Of a DNA stretch of 50,837 nt, positions 1-50,837 are shown piece by piece. The notes under the pieces were generated by a model. It did no database searches. It was given only the letters and a program-made list of their open reading frames with translations, and was not told where the DNA came from. The stretch covers positions 1 through 50,837 of the IMG/VR virus record IMGVR_UViG_3300047552_001737. One strand, written 5' to 3'. The stretch is from a virus. The first letter of the stretch is position 1, and every line of letters begins with the position of its first letter. The translations under genes were made by a program, and so were the position numbers.

Positions 1-90
1 CTACCCACCCCTATTGAAAATACCCTATAAAATGGCACCCCCGGTCTAAATACGGTCCCTAATTGGAAAAAATTTCTAAAAATTTTCTTA

Positions 91-130
91 AAACCTAAAA
101 CCTAAAACCTAAAACCTAAAACCTAAACCT
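91..130. repeat. Telomere-like heptamer tandem repeat
   Basis: CCTAAAA occurs four times exactly (94-121), followed by a 6-nt variant and a final CCT. It lies just past the stop codon of the minus-strand gene ending at 129, next to a duplicated 10-mer (ATTAAGAGCT on the minus strand) that forms the end of that gene. No hairpin is evident. The repeat resembles eukaryotic telomere repeats only by composition. Function is unknown. Confidence 0.8.
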
Positions 131-374
131 AGCTCTTAATAGCTCTTAATACCTTATTTGTTTCCTTTATAAGCCCGGGCCTATTTGTTGTCTTATGCCA
201 AACTATCTTATGGGGTAAAACGGTTATTTTACCCTGATTTAGGAAATAATCGACCGTGACCATACATTCCGGGCAGGTTACCTTTGCAAAAAAGATAGTA
301 TAGTTTTTACTGGCACTATTGGGCGCATTTGTTAATTCCGTCTGTCGGACCTGTATTTTGTCCTTAAACCGCAC
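129..374 (-). CDS. Small hypothetical protein with CPEC motif
   Basis: An 81-residue product that I do not recognise. It holds one CxxC pair (TCPEC, about residues 33-37), which could bind metal or be redox active, followed by a stretch rich in V, I and H. The last residues are encoded by a duplicated 10-mer (ATTAAGAGCT), so the C-terminus may have been altered by a small duplication. It is the last gene of the leftmost minus-strand run and overlaps the small ORF upstream (332-493). No function can be inferred. Confidence 0.5.
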   Translation of the reverse strand: MRFKDKIQVRQTELTNAPNSASKNYTIFFAKVTCPECMVTVDYFLNQGKITVLPHKIVWHKTTNRPGLIKETNKVLRAIKS

Positions 375-493
375 ATACCCCAGTAATTGTGAGTAAACCG
401 TTTTTTCTCTAAAGGATACAAATAAGCATCAGCATCACTATATCTATAGTTTTGGGCAATTGTCATGCAGCCTAGTAAATGTATAATTGTCAT
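332..493 (-). CDS. Possible 53-residue protein with lipobox-like start
   Basis: An ATG lies one base after the TAG that ends the seventh mini-gene reading frame (495-497), giving a 53-residue ORF that begins MTIIHLLGC and continues with a Tyr/Asp-rich segment (YRYSDADAYLYP). LLGC is lipobox-like but sits very near the N-terminus, without a basic n-region, so export is uncertain. It overlaps the start of the 81-residue gene by 43 bases. The tight junction to the upstream stop is the main support. It could be spurious. Confidence 0.35.
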   Translation of the reverse strand: MTIIHLLGCMTIAQNYRYSDADAYLYPLEKKRFTHNYWGMCGLRTKYRSDRRN

Positions 494-540
494 CCTAAAC
501 CCAAATCCTACTATAATTATAACTATAACTGGCAGTTATT

Positions 541-597
541 ACAGTTAGTGCAGTTAATGCAGTTAATGCAGTTAATGTAGTTAATGCAGTTAGTACA
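541..597. repeat. Imperfect 9-bp tandem repeat (GCAGTTAAT)
   Basis: About six imperfect copies of a 9-bp unit. Because nine is a multiple of three the unit keeps frame, and on the minus strand it encodes repeated Thr-Ala-Leu in the hydrophobic second half of the seventh mini-gene unit. Slippage here would change length but not frame, in contrast to the neighbouring 7-bp tract. Confidence 0.8.
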
Positions 598-728
598 AAT
601 CCTGCATATGCAATGCATTCAGCTAAATAAGCATTTACTCCCAAAATAGACTCAAATCCTACTAAAATACCGACATAGACAGCAAGTGAAGACAGTATTG
701 CTTTTGAAAGTCCTGAAAAGTATTCAAG

Positions 729-758
729 ATCTTGGATCTTGGATCTTGGATCTTGGTC
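729..758. repeat. 7-bp tandem repeat (ATCTTGG x4)
   Basis: Four perfect copies of ATCTTGG (CCAAGAT on the minus strand) lie exactly where the seventh mini-gene unit changes reading frame. The unit length is not a multiple of three, so each gain or loss of a copy by slippage moves the frame. Five or two copies would fuse the conserved N-terminus to the hydrophobic C-terminal half. Confidence 0.85.
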
Positions 759-825
759 GTGGAACTTGCATATCTACTGTAGCAATTTCTCAGTCTACGT
801 CTAATTAGTGGGATTGCTGGAATCA

Positions 826-1131
826 TTATGTATTACTCACCTTTGATTTAGTAAAAGAATGAAACCACCAATAATAACTAAAACGCGATGTCACACTGGA
901 CTTACTTCTACCCAATCTACTTAGTTTCATTTCATTTGAATTCATACTCCACCATCTACCACTTCGACACCCACTTCTACTACTACTGCTGCGATTTGAG
1001 CTAAAATTAGAAATGACCTTACTTGTATTTCCGGGAGTTCCGCTTGAGACTGTGATACTGCTTCTATATCTACTATATGCAGCCCTTATTCTACGTCTAA
1101 TTAGTGGAATTGTTGTCATTGTATCAGTCAT
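826..1131 (-). CDS. Mini-gene family unit 6 (Arg/Ser-rich)
   Basis: A 101-residue member of a tandem family. The N-terminus carries IPLIRRRIRAAYSRYRSS, the middle is Ser/Arg/Gly-rich, and the C-terminus is aromatic (SYYWWFHSFTKSK). The start ATG overlaps the end of unit 5 by 8 bases; a second in-frame ATG four codons later is also possible. The stop overlaps the ATG of unit 7. No strong ribosome site is seen, so expression probably depends on translational coupling. Function unknown; the basic N-terminus could bind nucleic acid or membranes (inference only). Confidence 0.6.
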   Translation of the reverse strand: MTDTMTTIPLIRRRIRAAYSRYRSSITVSSGTPGNTSKVISNFSSNRSSSSRSGCRSGRWWSMNSNEMKLSRLGRSKSSVTSRFSYYWWFHSFTKSKVSNT

Positions 1132-1390
1132 GATTATATCTTGATGCAGTTATTGACGTCACCCAGTAATGGATAAACCTGCTGCCCATACTTTTTGTTG
1201 TACTAACTGTCCAACCTAATTTAGTTTTACTTCTAGAAAAAAGGCGAAGGTGCCGATCTCCATTTACTACCCTACTAGCAATAGCTCCTACAGTCAAGGC
1301 GCTTCTAACCCGGCTTGCAAGACCGCTATACGCATACCGACGACTCCTACTTCTGGCTCTACGTCTAAGTAGTGGTAAAATAAAGTTCAT
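1124..1390 (-). CDS. Mini-gene family unit 5 (Arg-rich)
   Basis: An 88-residue member with MNFILPLLRRRARSRSRRY at the N-terminus and SRFIHYWVTSITASRY at the C-terminus. It starts in an ATGA overlap with the stop of unit 4. Compared with its sister units, changes in the Arg codons (AGA/AGG, CGT/CGC) and in the C-terminal Ser and Thr codons are often silent in this frame, which supports it as the translated one. Function unknown. Confidence 0.6.
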   Translation of the reverse strand: MNFILPLLRRRARSRSRRYAYSGLASRVRSALTVGAIASRVVNGDRHLRLFSRSKTKLGWTVSTTKSMGSRFIHYWVTSITASRYNHD

Positions 1391-1701
1391 TTAGCTCTCG
1401 ATTTAGTGCATGAATGTAGCCAATAAAACACATTAAACCGACTTGAGGAGAGGCTCCTGCTGCTGCCAATGCGACTATTTCCTATGCTACTTGTGGTACT
1501 CCACAGAGCCGTAGGCGTTCTATCACTACAGCTTGAAGAACTCATACAACCAGCCCTGGCTCCATTTATTGCAAGACTAACACAACCCTTAATGGTTAAA
1601 TCCCAACTATCGATGCTTTCCCTGCTCTTCCCCCATTTTCTTGTATATTTCCTATAAACACTTCTGCTTCTAGGTCTTGTAGTTGGTATATGGAAGTTCA
1701 T
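1387..1701 (-). CDS. Mini-gene family unit 4 (Ser/Arg-rich)
   Basis: A 104-residue member with MNFHIPTTRPRSRSVYRKY at the start, a Ser-rich middle and VFYWLHSCTKSR at the end. It begins 6 bases after the stop of unit 3 and its stop overlaps the ATG of unit 5. The +1 frame of this unit reads as a hydrophobic, protein-like sequence but contains several stops. I take the open frame as the gene. Function unknown. Confidence 0.6.
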   Translation of the reverse strand: MNFHIPTTRPRSRSVYRKYTRKWGKSRESIDSWDLTIKGCVSLAINGARAGCMSSSSCSDRTPTALWSTTSSIGNSRIGSSRSLSSSRFNVFYWLHSCTKSRAK

Positions 1702-1707
1702 TTAAAC

Positions 1708-1971
1708 TCATTTATTTCGGTTTGTCTTGTTTATTGACCAAAACCATAATGAAAGCCCAAGTCTATTACCTGCCCTGCTTGCTAGATTTGTTTTTGGTGC
1801 AAAGCCACTGCAGCTGAGAAAACTGCTCCCACATCCAGCTATGGTCCATTTGCTGCTTCTGGTCCTACTTCGGTATAATCCGATTTTTGACCGAGGGCTG
1901 CTCCTCATAAATCTATTATATATTCCTCTATATCTACGTCTAATTATTGGAATATGTATATGAAAGTTCAT
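1708..1971 (-). CDS. Mini-gene family unit 3 (Arg/Ser-rich)
   Basis: An 87-residue member with MNFHIHIPIIRRRYRGIYNR at the N-terminus and a Trp-containing end (LSLWFWSINK). Its ATG lies 32 bases inside the end of unit 2, the deepest overlap in the array. The duplicated TATACATATTCC segment at its start is shared with unit 2's tail. Function unknown. Confidence 0.6.
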   Translation of the reverse strand: MNFHIHIPIIRRRYRGIYNRFMRSSPRSKIGLYRSRTRSSKWTIAGCGSSFLSCSGFAPKTNLASRAGNRLGLSLWFWSINKTNRNK

Positions 1972-2236
1972 TATAAGTCCTGTGTTTAGTTACTGAACAA
2001 ACCCAATAGTAATATCTACTCTTGCTGGTCCAACTCTTGCTCCAAAGGGAGGAAACGCAATTCGCTCTTACATTGCTCCATACGTTGGTTCTGGAGGTTA
2101 ATCTGCTCTCAGTTCTGCTGGTTTTAATACTTCTAGCCTTAACAACTCCAGCTAAATCTCTGTATCTACTGAAAACTCGTTTCTTTCTGAACGGTCCTCT
2201 ATTTCTACGCCTCATTAATGGAATATAGAAGTTCAT
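1940..2236 (-). CDS. Mini-gene family unit 2 (Arg-rich)
   Basis: A 98-residue member with MNFYIPLMRRRNRGPFRKK at the N-terminus and SRYYYWVCSVTKHR near the C-terminus. The last 13 residues run on into the start of unit 3 in another frame. The start is a TAATG junction with unit 1. The central third is basic and Ser/Thr-rich. Function unknown. Confidence 0.6.
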   Translation of the reverse strand: MNFYIPLMRRRNRGPFRKKRVFSRYRDLAGVVKARSIKTSRTESRLTSRTNVWSNVRANCVSSLWSKSWTSKSRYYYWVCSVTKHRTYNELSYTYSNN

Positions 2237-2556
2237 TACTTAGACCCATAGGTTATGGAATAAATCCATGTGTATGTTATTCCATATCGACAACTATCGC
2301 TACGACTAGTCCAATTACTTCTACTCCACGTCGTGCTGGTTATTGTTGTATCAGGTCGGGAGCTTCTGACTCTGCTGTGACAACTCCTCCAGTTCCAACT
2401 CCATGAGTAATTACCACCACCTCCACTGCCTCTAGTTATACTACTGTTCCTAAGTGCGTCTGGTCTCCTATTGCAGACGCTCTTACTGCGTCCATATCTT
2501 TCATATGTAGGCCTTAAAGTGCGTCTAATTAGTGGAATATGGATATGAAAGCTCAT
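2236..2556 (-). CDS. Mini-gene family unit 1 (Ser/Arg/Trp-rich)
   Basis: This 106-residue member is the first of the array in transcription order. It has MSFHIHIPLIRRTLRPTYER at the N-terminus and a low-complexity middle with a Gly run and alternating Ser/Trp (GGGGNYSWSWNW), then TWIYSITYGSK. It starts 11 bases after the stop of the Pro/Lys-rich gene upstream, so the array belongs to the same operon. Function unknown. Confidence 0.6.
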   Translation of the reverse strand: MSFHIHIPLIRRTLRPTYERYGRSKSVCNRRPDALRNSSITRGSGGGGNYSWSWNWRSCHSRVRSSRPDTTITSTTWSRSNWTSRSDSCRYGITYTWIYSITYGSK

Positions 2557-2567
2557 TGGTTTATCGG

Positions 2568-2804
2568 TTATCGTTTTCTTCTAGGCTTCGGCGGTTTCTT
2601 CCAGCCACGCCGTGGGCAGCGCCCAAATGGTGGTGTCATATAGCATATCACACCGATGTCGTTCTTGTCCATCAGCCTGTCGATGTGCTGCGCCTTTGGG
2701 TCTAGATAGTCTTCAACGAAGTCCGGTATTTCATTATGCTTAGGTTCAGGTTCAGGTTCAGGCTTAGGTTTGGTTGTTTTTGTTTTCGGATTTTGCTTTT
2801 TCAT
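2568..2804 (-). CDS. Basic protein with Pro-Glu repeat linker
   Basis: A 78-residue product with Lys/Pro-rich N-terminus, a PEPEPEPEP run encoded by a 6-bp tandem repeat (about 2743-2766), a central acidic segment, and a basic Pro-rich C-terminus (KKPPKPRRKR). The composition is of a flexible linker between two basic ends; no domain is recognised. The start lies 40 bases inside the end of the gene upstream, suggesting coupling. Confidence 0.5.
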   Translation of the reverse strand: MKKQNPKTKTTKPKPEPEPEPKHNEIPDFVEDYLDPKAQHIDRLMDKNDIGVICYMTPPFGRCPRRGWKKPPKPRRKR

Positions 2805-3312
2805 ATGCTTCCATAAAATCTTTTGGTTTTGCCGTAAATAGCCCTCTGGCAGCTATTTTGGCCTTATTTGTATTGTATTCCCCATTCGGGAATAGCACGC
2901 TCTTTATTTTTATCCATAGATTACGCAGTGACTTTAGTCGCATTTTTGATTTCCACCGGATATTATCTAATTTGGTACTTAGTTGTTTACGGTGGAGTTC
3001 ATGGTATAGGAGGGAATATTTGTCTTGGTAATATTTAGCGTTTTTCAACCCTTTATTAATTACTTCAGCTGTGTCTTTTATTTCAGCATACCGGATACGC
3101 CAATATTCTGGATTATCTTGGGCTCCAGCTATTAAAGCAAGAATTCGAACTTGTTCAGCTTTGTCGGGATATGGAGGTGCTTTATCACCTAAAAACCAGC
3201 CCAAGTTAGGGTCCCAATAGCCCCAATTTCCATAGCCCATTAACCACAATAAATCATATGCCCGGACTCGGTAGATGGACATGGCTCTGTGTAATTCTTG
3301 TTTAAATGTCAT
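2764..3312 (-). CDS. Hypothetical protein, 182 aa, basic and helical
   Basis: An unrecognised product. The first 45 residues contain a Trp/Gly/Tyr-rich stretch (GYGNWGYWDPNLGWF); the rest is a charged, Lys-rich, probably helical region. There is no signal peptide or membrane segment. It sits between the Cys-rich gene at 3327 and the Pro-rich gene at 2568 in one operon. Confidence 0.6.
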   Translation of the reverse strand: MTFKQELHRAMSIYRVRAYDLLWLMGYGNWGYWDPNLGWFLGDKAPPYPDKAEQVRILALIAGAQDNPEYWRIRYAEIKDTAEVINKGLKNAKYYQDKYSLLYHELHRKQLSTKLDNIRWKSKMRLKSLRNLWIKIKSVLFPNGEYNTNKAKIAARGLFTAKPKDFMEAYEKAKSENKNNQT

Positions 3313-3326
3313 TTGTTTGTATTGTA

Positions 3327-3554
3327 TTAAATAAATAGTTTATAATAAACCTTGGCATGCTTTTGGCATCTATGCACCCAATACCAGTCATCTCCACCAT
3401 TGATTTCATCCACTACTTCACATGGTCCTTCACATGGTCCTTCTGGAGCATTGTCGTCATCTATGTATGGGCACTCTTCACTACAACAACACTTACATTG
3501 GCTTACACTACGGTCAATTTTACAATGACGACACACCGAATTAACTATCTTCAT
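3327..3554 (-). CDS. Cys-rich small protein, putative zinc binder
   Basis: A 75-residue product with many Cys and His residues: CRHC near residues 8-11, CKCCCSEEC around 20-28, two EGPC units made by a small in-frame duplication (about 3419-3442), and HRCQKH near the C-terminus. The pattern suggests one or two structural zinc sites. Its start overlaps the stop of the upstream gene (ATGA). It is one of several small Cys-rich proteins on either side of the nuclease-array locus. Confidence 0.55.
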   Translation of the reverse strand: MKIVNSVCRHCKIDRSVSQCKCCCSEECPYIDDDNAPEGPCEGPCEVVDEINGGDDWYWVHRCQKHAKVYYKLFI

Positions 3555-3931
3555 TTTTCGTTCCTAAACCACCAAAAGCGGGTTTCAGCTTCTATTTCTT
3601 GAGCAGCGGCTCTAGATACCACATCTGGACCATCACACGCAATGCATGTTAGAAAATTACCGTATTTTAATGGACTACCAGTAAAGTTAGCCAAAACAAA
3701 TCTCCAGACGTCACCAACCTGAAACTTATGACCACACAACCTACACCGGAAGCCATGTCTGTTTCTATTGGTTCCCCACCTTGCCTTACAGTCTTCTTCA
3801 GTAGCAATACGGGGTTTGCCGTTAGTGAAAGATTCAATTTCCTTAAACTTCAAGTTCAAGTCCTTTAGTTGCTCTTTACCATCCTCGACTGTTAGCAACC
3901 ATAGTGACTTTGTTTGATTTGGGTTAGTCAT
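3551..3931 (-). CDS. Zinc-ribbon-like hypothetical protein
   Basis: A 126-residue product. CRLCGHKF (about residues 63-70) and CIACDG (about 96-101) make two CxxC knuckles spaced like a zinc ribbon. The N-terminal 50 residues are charged. No enzymatic motif is visible. It overlaps the downstream Cys-rich gene by ATGA. Confidence 0.6.
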   Translation of the reverse strand: MTNPNQTKSLWLLTVEDGKEQLKDLNLKFKEIESFTNGKPRIATEEDCKARWGTNRNRHGFRCRLCGHKFQVGDVWRFVLANFTGSPLKYGNFLTCIACDGPDVVSRAAAQEIEAETRFWWFRNEK

Positions 3932-3951
3932 TTAGTCCTCTAGCATAAGGG

Positions 3952-4251
3952 TTAATCCATTTCTTCATTGATTTTGATGTCAGGACATCCCCATCTACAT
4001 CCACAGCTCCGTACTAAGCAAATTTTGTAGTTATATGCAGAATCTTTCGTGCCTTTAACAAAATTGTCACATCTGGTGTAGCAACTAAACTTCATTGTTG
4101 GGGAGCATTGTGGAGCAACTTCCCTCACCTTACAAGTCGTCCCATAATTGTCCATATATTCAGTCTCTGTAAAAATAGCCGCTCCGACTGTAAAACCAAA
4201 TATACTTCCAAAGACCATAAATAAAATTATAAAAAATGTATTGTATTTCAT
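3952..4251 (-). CDS. Membrane-anchored or secreted Cys-rich protein
   Basis: I choose the ATG at 4251 (99 residues) rather than the GTG at 4275, because the ATG opens directly into a hydrophobic segment (FFIILFMVFGSIFGFTVGAA) typical of a signal anchor, and the GTG would start inside the array's last repeat. The mature part holds eight cysteines (for example CYTRC and CGCRWGC), probably disulfide-bonded outside the cytoplasm. It lies immediately downstream of the CRISPR-like array and may share its transcript. Function unknown. Confidence 0.55.
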   Translation of the reverse strand: MKYNTFFIILFMVFGSIFGFTVGAAIFTETEYMDNYGTTCKVREVAPQCSPTMKFSCYTRCDNFVKGTKDSAYNYKICLVRSCGCRWGCPDIKINEEMD

Positions 4252-4268
4252 GAGTAATATCTTTCCAT

Positions 4269-4304
4269 CTCGCACTATACATCAGGCCTTTAATTATTAC
4301 TAGC
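4269..4304 (-). repeat. Array repeat 1 (degenerate terminal copy)
   Basis: This is the copy furthest from the nuclease gene. About 22 bases match the other repeats exactly (CGCACTATACATCAGGCCTT on plus). The remaining 14 bases, the 5' part when read along the nuclease transcript, have diverged and become AT-rich. One degenerate terminal copy is usual for CRISPR arrays. Confidence 0.75.
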
Positions 4305-4341
4305 TCTTTGTTTGCCTGCATTCACTTCCGATACCGCTCTG

Positions 4342-4377
4342 CCCGCACTATACATCAGGCCTTTTAGCTGCTGCGAG
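4342..4377 (-). repeat. Array repeat 2
   Basis: 36 nt, identical to repeat 3 over its full length. It separates spacer 1 (4305-4341) from spacer 2 (4378-4414). Confidence 0.85.
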
Positions 4378-4414
4378 CACAAGCTGGCAGGCTCGAATCA
4401 GGGCTAATGGCATC

Positions 4415-4450
4415 CCCGCACTATACATCAGGCCTTTTAGCTGCTGCGAG
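4415..4450 (-). repeat. Array repeat 3, overlapping the nuclease stop codon
   Basis: 36 nt, identical to repeat 2. Read along the minus strand it begins CTCGCAGCAGCTAA, which encodes the last residues of the nuclease (end of Pro, then Arg-Ser-Ser-stop). The array therefore begins inside the coding region, as an omega-RNA does in TnpB loci. Confidence 0.85.
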
Positions 4451-6029
4451 GGCCTATGTGTTTTGGTCTTGTAGTGGCTTGATATTCTTGATGTATTCTC
4501 TCATCTTGCGAGCGACCCCTAGTGACCCCTACTGTAGGCTTGCGCCCCAGCGGCTCTTCAATAGTTAAGTACGCACGTTCCCGAGAGTTTTTGTCTGCGA
4601 GCGGGTCTAGGGGAGCGGTTACCACCGAGCCCCTCGCCTTACTGGCCGATTTCCCACTTGGATACAACTCCGGACCTACCGCCGACAGGGTGGTGTGTGC
4701 ACCCTTAAGCCACTCATTTCGAGCAGCCTGTAAGTCCAGTTTACCTTTACCTTCACCTTCTACAACAAATCGCGCAAGATATGCGCTAAAAATATCTCTT
4801 TGGCAATTAACTCCGCAGTCACAAATATGACGTGCTTGTGGACCCATATTGGGGTTCTTTGCCTTACGACCGCATAAACACATTTGAGACAAAGCTGTGG
4901 TGCGTGTAGGAATTAATACCACATTGGTTAATTGCTTTAGACGGGCAATGAGATAACCAGGAGCAGTTGACTTAAGTCTCTTGTTCCAGTTAGAATTACG
5001 CCAAGACCTGAAATCAAGGTCTTCCGTCATTATAATACCGCGTGCGGCAATATCTTTGGCAAGTATATTTCTCCCATTCTTACGAGCCGTCGCCTCTTTA
5101 CGGTGGAGTTTACGCAAAGCTTTTTTGGTAGCCTTGAGAGCCGCTGTATCTTGTTTTAGCTTATTCTTCTTATTAGCCTCAATTTGACGAGACATTTTGC
5201 GGCTAATTTTACGCAGTTTAACATCGAATTTGTTTTGTTGTACGGTGTCATGACGTAGAACTAGACTGCCTGAAGTGGCATCGACAACAGCTACAGTAGA
5301 TACACCAATATCTACTCCAACACTACCTGACTTAGGCTGTACTCGGGATAAAGTCTTCCCTACACAGATAAGGCGGGCAGAAAAGGTGTCTCCATTGTAA
5401 CACATCTCAATAGAAGAAATTCGGTGCTTAAGAGCATATTCAGCAAATTCATCGCCTTTTTCCCAATAAGGCTTAATTATAAGACCTGCTCCCCACTGAA
5501 TACCTTCAGGAGTGAGCTTGATGTGTTGATTTCCGTTTATAGAAACCCATTCGCCTCTACGAAGACTTCGGAATCTCGGACGCTCCCCACCATATAACCA
5601 CGCTCCCGCTGTCTCATAGGCTCTTTCGGCAATAGTATTAGCTGGCTGAGCACCTAGGTCTGGAGCTATGGCATTTCGAAGGTTCTTGTACTTCAATTCC
5701 TTGGTTACATCAAAAATATTTATTCCTTTAAATGGAAGACCCGGAATATTCTTAGAAAGACTCTTAAGTTCTGCAGCAAGGTCTGTGGGCAATTTCTTGT
5801 TTAGACGACGGCGTTCAGTACAAAGCCACTGATATCTCTTATTGGCTTTGATATGTTCTACCCGCTTAATTGCTTCACGAAGATTCACATTGTACCACTT
5901 AACTACTTGCACAAACCTCTTTCGGAGTTCGTGCTTCTGGGCTTCAGTAGGGCTCAAGGCAAGCCGAAACACAAACCGGCCATCTTCTTGTGTTTTTTCT
6001 GTTGTGTTCATTGCTTTCTTTTGTGTCAT
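4437..6029 (-). CDS. Compact TnpB/Cas12-like RuvC nuclease
   Basis: A 530-residue protein, longer than a typical TnpB (about 400) and in the range of small Cas12 effectors. The N-terminus resembles the OrfB helix-turn-helix region (FRLALSPTEAQ). The RuvC triad is intact: D240 in GVDIGVST, E336 in IIMTEDLDF, D412 in CQRDIFSAY. A zinc ribbon is formed by C384/C386 and C403/C405 just before D412. About 115 extra residues follow the last motif. The family cuts DNA guided by an RNA from the 3' end of its own gene or a CRISPR array. No tnpA-type transposase is nearby. The gene looks GC-richer than its neighbours, suggesting acquisition. Effector of the adjoining array is an inference from position. 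Confidence 0.85.
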   Translation of the reverse strand: MTQKKAMNTTEKTQEDGRFVFRLALSPTEAQKHELRKRFVQVVKWYNVNLREAIKRVEHIKANKRYQWLCTERRRLNKKLPTDLAAELKSLSKNIPGLPFKGINIFDVTKELKYKNLRNAIAPDLGAQPANTIAERAYETAGAWLYGGERPRFRSLRRGEWVSINGNQHIKLTPEGIQWGAGLIIKPYWEKGDEFAEYALKHRISSIEMCYNGDTFSARLICVGKTLSRVQPKSGSVGVDIGVSTVAVVDATSGSLVLRHDTVQQNKFDVKLRKISRKMSRQIEANKKNKLKQDTAALKATKKALRKLHRKEATARKNGRNILAKDIAARGIIMTEDLDFRSWRNSNWNKRLKSTAPGYLIARLKQLTNVVLIPTRTTALSQMCLCGRKAKNPNMGPQARHICDCGVNCQRDIFSAYLARFVVEGEGKGKLDLQAARNEWLKGAHTTLSAVGPELYPSGKSASKARGSVVTAPLDPLADKNSRERAYLTIEEPLGRKPTVGVTRGRSQDERIHQEYQATTRPKHIGPRSS

Positions 6030-6061
6030 TGCCTTACCCTGCCCTTCCTTGATTGCCTCTG

Positions 6062-6090
6062 GTTCTACCTTACCACAGGTTGGTCAACAA
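6062..6090 (-). promoter_or_regulatory. Possible promoter for the nuclease gene
   Basis: On the minus strand TTGTTG (6085-6090) and TAGAAC (6062-6067) are separated by 17 bases, in the 83-bp gap upstream of the nuclease start. Match to a sigma-70 consensus is partial. A purine-rich stretch (AAGGAAGGGCAGGG) follows before the ATG and could hold the ribosome site. Confidence 0.3.
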
Positions 6091-6112
6091 GTCTAGCGCC
6101 CGGACTTCTATA

Positions 6113-6328
6113 TTACCCTGATTGCTCATTGTCTACCTTAATTCCCGTTTCAGTTTTAGTTTCATTGCCCGTACAGATATTGCACATCTTTATATCAACA
6201 CCTTGCTCTATTTCAACAAAACTGCCTATGTCATTATTAGTTGGTAAATTACATCCACCACATCTATATTGGTCTTTATTTATTTGTAATTTAAACTCAG
6301 GGTCTTGGTCTTTAATCTTCTTTTTCAT
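6113..6328 (-). CDS. Small zinc-finger-like protein
   Basis: A 71-residue product with a basic N-terminus (MKKKIKDQD) and two CxxC pairs, CGGC (about residues 23-26) and CNIC (about 49-52), consistent with a single treble-clef or ribbon zinc site. No wider family recognised. It starts 17 bases inside the end of the coiled-coil gene upstream, and lies directly before the nuclease gene. Confidence 0.55.
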   Translation of the reverse strand: MKKKIKDQDPEFKLQINKDQYRCGGCNLPTNNDIGSFVEIEQGVDIKMCNICTGNETKTETGIKVDNEQSG

Positions 6329-6986
6329 TTGTCTTTAATTTAGCATTAGATATGCGTTGTTTACAGCTATAGCAATTCCCGCCACATCCAGAACATTCTA
6401 GTGGCCAAATGAATCTAGTACTTGAAGTAGTTGATATAGTCGATGGTGGCAAGAATTCCGCACCACAAGTACATACTGGCGGGACTATTCCCATCCATAC
6501 GCCATATTTTTGGCACCATGGAAGATGGCTGGATAACATTTTGTACTTATACTCCCATGAATCTTGAGTATCTCCGGGAAAACAAGGAGGAGCGGATGGG
6601 GGTTGTTGAACCGCCTTTTGAGCCTCTTTTAATGCTTCTAGCTCGCGTGTAAGACTATGTGCCACGCCTTGCCATTCATTAGCGGCGTTTTCATAATTCT
6701 TTTCTCTAATATCTGCTAGTTTAAGCTCCATTCGGAGTTTTTCTATTTCCTTTTGAGCTTCGACTAAGTCACTGTGAACCTTTTTGTGTTCATCTTTCCA
6801 AAAATCAACACTTGATTCGGGTGTTGGTTCATAAAACGTGTCAGATATTGATTCAAGACTGCCTTCTAATACAGCTATTTCGTGCTTAAATTCTTCAGCT
6901 TCATAACTGACTTCGACCAGTCTATTGACTACATTTGAGAGCAGGTTTACTGTTTCTTGTAAAATGTCGGTGTTTGTGTTTTTCAT
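6312..6986 (-). CDS. Coiled-coil protein with Cys-rich C-terminus
   Basis: I choose the ATG at 6986 (224 residues), 4 bases after the stop of the gene upstream; the longer frame to 7067 would lie within that gene. Residues about 5-135 are heptad-like and strongly charged, predicted coiled coil. The C-terminal 60 residues carry several Cys pairs (CTC, CSGCGGNC, CKQR), a likely zinc-binding tail. Function unknown; could be a scaffold or adaptor. Confidence 0.6.
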   Translation of the reverse strand: MKNTNTDILQETVNLLSNVVNRLVEVSYEAEEFKHEIAVLEGSLESISDTFYEPTPESSVDFWKDEHKKVHSDLVEAQKEIEKLRMELKLADIREKNYENAANEWQGVAHSLTRELEALKEAQKAVQQPPSAPPCFPGDTQDSWEYKYKMLSSHLPWCQKYGVWMGIVPPVCTCGAEFLPPSTISTTSSTRFIWPLECSGCGGNCYSCKQRISNAKLKTNEKED

Positions 6987-6990
6987 TTCA

Positions 6991-7254
6991 TTAGTCGCTT
7001 TCTTCACAATCAATCCATACGATTTCGGTCTTACCGCCATGACCGTGCAGTGCCTTAACAACCTCAAGGGTATCGTACATAGCCATTGTACCTAGGTGAC
7101 TCAGCCATGTCAAGGCGACTCGTCCGTTTGGGAATTGGACACCAACAGCCACAAAGCCCTCTCCACTATTGCCTGTTTCATCTTCGTGACGATTCAATGC
7201 AAAACGTCTAAAACCCTGGCATAGCGTGTCTAATTCTTTAATCTTTGGTGTCAT
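6991..7254 (-). CDS. Hypothetical protein, 87 aa
   Basis: A small soluble protein with a mixed alpha/beta pattern (FVAVGVQFPNGRVALTW) and an acidic C-terminus. No motif recognised. The stop of the upstream gene overlaps its start (ATGA), so the two are probably co-translated. Confidence 0.6.
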   Translation of the reverse strand: MTPKIKELDTLCQGFRRFALNRHEDETGNSGEGFVAVGVQFPNGRVALTWLSHLGTMAMYDTLEVVKALHGHGGKTEIVWIDCEESD

Positions 7255-7526
7255 AATGTATCGTCGCTTCTCATTTGTAAATCAATCAGTTTTTTGGGTA
7301 AACTACCTTCAAGATCTAATTTTTCATTATCTTCATAGCCTAAGAAATGCTTATAGAAGGCGATGTTATCAATTAGTCCGTAGTGTTCAAGGACGTTGAT
7401 TAAGTCGCTAATACCTAACTCATTGTTCTCTGCCGCTAATTTACCATTGACATAAATACCTTCCCAATCGGCCCCTATAGCTCTAACTATTTCTGTTTTA
7501 GTATTGGTCGTCATTTGCCATTCCAT
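7251..7526 (-). CDS. Hypothetical acidic protein, 91 aa
   Basis: A soluble product, acidic and probably mostly helical, with no recognised motif. The start may be the first ATG (7526) or the fourth following codon (7514); both overlap the gene upstream. Part of the same chain of coupled small genes. Confidence 0.55.
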   Translation of the reverse strand: MEWQMTTNTKTEIVRAIGADWEGIYVNGKLAAENNELGISDLINVLEHYGLIDNIAFYKHFLGYEDNEKLDLEGSLPKKLIDLQMRSDDTL

Positions 7527-7704
7527 CTAAAATATTTAGCATTTTATTGATATAATTCTTAAAGTCATCTACCTTATCTTTTGGCAATGACTCCATGAAT
7601 TCAATACTTTCTTCATTTAGCATATTTCTAACTAGCGAAATACGTTCTTCTAAGAAGAGACTTGACCTATACTTTGGAAATACAGATTTATATCTAATTG
7701 TCAT
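7498..7704 (-). CDS. Hypothetical protein, 68 aa
   Basis: A short product, with basic N-terminus and acidic, amphipathic C-terminal helix. No motif recognised. Lies 18 bases downstream of the membrane protein gene at 7723 and overlaps the following gene. Confidence 0.5.
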   Translation of the reverse strand: MTIRYKSVFPKYRSSLFLEERISLVRNMLNEESIEFMESLPKDKVDDFKNYINKMLNILDGMANDDQY

Positions 7705-7722
7705 TTTAATACCAAAAATAGT

Positions 7723-7992
7723 TTATGGAATAGGTCCTAATTTCTTATTTATTGTTAATAAGCAAGCAATTGGACCAAGAAAAATATTTAACCATAGCCA
7801 TGTTACACAAAATCCAAATACAGCAAAAAATCCTCCACCAAGCAGTCCTAAGACGATATTCACTGTGTAACCGGCTACGAATCCCATTAAAAACGATGAG
7901 AACGTGCCAAGGATGAGAACTACATAGTAAAATACTTCAAGAAGGTCTTCGAGTCTATTAGCTACTTCTTCTACTAGTTTTAATTTTGCCAT
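7723..7992 (-). CDS. Small membrane protein, three hydrophobic segments
   Basis: An 89-residue product with a charged N-terminal helix (residues 1-18) followed by about three membrane segments (roughly 20-45, 47-65 and 66-82), with Gly-rich turns (GLLGGGFFAVFG). No enzymatic residues. It probably sits in the host inner membrane; phages often encode such proteins for lysis timing or exclusion, but nothing here decides between them. Confidence 0.6.
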   Translation of the reverse strand: MAKLKLVEEVANRLEDLLEVFYYVVLILGTFSSFLMGFVAGYTVNIVLGLLGGGFFAVFGFCVTWLWLNIFLGPIACLLTINKKLGPIP

Positions 7993-8026
7993 TTTATCAC
8001 CTATTTAAATTTTAGACTTAATATTA

Positions 8027-8380
8027 TTACTGCCCATATATTGCGTTGTCAATTGCAGTGACCATTTGGGTATGGTTTGTTACTTTTGGAAGCTCCACCG
8101 TTGCCCCGCTATTTAGCATTATACCAGTCCCACTTCCAGTTGCAACAACTGCACTAATGTTTTTAACTGGGAATGATGCCTCTCCTTTGGAATTTTTTAC
8201 TCTAATATTAGTAGTAGTTACTATTACTGAGCCCGCGTCTTTAATGAGGTCAAACATTCCCCATATAAGCAATGGAATTCCTATTACAAACGGAATAAGT
8301 AATACTCCTATTATCGCAATCACTCCATAACCAACTTTTGATTCGTAAAACTCACCTAATACTTTATTCTTAATTGTCAT
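8027..8380 (-). CDS. Membrane-anchored PH-like domain protein
   Basis: I choose the ATG at 8380 (117 residues) because it follows a purine-rich ribosome site (AAAGAGAAGAAA); upstream ATGs at 8401 and 8422 overlap the previous gene. Residues about 15-45 form one long or two short membrane segments (VIAIIGVLLIPFVIGIPLL). The remainder, with IVTTTNIRVKNSKGEASFPV and ISAVVATGSG, has the strand pattern of a bacterial PH domain. Exact function unknown. Confidence 0.55.
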   Translation of the reverse strand: MTIKNKVLGEFYESKVGYGVIAIIGVLLIPFVIGIPLLIWGMFDLIKDAGSVIVTTTNIRVKNSKGEASFPVKNISAVVATGSGTGIMLNSGATVELPKVTNHTQMVTAIDNAIYGQ

Positions 8381-8390
8381 TTTCTTCTCT

Positions 8391-8930
8391 TTATCTTTCA
8401 TGAAACAAACGTACTGAACCAACTTCAGCTATAAATTCTTTTGCTAAATTCTCTCCAAACTCTTCACGACCCGGCCATGAATAACCTCTAGCTACCCAGC
8501 CTTTATGTGTTCCAGTATCCCACACAAGGTTTGCCGCTTCATGGGCATGAACGAATTCATGTAACAATGCAAAACTATTTCTATTATATACAATTCCAGT
8601 TGAGAGATAATACCCATCACAAAGAGGATAATCCCCATATGGACATTCAAATCCTCCATTAACCATCCATACCGTCATACCATTAGTTTCTCGGCATAGG
8701 GAGTCTTTGCCAAAATGACGCTCATAAGTAATCCATAGTGCCCGGAAATAAACCTTTAAGTCTTCATAATTAATCGGACTCTCAGACCTTACTATGTAGC
8801 GACAGCTTGGTGATATATGAATTATGTATTCATATGGCGTCTGAATAGGAGTGGTTGTGTATTGGTATTTAACATCCGGTCCACAACTACTAACTGCCAA
8901 CATTATGGCTATTAATCCAATTTTAGTCAT
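8391..8930 (-). CDS. Putative lipoprotein with HEFVH metalloprotease motif
   Basis: A 179-residue product. Residues 1-16 form a lipoprotein signal (MTKIGLIAIMLAVSSC) with Cys16 as the likely lipidation site. H124-E125-x-x-H128 (LLHEFVHAHEA) is the HExxH zinc motif of zincin peptidases; a third ligand cannot be assigned, but a Glu is available downstream (EEFGENLAKEF). Six or seven further cysteines suggest disulfides. Probably exported to the host envelope, where it could cleave a surface protein or act in exclusion (inference). It starts directly at the stop of the 59-residue gene upstream. Confidence 0.65.
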   Translation of the reverse strand: MTKIGLIAIMLAVSSCGPDVKYQYTTTPIQTPYEYIIHISPSCRYIVRSESPINYEDLKVYFRALWITYERHFGKDSLCRETNGMTVWMVNGGFECPYGDYPLCDGYYLSTGIVYNRNSFALLHEFVHAHEAANLVWDTGTHKGWVARGYSWPGREEFGENLAKEFIAEVGSVRLFHER

Positions 8931-9110
8931 TTATTTAACAAACCTTCTAATTTCCATCCAAATTGTTTGCAGCCAATGTGATGTAATACATTCTTCTTCG
9001 ACATAATAGTCTTCAAGCCAAACTACTGTATTTCCCACATATGTAGGGAATAAAGCGAATTTGGCAACAATTCTTACGTCGCCAACTTTTGGGTCTTTCG
9101 TCCATTGCAT
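8931..9110 (-). CDS. Small hypothetical protein, 59 aa
   Basis: An ORF of 59 codons filling the gap between the lipoprotein and phosphoesterase genes. It begins MQWTKDPKVGDVRIVAKFAL and ends with a Trp-rich, acidic segment (EEECITSHWLQTIW). A purine-rich ribosome site (GGTAGGGTGGG) lies just upstream of the ATG, and its TAA directly abuts the ATG of the lipoprotein gene. Function unknown. Confidence 0.6.
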   Translation of the reverse strand: MQWTKDPKVGDVRIVAKFALFPTYVGNTVVWLEDYYVEEECITSHWLQTIWMEIRRFVK

Positions 9111-9152
9111 ACACCCACCCTACCATACAGGAGGGCGAGTTACAAGCATCGA

Positions 9153-9905
9153 CTATTCAGTAGCCTCTATGTCGACTTCAATACGAATTCTATCCCAAAA
9201 ATCCATATTGGCACCTTCATGGGCATATCCAGATGGATTACAATAAACCCGGAACCCCAATGGGTGAATATAGTCCATTGGGTCATGGGTATGTCCATGA
9301 ATCCATAGCTTAGGCAATTTTGGGGCCTTTACTAAGGATTTGGTAAAGTTTTCGCTACTAAAGAAGTGGTTCGATTTCATCCCCATCCACCTTGGGTGAG
9401 TAGATTCTACTGGGAAGTGGTGGGTAACTAATATGTCGGCATCACTCTTTTCGAGTTGCCATAGAAATGCTTTATGAGCTTGAGTTATTTGACTCATTGC
9501 GTCATATGGATAGTCTCCAATATACTTAAAGTCCACCCAGGTTCTTTTGTCTAGGAAATGAATACTATCTGCGTCAAACCATCCAGTTCCAGTTAAATAT
9601 TTGCAATCATTGACGTTTTCTATTTCAAAAACTTTTTGGGTCGGGGACAGTGCAGCGTGCCAAAAATCATGATTACCTGGAACATGAACAACTCGTCCAG
9701 TAATCATCGAATCTAACTTCTGAATTGCTTCATCACGAATAGGAAGACTATAGCTTGCAATATCGCCAGCTATGACTAATACATCTGGATGCCCATTCTT
9801 GTCTAAGTGATTTTGATAACTTACATAAAAATCTTCAACCTCTTTATGGCTTATTAAGTCAAAATGTAAGTCAGATATTACGTCTAGCTTTTGGGTTTTA
9901 ATCAT
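9153..9905 (-). CDS. Calcineurin-like metallophosphoesterase
   Basis: A 250-residue product with the full set of binuclear metal motifs in order: D12-x-H14 (ISDLHFD), GDI (about residues 47-49), GNHD (about 76-79), HH (THHFP, about 161-165) and GHTHD (about 203-207). The length equals a single catalytic domain without a cap. Members hydrolyse phosphomonoesters or diesters, including nucleotides and nucleic acids; the substrate is not evident. It lies in the accessory operon rather than the replication block, distinct from the larger phosphoesterase at 42231. Confidence 0.85.
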   Translation of the reverse strand: MIKTQKLDVISDLHFDLISHKEVEDFYVSYQNHLDKNGHPDVLVIAGDIASYSLPIRDEAIQKLDSMITGRVVHVPGNHDFWHAALSPTQKVFEIENVNDCKYLTGTGWFDADSIHFLDKRTWVDFKYIGDYPYDAMSQITQAHKAFLWQLEKSDADILVTHHFPVESTHPRWMGMKSNHFFSSENFTKSLVKAPKLPKLWIHGHTHDPMDYIHPLGFRVYCNPSGYAHEGANMDFWDRIRIEVDIEATE

Positions 9906-9924
9906 TTTATTACTTTCTTATCTT

Positions 9925-10188
9925 CTATCTTCTTTGCCCTATGAATGTCCCGGTATTTGAATTTATTGCGAATGGCAATGCCCTACCTAAATTAGAGTGG
10001 GATAAAAATTCTGAATACCAAGTTGGACTCCATTGGTATGGGAGGGTTGTTGAATTATATGTGTTCAATAAAGAAACACTAGTAGGTCTATAAAACAAGT
10101 TATTGTAATCTATTTCATTTATTGAACTATAGTGTTTATTGCCCATACTAGAACCATAGGTGAATTTTCTTAACAAGAGTTCAATCAT
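9925..10188 (-). CDS. Hypothetical protein, 87 aa
   Basis: I choose the ATG at 10188, which overlaps the TGA of the 34-residue membrane gene (ATGA); an ATG six codons earlier also exists. The product is Ser/Asn/Tyr-rich (YSSINEIDYNN, LLNTYNSTTL). No motif recognised. Confidence 0.45.
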   Translation of the reverse strand: MIELLLRKFTYGSSMGNKHYSSINEIDYNNLFYRPTSVSLLNTYNSTTLPYQWSPTWYSEFLSHSNLGRALPFAINSNTGTFIGQRR

Positions 10189-10289
10189 GGCTTTATCTTT
10201 AAACACGTCTTAATGGAAAATACTGCCGCTACTACGGTAATTATAGAATTAGCAAATAAGGCTAAATAAACTACAGTTTCATCGGTCAT
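10185..10289 (-). CDS. Single-pass mini membrane protein, 34 aa
   Basis: Its start (10289) overlaps the stop of the 123-residue gene (ATGA) and its stop overlaps the start of the next gene (ATGA). The product is one hydrophobic segment (VVYLALFANSIITVVAAVF) with a basic C-terminus (KTCLKIK). The double coupling supports translation. Function unknown. Confidence 0.5.
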   Translation of the reverse strand: MTDETVVYLALFANSIITVVAAVFSIKTCLKIKP

Positions 10290-10657
10290 TTTGCACCAAT
10301 CTTTTCTAATGTCTTACGAGCAATATCTCTATATTCATTGCTTAAATGAATCCAATACTCAAGCCACTCTTCGTCCGTTGAACTCATTTCTAATCCTGCA
10401 CGTCTAATCCTGGATATTTCCGATAAAGCGACTATTGCTTCGTCTAGCATTTTGTTGATTTTAGTATTTTCTTCTATCAACATCTTGACACTCTCGCCCA
10501 TCCTTTTTCCCCATGGGTTATTTGAGTCTTTACCTAATGGACCGACTGGAAGTAAGTCAACATCAACTTCATAGAAGAAGTCTCCGACGATTCTATCCCA
10601 TTCATCAAATCTTACTTCTTTTTCGTACTCTTCTCTTTTTTCTTCTAATTTAGACAT
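10286..10657 (-). CDS. Hypothetical acidic helical protein, 123 aa
   Basis: Highly charged N-terminus (KLEEKREEYEKEV), a Pro/Gly loop (LLPVGPLGKDSNNPWG) and a long helical C-terminal half. No signal peptide or motif. It sits one base from the membrane protein gene upstream and ends in an ATGA overlap. Confidence 0.55.
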   Translation of the reverse strand: MSKLEEKREEYEKEVRFDEWDRIVGDFFYEVDVDLLPVGPLGKDSNNPWGKRMGESVKMLIEENTKINKMLDEAIVALSEISRIRRAGLEMSSTDEEWLEYWIHLSNEYRDIARKTLEKIGAK

Positions 10658-10658
10658 T

Positions 10659-10895
10659 TTAGCTCTTTTTATGTAGTTTTACCGAGAAATAAGTTCCCAG
10701 AACCGTTCCAGCTACACCCGGCAGTATAGCAAAATGGTCTTCGACTGTAAAGACGGTCACGGCCATTCCACTGACGAATATAATCGCTGAATATATACTC
10801 GCTCTAATTTCTTGCTTATTACTGACAGCGGCGATATATAATCCCCAGCCATAGTCAAGAAAGCAAGTAAGAAGAAATAGAGCTAAGTACTTCAT
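10659..10895 (-). CDS. Small membrane protein, 78 aa
   Basis: Three hydrophobic segments (about residues 3-23, 33-50 and 55-70) with short loops and a basic tail (KLHKKS). No functional motif. Probably in the host inner membrane, within a cluster of similar small membrane proteins. Confidence 0.6.
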   Translation of the reverse strand: MKYLALFLLTCFLDYGWGLYIAAVSNKQEIRASIYSAIIFVSGMAVTVFTVEDHFAILPGVAGTVLGTYFSVKLHKKS

Positions 10896-10896
10896 A

Positions 10897-11175
10897 TTAT
10901 ATCAATCCAATCAAAATATTATCAGCGTCAAAGCCTTTTCTTTTCAATAAATTATAAGTTTTGTCAAAAAACGCAGGTCTGTTGGCAAATTTAGACTTCA
11001 TTGGCAGACTTCCCGTTAAAACAGTGACTCTAATTTCAGGAGTCATTTCAAAATCCATAGCTTTAATGAACGCATCTATGGCTATATAGTCATTTTTCTG
11101 ATACCACTGATAGAATTTTGAATAAATGCTATCAATTGTCTTCATTAATGCAGTTTCTTTATCTATTTTTGTCAT
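10897..11175 (-). CDS. Hypothetical protein, 92 aa
   Basis: A soluble, predicted helical product (SIYSKFYQWYQKND, AFFDKTYNLLKRKG). No motif recognised. Its start lies 17 bases inside the preceding gene. Confidence 0.55.
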   Translation of the reverse strand: MTKIDKETALMKTIDSIYSKFYQWYQKNDYIAIDAFIKAMDFEMTPEIRVTVLTGSLPMKSKFANRPAFFDKTYNLLKRKGFDADNILIGLI

Positions 11176-11437
11176 TTTCTCTGTTTTTTCTGTTTTTCAT
11201 GTGCAATAAATAAAACACCTTAACGGGTTCTGGCAACGGATTTTGTTCTGGTGTCTTAATTTCAGCTAGTTTTTCAGTAACAACCTGTTTTTCCTCCACT
11301 TTTTCAACAACTTTCAGTACTGGAGTTTCTTTTTTGGTCGTTTTCATGAAAAATGACTGAATTCTGCGGAAAATGCCACTAAAAAATACAGATACTGCTA
11401 GTAATACATAAGAAACCTTTGATTTAATCCAATTCAT
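11159..11437 (-). CDS. Membrane-anchored Lys/Glu-rich protein
   Basis: A 92-residue product with an N-terminal membrane segment (VSYVLLAVSVFFSGIF, about residues 8-23) followed by a charged stretch (VVEKVEEKQVVTEKLAEIK) with Pro-rich spacing and a Lys/Asn/Arg-rich tail. It could be a periplasmic linker, but no lysis (spanin) partner can be shown. Confidence 0.5.
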   Translation of the reverse strand: MNWIKSKVSYVLLAVSVFFSGIFRRIQSFFMKTTKKETPVLKVVEKVEEKQVVTEKLAEIKTPEQNPLPEPVKVFYLLHMKNRKNRENDKNR

Positions 11438-11445
11438 ATAACCCC

Positions 11446-11883
11446 TTATAGTGTGACCAATAGACCAACTACCTTTTTAACTAAATAACTAACCCACGGA
11501 AACAACATAGCAAGACCAAACCACCAAAAAATATACTTAAAGTTAACCAATCCCAATGGGGAGAACTTGCTGTGCTTATAGTCCCATGGAATAAAACCTA
11601 TTAAGCTTAATAGACATAGACCGCTAATAGCTTCTATACCGTATATAACTGGAGTAAATATTATAGCACGTATATAAAACGGAGCTACTAGACCGTCATT
11701 CAATGCTTCTAAAGTAATGCCAGCAAAGGCATAGACCGGGAACATATATAAATACGTATATCCTGTTGCCTTAAGATTCTTTTGTATAAATAGCGAATGT
11801 ATGCCAGTGAATACAACTTCTATTAAGAGCCCGATACAGCCGTAAAATGCTGCTTTTTGTAAATAACTTAAAAATTCTAACAT
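11446..11883 (-). CDS. Polytopic membrane protein, possible CmpB-like family
   Basis: A 145-residue product with about four membrane segments (residues ~10-28, 44-60, 68-95 and 115-140). The segment GFIPWDYKHSKFSPLGLVNF resembles the conserved W-D-Y-S loop of the CmpB-like (PF06541) membrane family, a weak assignment made by eye. No ATPase partner is present, so a transporter role is doubtful. Starts 7 bases inside the previous gene. Confidence 0.5.
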   Translation of the reverse strand: MLEFLSYLQKAAFYGCIGLLIEVVFTGIHSLFIQKNLKATGYTYLYMFPVYAFAGITLEALNDGLVAPFYIRAIIFTPVIYGIEAISGLCLLSLIGFIPWDYKHSKFSPLGLVNFKYIFWWFGLAMLFPWVSYLVKKVVGLLVTL

Positions 11884-12104
11884 AAATAATTATTTTTCTT
11901 ATAAACAATCTTTACTTTAATACCGTAGATTTCTCTTGGTATGATTTTAAGCTCTTTCGAGTCAATTAATTTATTGACTTTAATCGTCAGTACATTCTCG
12001 CCTAGTTTATTAGTGGTTTTGGTAATGGCTTGAAACCAGGTCTTTTGGTTAATCAGCCTCCAAAGCTCACTAAACGCTTGATTATTTTGAACTCTTGTGT
12101 CCAT
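11877..12104 (-). CDS. Hypothetical protein, first gene of leftward operon
   Basis: I choose the ATG at 12104 (75 residues); the longer frame needs a TTG at 12128. The product is basic with a beta-rich C-terminal half (GENVLTIKVNKLI, GIKVKIVYKK). No motif recognised. It is the first gene of the leftward run, 46 bp from the divergent deaminase-like gene. Confidence 0.55.
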   Translation of the reverse strand: MDTRVQNNQAFSELWRLINQKTWFQAITKTTNKLGENVLTIKVNKLIDSKELKIIPREIYGIKVKIVYKKNNYLC

Positions 12105-12109
12105 GACAC

Positions 12110-12138
12110 ATTCTACCACGAGAAGCAATCTTTAGCAA
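12110..12138 (-). promoter_or_regulatory. Candidate promoter for the leftward accessory operon
   Basis: On the minus strand TTGCTA (12133-12138) and TAGAAT (12110-12115) are 17 bases apart, a reasonable sigma-70 match in the 46-bp divergent gap. The -10 box ends only 5 bases before the ATG at 12104, so a transcript from it would be nearly leaderless. Its -35 overlaps the ribosome site of the rightward gene (GAGGAAG). Confidence 0.35.
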
Positions 12139-12150
12139 GAGGAAGAACAG

Positions 12151-12579
12151 ATGCCCTTAACACGTTTAGACTTACACTTTCTACAACTCGCTACCGCCGA
12201 AGCTCAGAAAGATGGGGCGTCAAACGTTAATTCCGGACTAAAAAGAAAAACACGTGGTTGCGTAATTGCAAGTGGGAATCAAATTATATCTACAGGTAGC
12301 TCAACCCACCTTGGTGGCCAGCAATACAAACCTCAAACAGATGAGCGCTATGTAGCTACAATTAATGCAGAAAACGTAGCAATAGGCAAAGCGGTTCAAA
12401 AAGGGACCGCAAAGTTTGATTCAGCCACTATATACATAACAGATTGCCCAAATTGGTATACTTTTAAGTTATTAGTTACAGTAGGGCTGAAAAGAATTGT
12501 ACATTACGGACCGATTACTAATCCAAGAATTGTACATTATTCCAAAGATTTAAATATTGATATAATTTCAGTAGGTTAA
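12151..12579 (+). CDS. dCMP deaminase-fold protein lacking zinc ligands
   Basis: A 142-residue product with deaminase-like order: a core strand (GCVIASGNQIIS), an INAENVAI helix (residues 71-78), then SATIYITDCPNWYTF and VGLKRIVHY. Aligned by eye to dCMP deaminases, the zinc His (HAE) is Asn72, and the two Cys of PCxxC are Asn101 and Thr104; only Glu74 remains. It is therefore probably not a zinc-dependent deaminase and may have a structural or regulatory role. A good ribosome site (GAGGAAG) precedes the ATG. It opens the rightward structural operon, 29 bases before the baseplate gene. Confidence 0.65.
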   Translation: MPLTRLDLHFLQLATAEAQKDGASNVNSGLKRKTRGCVIASGNQIISTGSSTHLGGQQYKPQTDERYVATINAENVAIGKAVQKGTAKFDSATIYITDCPNWYTFKLLVTVGLKRIVHYGPITNPRIVHYSKDLNIDIISVG

Positions 12580-12608
12580 GGTTAATTCTTAATTAAGTAG
12601 AGGCTCAA

Positions 12609-15600
12609 ATGGCGGACATCCCCACTCCACGTTCATATAATCAAATTCTAAGCGACTTAATTAGTGCCTTTTTGTCAAGGTATGGTATTTCACAACTACA
12701 AGTCGGTTCGCCTATTCTGTCCTTCTTAGAAGCTGCTGCTCAAAGCGATGTAAGAAGCAGCCAAGATGTATTCAACCTACTGGATTCAATTTCTATAGAC
12801 AGAGCTAATGGTCAGGCATTAGACCGCTTAGCTGCTGATGAAAACATAGCTAGACGCACTGTAACTGCTTCAAATGGCGCAGTTACCTTTTATGACACAA
12901 GTTTTACAAAGAAGTCCAGCTTACTGTATTTAGGCACTGGAGCATTAGTTGCCGGAAGCTTGACTGTTCAAGTAGAAGATGCCCTTTCTTTCCCAGTTTC
13001 TGGAACTATTTACATTGGACGTGGAACTGATAACTTTGAAGGTCCGCTTACATATACTGCCAAAACTCAATTTGCTGGATATTGGCAATTAACCCTATCT
13101 GTAGCTACATCTAAGTTCCACAACTTAGGAGAGACAGTTGTTGTAGGTCAAGGTGGGCTACGTCAAATTCCTCCGGGAACTGTAGTCCAAACTACACAAC
13201 AAGCTCTTGGCGATGCAATTAAGTTCACTACCATCTATAGTGCAGTAATTCCAGATGGAGAGGTTGAAGTAACTGACGTCGATGTTCTAGCTCAAACTCC
13301 AGGTCTTTCTGGAAACGTACCAGCAAACTCAATCAAAGAAGTAGTATCTACTTTATTTGTGGGTGCTGCTGTTAAGAACCCATTGCCGTTTAGTACAGCA
13401 ACTGCTGCTGAAACAGACGAAGCACTACGCGAACGCATTAAAGACGCTAAACAATCCAGAACAAAGGGAACTGGGTTATCCATAATTAATGCAATTAGAG
13501 GAGCTAGGTCTTCTGAAGACAATAAAACCCTTATTAGCTCGTCTTTAGTTACTTCAGGAGATAGAGCGAAGCTATATATAGACGATGGTACTGGGTATGA
13601 AGAAACATTTGGAAACGTAGCCACCGAGACGCTGATGGATTCTGCTCTTGGTGGGGAAGACGTTTTCCAACTATCCGGACCTAGACCAATTGCTAAGGCT
13701 TTCGTAAAATCTGGATACACTGCTCCATTTGAACTAAATGACCAAGACTTGCTATCCGTACAGGTCGGCGGTGTTACATCTACCCACATATTCCCAAGTG
13801 GAGACTTTTACAACATAGCTAATGCTTCTGCATATGAAATAGTAGCAAGTATCAATGGTAATCCAAATCTATTGTTTAATGCAAGAACTTCCGATGGCGG
13901 TTCTAAGGTTAGTTTATTTGCTAAATCAGACGTCAACGAAGATTTGCAGGTTCTTTCCTTAGATTCTTCTGATGCTAACGTAGCTCTTAATTTCTCTACA
14001 AATCCAGCTTATACACTTCGTTTATACAAAAACGACGTATTGCTCTACAAAGATGGCAAAACTGCACTAGTTAGCAGCCTTTATCAATACGAATGGAACT
14101 CCGGTATAACCGATGGAGACACTTTAATTCTCTCTGTAGACGGGACCTCTGACCAGACAATTACAATAAGAAACTCTGACTTTATTTCACAAAACACAGG
14201 CTATACTACTGTTAATTACCAAAACTCACTAGATTCTTGGGTAACCGTACTTTCTTCTAAAATAGCTGGTGTGTCTATATATAATAGAAATGGCAGACTT
14301 GAAGTCTCTAGTAACCTAAAGGGTAATTCAAGAAGCCGCATTGAAATTGTTGGCGGGACATTAACCACCAAAAACATGTTCAATGTTGGAGATGTATCTG
14401 TTGGCCAAAACAATGACTATTCATTAAACAGAAATACTGGTCAAATCAAGTTAAATCAGCCATTGGTTGAATTTGATAAATTAGAGATTGCCAGCCCAAA
14501 TACAAAAGCTTACATTCAGACTCCAGAATTCCCTACATCAAGTGTTACATTTGCAGGCAGTATCCCAACTTGGTGGTTTTGTATAGATGGTTCTTCTTCT
14601 TTATTGAATCCAAATATATCAAGCTCTACGTCCATTGCGGTAAGTATTCCAGTAGCTGGTTTAAGTAAATATCAAGTAGCCAGCGGATTGCTTGGTGGAG
14701 AGGTTGAAGTTGGTGACTGGGTAGTTATTTGGGATACTGCATTTAATGCAAGTAATAGAGGTATCTTTAGAGTTACCCAAGTAGATAATGCTACTGACTA
14801 TTTTATTGTCGAAAATGCTGCAGCGGTTCCAGAAACTGTAACTCCAAGTTCACAAGGAATCGCCTTCGCTCGTAGCTCTACACAACCACAGTCAGTCAGT
14901 GCCACAATAGCAACATATTCTCTTAATTCATTAGCTACTTTATTTAATCAGTCTTTAATTGGAGCTAAAGCTGAAGTTTACAGGAATAAGTTCTTCAGAG
15001 TTACCTCCAATTCATTCGATAATGGTGATGTATTATTGATTACAGCCAATACATCAGCTCAATCTCTGTTATTGCCAGTAAGTCATGACGATGCAGAACC
15101 TAATCACTTAGCCACGGTTGAAAGTGGTCATTCTGAACTTGGTACGCCCAGGTTCTTATTTACATCAGTATCTTCAGCAACCTCCAATACAGTAACTGCT
15201 ACTCCAAAAACAACCTCAATTACAGACAGCCTATATGACTATTGGGGTGTAGGTGATTTTATCAAGTTCCAAAAGAAGCTTGATACTACAGTAAGTTTCT
15301 ATGGAAATGCAAGCGAAGACCGTAGAGTTTTGACTGATATCACTGGTTCAGTCTCTACTACTAAGACAAATGCAATGTCCAGAACTCCAGAAGCCGGAGA
15401 TATTGTTCAGGGATTCAATACATTCACTCTTGGTGCAACTGACAGCATTAACGTCATACTGGATGGAGATGCATTAAACAAGAATTATAATATCCCACTA
15501 TACAGACAAGTTAAGCCATTGGCTGGAGCCACATACGGTGCCGCTGCGTTCGAGGTTCGTGAAACAGCCGGTTCCTCCCTATTTGCTGCTTGGGGAACTA

Positions 15601-18600
15601 CTTCGTCTTTATTTAATGACTTTGCTGTATACATGAAAGCCAGAGGCAAGTCACACTCAATTTCTGCAAATCAAGCGCTTTTGTGGAGATTTGCCAGAAG
15701 CGGTCCAGAAGGTGAGTGGGCAAAGGTACGATATGTAAATCCAACTGCCCCAAGCCAGACTTTGGGCATATCAGCTTCTGACGCAATTCCTTTAGTTAAA
15801 AATCAAATAGCTGGAACCGGGACATCGTCATATCCAAAGACATTTATTGATGTAACTCTTCCATCTGGGACAGAGCGCACTGGACTTGGTTTAGATGGCA
15901 ATATGTATTGGCTATTTAACAAATTCCCTACATTTACAGCAGGGGTTGCCAGAGTTGCTAGATCTGCCGGTACTACAGTTACGGTTACATTAGACTTGAC
16001 ACTAACCTCTTATTTACATAATTTGTCTATTGGGGACATAATTGTATTAACAAATAGTGATACAGATTTCGCAGCTGGCGTATATACAATAACAAACGTA
16101 GGTGCTGCAAGCTTCCAATATAGTGATACCGGAGCTAATACAGTAAACGGGACAAGCCTTACATACGCTCTGTATTATAAAGATGCCGGTATTAGTTATT
16201 CAATTACAAATATCGCAGTAACATCAAACGTAGTAACTGCTACAATTGGAGCGCATCCATTCAAGATAGGCGATGTAATTTGGGTGCCATATCCATACTA
16301 CTATAACTCAGGTGCCTCAGCTGTAGGATTAGGTAGTTTTACTGTAACTGCAATAAGTGGCACTACAGTAAGTTGGACTCAATTTAAACCAGATTTAGCA
16401 AGCACACCCACTCCTGGAGTATGGGTAGTCTCAACTGGTGCTACCGCAAAATGTACTGCGCAATACTACAGGGCTCAGGTCAAGGCTGGTAGCTTACAAA
16501 GAGTGGGTTCGGTAGTTACAGCTACTTGGGCAGCCACCTCACTAGTAGATAGTTGTCCATACGCTGTTGGCGACTTAGTATATTTAACCCCAGGCGAAGC
16601 TAATTTTGCTGCTGGAGCTAAGGTAGTTACAGAGGTCGGGTCTGGATACTTTAAGTATTCAGAAACCGGTGCAGCAGTTTCTAGTGCTGGTATTCAGTAC
16701 TTCCAATCAACGCCAAATATGCCTAATTTAACTGGTGGTGGAACTCCTGTAATAAACGGAGATATTGTTAATTTCTCATCTTTCGTACCAGATTCTCTTG
16801 GTCTGCGTGGAAGCGTTAAGTTATCCGAAATATCTTCAACCGGATTTACATTCTGGTCAGATTTAAGAAATACATCTGCGTATCAAGAAATATTTAAGCT
16901 AAACTCATTGACCAATATGAGGTTTTTCCCAATAACCCCAACAACTGCAAGTGCTATAGCGACATATGTAAATAGCAATTCTAGTATTGTTTCAGCTACT
17001 GTATTGGGAACCGGAGCTACAAACGTAGACACTGCTACTGAAGATGAGTTCTTGACCAAAACTAACAACGCTTCAATAAATGGAGCCGGAACCTTCTCAA
17101 TTCCATGCTTTGATTTATTCGATGGAATTAACTACGTACTTAATACAAATATAAGTAATATAGCTAGCAATATATCACTTAAGAAGGCGGTGAGTGGAGA
17201 ATTAACTACTAACAATGACTTCAATAATGAAGTATTGACATTAATTCCCAAAACTGCAGATAACTTTGTAAACTTCCTTTCCAATCCAGCTGCTACTGGC
17301 TTGTCGGCAAATGCTTCTATTTACACTTCTTCAAATGGAACGAAGGTTGAGCTAGTATCTTCTCAATCTGGAAGTGAAGGAAGTATACAAGTTGGCGGTG
17401 GTCAAGGCAACCAAAGCAGCGCCTTGATTTACAACGGAGCAATGAATTTAAGCTACAATAACTCAGGATTCGTATTTAATGCTCTAACTTCCCAATTATC
17501 TGGATTCTCAGGAAGAATGCCAGTTAGAATTGCAAATCAAAATAAAACAGCTAAATCTGCGTATATAAATGCGGCAAATACGTGGACAATATATCCTGGC
17601 GATAATGCAAATGAATGGCTGATTGTATCTGACGATGTCGTAATAGTTCCTAAGGCCCAGAACGTTGATGCGACTCCTAGAAATTGGCAAGTAATGAAAC
17701 ATGGAGACTTCGTTTCCTATACAGAAACAAGCGCTTCACCACTTGATTTTAGTGGCGTATATGTTGGAGATTTGTTTATAATTAAGAATCCAGTAACTGG
17801 GACCGCATTTAGTCAAGTAAATACAGGTACTTTCATAGTTGTTGCGGTAGATGCGACAGCTTCTAAAAACACGGTTTGGGTCTATAATCCCAGTGGAGTC
17901 TCTGAAGTAGTAACTGCTACTACTGCTTGGATGAGAATTCTTGATTACAATAGCATTGACTTAGGCGACACACTGACAATTAGCTCATCAGTTCTCGGTT
18001 CTGCAAATATAGGGTCGTTTACTGTAAGTAGAAGGGCTGAGGACTATTTAAGCGCTGATTTCAACAAGAAATTCTATGTTACCGGGAATATGACAGCAGC
18101 CACAGCTGTTCTTGGTAATGACTATATTCACGTAAACATAATTGAAGCTAATCCTTTCTATACATATACTATAATTAACTCAATAATCGAAGATTCTGAA
18201 ATACCAGGAACAAGCAAGGTTTATTGTGCTACTTCATTGGATTATTCTTATATTCCAAAGCTCAATTCTTCGGTTAATTCAACAATGATGGCTTTAGATA
18301 AGCTATCTTTCCCTACATCAGTTAATATAGGATTAGATGGATACTCCTATAACAATGGATTACTGGGAGAGGTTCACAGAATTGTATATGGGGACGAAAA
18401 TGACCCGGGTACATATCCTGGTGTCGCAGCAACTCCTGCTTTAATTGACATTTCTGGACCATTGGTTAAGCGTCTCTATATATCATTAGAAGTGCGTCTA
18501 AGAACTGGCGTTTCAATTGACGCTATATTGAATAAAATTAAATCAGCTATTGCCGCCGAAATAAACAATTCACCAATTGGCACGAATATTGCGATTTCTG

Positions 18601-18758
18601 ATATAGTATCTGCGGCAAATAAAATTAGTGGCGTATTGTCAGTAACAATAATTTACCCAGAATACTCACTAGGAAATGACTTAATCCCAGTTCAGGCGAA
18701 TGAAAAGGCAACAATCTTAGACTTAAATAATGACATTTCAGTAACTATATTAAATTAA
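12609..18758 (+). CDS. Baseplate J-like protein with very large insertion
   Basis: 2049 residues; ordinary J-like baseplate wedge proteins are several hundred. The N-terminus (GSPILSFLEAAAQSD, ANGQALDRLAADENIARR) and the TDEALRERIKDAKQSRTKGT region (about residues 265-285) match the family, as does the C-terminus from about 1945 (LVKRLYISLEVRLRTGVS). Between about 330 and 1940 is an insertion rich in Ser/Thr/Asn/Gly beta modules, including a repeated unit of the form GDxVxLTxxxxxFAAG (residues about 1135-1180 and 1320-1360). J proteins join wedge to hub and sheath. The insertion may decorate the baseplate or bind receptor. Ribosome site AGAGG. Confidence 0.85.
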   Translation: MADIPTPRSYNQILSDLISAFLSRYGISQLQVGSPILSFLEAAAQSDVRSSQDVFNLLDSISIDRANGQALDRLAADENIARRTVTASNGAVTFYDTSFTKKSSLLYLGTGALVAGSLTVQVEDALSFPVSGTIYIGRGTDNFEGPLTYTAKTQFAGYWQLTLSVATSKFHNLGETVVVGQGGLRQIPPGTVVQTTQQALGDAIKFTTIYSAVIPDGEVEVTDVDVLAQTPGLSGNVPANSIKEVVSTLFVGAAVKNPLPFSTATAAETDEALRERIKDAKQSRTKGTGLSIINAIRGARSSEDNKTLISSSLVTSGDRAKLYIDDGTGYEETFGNVATETLMDSALGGEDVFQLSGPRPIAKAFVKSGYTAPFELNDQDLLSVQVGGVTSTHIFPSGDFYNIANASAYEIVASINGNPNLLFNARTSDGGSKVSLFAKSDVNEDLQVLSLDSSDANVALNFSTNPAYTLRLYKNDVLLYKDGKTALVSSLYQYEWNSGITDGDTLILSVDGTSDQTITIRNSDFISQNTGYTTVNYQNSLDSWVTVLSSKIAGVSIYNRNGRLEVSSNLKGNSRSRIEIVGGTLTTKNMFNVGDVSVGQNNDYSLNRNTGQIKLNQPLVEFDKLEIASPNTKAYIQTPEFPTSSVTFAGSIPTWWFCIDGSSSLLNPNISSSTSIAVSIPVAGLSKYQVASGLLGGEVEVGDWVVIWDTAFNASNRGIFRVTQVDNATDYFIVENAAAVPETVTPSSQGIAFARSSTQPQSVSATIATYSLNSLATLFNQSLIGAKAEVYRNKFFRVTSNSFDNGDVLLITANTSAQSLLLPVSHDDAEPNHLATVESGHSELGTPRFLFTSVSSATSNTVTATPKTTSITDSLYDYWGVGDFIKFQKKLDTTVSFYGNASEDRRVLTDITGSVSTTKTNAMSRTPEAGDIVQGFNTFTLGATDSINVILDGDALNKNYNIPLYRQVKPLAGATYGAAAFEVRETAGSSLFAAWGTTSSLFNDFAVYMKARGKSHSISANQALLWRFARSGPEGEWAKVRYVNPTAPSQTLGISASDAIPLVKNQIAGTGTSSYPKTFIDVTLPSGTERTGLGLDGNMYWLFNKFPTFTAGVARVARSAGTTVTVTLDLTLTSYLHNLSIGDIIVLTNSDTDFAAGVYTITNVGAASFQYSDTGANTVNGTSLTYALYYKDAGISYSITNIAVTSNVVTATIGAHPFKIGDVIWVPYPYYYNSGASAVGLGSFTVTAISGTTVSWTQFKPDLASTPTPGVWVVSTGATAKCTAQYYRAQVKAGSLQRVGSVVTATWAATSLVDSCPYAVGDLVYLTPGEANFAAGAKVVTEVGSGYFKYSETGAAVSSAGIQYFQSTPNMPNLTGGGTPVINGDIVNFSSFVPDSLGLRGSVKLSEISSTGFTFWSDLRNTSAYQEIFKLNSLTNMRFFPITPTTASAIATYVNSNSSIVSATVLGTGATNVDTATEDEFLTKTNNASINGAGTFSIPCFDLFDGINYVLNTNISNIASNISLKKAVSGELTTNNDFNNEVLTLIPKTADNFVNFLSNPAATGLSANASIYTSSNGTKVELVSSQSGSEGSIQVGGGQGNQSSALIYNGAMNLSYNNSGFVFNALTSQLSGFSGRMPVRIANQNKTAKSAYINAANTWTIYPGDNANEWLIVSDDVVIVPKAQNVDATPRNWQVMKHGDFVSYTETSASPLDFSGVYVGDLFIIKNPVTGTAFSQVNTGTFIVVAVDATASKNTVWVYNPSGVSEVVTATTAWMRILDYNSIDLGDTLTISSSVLGSANIGSFTVSRRAEDYLSADFNKKFYVTGNMTAATAVLGNDYIHVNIIEANPFYTYTIINSIIEDSEIPGTSKVYCATSLDYSYIPKLNSSVNSTMMALDKLSFPTSVNIGLDGYSYNNGLLGEVHRIVYGDENDPGTYPGVAATPALIDISGPLVKRLYISLEVRLRTGVSIDAILNKIKSAIAAEINNSPIGTNIAISDIVSAANKISGVLSVTIIYPEYSLGNDLIPVQANEKATILDLNNDISVTILN

Positions 18759-18785
18759 TACTGGAATTATTATTGGAGAATAAAC

Positions 18786-19826
18786 ATGGCAGTTTTACCA
18801 GCAATATCAAGGTCTTGGTGCACCAGAGCTAATATTCCTATTCCCGACAACTCCTCTACTAGAAATGTCGGTAATAGCTTCTTGTGGAATCTAAAGGAAT
18901 GCCTCCTTAATACCTCCGTAGGTGGTACTTTAACTGGTGTTCGTCATGCTAATAGTGTATGGACTGTAGTTAGGTCGTCCGATGGAGCTGCTGCCGGGGC
19001 TACTGAAGATGGTATTGACAGATGGGGCACTCCATACAACGCCTCTAAGTTTGTTCGAAATACAACTGGTAACGCCCACTCTTGGATTATTCTCCGTAAT
19101 TCGTATATTGGCCATGACATGATTATTGCCTGCAATGCCAATAGCGACAAGGCTGGTCGAGTTGCATTTACCTTGTCTTCTACCCCATTTGGTGCCGGTT
19201 CGGTGACCGCGTCGCCTCCTATTACTAGTTCTCCTAGTTTTGCATATGGAATATCATCCGATGCCGTTGGTAGCAGCATTTCCCTTTCAGAGGATGTAAC
19301 ATCCGGAGCTACTTTTTACTCTCACTTTATTGCTGATGATTTTGGGAATTTCATTTACTTATACAGCAAAGTAGGTTCCGGAATCTTTAGCGGGATGGTA
19401 TCTTTAATTCAATCGGTAAATGCTCATGTAAGTGATACATTTAATCGCTTTGCTTTTGGTGGAACGGCTGTGGTGTCAGGCAAAGGGACTCCAAGTTGCG
19501 CAAATGCTGCTCGTACAACTGCAGGTTGTACAAGTCGAGGGCCGGATAACAGCGCACCTACCGGTGGAGCGACTTGTATATCTGCAGGAGGGACTTCACC
19601 ATTAGCTGAAAATACCGGAAGGTCGGACTCTCGTAGTGGCGAAGTACGTTTTGTGCAAGTTCATGTCTTTTCAGATTCTCCACTTGCTTACAGAGGGGTG
19701 CTTCCTGATATATACGAAGTAATTGGAGGGGTGACTGGGACCTCATATCCAACTATAGCCAATCAAACTTGGGTATCTGTCGGGAACTATCTTTTCCCAT
19801 TCTTATCCACACAGCCCATATTATAG
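18786..19826 (+). CDS. Tail-associated structural protein, paralog A
   Basis: 346 residues, same length as the next gene and clearly its paralog. Nearly identical blocks (RSWCTRANIPIP, GNSFLWNLKECLLNT, TSGATFYSHFIADDFGNFIY, SPLAYRGVLPDIYEVIGG) alternate with divergent Gly/Ser/Thr/Cys-rich loops (about residues 125-175 and 235-280). No enzymatic motif. Preceded by the same ribosome-site block as its sister (GGAGAATAAAC). Position between baseplate J and the Ig-repeat protein suggests a virion surface or fibre component. Function inferred from context only. Confidence 0.65.
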   Translation: MAVLPAISRSWCTRANIPIPDNSSTRNVGNSFLWNLKECLLNTSVGGTLTGVRHANSVWTVVRSSDGAAAGATEDGIDRWGTPYNASKFVRNTTGNAHSWIILRNSYIGHDMIIACNANSDKAGRVAFTLSSTPFGAGSVTASPPITSSPSFAYGISSDAVGSSISLSEDVTSGATFYSHFIADDFGNFIYLYSKVGSGIFSGMVSLIQSVNAHVSDTFNRFAFGGTAVVSGKGTPSCANAARTTAGCTSRGPDNSAPTGGATCISAGGTSPLAENTGRSDSRSGEVRFVQVHVFSDSPLAYRGVLPDIYEVIGGVTGTSYPTIANQTWVSVGNYLFPFLSTQPIL

Positions 19827-19847
19827 AGTATATTTCGGAGAATAAAC

Positions 19848-20888
19848 ATGGCAGTTTTACCCGCAATTTCAAGAAGTTGGTGCACAAGGGCCAATATCCC
19901 TATTCCAAACAATTCTTCTACTAGAAATGTCGGCAATAGTTTCTTGTGGAATCTAAAGGAATGTCTCCTTAACACTCTTGGCGGCGGAACTTTAACTGGT
20001 GTTCGTCATGCTAATAGTGTATGGACTGTAGTTAGGTCTTGTGACGGAGTTGCCTACGGAGCTACTGAAGATGGCGTTGACCGAATCGGAACTCCATATA
20101 ATTCAACCAAGTTTGTTCGAAATTCAACTAGCAGTGCTCATTCTTGGATTATTCTCCGTAATTCGTATATTGGCCATGACATGCTTATCTCTTGTAATGC
20201 CAACTCTGATACCACAAGCCGAGTTGCGTTTACTCCCACGTCGTCCCCGTTTGGTACAGGCTCCGTGACAGCCGACCCCCCAACTACTTCGTTCTCGTTT
20301 CAATTTGGAAGCAATGCTGACTCGACAACTACCGCTACTATAAACGTCGCGGATGTAACATCCGGAGCTACTTTTTACTCTCACTTTATTGCTGATGATT
20401 TTGGAAATTTCATTTACTTATGGAGTAAGGTGGGTTCCGGAATCTTTAGTGGAATGGTATCTTTAATCCAATCGGTAGGTGCCCATCCAAGTGACACGTT
20501 TAATCGCTTTGCTTTTGGTGGAACAGCTACATCGACGAGCACCTCCCTAGGTACGCCATATGTTTCAAGTGCCCATGGGCCTTCTGGCTGTACAAGTAGA
20601 GCGCCAGACGGTGGCGCAAACAGTGGAGGCGTCACAGCCTTATGTGCTGGAAGTGCTACTGCATTGTCAGAAAACAACTGGAAAGGAGATAGTCTTACTA
20701 ATGAGGTGCGTTTTGTGCAAGCTCACGTTTTTTCAAACAGCCCACTTGCTTATAGAGGGGTGCTTCCTGATATATACGAAGTAATTGGAGGAGGGGTAGG
20801 GGTTTCGTACCCAAATGTAGCTAGTCAAACTTGGATATCTGCCGGGAACTATCTTCTCCCCTTCTTGTCCACACAGCCCCTATTATAA
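19848..20888 (+). CDS. Tail-associated structural protein, paralog B
   Basis: 346 residues; a tandem duplicate of the preceding gene, 21 bases after it. DNA identity is very high in framework segments and low in two windows (about residues 125-175 and 235-280), where sequence, small Gly/Ser motifs and Cys positions differ at equal total length. The pattern suggests diversifying selection or localised gene conversion on exposed loops. Ribosome-site block GGAGAATAAAC is conserved with its sister. Confidence 0.65.
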   Translation: MAVLPAISRSWCTRANIPIPNNSSTRNVGNSFLWNLKECLLNTLGGGTLTGVRHANSVWTVVRSCDGVAYGATEDGVDRIGTPYNSTKFVRNSTSSAHSWIILRNSYIGHDMLISCNANSDTTSRVAFTPTSSPFGTGSVTADPPTTSFSFQFGSNADSTTTATINVADVTSGATFYSHFIADDFGNFIYLWSKVGSGIFSGMVSLIQSVGAHPSDTFNRFAFGGTATSTSTSLGTPYVSSAHGPSGCTSRAPDGGANSGGVTALCAGSATALSENNWKGDSLTNEVRFVQAHVFSNSPLAYRGVLPDIYEVIGGGVGVSYPNVASQTWISAGNYLLPFLSTQPLL

Positions 20889-20891
20889 CTT

Positions 20892-23078
20892 ATGGCATAT
20901 TCACTACTTAGAAGAGAAGTTGACATTGTCAATGACGTAACCGACGCCGAAGGTGTTCGACGAATAACATTTCGCCAGCGGGAGTGGTGGTTTGATGCTG
21001 GACTTGGAATGGGTTATTATGCTGTAAGTCCGAGTTTGCGATTAAATCCGAACGCAACAGCAATAGATGGGACTGGTGCTCGTACGTGGATTACTCGACA
21101 GTCGGCTAGTTACCGTCTTGATGATAATTACGCACAGCCCCTCTCTGGAACACAGACAATAACTGGCGACGGCATAACAGACTGTACTGTTACATTACGG
21201 TCTTTCGCACTGGGTGATGTTGAAATTATTTTTCAGGACGCCGCTCTGGGATATGGTCAGTACTGGACACTTTCCTCAGCGGCTACAGGACCTGCAACTA
21301 TAGAAGGCCCAATGAATCCTGAGGAATACTTGATGCCCGGAGTCAAAGATGGCGGCTATCTCGATATTATGGGATACAAGTATATCGACCTTACCGCACT
21401 TTTAAAGAACTGGAATACAGTTGAAGTTGTATTAGACGTAATCCCGACCTCAGTTAATACAACCACATCAAATTGGACTATAACCGGACCTTCCGCCATT
21501 ACTGTAACAGGGGTCAGTTGGACTCCGGGGACCTCCATAGTCACTCTAACTACTTCCGGTGCATTTGTTCCCGGAACTTACACTCTATCGGTAGCTCCGG
21601 GTACTGTATCGGACTTGATGTCTGTCAATCAGGCATCCAGAACCTTTGAAAGCCACCCTGTACCAATTGCCTTCTCTGTACTGCGTAAGTCCAGTTCCCT
21701 TCTGCGGGTCAATCTGGACCGAGTCCCGACTGTAGTTAGTGCTAATTCATTAGATTACGTCCTAACTGGTCCATCCTCCCTTAGTGTGGATACAGTTTCC
21801 TATACTCCAGGTAATGATTATTTAGAACTAACTGTTAGTGGAGGATGGGTTAGTGGAACTCATACATTAAGCATAGCTAGTCAGGCGATTCAAGATGGTT
21901 GGACCAATGCACCATCAGCTGATTTTGAATATGTAGCAGATGCGATTATAGTTGAGCCACTGTATTTCAATTCAACTCAAACAATGAGGGCTTATTTTAC
22001 TACAATTCCAACCTCAGTAGATACAGACCCATTAAAATGGAATATTACAGGGCCCTATCCAGTTACTCCAGATACCATTACTTGGAATCCTGGGGATGAT
22101 TATGTAGAGATATGGATAACAGTATTGACTGCTGACGGGCTGCTTCCATATGGCACATACACCTTAGTTATGGACCCGGGTGTCGTCACTGATGGTTCTT
22201 CCGTAAACATATTGAGTGCCATTTTTGAAGTAAAGCACGATGTAATTAACTATTGGGGAAGAATTACTGGCGTAAATACGGTTCGTATAGACATAGGTCA
22301 AGAAATTCCATCTGCTGTTAGTAATAACCCACTTGGATACACAATAGTGGGTCCATCTGCTATTACTGTAAATACCGTAAGCTGGACACCGGGAAATAGC
22401 TATATTGACTTAACTGTAACAGGGACCTTTGCTGCTGGCCAATATTCATTGTTTATAACCCCTGGAATATTGACTTTTGCTAGCAATTCAGTTTCTGCTC
22501 TATATACTTATCTTGGTGGAGCTACTGGCGGGACAGGAATTACCTTAACCTCTGTAACAGGTGGGGCTAATACCGTAAATATCTTGTTTAGTTCAACGCC
22601 TACACTACTGCAAGATGCTTTATTGCCAAATAGATATATAATTACTGGTCCAAATTCTGAATATGTTCCAGTTTTCAGTGTAAATGTATCCGGAAATTCA
22701 ATAATACTATCCACTGGCTGGCAAGCTAATGGAACTACTTATTCACTAAGAATTCCTAGTTCGTGGATAGCAAATGGTGGAGGCAGTGTATTTACTGGTC
22801 CATTTACTCAAAACTTCACTGGAGTAGCCACCTCTCCTGCCCTTACAATAGCCAGAACCGTAGATTCAAGAACTATAGAGGTTTGGTTCAATAAGCCAGT
22901 AAATGAGCTTGATGCATTAAATACCAACAACTACTCCATTACCAATGGGCTCACGGTTTCTGGTGTTTCAAAAGTCTCCGATACAATCTTTACCTTAACT
23001 ACAAGTCACCAAACAGTTGGAACGTCATATACTGTAACTGCTTCCAATATTAGGGACTTTCAAGGATTGGTAATTTAA
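20892..23078 (+). CDS. Tail protein with six Ig-like repeats
   Basis: 728 residues. After a unique N-terminus (1-170, aromatic-rich: REWWFDAGLGMGYYAV) come six repeats of about 95 residues (roughly 175-245, 267-337, 362-437, 461-530, 560-632 and 660-728), each with NxVxVxF...NYxITGPSxIxVxxVSWTPGxxxVxLTxSGxFxxGTYTLSV-type order. This is the pattern of bacterial Ig-like (Big_5/SbsA-type) folds, common as stalks in fibres. The stop overlaps the next ATG (TAATG), and a related repeat opens the next gene, so the array spans the gene boundary. Confidence 0.7.
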   Translation: MAYSLLRREVDIVNDVTDAEGVRRITFRQREWWFDAGLGMGYYAVSPSLRLNPNATAIDGTGARTWITRQSASYRLDDNYAQPLSGTQTITGDGITDCTVTLRSFALGDVEIIFQDAALGYGQYWTLSSAATGPATIEGPMNPEEYLMPGVKDGGYLDIMGYKYIDLTALLKNWNTVEVVLDVIPTSVNTTTSNWTITGPSAITVTGVSWTPGTSIVTLTTSGAFVPGTYTLSVAPGTVSDLMSVNQASRTFESHPVPIAFSVLRKSSSLLRVNLDRVPTVVSANSLDYVLTGPSSLSVDTVSYTPGNDYLELTVSGGWVSGTHTLSIASQAIQDGWTNAPSADFEYVADAIIVEPLYFNSTQTMRAYFTTIPTSVDTDPLKWNITGPYPVTPDTITWNPGDDYVEIWITVLTADGLLPYGTYTLVMDPGVVTDGSSVNILSAIFEVKHDVINYWGRITGVNTVRIDIGQEIPSAVSNNPLGYTIVGPSAITVNTVSWTPGNSYIDLTVTGTFAAGQYSLFITPGILTFASNSVSALYTYLGGATGGTGITLTSVTGGANTVNILFSSTPTLLQDALLPNRYIITGPNSEYVPVFSVNVSGNSIILSTGWQANGTTYSLRIPSSWIANGGGSVFTGPFTQNFTGVATSPALTIARTVDSRTIEVWFNKPVNELDALNTNNYSITNGLTVSGVSKVSDTIFTLTTSHQTVGTSYTVTASNIRDFQGLVI

Positions 23079-26000
23079 TGCCATCTTCAAGTATATTTTC
23101 AGGCAGCCCTTTATTCCTCATCGATGCAGGACCGGTGCAGGCTGGTCAGTTGTATGTAAAATTCTCTCAAGACCCATTAGCTGCGTCAAGTAGTGGCGCA
23201 AATGATGCATTAAATCCAAATAACTATTCATTAACTGGATTGGCATATGTAACCGTAACTAGCGTCACCCCAGTCTCTGGCAATCCACAGAGGTTTATAT
23301 TAAATACAAATGTTCCCCTACAAAACGGGGACTGGAGACTTACTGCCTCTAATATAGAGACTCCTGCTACAAATCCATTAGTTGCTCCGACTTTTATTGA
23401 TTTTGAAATATCAGATATTTCATCAATTCCATCAATTTCTCAAGGCGCGGTACAGCAAACATCAAAGAATATATTAAGGAATTATGTTCCAAGGGCAATA
23501 AAGGGAAATGCGGTTGATGCCTTATTAGATGCATTTTCTGTTGGTGACGAATATAACAACAAATTAGCTCAAGATGCCTGGAATCAATTGACTATAATCA
23601 ATTCCAGCGGCAAATACTTAGATAGGAATGCAAGCAATGTAGGTCTTTTAAGACCACAAAACACAGGAATGGCGGACTCTTTATTTAGAGAGTACGTAAT
23701 TAATGTAACATCAGAAAAGGTTACATTACAGTCCTTTCTTAAAGTTCTTGAGATATTCTATGGGGAAGACTCCACTAGAGCCCACCTTAGTTCCACAATA
23801 GTAGAAACTTACAATATACAAGACGGCGATACATTAAATCTAAGTATTGACAATAAGAACATATTGGTAATATTTAGCCCAAATGACTTTGAAGTATACG
23901 GAGCGGCTACAGCAGAAGAGGTCGCAGCTGTAATAACAAGATATTGTGAATCAAACGGCTCTACTGCATTTGCTAAGTCTTACTTAACCACCTCTGGAAG
24001 AATAGTAAGAGTGTATTCTGGAGCATTGGGTATTCGAGGTAGAATTAGTTGTTTCGGTGGCTCTGCTCAACAAAAACTTAAGTTTCCACAAACTGTAGCC
24101 ACTACACAAAACGCAACTACAGCTTGGACGGTTCAAGTAGCCGCTCCAGCAGTTTCTCCGTTCTTGAAAGGTGGCAGAGTTAGATTTACATATTCAGGGG
24201 TTGGAACCAATCCTAATCTACAGAACCTACAAGTCGGTAACTACGTAACCATATATGGGTCACCGGCAAACTCCTTAAATAAAGGTTCTTTCAGAATTGA
24301 AGCTGTTAATTGGACCAGTAGTTCATCTCAATATTTTGAAATAGAGAATGTTTATGGAGTTAATCAATCGCTAGTACAAGTAGCCAGTAATGATTTAGAA
24401 TTCTTTGCTCAACACGTATACACTGTAAATAACAACGTATTAAAATCATTTGTGTCTCAAACTGAGCCAAATGTCACTGACGTTTATTTATCCGCAACTA
24501 CACAGTCAGTAAATAGAGTCCCTGGAACCGGGGCGTATTTACATGAAGATTTCTTAACTATGGCCAATAAAGTAGCCGTAGTTAGCATGTCAAGGGCTGC
24601 GAATGTTTTGACAGTAAACACAGACGGCAACCATAACTTAAACAACGGAGATAGAGTTTTAGTTTTGGCTTCATTTGGAGAGAATGTTGTACAATCTGGA
24701 CCAGTTACAGTAGCTTCCGGAACTTCATTTACAATAAGTAATTTAGGCAATAATATTATATTAACTAATGCCACTGGCAGTATTTATCCCACATTTAGGG
24801 ATAATGACGGTAAATTGTATATAAAAACTACCACTGTACATGATTTGACTACTGGGAATTTAGTTAAAATAGATGGGACAGTAGCTGATACGGCTAATTT
24901 TAGCAAATACCAAGAAGTCCTTCCAGTCAACGGAGTTGGCGGAATGGACCTCTATGGTAGCATTAAATTAAGCAATGGCAAAGTCTTGCAAGTTGGTGGA
25001 AGAATTGGTATTTCTCCTAGTAAAGACTGTTATATCTTCGACCCATCTACTAAGGTTTATTCTGCAGCATACAGCTTAGCAGATGAAAGAGACAGTCTTG
25101 AACTTTTTGAAATAAACTCTAATTATGTAATTGAAATGGGTGGCATTAAGTCAGGAGTTGCAAAGGCAACTACCTCAATATACAACATCGAAAACGACAG
25201 ATGGACTGCTGGTGCCAGTATGTCGATTCCAAGGTACAAAAAGTTTGCAACTAAGCTTCAAAACGGGAAAATATTTGTTCATTCAGAGGAAGTTACAGAA
25301 CTATATGACCCGGTATTAGATACATGGACTATATTAGAACCACTTCCATATGGATATCTTGGACCAAACTTAGTCACTCTAAATAATGGGAACGTATTCC
25401 TAGCTGGCGGTATTTGCACTACAGGTCCTAATACTGGCTTTAGAAACGATGAAACATTCATTTATGACTTTACATACAATAAATGGATTAATATGTCACA
25501 AATAAGTGGCGTCAATAAAGAAATACAAGGAGATGCCTTCAGTTATTTAGACAATACAATGGGAGCCGATGGGACTGTAGTTATAGTAGGAGGCACCTTA
25601 GATTCACTCGATACAGAAGATACTACCGTTCAATACTATGACGTAGCTGCTAATAAATGGAATACAGAGTGGAGTGGACTTAGCTTCCTTTCTTATGGTA
25701 CAGCATATTGCCTAAATGCAGATGGCTATGTTGTAGCAGTTGGTGGTCCACTTACTACAGATTCATATAGGCTATTAGATGTTAAAAACAAGAGAATTGT
25801 AGAATGTAGCGATACGTTCTTATCAACTGCCTACAATAAAGTCACATTATTGGATTCTGGAGATTTATTTCTGGGGGACAGTACAATGGCAGCCGCTACT
25901 ATATACAGCGGATTTAAGTCACAAACTCTTTCTGGGCAATTAAACCAAATACTACCAATAACTACATTAAGTACAACTTCTTTATATGTAGACACTTCCT

Positions 26001-26650
26001 CTATTACTGAATCTACCGGCTACAGCCCTATTTTAACCTCATATTTAGACTCAAACGATGAATTAGTTAGCGCTAAATTGATAAAAATGCAAGCCAGCGA
26101 AGACACTGACGCTATTGGTCCATATTTATTCTCTCCCAAAGAAGGCTCTACTCTTAGTAATATAAGTGCCGTAATTAATCAGCAACTAAACGCGGGCAGT
26201 AGCTATCAATTTGTTACATTCACCTCAATACCCAGCTCTGCTCCGTCTTCTGGCTTTATTATCTTTAATTTCGGATTAAATACAGAAACGCCTCCTATTG
26301 AATACTTAGCCAAACTTGGAACCACTCAATTAGTACTAGATTCAAGTTATATTTTTGAGAACACAATCTTAAGTGGGCAAACAGCTATATTTGTAAAGAA
26401 TGAGCCATATGCCCCACTTACACCTACATCTGGGTCAGCTTATTTAACTGATTCAATTTCAGGTAGAATAGCGGCTTCCAATACTATCGATAATATAACC
26501 GCAGCTGGTGTTATAATCAACAAAATAATAGATTATCCATCAGATATAGGACTTGGAAATGCAGGAAATGGTACAATAGGTGCTAAAGTATCAGATAAGG
26601 TCTATGTATGGGGTTCACAGGCTGAAGTCGAAGGAGCTAGGGAAGAATGA
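23078..26650 (+). CDS. Tail/baseplate protein with Kelch-like propeller
   Basis: 1190 residues. Residues about 15-110 are a further Ig-like repeat (ALNPNNYSLTGLAYV). Residues 115-330 are a helical/mixed region (LRNYVPRAIKGNAVDALLDA) that could attach to the baseplate. From about 610 to 945 are successive Kelch-type blades: NGKVLQVGGRIG, YNIENDRWTAGASM, LYDPVLDTWTILEPLP, NNGNVFLAGGICT, YDFTYNKWINMS. The C-terminus is beta-rich. Kelch propellers usually bind proteins or glycans, so a host-recognition role is plausible (inference). Starts by TAATG coupling and ends in ATGA overlap with the next gene. Confidence 0.65.
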   Translation: MPSSSIFSGSPLFLIDAGPVQAGQLYVKFSQDPLAASSSGANDALNPNNYSLTGLAYVTVTSVTPVSGNPQRFILNTNVPLQNGDWRLTASNIETPATNPLVAPTFIDFEISDISSIPSISQGAVQQTSKNILRNYVPRAIKGNAVDALLDAFSVGDEYNNKLAQDAWNQLTIINSSGKYLDRNASNVGLLRPQNTGMADSLFREYVINVTSEKVTLQSFLKVLEIFYGEDSTRAHLSSTIVETYNIQDGDTLNLSIDNKNILVIFSPNDFEVYGAATAEEVAAVITRYCESNGSTAFAKSYLTTSGRIVRVYSGALGIRGRISCFGGSAQQKLKFPQTVATTQNATTAWTVQVAAPAVSPFLKGGRVRFTYSGVGTNPNLQNLQVGNYVTIYGSPANSLNKGSFRIEAVNWTSSSSQYFEIENVYGVNQSLVQVASNDLEFFAQHVYTVNNNVLKSFVSQTEPNVTDVYLSATTQSVNRVPGTGAYLHEDFLTMANKVAVVSMSRAANVLTVNTDGNHNLNNGDRVLVLASFGENVVQSGPVTVASGTSFTISNLGNNIILTNATGSIYPTFRDNDGKLYIKTTTVHDLTTGNLVKIDGTVADTANFSKYQEVLPVNGVGGMDLYGSIKLSNGKVLQVGGRIGISPSKDCYIFDPSTKVYSAAYSLADERDSLELFEINSNYVIEMGGIKSGVAKATTSIYNIENDRWTAGASMSIPRYKKFATKLQNGKIFVHSEEVTELYDPVLDTWTILEPLPYGYLGPNLVTLNNGNVFLAGGICTTGPNTGFRNDETFIYDFTYNKWINMSQISGVNKEIQGDAFSYLDNTMGADGTVVIVGGTLDSLDTEDTTVQYYDVAANKWNTEWSGLSFLSYGTAYCLNADGYVVAVGGPLTTDSYRLLDVKNKRIVECSDTFLSTAYNKVTLLDSGDLFLGDSTMAAATIYSGFKSQTLSGQLNQILPITTLSTTSLYVDTSSITESTGYSPILTSYLDSNDELVSAKLIKMQASEDTDAIGPYLFSPKEGSTLSNISAVINQQLNAGSSYQFVTFTSIPSSAPSSGFIIFNFGLNTETPPIEYLAKLGTTQLVLDSSYIFENTILSGQTAIFVKNEPYAPLTPTSGSAYLTDSISGRIAASNTIDNITAAGVIINKIIDYPSDIGLGNAGNGTIGAKVSDKVYVWGSQAEVEGAREE

Positions 26651-27066
26651 AATCTTTAACCGTAACAGCATCGACTTTAAAGGTCTACATAAGTGGCCGC
26701 TTATTTGGCATATGTACTGGCTTTAAACACAGCGTAGATTATAATAAAAAAGGCATTAATAGTATAGATTCTATTGGTCCGTTTGAGATTCTACCTGGGG
26801 TTGTAAACGTAAAAGGTGAGATTGAATGTACTAGAATCGGCGGATACGGTGGGCTTGAGGGTGCTGGAGTAGTCGCCTCAGAAGATGACTTATTACTAGA
26901 AAAGTACATTTCCATAGTATTAGTAGATAGACGCAGTAATAGTGTTATTTTCAAATGTCAAGATGCCTCAGTAACAAGCCAGAATTGGCAAGTAACAGGT
27001 AGAAGTGTGCTAAAAGGATCATTTACCTTTGAAGGCCTTTCTTGGAATAATGAATCGGAGTTTTAA
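26647..27066 (+). CDS. Small structural protein, 139 aa
   Basis: A beta-rich product (VKGEIECTRIGGYGG, ISIVLVDRRSNSVIFKC, GRSVLKGSFTFEGLSW). The strand pattern and ending recall tail-tube or tube-initiator proteins, but this is only a by-eye resemblance. It is coupled to the Kelch protein (ATGA) and immediately followed by the 835-residue gene, so it is presumably a virion component. Confidence 0.55.
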   Translation: MKSLTVTASTLKVYISGRLFGICTGFKHSVDYNKKGINSIDSIGPFEILPGVVNVKGEIECTRIGGYGGLEGAGVVASEDDLLLEKYISIVLVDRRSNSVIFKCQDASVTSQNWQVTGRSVLKGSFTFEGLSWNNESEF

Positions 27067-29574
27067 ATGAGTGTTAAAAGACAAGGTAATTTTTTAGGAC
27101 AAATGAGACTTGATGTACCGGACCTTCGTTCAATCGAAAGTTCTGTTACAAATGACTTCGACGACTTAGCTGGTAGAGCTATTAGCGGTAAACTACCGCT
27201 AGTAGTAAAAGGCCTTACTTTATCTACAGACGGTGCTGTCGGACAAAAAGCTACTTCATTGCAACTAAATGTAGCTGGCAGCGTGATTCTGCATTATACA
27301 GCTAGTGAGTCTGGAACAGTCTTTACTATTGATGACAATGTTGCTGCCGAAACACTGAATCAAACAAATAGTAACATTTTAGGTTATTTTGTCAATTCAG
27401 CAAGAAACTACATTGGTTTAGATTTATATAGAAATGCGGATTCAGCTACAATAGATAGTAAGCAATTCTTGGACCCAGGTTCTTCATCTGAGTTCTCACA
27501 AGACGTTCCATTAGCTAGAACTCTTAGATACAAGATAGTAATTAGTACCCAAAACTTCTCATCTGCTACAAATGTCCTACCGATTGCCATAGTTTCAGTA
27601 GATGGCTCTGGGAACGTAGTTGATGTAACAGATGCCAGAAGGATGCTATTAGGCCTATCTAGTGGTGGTGATAGTCCCAGTATAGTAAATAAATATCCAT
27701 GGGGAAATAGAACAGCAGTATCTCCTACATATACGGGCAGCGGAAGCAGCCCTTTTAGCACTGAAGAGAAGAATTTTTCAAGCTTTAAAGGATGGATGGA
27801 TGCCATAATGACTTCATTATGGGAAATCCGTGGTGGAGATTCGTGGTTTAGTAATCAAAACAGAGACAATGTTAAATTAGCTTATGGTATTCCAGTATTA
27901 GCAAACGGAGACAATCTATGGTTTATTAATGGACTTTCTGTTACCAATACAGACGTATCTAAGACTGGTTATATAACTACAGTCACTCTTAACAATCATC
28001 CATTTGTTAATGGTAGCTTATTTTATATTACATACAATGTAGCAGATGCAGCTAGTTTTACAAGCGGTGTTTATCAAATAACCTATATAAACCCAAATAG
28101 CTTCTCTTTTACAGAGCCAATTTCAGTTGGTGGTCCTGCAAGTCCAACTGTATCGCCCACTATCGATAAAACACTAGCTTGGACTGGATTAAATGTATTA
28201 TTTGAAAACAGTGGCGACAATAATATTTATTACAATACAATCACTAGCTGGTCTACTGTAATAGAAGATAAATATTGTCTATACATTGACTTAGATAGGT
28301 CACAAAATACATCAGTAGTTCCAACTACGGCTGCGATAGCTAATATTGCAAGTAGTACTATCCCGGGCAGAAGAATAATTCTTGCTTGGAGAAGCGGTAA
28401 CTATGTATACAGTAGAGACAGAGCCTATGAAGTCGGGAGGACCTTCGCTGCAGCTACTACTTTGGCAATGGGTCATGTTAAGTTATCCAGAGCCTCTGCA
28501 ACACCCGCCTCTCCTCCTGTAATTTCAGATGGTGGCGGTGATATATCAACAAATGATGCCTCAGCTAGCTTTAAATCACTATCAATTACTCATACTGGCG
28601 TAGGTGCGGGAAGTAATGCGTTTTATGCAGAATCTGTAACAAGTGCGATAAATGGCAAAACTACATCAGCAACAGCAAGTGACTTTGGTGTCCAAGGTTG
28701 GACAACTGGTGCTGGATATGGATTATTTGGTAAAAGTACTGGTGCCGGAGCGGCAATTGGAGCTTCCGGGAAAGTAGATTTCAGTCAAGCATTATCTAAT
28801 GTTATTTTGACTATACAACAAAATACTGTTGATGGAGGGGAGGCTGCGTATCTTGTAAGTGCTAATACTGCATTTATTAAGCCAACTTTAACTGTAGGGA
28901 ATACAAGTACAGGAATCGGTGCCTCTATAATAAAAGTCGGCTCTTCTAGTAATCCTGCATTACTGGTTCAAGCTCCAACAAATAATGATGCGTTGCGAAT
29001 TTACAATGGTGATATTAAATTATCCGGACTTTCAGCCGAGTCTCGTATTATGTATACAGGAAATACGGGAACCGATGCATATACTGTCCCAACTAAATAC
29101 ATTCATCTACACGCTAGCGATGCCTTCTTTGTGGCCGGAGAATTTACGGAGGCCCTTGGGACTTTAGACGATGCTGTTGTCCCAGCTGGTAGCGGCCATG
29201 TTCTAATTTTCAAAATACCTGCTCCACAAGGCAGTACCATTACTAATATTCAAATATATTATAGTATAACTAATACAGTTTCATCAACCATTACAGTTAA
29301 TTGCTCAAGTTATCTATTTACAGCTGGAGCAAGCTCAAGAACCTCTGCGTTAATTCCATTGTCTACTGATTCTTTCGGCGCAAGCGGGGGAACTCTGGTT
29401 GCAAGTTATAGAGAGGACATTTTTGGAACTGCATCAGTTGTTGTACCTACAGATGGCTATATAAAAACCTTTATGCAAATAATAGCCCCAAATTCTAATG
29501 ACCATGCAAAAATTTCCATACATGGTCTAAGAGTGACTTGCACAATGCAACAACTCACTGGCGTAATGAATTAA
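27067..29574 (+). CDS. Large tail fibre or baseplate protein, 835 aa
   Basis: The N-terminal 220 residues resemble a virion-attachment region (MRLDVPDLRSIESSVTNDFD). The central part includes a module like those in the J and Kelch proteins (NHPFVNGSLFYITY... ASFTSGVYQITYIN, about residues 315-345). Residues 480-690 are low-complexity Gly/Ser/Ala/Thr typical of trimeric fibre shafts, and a beta-rich C-terminal domain follows. No chaperone or autoprotease motif is seen. Stop overlaps the stop of the convergent deformylase gene. Confidence 0.65.
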   Translation: MSVKRQGNFLGQMRLDVPDLRSIESSVTNDFDDLAGRAISGKLPLVVKGLTLSTDGAVGQKATSLQLNVAGSVILHYTASESGTVFTIDDNVAAETLNQTNSNILGYFVNSARNYIGLDLYRNADSATIDSKQFLDPGSSSEFSQDVPLARTLRYKIVISTQNFSSATNVLPIAIVSVDGSGNVVDVTDARRMLLGLSSGGDSPSIVNKYPWGNRTAVSPTYTGSGSSPFSTEEKNFSSFKGWMDAIMTSLWEIRGGDSWFSNQNRDNVKLAYGIPVLANGDNLWFINGLSVTNTDVSKTGYITTVTLNNHPFVNGSLFYITYNVADAASFTSGVYQITYINPNSFSFTEPISVGGPASPTVSPTIDKTLAWTGLNVLFENSGDNNIYYNTITSWSTVIEDKYCLYIDLDRSQNTSVVPTTAAIANIASSTIPGRRIILAWRSGNYVYSRDRAYEVGRTFAAATTLAMGHVKLSRASATPASPPVISDGGGDISTNDASASFKSLSITHTGVGAGSNAFYAESVTSAINGKTTSATASDFGVQGWTTGAGYGLFGKSTGAGAAIGASGKVDFSQALSNVILTIQQNTVDGGEAAYLVSANTAFIKPTLTVGNTSTGIGASIIKVGSSSNPALLVQAPTNNDALRIYNGDIKLSGLSAESRIMYTGNTGTDAYTVPTKYIHLHASDAFFVAGEFTEALGTLDDAVVPAGSGHVLIFKIPAPQGSTITNIQIYYSITNTVSSTITVNCSSYLFTAGASSRTSALIPLSTDSFGASGGTLVASYREDIFGTASVVVPTDGYIKTFMQIIAPNSNDHAKISIHGLRVTCTMQQLTGVMN

Positions 29575-30137
29575 TCGAATTTAGACAAAGCATTAGCTCG
29601 GCGTTTAAGGAGATTATACTTCTTAAACGCTAATTGTCTTTCTAAATTAGAAAGATTGTCTAGAAATAGTTTTCCGTCTAAATGCTCTATTTCATGCAAT
29701 ACTGCTCTTGCACCAATTCCATGAAATAAAGTCACCTTTTCTGTACCATTTTCGTCAATATAAAATACTTCAACACTATTTGGTCGACGAATTTTCTTAA
29801 ATAACCCAGGAATAGATAGACATCCTTCATCTTCAAATGTCTTGTCTTCAGACTGGGTTTTAACTACTGGATTAATCATTTTATATATTTGATTGTCTAT
29901 ATTTAGTACAATAATTCTTGAATTAAGCCCAATTTGTGGGGCAGCTAATCCAAGTCCATTGTATTTATTCATGGTAAAAACCATGTCATCCATTAAAGCT
30001 TGGACTTCTGGATGCAAAATATCGTCATATACCCAATCAGATGTCTTTCTTAATATCGGATTGGTATAATCTAGTATTTGAAGAACTTGTGGTTGTTTTT
30101 TGATACTAACTTTATTAAACTCTGTGTTTAAATTCAT
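29571..30137 (-). CDS. def: Peptide deformylase
   Basis: 188 residues with the three diagnostic motifs: GLGLAAPQIG (61-70), EGCLSIPG (104-111, metal ligand Cys106) and HEIEHLDG (148-155, ligands His148 and His152, catalytic Glu149). It removes the formyl group from nascent N-terminal Met in the host cytoplasm. A slightly extended N-terminus is present. Phage deformylases are known, for example in cyanophages. It is the last gene of the replication operon. Confidence 0.93.
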   Translation of the reverse strand: MNLNTEFNKVSIKKQPQVLQILDYTNPILRKTSDWVYDDILHPEVQALMDDMVFTMNKYNGLGLAAPQIGLNSRIIVLNIDNQIYKMINPVVKTQSEDKTFEDEGCLSIPGLFKKIRRPNSVEVFYIDENGTEKVTLFHGIGARAVLHEIEHLDGKLFLDNLSNLERQLAFKKYNLLKRRANALSKFD

Positions 30138-30476
30138 TTATGCACTTATTTTTCTCCATTTGCAGATTTTGCAAACGGTAATTTCTTTATGCCCTAAATC
30201 CATTTTACCTATATTGGTTGAACTACAATTAGGGCAGCATTCTTTATTCATTGTACTGGGAATCTGTATTATTTCAGCAATCTCTAAACCGGCATCTGAT
30301 GTATTAGCATTTGTATCAGGTTCGTAACTTAATCTCTTGTCTAAATCTCTTCTAAGCCTTGAATTCTCTCTACGTAATTGTTGATTTTCTTTTCTCAAAT
30401 CTTGTAGTTCTTTAGCTTTTACTTCTTTTGATTCTCTCTTAGACTTATTCTGGACCATACGAACGATATGCGCCAC
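30138..30476 (-). CDS. Coiled-coil zinc-ribbon protein
   Basis: 112 residues. GTG start chosen at 30476 because AGGAG lies six bases upstream; the ATG at 30458 lacks this. Residues 10-50 form a basic coiled coil (KELQDLRKENQQLRRENS) and the C-terminus has CPNC (about 82-85) and CKIC (about 103-106), a zinc ribbon. The shape suggests a dimeric nucleic-acid-binding or regulatory protein; no family recognised. Confidence 0.6.
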   Translation of the reverse strand: MAHIVRMVQNKSKRESKEVKAKELQDLRKENQQLRRENSRLRRDLDKRLSYEPDTNANTSDAGLEIAEIIQIPSTMNKECCPNCSSTNIGKMDLGHKEITVCKICKWRKISA

Positions 30477-30511
30477 ATTTGCTCCTGTTGAGACCTACAA
30501 TATGAAGATTA

Positions 30512-30763
30512 CTATTGTTTGTTTTCAAGTATGTATGCAGTCAATTGCCACGCTCCATTGATGTATTCAAATTTTAAAGAGTAATAATCCATAAAACCGT
30601 AGCCCAATAAGTCTGGATTCTCTGCAACATTTCTTAATATTCCGTTCTTAAGAATCTTGGCCTTCTCGCCATATATGTCGCATTCTTCGGTTCTTAGGAC
30701 TATTCTATGTAGAATGTCTCCATTGCCCTGAACTGCCTTAAAGTGCTGGTTGTGTTTAATCAT
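30512..30763 (-). CDS. Hypothetical protein, 83 aa
   Basis: A soluble alpha/beta product (GDILHRIVLRTEECDIYG, YYSLKFEYINGAWQLTAYI). No motif recognised. Its ATG lies inside the last codons of the acidic gene upstream. Confidence 0.55.
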   Translation of the reverse strand: MIKHNQHFKAVQGNGDILHRIVLRTEECDIYGEKAKILKNGILRNVAENPDLLGYGFMDYYSLKFEYINGAWQLTAYILENKQ

Positions 30764-30926
30764 ATGGATTGTATTCGGAGCCTTCGTTTTCGAGTGATTC
30801 GTCTTCAGCCCGGTCGATAATAGATTCGGAAATCTCTTCTAGCGTTTCTTCATTGTCTATGCCGAGTTTTTCTACAAGCTCTTCTTCTATAATAGCGGCT
30901 AAATCTTTTGCACTAATCTTAATCAT
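30756..30926 (-). CDS. Small acidic protein, 56 aa
   Basis: Start placed at the ATG at 30926, a TAATG junction with the upstream stop, rather than 30962. The product is strongly acidic (EEELVEKLGIDNEETLEEI) and helical, ending GSEYNPYD. Function unknown. Confidence 0.55.
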   Translation of the reverse strand: MIKISAKDLAAIIEEELVEKLGIDNEETLEEISESIIDRAEDESLENEGSEYNPYD

Positions 30927-31528
30927 TAAAATTCTCCATTTACTGATAAACCAGCTTGCCAATTATTAAATGTCGTATTGGTAGTTACCCAAACACCGGC
31001 TTTAAATGGTCCTATTATTCTTCTGTCAATTTCAGCGCCGACTACAACAGGAGAGCCTAGTGTTGGATTAAGAAGGTTGTTTATGTTTACACCAACCTTT
31101 GCAGCTAATTCCCAATCTGGAAGTGGGGTCTTGACTATCTTAATTACTTCAACCTTGACTTCTTTATCAACCTGTTTTTCAACTGTATTTGTTCTATCTA
31201 CATACTTGACATCAACGTCCTTAACTACTTTCTCTACGTTGATATCTTCTGTTTCTCTTACAATCTTAGTACCATCTGGGCGAGTCTCTTCTGTACGCTC
31301 TTTGTGAACACGCTTTTCTGTTACAGAATCATGAACTCTTTCAACTATAGTCTTTGTAACCTCAACTATCTTGACTACTTCCTTTTCTACTACAACTTGC
31401 TTTTCTACGTATTCGATATTTGTCTTTGGGACTACCGTATATCGACCTAAAATAAAACTACCTACTAGTAATAGTATTCCTGAAACAGATATTAATATCC
31501 ATTTATACTTCGATACGAACTCGCTCAT
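30926..31528 (-). CDS. Membrane-anchored protein with long charged coil
   Basis: 200 residues. One membrane segment (about 10-28, WILISVSGILLLVGSFILG), then a Val/Glu/Lys/Thr repetitive region (about 38-135; VEKQVVVEKEVVKIVEV) and a C-terminal beta-rich domain (WELAAKVGVNINNLL, GPFKAGVWVTTN) resembling outer-membrane or tail strand patterns. Topology suggests an anchor in the inner membrane with a periplasmic stalk. A spanin-like role is possible but unsupported by neighbours. Confidence 0.5.
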   Translation of the reverse strand: MSEFVSKYKWILISVSGILLLVGSFILGRYTVVPKTNIEYVEKQVVVEKEVVKIVEVTKTIVERVHDSVTEKRVHKERTEETRPDGTKIVRETEDINVEKVVKDVDVKYVDRTNTVEKQVDKEVKVEVIKIVKTPLPDWELAAKVGVNINNLLNPTLGSPVVVGAEIDRRIIGPFKAGVWVTTNTTFNNWQAGLSVNGEF

Positions 31529-32160
31529 TTTCTAACCTTTTTCTTTTTGAAATTAGACTTATTGAATAACTTCTTTTTTGGGAAGTCATTTATGATGTAA
31601 TCAATTATACCTAACTTAGCACACTCCATTGAAGAAAGATAGGTCTCATCTTTACACATTTTAATATAGTCTTCTACGCTTGGTTTACTGTTTTTTGACA
31701 TACATGAGTAATATGTCTGTGACATTCTTGAAACCTCTAAGCCATAAGAAGCCATTTCTTGTTCGCGGAAGTTACCATGTAATGTCGAATATCCTTCATG
31801 AAGATATAGTTTACAGTTTTTATACATATATCTTTCGTCTCCGGCTACAAGCAATAGATTAGCTATTGAACCTACCATACCCATTCCATAAGTTCTTACT
31901 GTATTGGGGACGCTTCTGAATAAGTCATAGAGCGTAAATCCGCCCTCTACCCAACCGCCACCACTGGATATAAATACGTCGACTGGATTGCGATTCCCAT
32001 TAGTTGCTTCTCTAAAGGCGACTGTAATTTGAGCTACTGACGTTGGGTTTACTTCCCCAAACATAAATATTTGGTTACCAGTAGAAATAGTCTTTGTTTC
32101 TTGTTCTGATTCTTCTGGTTTGGGTTCAGATGATTCGTCTTTGTTTGTTTTAATTTTCAT
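31525..32160 (-). CDS. ClpP-like serine protease
   Basis: 211 residues. The ClpP/crotonase fold is shown by FISSGGGWVEGGFTLYD, the nucleophile Ser98 in GMGMVGSIAN, His121 in YLHEG, and a candidate Asp171 in CKDETYLSSMECAKLGIID, the usual triad order. An acidic disordered N-terminus (1-25) and a basic tail (KSNFKKKKVRK) are additions. No Clp ATPase is seen. In phages such proteins serve as prohead proteases or act on host proteins, but its place in the replication operon makes a head role uncertain. Confidence 0.85.
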   Translation of the reverse strand: MKIKTNKDESSEPKPEESEQETKTISTGNQIFMFGEVNPTSVAQITVAFREATNGNRNPVDVFISSGGGWVEGGFTLYDLFRSVPNTVRTYGMGMVGSIANLLLVAGDERYMYKNCKLYLHEGYSTLHGNFREQEMASYGLEVSRMSQTYYSCMSKNSKPSVEDYIKMCKDETYLSSMECAKLGIIDYIINDFPKKKLFNKSNFKKKKVRK

Positions 32161-33674
32161 TATAATTCCTCTTTAGTTATTTCAGGCTTTGGTGCTTTTG
32201 GTACTTCGTGTTTGCTTTCTACGTATCGTTCTAATAAACCATTTGCAATTTCTTCAAAGTCACCATGCCCGCCTTTATCTATTATTCCGCCAAGTTCATC
32301 TGAATGTGTAAGACTGCATGAATAGTTTGTTTTAGCTATGACCACAATACCTCTTGCATTACTTCTTGTTTTAGCTAAGTTAATCATCAAAATGTTCTTC
32401 TGCTCTGCCCACGGTGGCCTGTTTAAGGTTAGCACATTCGACGCTTCAGCCATAGGGTCCCATGATTCTTTGACGTCTTCCATTTCTAGAGCCCGTCCTT
32501 CACCAGTCAAGCCTTTGTTAATCTTAGAACCCTCTCTATTAGTTTGAATAGCCAGTAATGCATGGAACTTGTATTCTAGAGCTAATTGAACATAAGTGTC
32601 ATAAACGATTCTATCCTGTTCTCTTTTAGCTAAATTACCTTTCATAGCCATTTCTGTACTTAGAATGGCTGGATAATCGCTTACTAGCAAGTCAAATCCC
32701 TTACCATTATGGCTTGAAATCCATTCTTCCTGAGTTGAGCGAATGATGGGAGTAACTCTTTCTATAAACATTCCTCCCGCTTTGTTATATGGGATATATT
32801 TTAGGTGCTTCTCTAACATCTGAGTTACGGACCTTAATCTTCGCTCCCCTTCTTCTGTCTTATAACAGTCTAATATTCTACTTCCGGGCATTTTTAGCAT
32901 ATTAGACAGTATCTTAAGCCTGATTTCTGCTGGACTGCCTTCATGGGTCATAAATAACACATCTTTTCCACGAAGAATATTATGACACATTGTTGTTACT
33001 AAGAAGCTGGTTTTACCTACGTTAACTGGGGACATGACAATAGTCGTATCTCCATATAAAAGGGCTCCTTCTGCGTTCCCTTCTAGCATGGCCTTGTCCA
33101 ACATCTTAAGTCCAGTAGTGAGCGCCTTTTTGCGTTCTTTCTGAGTTTCGGCTAAGTATTCATCGAAGTTAGCGAAGGTGATTTCGTCACCTTGTTCGAA
33201 GCTAGTTTCGCTAACTTCTTTTACAGCAGCCATTAGTTTAGTATGGGTAGCTTTTACGTCTTTTGCATTAAAAGAGTCACTAGCAGCGTGCATTGCCTGC
33301 ATTAAGATGTTTGTATGCAGCCACTCTGTTAATTCAGGTTTAATTGCCTCAAGTCGTACTTGAGATGTCTCCATTATTGACTGATTAATTACGGCCTGAA
33401 TCCTGGACCTTTCACTTGGCTCCATGAGCATGAGTTTAGGGCAGTTTGAGAATTCATGGCCTCTTGGGAAGATTTTATATGTTTTTATAAAATCGATTAA
33501 TAATTCATAAATCTGTCTATGTCTCTCTAATAGAAACCATTGTGGTTTGATTCTGGGGGCGCACATTTTGTAAAACTTTTCATTTACAATCAAATGGCCC
33601 AAAAATGCGCTTTGTTTTATATGACTAAATGGTAACTGAATGCCATCGTCTTCAATTTCTGTCATCTTTGCCAT
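32160..33674 (-). CDS. DnaB-like replicative helicase
   Basis: 504 residues. The N-terminal helical domain (residues 15-80) resembles DnaB (HIKQSAFLGHLIV). The RecA-like core starts near 185 with a Walker A of unusual first residue, S215-PVNVGKT-222 (Ser replaces the first Gly), Walker B FDLLVSDYP (about 327-335), and QTNR (about 378) in the position of the DnaB H3/H4 motifs. It unwinds the fork ahead of the phage polymerase. Overlaps the primase gene by 13 bases, so the two are made together. Confidence 0.85.
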   Translation of the reverse strand: MAKMTEIEDDGIQLPFSHIKQSAFLGHLIVNEKFYKMCAPRIKPQWFLLERHRQIYELLIDFIKTYKIFPRGHEFSNCPKLMLMEPSERSRIQAVINQSIMETSQVRLEAIKPELTEWLHTNILMQAMHAASDSFNAKDVKATHTKLMAAVKEVSETSFEQGDEITFANFDEYLAETQKERKKALTTGLKMLDKAMLEGNAEGALLYGDTTIVMSPVNVGKTSFLVTTMCHNILRGKDVLFMTHEGSPAEIRLKILSNMLKMPGSRILDCYKTEEGERRLRSVTQMLEKHLKYIPYNKAGGMFIERVTPIIRSTQEEWISSHNGKGFDLLVSDYPAILSTEMAMKGNLAKREQDRIVYDTYVQLALEYKFHALLAIQTNREGSKINKGLTGEGRALEMEDVKESWDPMAEASNVLTLNRPPWAEQKNILMINLAKTRSNARGIVVIAKTNYSCSLTHSDELGGIIDKGGHGDFEEIANGLLERYVESKHEVPKAPKPEITKEEL

Positions 33675-34624
33675 GTTCTCTCCTTAAGATGCAAGAATAT
33701 TTGACCAGTATATTTTTTTGCAATATTAAATTGTTCTTTAACTTCTTCAAATGAGCATTCTCCAAGGTCTTTTTTGCCTTTTGGAGGCTCCATAATGTAA
33801 ATTTCATCTACTTCACCATACATTTTTCGACACACAGAGTCAATTTCTGTATTGGCATCTGGGTCAAGAGCTATATAGAGCTTTTTAGCATTGTCTTTTA
33901 AGATGTCTAATTGAATTTGTGACACTCCCTTACCCATACTAGCGACTGCACCACCTATATAATGACACATTAGTGCGTCCATCGGACCTTCACATAGTAT
34001 TGCATGGTCTGAATCATTCAAATTATCTTGAAACATCAAGCATTGAGCCTTTTTGAAGCCCTTTGAGGTGAATTTAAAGCTATTTACGTAGCTTCTTTCT
34101 TGCCAACCTACCAGAATCCCGTCTATTTTAATCGGAAATACCACAGTTCTCCATGCAGGATGGGCCATTATTTGATATTTTTCGATAATTTCGTCATTAA
34201 GGCCTCTTTTAAGTAGATATTGGCGACCTAGCTGAAATAAATCGCTTTTATGATCTACAAAGTCACTTGGGTACTCAACTTCATCCAGCCCTATTGACTC
34301 CTCTTTGTCCCAATTAGGTTCATATGGGTCAATTAGAGCTAGTTTTATGGTTTCCGTAGCCTTAACAGCGGCGAAGTCGCATATTTGGCTTTTAATATTA
34401 GAAACTGATTGTCCATATATCTCAGCTAAACCAAATTCCCCTCTACCTTGGAATCCTGAATCTTCTTTGCACACAAAACACACAAATCTTCCGTCAGTTT
34501 TGCGTACATACAGCTTTTCGCTCTTATTGCATCTAGGGCATGTGAAGATAAAAGAAGAGGCACCTTCTTTAAAAGGCACCCCTCCTTCTTCAATCATTTC
34601 CCGTAATTTACTGGGATTTATCAT
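33662..34624 (-). CDS. DnaG-like primase
   Basis: 320 residues. Zinc-binding domain with C29xxC32 and C49xxC52; Toprim motifs with Glu212 (AILCEGPMDALM) and DxD at 254-256 (YIALDPDA). The arrangement is that of short phage primases without a C-terminal helicase-binding domain. It synthesises RNA primers with the helicase encoded next. Starts 17 bases inside the end of the recombinase gene. Confidence 0.87.
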   Translation of the reverse strand: MINPSKLREMIEEGGVPFKEGASSFIFTCPRCNKSEKLYVRKTDGRFVCFVCKEDSGFQGRGEFGLAEIYGQSVSNIKSQICDFAAVKATETIKLALIDPYEPNWDKEESIGLDEVEYPSDFVDHKSDLFQLGRQYLLKRGLNDEIIEKYQIMAHPAWRTVVFPIKIDGILVGWQERSYVNSFKFTSKGFKKAQCLMFQDNLNDSDHAILCEGPMDALMCHYIGGAVASMGKGVSQIQLDILKDNAKKLYIALDPDANTEIDSVCRKMYGEVDEIYIMEPPKGKKDLGECSFEEVKEQFNIAKKYTGQIFLHLKERTWQR

Positions 34625-35756
34625 TTTCTAGTATAGAGGTTGTATCAATGTCTTCATCATCAATGCCGCTACGGAATTGTTCTATATCCTTTAGCTTAAC
34701 TCGATTGATTAATTCCCTAGCTAAGTCATCATTTCCAGAGATATTAGTTAGAGTTTCTTCCTTACCAACCCACTTAGATTCTTCTCCCATTACAGGCCAG
34801 TTCTTAAGGACGTAAGTCCTATTATTTGGCTGTTCGAAGACCTTACGGGCAACGGCTAATTTAAAGGCTTCTTCGTGTTTATTAATTATTCCCTTAAACT
34901 TATGGAAGGTGAATTCCCCTGCCCTCTTTGCAATGCCGACAGATGAGTCATTCATTACAACTTTGACCTTTTGGGCTACTTTTTCTGAATTACCTACCAT
35001 ATCTTGCATAGATTCGTCTTCTAGCTTATTGCCAAGGAAGTCAGCTTTGCCTTCCTTTGTCTCATTTTGAGCTACATAAACGAAGTATTCAGCGAAGTGC
35101 TTTAAGTAAAAGGCCCCAGCCATTTGTGTCTTCTTGCCTCTCATTATTTCAACTGGGTCCATTACGGCTCTTTCTTGTGAAATCATTACAAGAGTTATGC
35201 CATAATTACGAAGAACACTTCTAATACGTCTTAAGCCAGCTTGTTGAGTAGCTGCGTCATCGCCCATTACGTGTTGGGTAACACTTTCTGCATTACTGAG
35301 TTTACGACCTAAAATGTCAGTAATACTGTCAATGACTATTAACTTGATTTTAGCGCCATTTTGACATAATTCGACCACTTCTTTTTCTATGAAGTCGAAA
35401 ATCTCTTCTGGCTTATTGGTATTACGAGCAGCATATCTTTCTGGGTCAATTCCAAACATTTTCATAGAGCGTGGAGTCATCTGGAAATGCTCGCGAAGCT
35501 CTGTATTGATTTTAATGGCAATAGCGTCTGGGTAGTCTTTATGTAATTGACCAATCATAAAGCTAGAAATAAGGCTTTTGCCTCCCTTTGGTGGCCCCCA
35601 TAGGATGCATGATGCACCGAATGGTATTAAATGTGTGTTGCCGAACACAAAGTTAACTGAAGATGATGGAGTTCTTACGCCTTCTTGATAATAGTCCTTT
35701 TGATGGTCAACGAAACCATCCATTTTATTTAGTATTTGTACATATTTATTAGCCAT
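34608..35756 (-). CDS. UvsX/RecA-like recombinase
   Basis: 382 residues. Walker A G54-PPKGGKS-61, Walker B LIVIDSITDIL (about residues 133-143), RecA-type core with ITLVMISQER (about 202-211) and loop region MRGKKTQMAGAFYLKHFAEY. Catalyses strand exchange in recombination-dependent replication and repair. Flanked by the UvsY-like gene and the primase, an order that fits a T4-like recombination module. Confidence 0.85.
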   Translation of the reverse strand: MANKYVQILNKMDGFVDHQKDYYQEGVRTPSSSVNFVFGNTHLIPFGASCILWGPPKGGKSLISSFMIGQLHKDYPDAIAIKINTELREHFQMTPRSMKMFGIDPERYAARNTNKPEEIFDFIEKEVVELCQNGAKIKLIVIDSITDILGRKLSNAESVTQHVMGDDAATQQAGLRRIRSVLRNYGITLVMISQERAVMDPVEIMRGKKTQMAGAFYLKHFAEYFVYVAQNETKEGKADFLGNKLEDESMQDMVGNSEKVAQKVKVVMNDSSVGIAKRAGEFTFHKFKGIINKHEEAFKLAVARKVFEQPNNRTYVLKNWPVMGEESKWVGKEETLTNISGNDDLARELINRVKLKDIEQFRSGIDDEDIDTTSILENDKSQ

Positions 35757-36309
35757 ATTTTGGTCTTCCTATTAGTGGTTTATCTTCATTAGATTCTTCG
35801 ACACCAAGAGAGTACATATTGTGTGTATTGCCTAATCCATTATTAGATTGGTCAAGTATCTTCTTAGCTGATTGGTAAGACATTTCAAAGCCTTTTGACT
35901 TAGACCTTAAGTATTGATGAGCAGCTTCGAGCATGTTTACCTTGTCTACTAGCGCTAAATATTCTTCATCTTGGTCTAAAACTGCCTTACGTAAGTCGTC
36001 GCTAGATTTAAGCCCCTTTTTGCTTATAATACCTGGAGCTACGTCTAAAAGTACGACTCCTTTTCTCTTATCTGCCCATTTTTTAGCTTGAGTATATTCG
36101 TAGCTAACCTGAGCCATCATTCTTGAAACTGCACAATAAGCTTTATTGAATATATGCATTAACTCAGGAACGGTTTCTTTATTCGCGAAAGTGATTTCAT
36201 GTTGACGTTTTTCAACAGCTTCAATTTCGCTTAATTCAAAGACTAACGGTGGTACATCGGGAGTGCCTCGTGGCAACTTTAGTAATGTCCCAAGTTCAAA
36301 AACGCTCAT
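35749..36309 (-). CDS. Putative UvsY-like recombination mediator
   Basis: 186 residues, mostly helical. The order of features (a helix with SYEYTQAKKWADKRKG, a K/D-rich loop, LRKAVLDQDEEYLALVDKV, then YLRSKSKGFEMSYQSAKKI) recalls T4 UvsY, which loads UvsX onto SSB-coated DNA. Its position between SSB and UvsX genes agrees. The likeness is by eye and the N-terminal 45 residues are extra. A ribosome site GGAGA precedes the ATG. Confidence 0.45.
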   Translation of the reverse strand: MSVFELGTLLKLPRGTPDVPPLVFELSEIEAVEKRQHEITFANKETVPELMHIFNKAYCAVSRMMAQVSYEYTQAKKWADKRKGVVLLDVAPGIISKKGLKSSDDLRKAVLDQDEEYLALVDKVNMLEAAHQYLRSKSKGFEMSYQSAKKILDQSNNGLGNTHNMYSLGVEESNEDKPLIGRPKYG

Positions 36310-36329
36310 TATTTCTCCAATAAATAAAT

Positions 36330-36347
36330 GGGGAGATTTCTCTCCCC
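36330..36347 (-). terminator. Hairpin between SSB and UvsY-like genes
   Basis: GGGGAGA and TCTCCCC form a 7-bp stem with a GAAA loop on the minus-strand RNA, followed by ATTTATTTATT rather than a pure U run. It is likely a weak terminator or an RNA-stabilising 3' end for the SSB message, letting SSB be made in excess over downstream genes. Confidence 0.55.
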
Positions 36348-36369
36348 ACTTACTTAGTTAATATTAATA

Positions 36370-37365
36370 TTACAGGTCATCTTTAGCAAGACTCGCCATG
36401 AATTCTTCGGCAGATGTTCTTACTGCTTTACTTGTTGACTTACCGGGTTCGGCTCTTGTTGCCTTGGGAGCAACTGGAACTGGAGCAGGGGTTGGGTCAA
36501 CATCTTCTTCGTCATATTCGTCATATTCGGGTTCAGCCTTTGTTGGGCTACTAACTGGAGCACCGAATACGGAATCAGCAATACTTGGGTCACCATCGGA
36601 CGAAACAAGCATTTGGATTTCATTAAAGGTGAGGTCTTTATTGAAGGTCCCTAAGTCCCAAGCTTCCTTCTTCATTCTTTCGAGTAATTCGTCAGAAAGT
36701 GGAGCTTCCTTAATTGACTTAAGTCTACGACCATTGACTTCAATATCTTCCATGGCTGGAACGACATTATATACGGTATTGTCTCTACCCATACCGGTTC
36801 TTTGGAAGTCTAGCCAAACACCTTGTTCTGAGGCAATTGGGTCTAAATGTTCCTTCTCAACTAAATCCTTAAGAGCGGTGTCAAGAGCTTGCTTGCAGCG
36901 AATCTTTATGAATAGACGACCAATTTGTCTATCTTCACGAAGAACGTTTAGGAAATGGCCCTTTTGGATGTTAAACTTCTGAAGCCAGTCATTTAGTGGC
37001 TCTAAAGCTGCCTTGACTTGGTCCTTGGTCTTTCCTTGTTCCTTAAGTATCTTCATCCTATCTGCTAGAACATTCTTCTGCTCTTCGATTTTAGTACACA
37101 TAGGGCATTCTACTTCAATCATGCCGGTCTTGCGGTTCTTTCGTTGAATACAACGGAATGCACGCTTTTTGCCTGTACTTAGCTGAAAGCCCCAATGTAG
37201 AGCTTCATATTGTGACCAACGTCCTGAAGCCGCTAATGAGCCATATGGGGGTAAAATACGGTAGATATGGCTACCTTCATCAGCTAACTTCCAATTAGCA
37301 TTTGCTGAATTTGAACGTGAGTTTGTTTGGTTTCCGTAAACTGGTTTTCCGATTTCTTGTGACAT
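36370..37365 (-). CDS. gp32-like single-strand DNA-binding protein
   Basis: 331 residues. N-terminal region with YRILPPYG and a zinc-type C..CPMC pattern (about residues 72-91, FRCIQRK...VECPMC), an OB-like core (GHFLNVLREDRQIGRLFIKI), and a long acidic Pro-rich tail (EYDEYDEEDVDP, about 273-284) ending EEFMASLAKDDL, typical for partner recruitment. Coats replication-fork single strands and works with UvsX/UvsY. Assignment rests on layout and context. Confidence 0.7.
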   Translation of the reverse strand: MSQEIGKPVYGNQTNSRSNSANANWKLADEGSHIYRILPPYGSLAASGRWSQYEALHWGFQLSTGKKRAFRCIQRKNRKTGMIEVECPMCTKIEEQKNVLADRMKILKEQGKTKDQVKAALEPLNDWLQKFNIQKGHFLNVLREDRQIGRLFIKIRCKQALDTALKDLVEKEHLDPIASEQGVWLDFQRTGMGRDNTVYNVVPAMEDIEVNGRRLKSIKEAPLSDELLERMKKEAWDLGTFNKDLTFNEIQMLVSSDGDPSIADSVFGAPVSSPTKAEPEYDEYDEEDVDPTPAPVPVAPKATRAEPGKSTSKAVRTSAEEFMASLAKDDL

Positions 37366-37366
37366 A

Positions 37367-38122
37367 TTATTTATCTTCCTTTGTTGTTTTGATTGCTTGT
37401 TTTTTCAGCGAGTCGTATATTCTTCTGTAAGTCTTCATTGCTATTGATTTATCTACTTCTTCACCCGGGTCTAGTTCAATTTGAATTGTAGTTTGACCTG
37501 ACAATAAATTGTCGACCCTTCCTGATTTCTCCGGAACTACTACTACTAACAACTCTCTATCTACTTTGTCTTTTAGTCCGGTTTCAACTATTTGATTTGT
37601 AATGTATACATCATTTAATGCACCACCATAACTACCCTCTACTACACCTCTAACTATATCATAAAGTTGGTCTCTTGATGATATAGAAACTGGATTGGGA
37701 GATTGTAATTCACCCCGTCTTGAGATATTAAATGTCCTAGCTGTTGTATGTAGGATTTGGTTCACCTGAACAAATGTATTTGTTGTAAATACCTGATTTT
37801 CCAAGTGCCTTTCAGCATGGTCAGTAAGGAGATCATACACTGTCCGGGCTGGGACAGCAAGGGGTCCTTCTTTTGTTAGTAAGGAGGCAAATTTCTCTGC
37901 CGACTTATTGTCTGAATTAAGTACGACCTTGACTACATTCTTCAATAATTCAGTCCCATATGCGGCCTTTAGTTTGCCTAAATTAGCCTGAGCATCTCTT
38001 ACTCTCATTTCTATTCCAGAACGAACGGAATAGGGGAAAGCAAGTACATCTAGTTCTGATTCAGCTTTTGCATTGTCGATATCGTTTAATAGTTTTTCTA
38101 ATAATTCTGATTTATTTTTCAT
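37367..38122 (-). CDS. Hypothetical protein, 251 aa, replication block
   Basis: Unrecognised. Residues 1-75 are helical and charged; about 130-230 are alpha/beta (VYITNQIVETGL, RELLVVVVPEKSG, TTIQIELDPGEEVD). No enzymatic motif. It lies exactly between polymerase and SSB genes with no gaps, so a polymerase or fork accessory role is possible (inference). Confidence 0.6.
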   Translation of the reverse strand: MKNKSELLEKLLNDIDNAKAESELDVLAFPYSVRSGIEMRVRDAQANLGKLKAAYGTELLKNVVKVVLNSDNKSAEKFASLLTKEGPLAVPARTVYDLLTDHAERHLENQVFTTNTFVQVNQILHTTARTFNISRRGELQSPNPVSISSRDQLYDIVRGVVEGSYGGALNDVYITNQIVETGLKDKVDRELLVVVVPEKSGRVDNLLSGQTTIQIELDPGEEVDKSIAMKTYRRIYDSLKKQAIKTTKEDK

Positions 38123-41100
38123 TTATTCACCTAATGGTTCTACGACCTTAATTAATGTTTTAATTGAAAATCCTCTTTCGTTCCACTTGTTTAATATAGC
38201 TATTACAATTGAGCCTATTACTGGGTTTTCTGGCACAAATAATTCACCATCTTTATTAGCCCAATGAACAAATTCTACTGTATCACCATTTATATCAAGT
38301 AGATACTTTACTGCACGGCTCATCTTTTGCGTCTTTTTGTTAACAAAGTTAAACGGAATTGCATTTGATACATATGCTGCTACTGCTACATACAACGGTT
38401 CATCTGGGTCTACTATAGCTTCTTTGTCCATGTAATGCAACAAGTCGCCATCAACAAATACTAACTTTCCTGTAAGTTCTCTTTTGCCAAAAGATTTCTT
38501 AATAAAAGCTATCGTTTCTTCATTCTTGGGTTGATAAGTGTAGACATCTACTTCTTTATCTCCAATTTGCTTACTCTTCTTATCTATCCCATCTACATGA
38601 ATGTCGAATAAGTATTTAGCTAAATTATCTGTAAAGATGGGGAGTATTTGTTTCTTATATTGATATACCTTAATTGGAGTTATATTTCTATATTCTTCTT
38701 TAATCTTTTGTGGCTTTTTCTTAATAATATTACTGTATACAGCCTCAAACTGCTCTAATTTAGCTATTACGTCTTGGTTTCTATTAAAGAACGAATCCAT
38801 TACACCACTTATAACTAGCTTACTTACCACACCTCTATTTAAAGACGAAGAGCCTAATTTAGATTTATCTTTCTTGATTGTGGCCTTCTTTTTCTTCTCT
38901 AGATAGATTTTCTCAGCAAAGTCGGTTAGTGATGTATATGGCTTATTCTTTGTAAGTTCTTCTTGAGCCTTCGGACCTACACCAATTAACATAGAAATTG
39001 GAGCCTGAATCTTCTCTTCTTTAATACAGAAGTTATCTTCGCTTAATGAGATTTCTGGCAGATTGACTATGTGTTTGCAGTACTTCCAGAACTTTGATGC
39101 AATTTCATCTTTCTTGGCGTTTTGTAATACTCCACACCACCATTCTAATGGATAATAGTATTTAATGAAAGCACACGCATAGGCGATGTAACTATATGAT
39201 ATTCCATGACTTTTATTGAAGCCGTAACTTCCGAATGTTACTATTTGGTCCCATATTTTTTGGGCATCTTGTGCTCCAATTTTAGCAGAGGCCTTTTCCA
39301 TAAAAAGAGGGTATCTTTCATTTATCTTGGGGATTCTCTTTTTGGATACGTCTTCACGAAACTTATTTGCTTCAATACCGGTACTGTCAGTGAGTTTTTG
39401 ATATATATACTGCAATTGCTCCTGATATACCATTACTCCAAAGGTTTCAGGCAGTTCCTTAGTTAATACCGGAATTTCGTCTAGTGGGTCTTCTCCACGA
39501 GCACGAGCAGCATACTCCTGTAACATGTTTCTACTGACGTTTCCGTCTGTAATAACTGCATCTAATGGACCTGGTCTATCTAATGAAGTAAAAGCAGATA
39601 TAGACTCAATACTATTAATTGTCTTTCTTTCTTGAGTATTGTCGGTCCAGTAGTTAAATTCCTTCATCCACTTCTGTGCTGAAGCTGTATTTAATTGGAA
39701 TACTGTCTCTGTATTGCCATCTGCAATAGAATTAAAGACTTCTGTCTTTTCTGGTAAATCCCAGATATCATACATCTTATTATTAAAGTGTAATATTCTA
39801 AATGCAGGAACTTTCTTTCCGTTTAATATATAGCTTTTTTCTGTTAACTTATTCTTATTTCGACTTTGAATTAAGGAAAGTGCAGCTTGTATATCAATTA
39901 GGGTATTAAGGGATAAGTAATCCATCTTAATAGCGCCGGACTCTTCACAAGCCTTGTGAGTGTATTGTGTAGCTCTAAATCCTCCAATTGTCATCATTGG
40001 AATGAAGGAGTCGATCGGCCGGTTAGCAACGATATATGCGGAAGGGTGGCGCCCTTTACTCCGCATGACTCCGCATAACTTAAGAACTATTTTCCATAAA
40101 TCGGGATGTGCCTTAGTAAAGTTCTTTAATCCTTCGTGTGTAGATAATAACCCTCTTACTTCTTTCCCATCTTCTGAAACATATCCATTAATGAAGTCTA
40201 TATCTTCAACACCCTGAGGAGTACTTGGTAATGATTTTGTCAATCTTTCAATGTCGTCTGGAACCCTTCCCCAAGTAGCTCTGGCTACGTTTAGTATAGA
40301 GGATTTAAGGTGGAGTAGTCCGTTTGTACTTACTTGTGCTGCGTGGTCTCCGAATCTTGATTTAAGCCAAGGAAGAAGAATATCTCTATTTGGCAAATCC
40401 TGGTCTATATCAGGCAGTTTTCCTGTTTTAATACGGTCTGCTGTAAGGAATCTGTCTTGGCTTAGGTTGTGCTTAAGTGGGTCAGCGTGAGTGATGCCTA
40501 GCAGGTATGCCGTCAGGAGGCCCGCACTTGACCCACGACCGACGCCAGTTAGCACCCCAGCCTCTTCGTGTACCCTGATTCCCTCTTCTGACAGGAAGAA
40601 GTAGGGGAGTAAGTCAACTGTACCGTTGTTATGAAGTAACTCAATTTCGCTCTTTAAACGAGCCTTCATTGCTTCATTGTTCCAATCCATTCGCCCTTTT
40701 TCTTCAATTAACTTCATTAAATGACTGAGTGAGTCTTTTGGATAGAACTTAGTCGGGAGTGAGATTTCATTCTTTAATTCAAATGATTTGAATCTATTGG
40801 ACCATTCTTGATTATTATCAATTAGCTTCCTGAAACCAACTTCATCAAAGCCAAGGGTTTCATTGAAATGAACAAAGGCTTCATCGGAAGAATATCGGTG
40901 ATAATCTCCATAAAACCTGAAACTATCGCCCATTCCACCTAACTTTGCTTCTTGTATTAGCTTTTCTTCCTTAAATGCATAGTGGCTATCGTCGCTTATT
41001 AAGCACTTATCTCCGTATTTAGCGGCTTTTTCCATTAAATACAGATTTAATGCCTTTTGGATATCTCCATCAGGATTCCACGCAGTACATTCATTTTCAA

Positions 41101-41929
41101 TGAAATCCTGTATTAAGTTACAAGAAACAATAGCCTTAGGCTCAAATAAATCCCAGGTTCTATTATTCTTAATCCCCAGTAACTTGCCTACATTCTTGCC
41201 TTTAGAAACTGCCTTAGCTAGGTCGGATACTGATATTTCTTCAAACTCTTCAGTCCTTACCTTCTTGCCTAGATAATACTTCTTGGTCTCGCCGCCTTCT
41301 AATGTAAGGAAAACGCCGCTAACCCAGTTCTTATTACATTTATGGGTGAATAACTCTACATAGAAGTTCTTTGGATTAAAGCTTCTTAGCTTTTCATAAT
41401 AAGCATTTGCTAATTCTATTTGCCCTTCCTTGAAGAGCCTCCCTATAACTCCAATTAAACACCCCGAGGTGTAAGTTACATTGCTACTGCAAATTTCTTC
41501 TAGATCTTTCCAATCGAAAATTGGCTTTCTTTCAGAACCATGCTGTTCTGCGGTCAGGTCTCTGTCAGAAACTTTCTTAACTAATAGTTCATAGCTCTTT
41601 TGGTCAAGAGCATGAATGGTAATGTGTCCATACTTATAGTTCTTGGTATAAGTACCATCTTCATCTTTGGGAAAACCATTTGACTCAAAAATAGGGCAAG
41701 AATCATCCCTAAAATACCCTTCAATTCCAGGTATTAAGGTGAGTTTATTTTCTTTAGCAAGACCATAAGCTTCTCGAATTGCTCCTAAGTATCCATGGTC
41801 TGTACAAGTAAGAGTTCCAGTTTGTAACTCAACCTCGCGACGAACAAATTCATCAAGCGTAGTTGCAGTATCTAGACTTTGAAGATGACAATGTGGTGTT
41901 TGAAAGTTTGGTAGGTGTATATTTGACAT
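38123..41929 (-). CDS. dnaE: DNA polymerase III alpha subunit, DnaE type
   Basis: 1268 residues, close to bacterial DnaE. PHP domain at the N-terminus (H13-C-H15, TDHGYLGAIREAYGLA), polymerase family-C palm motifs GVGRGSSAGLLTAYLLG and PDIDQDLP (about residues 506-513, catalytic Asp), the finger segment FGSYGFNKSHGISYSYIAY, and a C-terminal OB-like part. Some PHP metal residues may be altered (HCHLQSLD). It copies the phage genome with the helicase, primase and SSB encoded nearby. A terminator lies directly upstream, so it should have its own promoter in the AT-rich 36 bp before the ATG. Confidence 0.92.
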   Translation of the reverse strand: MSNIHLPNFQTPHCHLQSLDTATTLDEFVRREVELQTGTLTCTDHGYLGAIREAYGLAKENKLTLIPGIEGYFRDDSCPIFESNGFPKDEDGTYTKNYKYGHITIHALDQKSYELLVKKVSDRDLTAEQHGSERKPIFDWKDLEEICSSNVTYTSGCLIGVIGRLFKEGQIELANAYYEKLRSFNPKNFYVELFTHKCNKNWVSGVFLTLEGGETKKYYLGKKVRTEEFEEISVSDLAKAVSKGKNVGKLLGIKNNRTWDLFEPKAIVSCNLIQDFIENECTAWNPDGDIQKALNLYLMEKAAKYGDKCLISDDSHYAFKEEKLIQEAKLGGMGDSFRFYGDYHRYSSDEAFVHFNETLGFDEVGFRKLIDNNQEWSNRFKSFELKNEISLPTKFYPKDSLSHLMKLIEEKGRMDWNNEAMKARLKSEIELLHNNGTVDLLPYFFLSEEGIRVHEEAGVLTGVGRGSSAGLLTAYLLGITHADPLKHNLSQDRFLTADRIKTGKLPDIDQDLPNRDILLPWLKSRFGDHAAQVSTNGLLHLKSSILNVARATWGRVPDDIERLTKSLPSTPQGVEDIDFINGYVSEDGKEVRGLLSTHEGLKNFTKAHPDLWKIVLKLCGVMRSKGRHPSAYIVANRPIDSFIPMMTIGGFRATQYTHKACEESGAIKMDYLSLNTLIDIQAALSLIQSRNKNKLTEKSYILNGKKVPAFRILHFNNKMYDIWDLPEKTEVFNSIADGNTETVFQLNTASAQKWMKEFNYWTDNTQERKTINSIESISAFTSLDRPGPLDAVITDGNVSRNMLQEYAARARGEDPLDEIPVLTKELPETFGVMVYQEQLQYIYQKLTDSTGIEANKFREDVSKKRIPKINERYPLFMEKASAKIGAQDAQKIWDQIVTFGSYGFNKSHGISYSYIAYACAFIKYYYPLEWWCGVLQNAKKDEIASKFWKYCKHIVNLPEISLSEDNFCIKEEKIQAPISMLIGVGPKAQEELTKNKPYTSLTDFAEKIYLEKKKKATIKKDKSKLGSSSLNRGVVSKLVISGVMDSFFNRNQDVIAKLEQFEAVYSNIIKKKPQKIKEEYRNITPIKVYQYKKQILPIFTDNLAKYLFDIHVDGIDKKSKQIGDKEVDVYTYQPKNEETIAFIKKSFGKRELTGKLVFVDGDLLHYMDKEAIVDPDEPLYVAVAAYVSNAIPFNFVNKKTQKMSRAVKYLLDINGDTVEFVHWANKDGELFVPENPVIGSIVIAILNKWNERGFSIKTLIKVVEPLGE

Positions 41930-41960
41930 TTTAAGTTTAATTATTAGTTTTAGTTAGTTA

Positions 41961-41987
41961 AAAAATATGGGCATTTCTGCCCATATA
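41961..41987 (-). terminator. Rho-independent terminator before the polymerase gene
   Basis: On the minus strand ATATGGGCA and TGCCCATAT form a 9-bp stem with a GAAA tetraloop, followed at once by six U. It separates the nucleotide/recombination genes (from 42020 up) from the polymerase unit. Confidence 0.85.
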
Positions 41988-42019
41988 AGATTAGTATTCC
42001 AACTACATTATATCTATCA

Positions 42020-42229
42020 CTACGTAAGTATCTTTTGAAGCTTCTTTACTACATTTTGATAAAGTTCTTCTACTTCTTCTTCTGACATATCCAATGCCTG
42101 ACATATTGTCCTCATTGGAGCACCTTCTGGATATCTTTCTAGAAGATTGTCTATATTATACCCGAAGCGTTTTATATTTATGAACTTTGGGTCATTCTTG
42201 ATTCTATCGTTTATTTCTTCGTCAGTCAT
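42020..42229 (-). CDS. Small HTH protein resembling sigma region 4
   Basis: Start at the ATG at 42229 (69 residues), preceded by GGAGAT with good spacing; the ATG at 42253 lies inside the upstream gene. The C-terminal half (MRTICQALDMSEEEVEELYQ, then KKLQKIL) matches the spacing of the helix-turn-helix in sigma region 4 or LuxR-type domains. Could regulate transcription or be an anti-terminator-like adaptor; no region 2 is present. It ends just before a strong terminator. Confidence 0.5.
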   Translation of the reverse strand: MTDEEINDRIKNDPKFINIKRFGYNIDNLLERYPEGAPMRTICQALDMSEEEVEELYQNVVKKLQKILT

Positions 42230-42230
42230 T

Positions 42231-43532
42231 TTATCTCCAGTATCTACAGTCAATTACTTTGGAGAGTTCAGGATTCTGTCTGTCGTGTTCAGTAACTCTT
42301 ACGAATCTGGTGTCACCAACTGGATGACCCGGGACTGATTCTATCAGCCATTGACCCGTAGGGCTATCTGGATTGATATTTAAGGACATTCCATATTCAT
42401 CTGTTGGGACGAGTGGTGGATTAGTAATCAGAGTGGTCCCGTTAGAAAGATGTAACAGCATTCCTGAATGTACGTGTCCAAAGAAAACAACATTATACTT
42501 GGGCGAGTTCATTCTTGAATTCAAGCTGTTAACACTATTTTCTAAAGCTTTTACGTTAATATTACCATTTGGATTTGGGACAGGGAACATTGTATCTCCG
42601 TGAGTCCCATAGTACCACGCATCAAATGACTTGTAAGTAAAAAACGGAGTGAGTGGTATATTAAATTTAATATTTTGATGCTTTGCGAAACGATTCTTTA
42701 GTGCGTGATAAATTACGAATGACCAAGAATTATGTTTCCCCTGCATTGCTCTATCTGGGTGACGGCTTCCATTTCTGTCATGATTGCCGCTTGCACAGTT
42801 TATTTCAACCTCTGGGAAGTTTGCTCCCAAGATTTCAATACCTTGGCTTAATATATTTATAGCCCTTACCATTTGCTTAGATATGTCGTCGTAATTCAAT
42901 GGGTCATGGATATTGCCTTGAATTATATCCCCATTTAAATTAGTCCATATTTTGGTATTTTTACGGTATTGAACTTTGTGTTCAACAGTTTCTACTACAA
43001 TTCTGGCTAATGAACGAGCTTCTTCTTCTATCCCATATTTCCTTACACCAACCTCTGGTTTCAAATCTGAACCAAAATGGGTATCTGAGATAATTAAGTG
43101 CTGATTTCTTTCTAAAAACTTAGCCCTTGGTGGCAGCTTATAGGTCGGATTTAATGGTCCAACTTTAGATAAAACATCTTCGAAGGTCTTTAGCCTGAGT
43201 TGATATAAAGCCTCTTGATTAGCTATTTTATATTCTTTCTTAGCATGGGCTTTAATTACAAGTTGTTCTGGATAGACCCGAACCTTGGTGAAGTTAGCCT
43301 TAATTGACTGAAATCCACCAAGGGCTTTAATCATTGCTCCAAAGAGGTTTTCTTTTGGAGCATTCCCTTCGGTAAATACTGTATTAAAACAGTATTGTTG
43401 ATATTGATTCCAAGACAAGGCTTCTTCTGGTAAACCAAGGCTTTTACAAGCATTCTTTAAATGTGTTTTATGGAAATTAATCCAGAAATCAACATTATTT
43501 GTATTATAATCCGTCTTTATCTTGGAAGTCAT
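42231..43532 (-). CDS. Large calcineurin-like phosphoesterase
   Basis: 433 residues. An N-terminal 145-residue extension of unknown role precedes the catalytic domain with ISDTHFG (about 149-155), NGDIIQG (about 200-206), GNHDRNG (about 248-254), THGD (about 312-315) and GHVHSG (about 350-355). Metal ligands are complete. It could be an Mre11/SbcD/gp47-type nuclease partner of the ATPase at 48989, but the two genes are not adjacent and the extension is unusual, so this remains open. Confidence 0.75.
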   Translation of the reverse strand: MTSKIKTDYNTNNVDFWINFHKTHLKNACKSLGLPEEALSWNQYQQYCFNTVFTEGNAPKENLFGAMIKALGGFQSIKANFTKVRVYPEQLVIKAHAKKEYKIANQEALYQLRLKTFEDVLSKVGPLNPTYKLPPRAKFLERNQHLIISDTHFGSDLKPEVGVRKYGIEEEARSLARIVVETVEHKVQYRKNTKIWTNLNGDIIQGNIHDPLNYDDISKQMVRAINILSQGIEILGANFPEVEINCASGNHDRNGSRHPDRAMQGKHNSWSFVIYHALKNRFAKHQNIKFNIPLTPFFTYKSFDAWYYGTHGDTMFPVPNPNGNINVKALENSVNSLNSRMNSPKYNVVFFGHVHSGMLLHLSNGTTLITNPPLVPTDEYGMSLNINPDSPTGQWLIESVPGHPVGDTRFVRVTEHDRQNPELSKVIDCRYWR

Positions 43533-43535
43533 TAA

Positions 43536-44099
43536 TTACGCCTCTTTTACTTCAACAGACTCTACTGGAGCTTCGGCTTGTGCTTGGACTGGAGCTTGTT
43601 CTAGTTCTTCGTAGATTTCAAGAATCTCTATACGCTCCTTCTTGTCTGTTTCCAGTGAGAACCCTACTGGTTTACCAAGTAACTGACCTTGGATTTCCTT
43701 AAAGAAGCTAGCAAAGTCAACCCGGCGTGCTGGTAGTCCGACTACTTGACCATTTGAGTCATAAACTGTAACAAATAGAACTGACTTTTCAGTCACAGCT
43801 TCTACTGGTGCAATGACTTTTGCAGCAACTAACGCATCTCTTTGAGCCTTTTCCTGTGAAAGCTGTTGATTTACTCGCTCTTGACGTTGTTGCATGATTT
43901 TAGTTTCGACTTTTTGTGGAAAATCATCAACTAAATTCAAATCCTCTAAAACCCCAACTACGGCATAAATTGCCGTAAGTGAGTCTGTCAAGGTAGCTCT
44001 AACTTGGTCAAGAGTCATATCAAGTGACTTATCCAAGCCATTCATCTTCTCTTCTAATAACTTAATTCTCTCTGTTACACTTATTTGTCTTGATGTCAT
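43536..44099 (-). CDS. Coiled-coil protein, 187 aa
   Basis: Unrecognised. A predicted coiled coil occupies residues 8-35 and 60-92 (QRQERVNQQLSQEKAQRD), then a beta-rich segment (VLFVTVYDSNGQVVGLP) and an acidic Ala/Pro/Glu tail (QAPVQAQAEAPVESVEV). It overlaps the upstream acidic gene by one base. Confidence 0.6.
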   Translation of the reverse strand: MTSRQISVTERIKLLEEKMNGLDKSLDMTLDQVRATLTDSLTAIYAVVGVLEDLNLVDDFPQKVETKIMQQRQERVNQQLSQEKAQRDALVAAKVIAPVEAVTEKSVLFVTVYDSNGQVVGLPARRVDFASFFKEIQGQLLGKPVGFSLETDKKERIEILEIYEELEQAPVQAQAEAPVESVEVKEA

Positions 44100-44902
44100 T
44101 ATTCATCGCCTTTATCTATAACTAATTGTCCGTTCAACGAAGGGTCTATGGCCCCTAAAGCAGCGCTGATGATACCATTGCCACTGCTGTCAGTCAAGGC
44201 TTGTTGTGAGTAAACTTCATGCATTTGACTGAAATTTAAAGTAGGGAAGCCAATTGGATTTTGTGGTTTGGTTTGTTGAGTAACGTTGATTTCAACTTCT
44301 TTTGGGCCTTCTGGTGTATTTACTACAGTTTTCACCTTTTTGCCAGTATCGGCCTTACTTTCTTCCTTCTTAACCTTTGTTTTGGTCTTTTTTGTAGTTT
44401 GTACTACAGCAGGCTTTAGTGCTGCCGGTTTTATTGCCGATCTTGGAGCTACAGTTGGCTTTGCTACAGTTGGTTGGACTGTAGCTACATTTACGGTTGG
44501 TTCGCTCTTTTGTTCTATTTTTTCTTTATTTAGGACTTTATTAGCTAGAGCCTTAAGAACCTTTGTCTCATTTTCATTAAAATCGCTTTTAACCTGAACA
44601 TGAGCCTTTGGAACTTCCAACCCTAGTAATGTTCTTAATTCAGACTGAATAAATCCTCGAACTCTCTTTTCAACCCTAGCTGCTATTGGAGAGTCTGTGT
44701 CAGAGAATAGAGGATTTTGAAGTAAAGCCTTGAAATAATTAGCCTCTTCTAGTCTAATTTCCACCTCTGACATATTCTCTAGTTCTTGAGCTTCATCTTC
44801 AATATCCTCAAGAACATTGTCTAGTTGTTCATATTCTTCTGATTCCTCAGCTTCTTCAAAATCCTCTAAGTCATCTTGTGTGTTTGCAGTTATTTTAGCC
44901 AT
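44099..44902 (-). CDS. Acidic/Ala-Pro-Lys-rich hypothetical protein
   Basis: 267 residues. Very acidic N-terminus (DDLEDFEEAEESEEYEQ), a helical part (55-130), then a Thr/Val/Pro/Lys linker (TVAKPTVAPRS, KKTKTKVKK). Probably largely disordered, an interaction hub or scaffold; no family recognised. It follows the reductase gene by 14 bases. Confidence 0.55.
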   Translation of the reverse strand: MAKITANTQDDLEDFEEAEESEEYEQLDNVLEDIEDEAQELENMSEVEIRLEEANYFKALLQNPLFSDTDSPIAARVEKRVRGFIQSELRTLLGLEVPKAHVQVKSDFNENETKVLKALANKVLNKEKIEQKSEPTVNVATVQPTVAKPTVAPRSAIKPAALKPAVVQTTKKTKTKVKKEESKADTGKKVKTVVNTPEGPKEVEINVTQQTKPQNPIGFPTLNFSQMHEVYSQQALTDSSGNGIISAALGAIDPSLNGQLVIDKGDE

Positions 44903-44916
44903 GATTGTATATTATA

Positions 44917-47748
44917 TCAGATTTGTACCAACTCGCAAGCGCCACCTGCACAACTTACTAGTTCAGAGAACTTAACGTTGTTTTCAAATTCCTTAACTTG
45001 AGTCATGTCAAGTTCTTTAATTTGAGCGTAGTATTTTTCAAAAGTCTCTTTATCACAAGATTCGAATGGAGCTTGTTGATAAGTACCATTATCATATGGG
45101 AACAAGCTTATTCCAGTATATAAGTCTCTCTTTTCCCACATAGCTTCAGCTAATTCATTCCATTCATCTTCTCTGGGTGAGATAGTTACTGATACGTTGT
45201 TCTTGTTTAATCCACTTCTATGTCCAGGGGCTATCCAGTTTCTTTGATACATCATAACGCGATTAAATAACTGCATCGCCGTCTCTTTATCTTCAGTTGG
45301 ACAATTATCTGGAGATTCTTGTGGAACTGTAATTACTGCAGTATTTGGCACACCTATAGCATCGTCTACTAAATTTGGAACTGTGGATAGCAAATATAAA
45401 TATGTAGCATCGTCTTTATTAATTTGGACTCTGCGAAGATAATATTTTGACTTTCTGCTATGAATACCAGACGATGACCCAAGGACTAAACTACTTGTTC
45501 CTTCTGGCTTAACAGCTGTTACTCTGGCAGCGGGGTTTATTCCTATCTTTTTGGCAAATTCCGCATTAACTTCTAATGCCAATTTTGCCCCCTCACGTAA
45601 CCACTCAGCAGTGACCAATCCGTTAGAATCTGCTATCCCAGTAAATGAAATACCTAGCAAAGCTTCTGCTTCGGTTTGTTTTCTCCAAGAATCCGATAGA
45701 TATGGGAAATCTGTATAAGAAGCCTGTAGTGTGCCTAGAAGGCTGGCGCTATATATCCTTGCCATAAAATCTTCTTTGCTGGTAATTCCCGTTTGATTGA
45801 CTATTGTTAAATTACAAAATTGGTCAGGATTTAATGAAATTTCGAGACAGTTATGTGCAATAAGTCCGCTTCCAATAACTCCCCAGTGGCAATCTCCATT
45901 AAGATTAAAGTCAAATACTTCTCTTTCGCCGCTATCTTTAATAGACAAAGCCATTGGAGACTTAACTTTAATTAAATCAATTAAAGATTCTGTCTTATAT
46001 AGGTGAACAAAACCAATTTCCTTAGCAAATTTAATTACACTCAAATATGAACTAATATTCAAATCGTAACTTTCTCTACAAACATAAGTACCATTTGCAA
46101 ACTTCACTGGCTTGGACTTGTTTGTGGTTATATATGAATCATATCCAAAATTTGTCAGGACTTCTGATAACTTGGAGATGAGGTCGAAAGACACTGCCTT
46201 AAAAGCTATTCTATGTCCAGAAATAACAGAACCATTGGCTGAGAACATCCCTCTTAAAAAGGACTTTTTCTGATTATCTGTCCAATTATCAAATGTTTTT
46301 GGGAAAGTTCTTGTTACTAAAGAAGCTGGGTCGAACCCTAAATCCTTTAATATTTCATTATATCCGTTTACATAATAAGCCCTTTTCCCTTCTTCATATG
46401 GAATTTTAAATAATTCGGCAATATCTAAGTCTTTGGAGCCTATATTAATTTCTAATCCAATATGTGTATTACTATTTAGTCTACCAGTGCATCCATCCCC
46501 TTGGATGAAACCTAATTTAACAAATTCGTCATTAGTTTTGTTAAATTCAATTAATGGCATAATTCTTTTCCTAGAAAGGTCCTTTGCCATTGATTCTTCG
46601 CCGGACGATGTTAAAAATCTATGTTCTGGGGTACAAGTAATTGATTCCCCATTAGATAGTTTTACTGTAATTACATTTTTAATTCCATTAGACCATACTA
46701 CAGCGTTTACTAAATTGCCGTTCATGTCTTTAATTTTAAGCCCCTTTTTACCGACAAGACTTCCAATCTGTTCTGGACCATTTTGTGTATGAATTAATGT
46801 TTCATAGGAGAAACATGGGTTGCCGCCAAGGTCCCTATATGGGTCATTTGTCCAGAAGAATCCGGGTTCACCAGCGTTAGAATCTTTACACGCTGCATAT
46901 AGCGCCATAAATTCAGATTTAGTGACCTCGCCTCTTGGTAGAACGGCACTATTGTTTGCTCGCGCACGATATGGATGCTTTTCCCACCAATTTCCAGACT
47001 TGCACTTAAGCATCTTTGAATCGTCTCTATCAAAAAAAGATATTAAAGAACTACGACGAATACCTCCTGCAAGTACGCAATCTGAAATTATACAAATAAT
47101 ATCATGTATTTCTATTGATTCAAGTTGTCGACCAATAGCTTGTTTTAGCCTCTTTTCTACTTCTCCAAGCATATACTTCAGTGGCTCTGGACCGGGCGCT
47201 TTAGCTCCAGTAGTTCTTAATAGAGTCCCTTTAGGGGAAATATCTGCAAAATCAAAAATTGGACGTATGGCTCCATTAAAATAAGCTTCCATTAAGACTT
47301 GGACAGATTGCGCCCAACCCTGGATAGAGTCTTGGATTACAAAACGTCCTTCTTGAGTAGGGGCTTTAAGTCGAGGAAGTTGCTTAATGTGGTGTTTTTG
47401 TACAGAATATCCTACACCAGTACCAGACAGTAATAGAAATAGAATTTCACCAAACTTTCTTGGAGTAGTAGGAAGTGTGTAGCTACAATTGTAAATTCTT
47501 GTATTATTCTTAACAATAGGTTCGCCCGAAAACTGAAGAGCGCGCATTGAAGGCATTAATTCAAGGTCATGAACCTTTTTAAACGCTTTAATTATTTGCT
47601 TACTTAACTTAGGGAATTTATCTAAGTGCATCGTCATTGAACGATTAATTGTTTCTTCAAGAACCTCGCGGCGCTGTAAATGTGGAATATACTTGCTATA
47701 AGTTCTAAAACTTACTAAATCTGATAATAATTTATTTGATGGTGTCAT
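44917..47748 (-). CDS. nrdJ: Class II ribonucleotide reductase with intein
   Basis: 943 residues; the spliced enzyme would be about 621. N-extein has MRALQFSG, NCSY and LLLSGTGVGYS; C-extein has NPDQFCNL, VKPEGTSSLV and a C-terminal redox Cys pair (SCAGGACE). No R2 subunit is nearby, which fits adenosylcobalamin-dependent NrdJ. An intein (residues 312-633) lies between P311 and C634, splitting the NPCxE active-site motif, so activity needs splicing. It supplies deoxynucleotides for replication. Preceded by the endonuclease VII-like gene and its operator-like region. Confidence 0.9.
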   Translation of the reverse strand: MTPSNKLLSDLVSFRTYSKYIPHLQRREVLEETINRSMTMHLDKFPKLSKQIIKAFKKVHDLELMPSMRALQFSGEPIVKNNTRIYNCSYTLPTTPRKFGEILFLLLSGTGVGYSVQKHHIKQLPRLKAPTQEGRFVIQDSIQGWAQSVQVLMEAYFNGAIRPIFDFADISPKGTLLRTTGAKAPGPEPLKYMLGEVEKRLKQAIGRQLESIEIHDIICIISDCVLAGGIRRSSLISFFDRDDSKMLKCKSGNWWEKHPYRARANNSAVLPRGEVTKSEFMALYAACKDSNAGEPGFFWTNDPYRDLGGNPCFSYETLIHTQNGPEQIGSLVGKKGLKIKDMNGNLVNAVVWSNGIKNVITVKLSNGESITCTPEHRFLTSSGEESMAKDLSRKRIMPLIEFNKTNDEFVKLGFIQGDGCTGRLNSNTHIGLEINIGSKDLDIAELFKIPYEEGKRAYYVNGYNEILKDLGFDPASLVTRTFPKTFDNWTDNQKKSFLRGMFSANGSVISGHRIAFKAVSFDLISKLSEVLTNFGYDSYITTNKSKPVKFANGTYVCRESYDLNISSYLSVIKFAKEIGFVHLYKTESLIDLIKVKSPMALSIKDSGEREVFDFNLNGDCHWGVIGSGLIAHNCLEISLNPDQFCNLTIVNQTGITSKEDFMARIYSASLLGTLQASYTDFPYLSDSWRKQTEAEALLGISFTGIADSNGLVTAEWLREGAKLALEVNAEFAKKIGINPAARVTAVKPEGTSSLVLGSSSGIHSRKSKYYLRRVQINKDDATYLYLLSTVPNLVDDAIGVPNTAVITVPQESPDNCPTEDKETAMQLFNRVMMYQRNWIAPGHRSGLNKNNVSVTISPREDEWNELAEAMWEKRDLYTGISLFPYDNGTYQQAPFESCDKETFEKYYAQIKELDMTQVKEFENNVKFSELVSCAGGACELVQI
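45850..46815 (-). mobile_element. LAGLIDADG intein inside NrdJ
   Basis: 322 residues, Cys312 to Asn633. Splicing features: Cys at position 1 (CFSYETLIH), block B TPEH (about 373-376), penultimate His632-Asn633, and Cys634 as +1. The homing endonuclease is between: GFIQGDGC (about 413-420) and LRGMFSANGSV (about 498-508), where the second motif has Asn in the usual Asp place, so DNA cleavage may be impaired or nicking only. Confidence 0.88.
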
Positions 47749-48245
47749 TTTGTTTCTTTCTCTCTCGCTCGTTGCTCAAATAACTCTTTATTTAATCTTC
47801 TTACAGTAGCTGCTTTATTAGTAACACGACCTTTTAACCCATATCTTTCCTCACCTAAGGCTTGAGTTGCTGGTGGTATTCTTAAATATAGAACCGATTG
47901 TTCCAGTCTATATAGGTTGTCTTTAAAAACACCAATTGCCCTGTTACACAAATAACAGAGCAACCCTCTTATTAATCCAGTTTTATGGTCATGGTCTACT
48001 GCAAGGCTCTTGCCTTCTTTTGGAGGTTGTTTACAAATAGCACAACAACCGCTTTGAAGGCTTAGAATAAGATTGTATTCTTCCTGATTGATATTAAACT
48101 TAGCTTTGAGTCTTCTTTGTCTGTTTTTGAGTTTTTGGCATTTTTTACACTCACCATAGCTAAGTTCTCCATTCTTCTTTTTTGAAGGTTTTGGAAACAT
48201 TTCAGGTTCTAAATTAGAGTTACAAGATTTACAATTAATTGCCAT
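47745..48245 (-). CDS. Endonuclease VII-like HNH protein
   Basis: Start at the ATG at 48245 (166 residues); the GTG at 48251 is inferior. An N-terminal zinc knuckle (CKSC, CKKC, about residues 5-8 and 33-36) precedes the Endonuclease_7 core: CAICKQPP, then AVDHDHKTGLIRGLLC and CNRAIG. His-Asn chemistry cuts branched DNA (T4 gp49) or acts in homing. Its stop overlaps the reductase start. A 12-bp inverted repeat includes its start codon. Confidence 0.82.
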   Translation of the reverse strand: MAINCKSCNSNLEPEMFPKPSKKKNGELSYGECKKCQKLKNRQRRLKAKFNINQEEYNLILSLQSGCCAICKQPPKEGKSLAVDHDHKTGLIRGLLCYLCNRAIGVFKDNLYRLEQSVLYLRIPPATQALGEERYGLKGRVTNKAATVRRLNKELFEQRAREKETK

Positions 48246-48279
48246 AATCACAATCCCAGACAGTATAGATTGTGATTAT
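48244..48279 (-). promoter_or_regulatory. Inverted repeat spanning the endonuclease start codon
   Basis: ATAATCACAATC (48244-48255) and GATTGTGATTAT (48268-48279) are perfect inverted repeats with a 12-bp spacer. The left arm includes part of the ATG (48243-48245), and the right arm overlaps the first -10 element. It is either an operator for a dimeric repressor or an RNA hairpin hiding the start codon. Confidence 0.6.
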
Positions 48280-48327
48280 AACATATAAATTAGATAGCTT
48301 GTGATTATAACATATAATTTAGATGGC
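48270..48327 (-). promoter_or_regulatory. Duplicated extended -10 promoters
   Basis: A 29-bp direct repeat (48270-48298, 48299-48327) on the minus strand carries TGTTATAAT twice, the extended -10 form (TATAAT at 48275-48280 and 48304-48309). The half-site TTGTGATTAT of the adjoining inverted repeat recurs in both copies. They likely drive endonuclease VII-like and nrdJ genes. The second copy overlaps the end of the gene upstream. Confidence 0.6.
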
Positions 48328-48591
48328 GCCTTTATCGACTAAGTGACGGAAAACATACTTCATTTTAAGCTTATTGGCCTTAGTAGCTTCTTTATAGCCA
48401 GCAGCCGCATCTATGTAAGCTAGCTTCACTTCTTGTAGATGCTGGTCATCTTCTTTATTCTTTTGGTTTTGGTCTTCGCTATTGACTATTAGCATTAATT
48501 CATTCTTTAATTGCTCTACGCCCATAGTTTCAACTAATGATTTCCAGTCCTCTGGTAAGTCCTGAAACTTGTCTTTTTTTGTTTTTGCCAT
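48319..48591 (-). CDS. Hypothetical charged protein, 90 aa
   Basis: Helical and charged throughout (NKEDDQHLQEVKLAYI, KLKMKYVFRHL). No motif recognised. Its stop codon lies within the upstream promoter repeat. Confidence 0.55.
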   Translation of the reverse strand: MAKTKKDKFQDLPEDWKSLVETMGVEQLKNELMLIVNSEDQNQKNKEDDQHLQEVKLAYIDAAAGYKEATKANKLKMKYVFRHLVDKGAI

Positions 48592-48602
48592 TTTAGTTCT
48601 CT

Positions 48603-48941
48603 TTAATTTAAATATTCTAAGGAATTGTACAACTCTTCTTCAGCTACTACATTAAAATCATTGTCTACATTTGTTAAATAAAACGATAAACTACCATTAT
48701 TACCAACTGCCTTCTTTACTATAAACAATAAATCTTCTTTAATAGAAAAGAGCTTCTTTGATTTTATTGTTTTAATCTCTAATTGAGATGGTTTAAATAT
48801 ATTTAATTCAACTATTTTCTGCTTATAATTATTGGCAGCCTCCTCGTTCAAAAACACCCTTATGCAAAAGTCATCTTGACTTTGTGTTTCAAATAAAAAG
48901 CTATTCTCACTAACCTGCGAAAGGTAGTATAAGTCTTCCAT
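48603..48941 (-). CDS. Hypothetical protein, 112 aa
   Basis: Alpha/beta pattern (DFCIRVFLNEEAANNYKQKI, KEDLLFIVKKAVGN) resembling a small sandwich domain; no recognised family. It follows the ATPase gene after 47 bases that hold nothing I can identify. Confidence 0.5.
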   Translation of the reverse strand: MEDLYYLSQVSENSFLFETQSQDDFCIRVFLNEEAANNYKQKIVELNIFKPSQLEIKTIKSKKLFSIKEDLLFIVKKAVGNNGSLSFYLTNVDNDFNVVAEEELYNSLEYLN

Positions 48942-48988
48942 TTTGCCCTCACCTACAGACTACCACGTCGACACAGCCACTACAAGCG

Positions 48989-50837
48989 CTATAAAACAGC
49001 CTTAATTACGGATTCGTCGTTCTGGCTCTCTACTAGAATTCTTTTGTCAAATAATTCATTGGTCTCTATTGCGTGTTCTATGATGAATATCAACTTATCT
49101 TGGGCTTCTTGCTTTAATAACTCAAGACAGGAGTCTCTTGTTATGGGGTCATGGTTATGGAATGGTTCATCTAGAACGAGCCACCCTGGATTAAACCCAG
49201 TTCTTCTTGAAATTACATTATTTATAGATAAATCTACTGCCCACTCTATACTTGCAAACTGACCACCAGATAGGCCTGACTTAACTGAAACTTGTTTTCC
49301 ATTTTTATATATAACTGGACGAATTTCTTCTTTTATTACGTTCTTTTGGGTAATCTTTTCAGTTAAGAACTGTATAGTGACTCCATTGGTATTATTTAGT
49401 TTAACAAGCTTATTATTGGTCTCTGTAGCTATTTCTTGAAGAACTTCTTCCATTATATTATTCAGGAATGACTTCAATAATCCTTGAAAATCCATTTCAA
49501 GATTAAACTCATTTCTTAATAAAGTTAATTTATCTTCATAGTTACGAATTTGAATATTTACTTTAGACAATAATTCTGTGTCTTTATTTATCTTTAATAC
49601 TAATTGCTTATTACTTCCAGATTCATAAGCCAATCTAAGAGTGGCTTTATTTAAACGACTTTCTATATCCTCAAAAATGCTTGATTTTTCGTTAAACTCA
49701 TTCAATATAGGAGTGGAGACTTGACTAATCTTGCTCATCTCCTCCTTCTTGATTTCTTCAAATTTAGCTACTGCTTCAGCTCTTTCTTTGGATAGCTCTT
49801 CGTTTTTGGTCTTAATAACCTTCTTTAAATCTTGAACCAATATCTCATCTTTGGTTGGGCCAATTTTAGACAATTCGTCTATCTTAGAGGAGTTTGTTTC
49901 AATATACTGAACTGCTTCTGTTAATAAATCCTTAGAAGCGATAGCTACTTGCAGTCGATTTTCGTCACTGACCCACTCTTGGTCACAGACATGGCATTTA
50001 TTCTGCTTAATAGATTGTATTGTCTTCTCTGTTTCTACTAAAAACCCAGCAATAGGCCCTGTGAATTTAAACTTATTTCTTAATTCTTTTTCTTTATTAT
50101 TGTTGTCTTTTTTGAGCTTATTTACTTCATTTTGCCTATTTTCTTTTTCCTTCAGAATACCTTCGTTTAATTTATCGCAATCCATAGTTAATTGTTCGAT
50201 TTCTTTAACTAGCGGACTTACAAAGACAATTTGTCTGGACTTTATTTCTTGTGCTTTCTCTGTAAATTGCTCAATTTTAGTGTTTAAAATGTTTAATTCA
50301 TTTGTTAAAAACTTTGACTTAATCTTCAAGTCTTCGATTTCATTATTTAATGGAACTAAGTCAAATAGTTTCAATTCATCTATTATCGGTCTATTCTTAA
50401 TAATAGCAGTTAAATTAGCTTCATTTAGTGTTATTTCTTTTTCAATGTCAGAAATCTTCTGTTTTGAATCCTTAATGCCATTTTCTATGTGTTTTAAGGA
50501 CAGTAACTGACCCAAGAATTCTTTCTTCTCTGAGTCAACCATTGACATAAATCTACCCATGCTTCTTTGTGGACGGAAAGTCAATGCATCTAGTAATTCA
50601 AGGCTTATGGGTAAAAGTTCGGAGATTTTTGTATTAGTATTCTTAGCTCCAGTAAGCTCCGCTCCATTTTCACTAAAAGAGACAGTCTCTCCTCTATTTA
50701 TTTCATAGGTTTTGCCATTAAAGTCAAATTCGACACCAATTTGCATCGGGTCTTCAGTTAGATAACTTTGTAGTTCAGTAGCTGGTATGTGAGAAAAACC
50801 AAATAAATAAGGCAATGTTAGGTGTAAATTGCTCTTA
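48989..50837 (-). CDS. gp46/SbcC-like ATPase, 5' end cut by window
   Basis: The frame is open to the window edge, reading KSNLHLTLPYLFGF at the border, so the border lies in the Walker A loop (GKSN) and about 40 residues are missing. The rest has a long coiled coil, a zinc hook CHVC (KCHVCDQEW), a second coil, then LSGGQ (signature), WLVLDEP (Walker B) and IIEHA (switch His). It forms a nuclease complex with a gp47/SbcD phosphoesterase for end resection. The TTG at 50815 is not a start. The partner gene is likely just outside the window. Confidence 0.85.
   Translation of the reverse strand, partial: KSNLHLTLPYLFGFSHIPATELQSYLTEDPMQIGVEFDFNGKTYEINRGETVSFSENGAELTGAKNTNTKISELLPISLELLDALTFRPQRSMGRFMSMVDSEKKEFLGQLLSLKHIENGIKDSKQKISDIEKEITLNEANLTAIIKNRPIIDELKLFDLVPLNNEIEDLKIKSKFLTNELNILNTKIEQFTEKAQEIKSRQIVFVSPLVKEIEQLTMDCDKLNEGILKEKENRQNEVNKLKKDNNNKEKELRNKFKFTGPIAGFLVETEKTIQSIKQNKCHVCDQEWVSDENRLQVAIASKDLLTEAVQYIETNSSKIDELSKIGPTKDEILVQDLKKVIKTKNEELSKERAEAVAKFEEIKKEEMSKISQVSTPILNEFNEKSSIFEDIESRLNKATLRLAYESGSNKQLVLKINKDTELLSKVNIQIRNYEDKLTLLRNEFNLEMDFQGLLKSFLNNIMEEVLQEIATETNNKLVKLNNTNGVTIQFLTEKITQKNVIKEEIRPVIYKNGKQVSVKSGLSGGQFASIEWAVDLSINNVISRRTGFNPGWLVLDEPFHNHDPITRDSCLELLKQEAQDKLIFIIEHAIETNELFDKRILVESQNDESVIKAVL

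Follow-up and report, generated by a model that had tools for sequence, protein, structure and literature searches.

In a 50,837-bp virus record of IMG/VR (hereafter, the window), which represents a fragment of a myovirus genome, we identified a minus-strand array of seven related small units that are very probably real protein genes. We tentatively favor, at somewhat less than even confidence, the interpretation that they form a tandem family, specific to this lineage, of basic and disordered proteins that bind nucleic acids and arose in a zone dense in tandem repeats, with a function that we infer from composition. The array, whose units run from position 2556 down to 662, is composed of six intact open reading frames (ORFs) of 87-106 aa (826-2556) and a broken seventh of 54 aa, and comes last in a series of small minus-strand accessory genes, beyond the accessory genes and the baseplate and not near the head genes (Table 1). 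A preliminary description of this DNA had listed six intact ORFs and a split seventh, all of which were located and can now be placed on the minus strand. Its extent of 495-2556 holds for the units themselves, while the portion from 495 to the end of unit 1 belongs to an unrelated hydrophobic frame, which shows no homology to the C-terminal part of the remaining units and gave a best E value of 0.08 in PHROGs. The units have in common an N-terminal [IL]PxxRRRxRxxYxRY block and a C-terminal YWxxSxTKSR block; pairwise scores of the whole proteins were 2.4-14 sd above shuffles, and those of the middles alone were mostly near zero, in agreement with the common terminal motifs and diverged middles noticed earlier. 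The proposed coupling by ATGA, TAATG and short overlaps is likewise borne out by junctions ranging from -32 to +6 nt. An AGGA occurs a short way upstream of the unit 5 ATG.

Table 1 Features of the array and of the rest of the window (spacing to the next unit is given in nt, 5' to 3' on the minus strand)
Feature	Positions	Strand	Description	Basis
Unit 7	2236-2556	-	106 aa, first gene of the array; TAATG junction with unit 6 (1 nt shared, -1)	ORF and common motifs
Unit 6	1940-2236	-	98 aa; 32-nt overlap with unit 5 (-32)	ORF and common motifs
Unit 5	1708-1971	-	87 aa; 6-nt gap before unit 4 (+6)	ORF and common motifs
Unit 4	1387-1701	-	104 aa; ATGA overlap with unit 3 (4 nt, -4)	ORF and common motifs
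Unit 3	1124-1390	-	88 aa; 8-nt overlap with unit 2 (-8)	ORF and common motifs
Unit 2	826-1131	-	101 aa; TAATG junction with unit 1 (1 nt shared, -1)	ORF and common motifs
Unit 1	662-826	-	broken copy; N block retained, frame ends at 54 aa past the 7-bp repeat	
Hydrophobic open stretch	495-735	-	minus frame 2 of unit 1; crosses a 9-bp repeat (532-592)	
7-bp tandem repeat	728-768		GATCTTG on the plus strand, ~6 copies, inside unit 1	
TAAAACC 7-bp repeat	89-131		6.3 copies; 4.3 in the second contig (1142-1170)	
TnpB/OrfB-IS605-like protein	4437-6029		530 aa	
Baseplate J protein	12609-18758			
Tandem duplicate ORFs	18786-19826, 19848-20888		adjacent, 346 aa each, between baseplate and tail genes	
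Ribonucleotide-reductase-like protein	44917-47748		intein with LAGLIDADG domain	

A key question is whether these frames are genes or merely open by chance. In dinucleotide shuffles of the middles, the probability of an open frame was 0.0015-0.037 per unit, and the product over the six units, 1.6e-14, excludes chance under this model as the source of six open frames; in the real genes of the phage, 0 of 302 windows of 66 codons were open in the -1 frame. The residual similarity between middles was confined to the called frame (mean z 1.0 vs -0.1 and 0.0 in the other frames). At the ends, the third codon position is the most variable in the called frame, and pN/pS, at 0.63 in the N block and 0.59 in the C block, is the lowest of the minus-strand frames; column shuffles reached the observed values in 5% and 1% of cases, respectively. 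The alignable ends are under mild constraint in the called frame. Non-coding repeats were ruled out by frame retention together with the frame-specific constraint at the ends. The Leu-rich frames of the plus strand were also rejected: plus frame 1 has similar pN/pS (0.65 and 0.72) but contains stops in every unit. No RNA families were found in the searched sequence, and scans for promoters and terminators stayed at the level of shuffles.

The codon composition of the middles and the background-level ribosome-binding sites, on the other hand, speak against ordinary genes. Shine-Dalgarno strength before the units was -2.5, vs -2.2 for the background and -3.9 for other genes of the phage. A codon-usage model trained on the large genes of the phage never favored the called frame in the middles and picked the +1 or antisense frame instead, whereas the same model was correct in 82% of the segments taken from the small genes of the phage. 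Ser in the middles is encoded by AGY in 80% of cases (34% elsewhere), and the +1-like codon composition is largely due to AGN codons (Ser AGY and Arg AGR). In the minus-strand region 829-2556, the +1 frame of the units combines an ordinary phage-gene codon composition with many stops. All three stop codons occur in this frame in four of the six intact units, with TAA and TGA in the other two, and no single stop reassignment opens it in all units, so that an alternative genetic code was discarded.

The preliminary description had also read diversifying selection from the tandem expansion. This reading finds no support: mild constraint acts on the ends, the synonymous differences between units (0.53-0.72) are close to saturation, and the middles, being unalignable, yield no dN/dS. 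The comparison of dN/dS between units that had been put forward as a check was carried out as pN/pS at the ends. Since synonymous sites are near saturation, the divergent middles need no positive selection. Across the six middles, sequence similarity is gone while composition has been kept after this near-saturated divergence, a pattern that would correspond to the behavior of disordered regions selected for composition.

The composition itself is pronounced. The units are proteins of 10-12 kDa with a pI of 10.9-12, a charge of +14 to +19 and a GRAVY of -0.38 to -0.94; charge and pI agree with the small basic protein proposed earlier, whereas the membrane binding suggested with it is unlikely in view of the GRAVY values, the charge and the absence of any hydrophobic segment in the called frame. 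Compared with shuffles, Asp and Glu are strongly depleted (11 vs 29.6 ± 4.1) and Ser is strongly enriched (93 vs 38 ± 5), with Arg and Lys at 72 vs 60. SR/RS dipeptides number 41 vs 24.5 ± 4.1 expected, a value reached in 0 of 3000 shuffles, and SS and RR dipeptides are not enriched; the large proteins of the phage have no SR/RS excess (57 vs 57.8 expected). AlphaFold2 returned a pLDDT of 51 and a pTM of 0.12, a low confidence that is compatible with disorder but is to be expected with seven sequences and is no proof of it; the unit products are probably disordered. Binding of nucleic acids is plausible and would be the simplest consequence of a basic, Ser/Arg-rich composition. The excess of SR/RS dipeptides beyond composition, together with the Ser/Arg richness, the basic character and the probable disorder, makes the units resemble SR/RS-rich disordered nucleic-acid-binding proteins, but they lack an RNA-recognition motif and any other known domain (Pfam, NCBIfam and PDB gave no match), have no long RS repeats and are only ~100 aa long. 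They differ from protamine-like proteins, in which Arg is very high and forms long runs: in the units, Arg makes up 12-17% of residues, and its longest run is 3.

The virus harboring the array is a large tailed phage, a myovirus, whose nearest named relative, a distant one, is Myxococcus phage Mx1 (polymerase 47.5% identical over 99%). In addition to the proteins listed in Table 1, the window encodes a RecA-like protein, a Toprim primase and DNA polymerase III alpha, and the intein-bearing protein is a ribonucleotide reductase. The nearest relative of all is a 160-kb genome, IMGVR_UViG_3300035661_000009 (G001), with 50-85% identity for most core proteins. The same virus is also represented by a second contig, IMGVR_UViG_3300042988_002177, which aligns with the window along 28,766 bp without a mismatch, the two differing by one 14-bp indel. 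The array in this contig is identical base for base to that of the window and is therefore not an error of a single assembly.

Several other features of these genomes were recorded. The two 346-aa tandem duplicates share ~80% DNA identity, and G001 has one single place matching both. The best plasmid matches of the TnpB-like protein, including those from Leptolyngbya, Scytonema and Acidithiobacillus, are 25-29% identical. For the ribonucleotide-reductase-like protein, the best match in G001 covers the post-intein part only, and the primase-helicase (46290-47237) and DNA polymerase III alpha (35933-38641) of G001 match the window proteins over partial length in the best segment, which suggests inserted elements in G001. 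Phage Mx1 carries further tandem paralogous small genes (127431-128495 and 83776-85263), unrelated in sequence to the window array.

Is the family present in other viruses? It had been described as unrecognised, and no significant profile match was obtained in PHROGs, Pfam, NCBIfam or PADLOC, nor any match in the PDB. Among 50,697 phage records, one unit searched as a protein had no match, and the array DNA gave short chance matches only; the unit profile had no match in the genomes G001-G004, and the array was not found in the more distant relatives of the window virus. A strict pattern of the N block, which requires an exact match and could miss diverged relatives, matched nothing in IMG/VR other than the second contig of this virus. 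A second pattern retrieved six other contigs, none with a profile match, and six matches to the N-block pattern in 84,980 species genomes were scattered, fell in unrelated sequence or in frames interrupted by stops, and look like chance. On these exact-match scans of IMG/VR and of the species genomes, the family appears to be restricted to one virus, represented by two contigs. Phages commonly carry tandem families of small orphan genes. Literature searches yielded no account of an array like this one; the family is new, and its kind, the tandem orphan family of phages, is already known.

Short tandem repeats (period ≥5, ≥3 copies) abound around the array. The window contains four such loci, all within its first 2.8 kb; G001 contains 68, of which 67 are located beyond 69 kb, and four more distant relatives have 1-2 each. 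The frame of unit 1 closes just past the 7-bp repeat that it contains. The sole difference between the window and the second contig in 28.8 kb consists of two copies of TAAAACC, ~0.5 kb from the array, although repeat assembly can create such differences. These data support, without proving, repeat turnover as the active mutation mode in this zone.

The G001 genome contains an array of its own, which is more striking than that of the window. It comprises 23 tandem small ORFs at 73,550-80,885 and two at 93,137-93,695, all on the minus strand (~25 mini-genes), each with a basic N-terminus carrying a PSIPWYLKYWRSS-like block and an alternating Ser-x body, and most with an SGSQSK-like end. The body DNA is (AGTNNT)n: AGT accounts for 93% of Ser codons, vs 19% in the rest of the genome, and T is the last base of 94% of the remaining codons. 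Read in the +1 frame, this array consists almost entirely of Val, Ile and Leu. Variation is lowest at third positions (0.054 vs 0.20), and in the N-terminal part it is even across codon positions, so that protein-level constraint is not visible, a result that is indicative only because the alignment of low-complexity DNA inflates differences at positions 1 and 2. Like the window array, it consists of tandem small ORFs with a basic N-terminus, a Ser-rich body and a conserved C-terminus in the same repeat-rich zone, but no homology between the two was detected: the hhalign probability was 0.1, the protein profile had no matches, and the DNA profiles gave none below E 0.01. The same conserved gene (BLASTP 4e-13) adjoins both arrays, but on opposite sides and opposite strands, and the position in G001 that corresponds to the window array holds several short basic ORFs without detectable homology. 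Among the matches to the AGTNNT pattern in IMG/VR that were listed and read, there was no such array except that of G001 itself.

In the explanation we favor, the array would consist of translated, translationally coupled paralogous genes that end the minus-strand accessory run of the phage. Each product would be short, largely disordered and very basic, with a conserved Arg/Tyr N block, an SR/RS-rich middle and a conserved aromatic/Ser/Lys C block, and would act by composition rather than by fold, attaching to the DNA or RNA of phage or host by electrostatic attraction and by contacts of Arg and Tyr/Trp. Such proteins could serve as accessory host-takeover or DNA-coating factors whose dose is raised by copy number. 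The copies may have arisen by tandem duplication in the short-tandem-repeat-rich zone, with one copy lost beside the 7-bp repeat.

The codon composition and the weak ribosome-binding sites led us to retain an improbable alternative, in which the ORFs are overlaid on older sequence as a non-functional trace of a repeat-making process, possibly over an older +1-frame gene. The gene-like codon composition of the +1 frame, with its AGY-biased Ser codons, fits this alternative, as do the nearby short tandem repeats and the analogous array of G001, nearly pure (AGTNNT)n with frozen third bases and no sign of protein-level constraint; however, six frames have remained intact despite near-saturated divergence, composition and SR dipeptides have been maintained in the called frame, and the +1 frame is interrupted by 5-9 stops in each unit, is not similar from one unit to the next and matched no database entry in read-through searches (X at stops). 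It is also possible, but rather unlikely, that the units are small basic inhibitors of a host protein, acting in counter-defence or host takeover, amplified for dose and diverged to different targets. Tandem paralogs at the end of a small accessory gene run, absent from more distant relatives, would suit such a role, and there is a precedent in tifA of T4, also a small accessory phage gene, which amplifies in tandem under toxIN selection (PMC9391042). The copies of tifA, however, are recent amplicons, whereas the window paralogs are old and far from the near-identical tandem copies of a gene accordion; their number, seven, is the same in both contigs of the virus (one pair compared), a specific inhibitor would not usually be of such low complexity in composition, and PADLOC gave no match, although its library covers defence and not anti-defence proteins.

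An assignment to injected internal head proteins, basic proteins with an N-terminal targeting segment and a variable body that are packaged with the DNA, seems very unlikely. T4 IPI-IPIII are small internal proteins, several per genome, with related N-terminal segments and divergent bodies (PMC9026906), and the units are likewise small, basic and multiple, with a conserved N block and a variable body; in addition, a putative prohead protease is annotated in Mx1, a related phage. Nevertheless, none of the six units has an [LI]xE prohead-protease site or a predicted folded domain, the C-terminus is conserved as well, and the seven copies are arranged in tandem, away from the head genes.

What sets the window array apart from routine orphan families is its SR-dipeptide composition and the unrelated, similarly built array of its neighbor G001. 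A broader idea, which we regard as doubtful, is that this phage clade possesses a repeat-driven gene nursery, in which short tandem repeats at one genomic location grow into open frames and in this way give rise to low-complexity, basic, disordered tandem families. If this were true, the (AGTNNT)n array of G001 would be at an early stage and that of the window at a later one, with selection now acting on the protein and not on the repeat, and de novo gene birth would be routine at one place in one virus lineage. Together, the seven coupled copies of the window, restricted to one virus in the scans above, and the ~25 unrelated mini-genes of G001 in the same repeat-rich zone provide a setting in which the birth of genes from repeats, the evolution of copy number and selection acting on composition could be tested directly.
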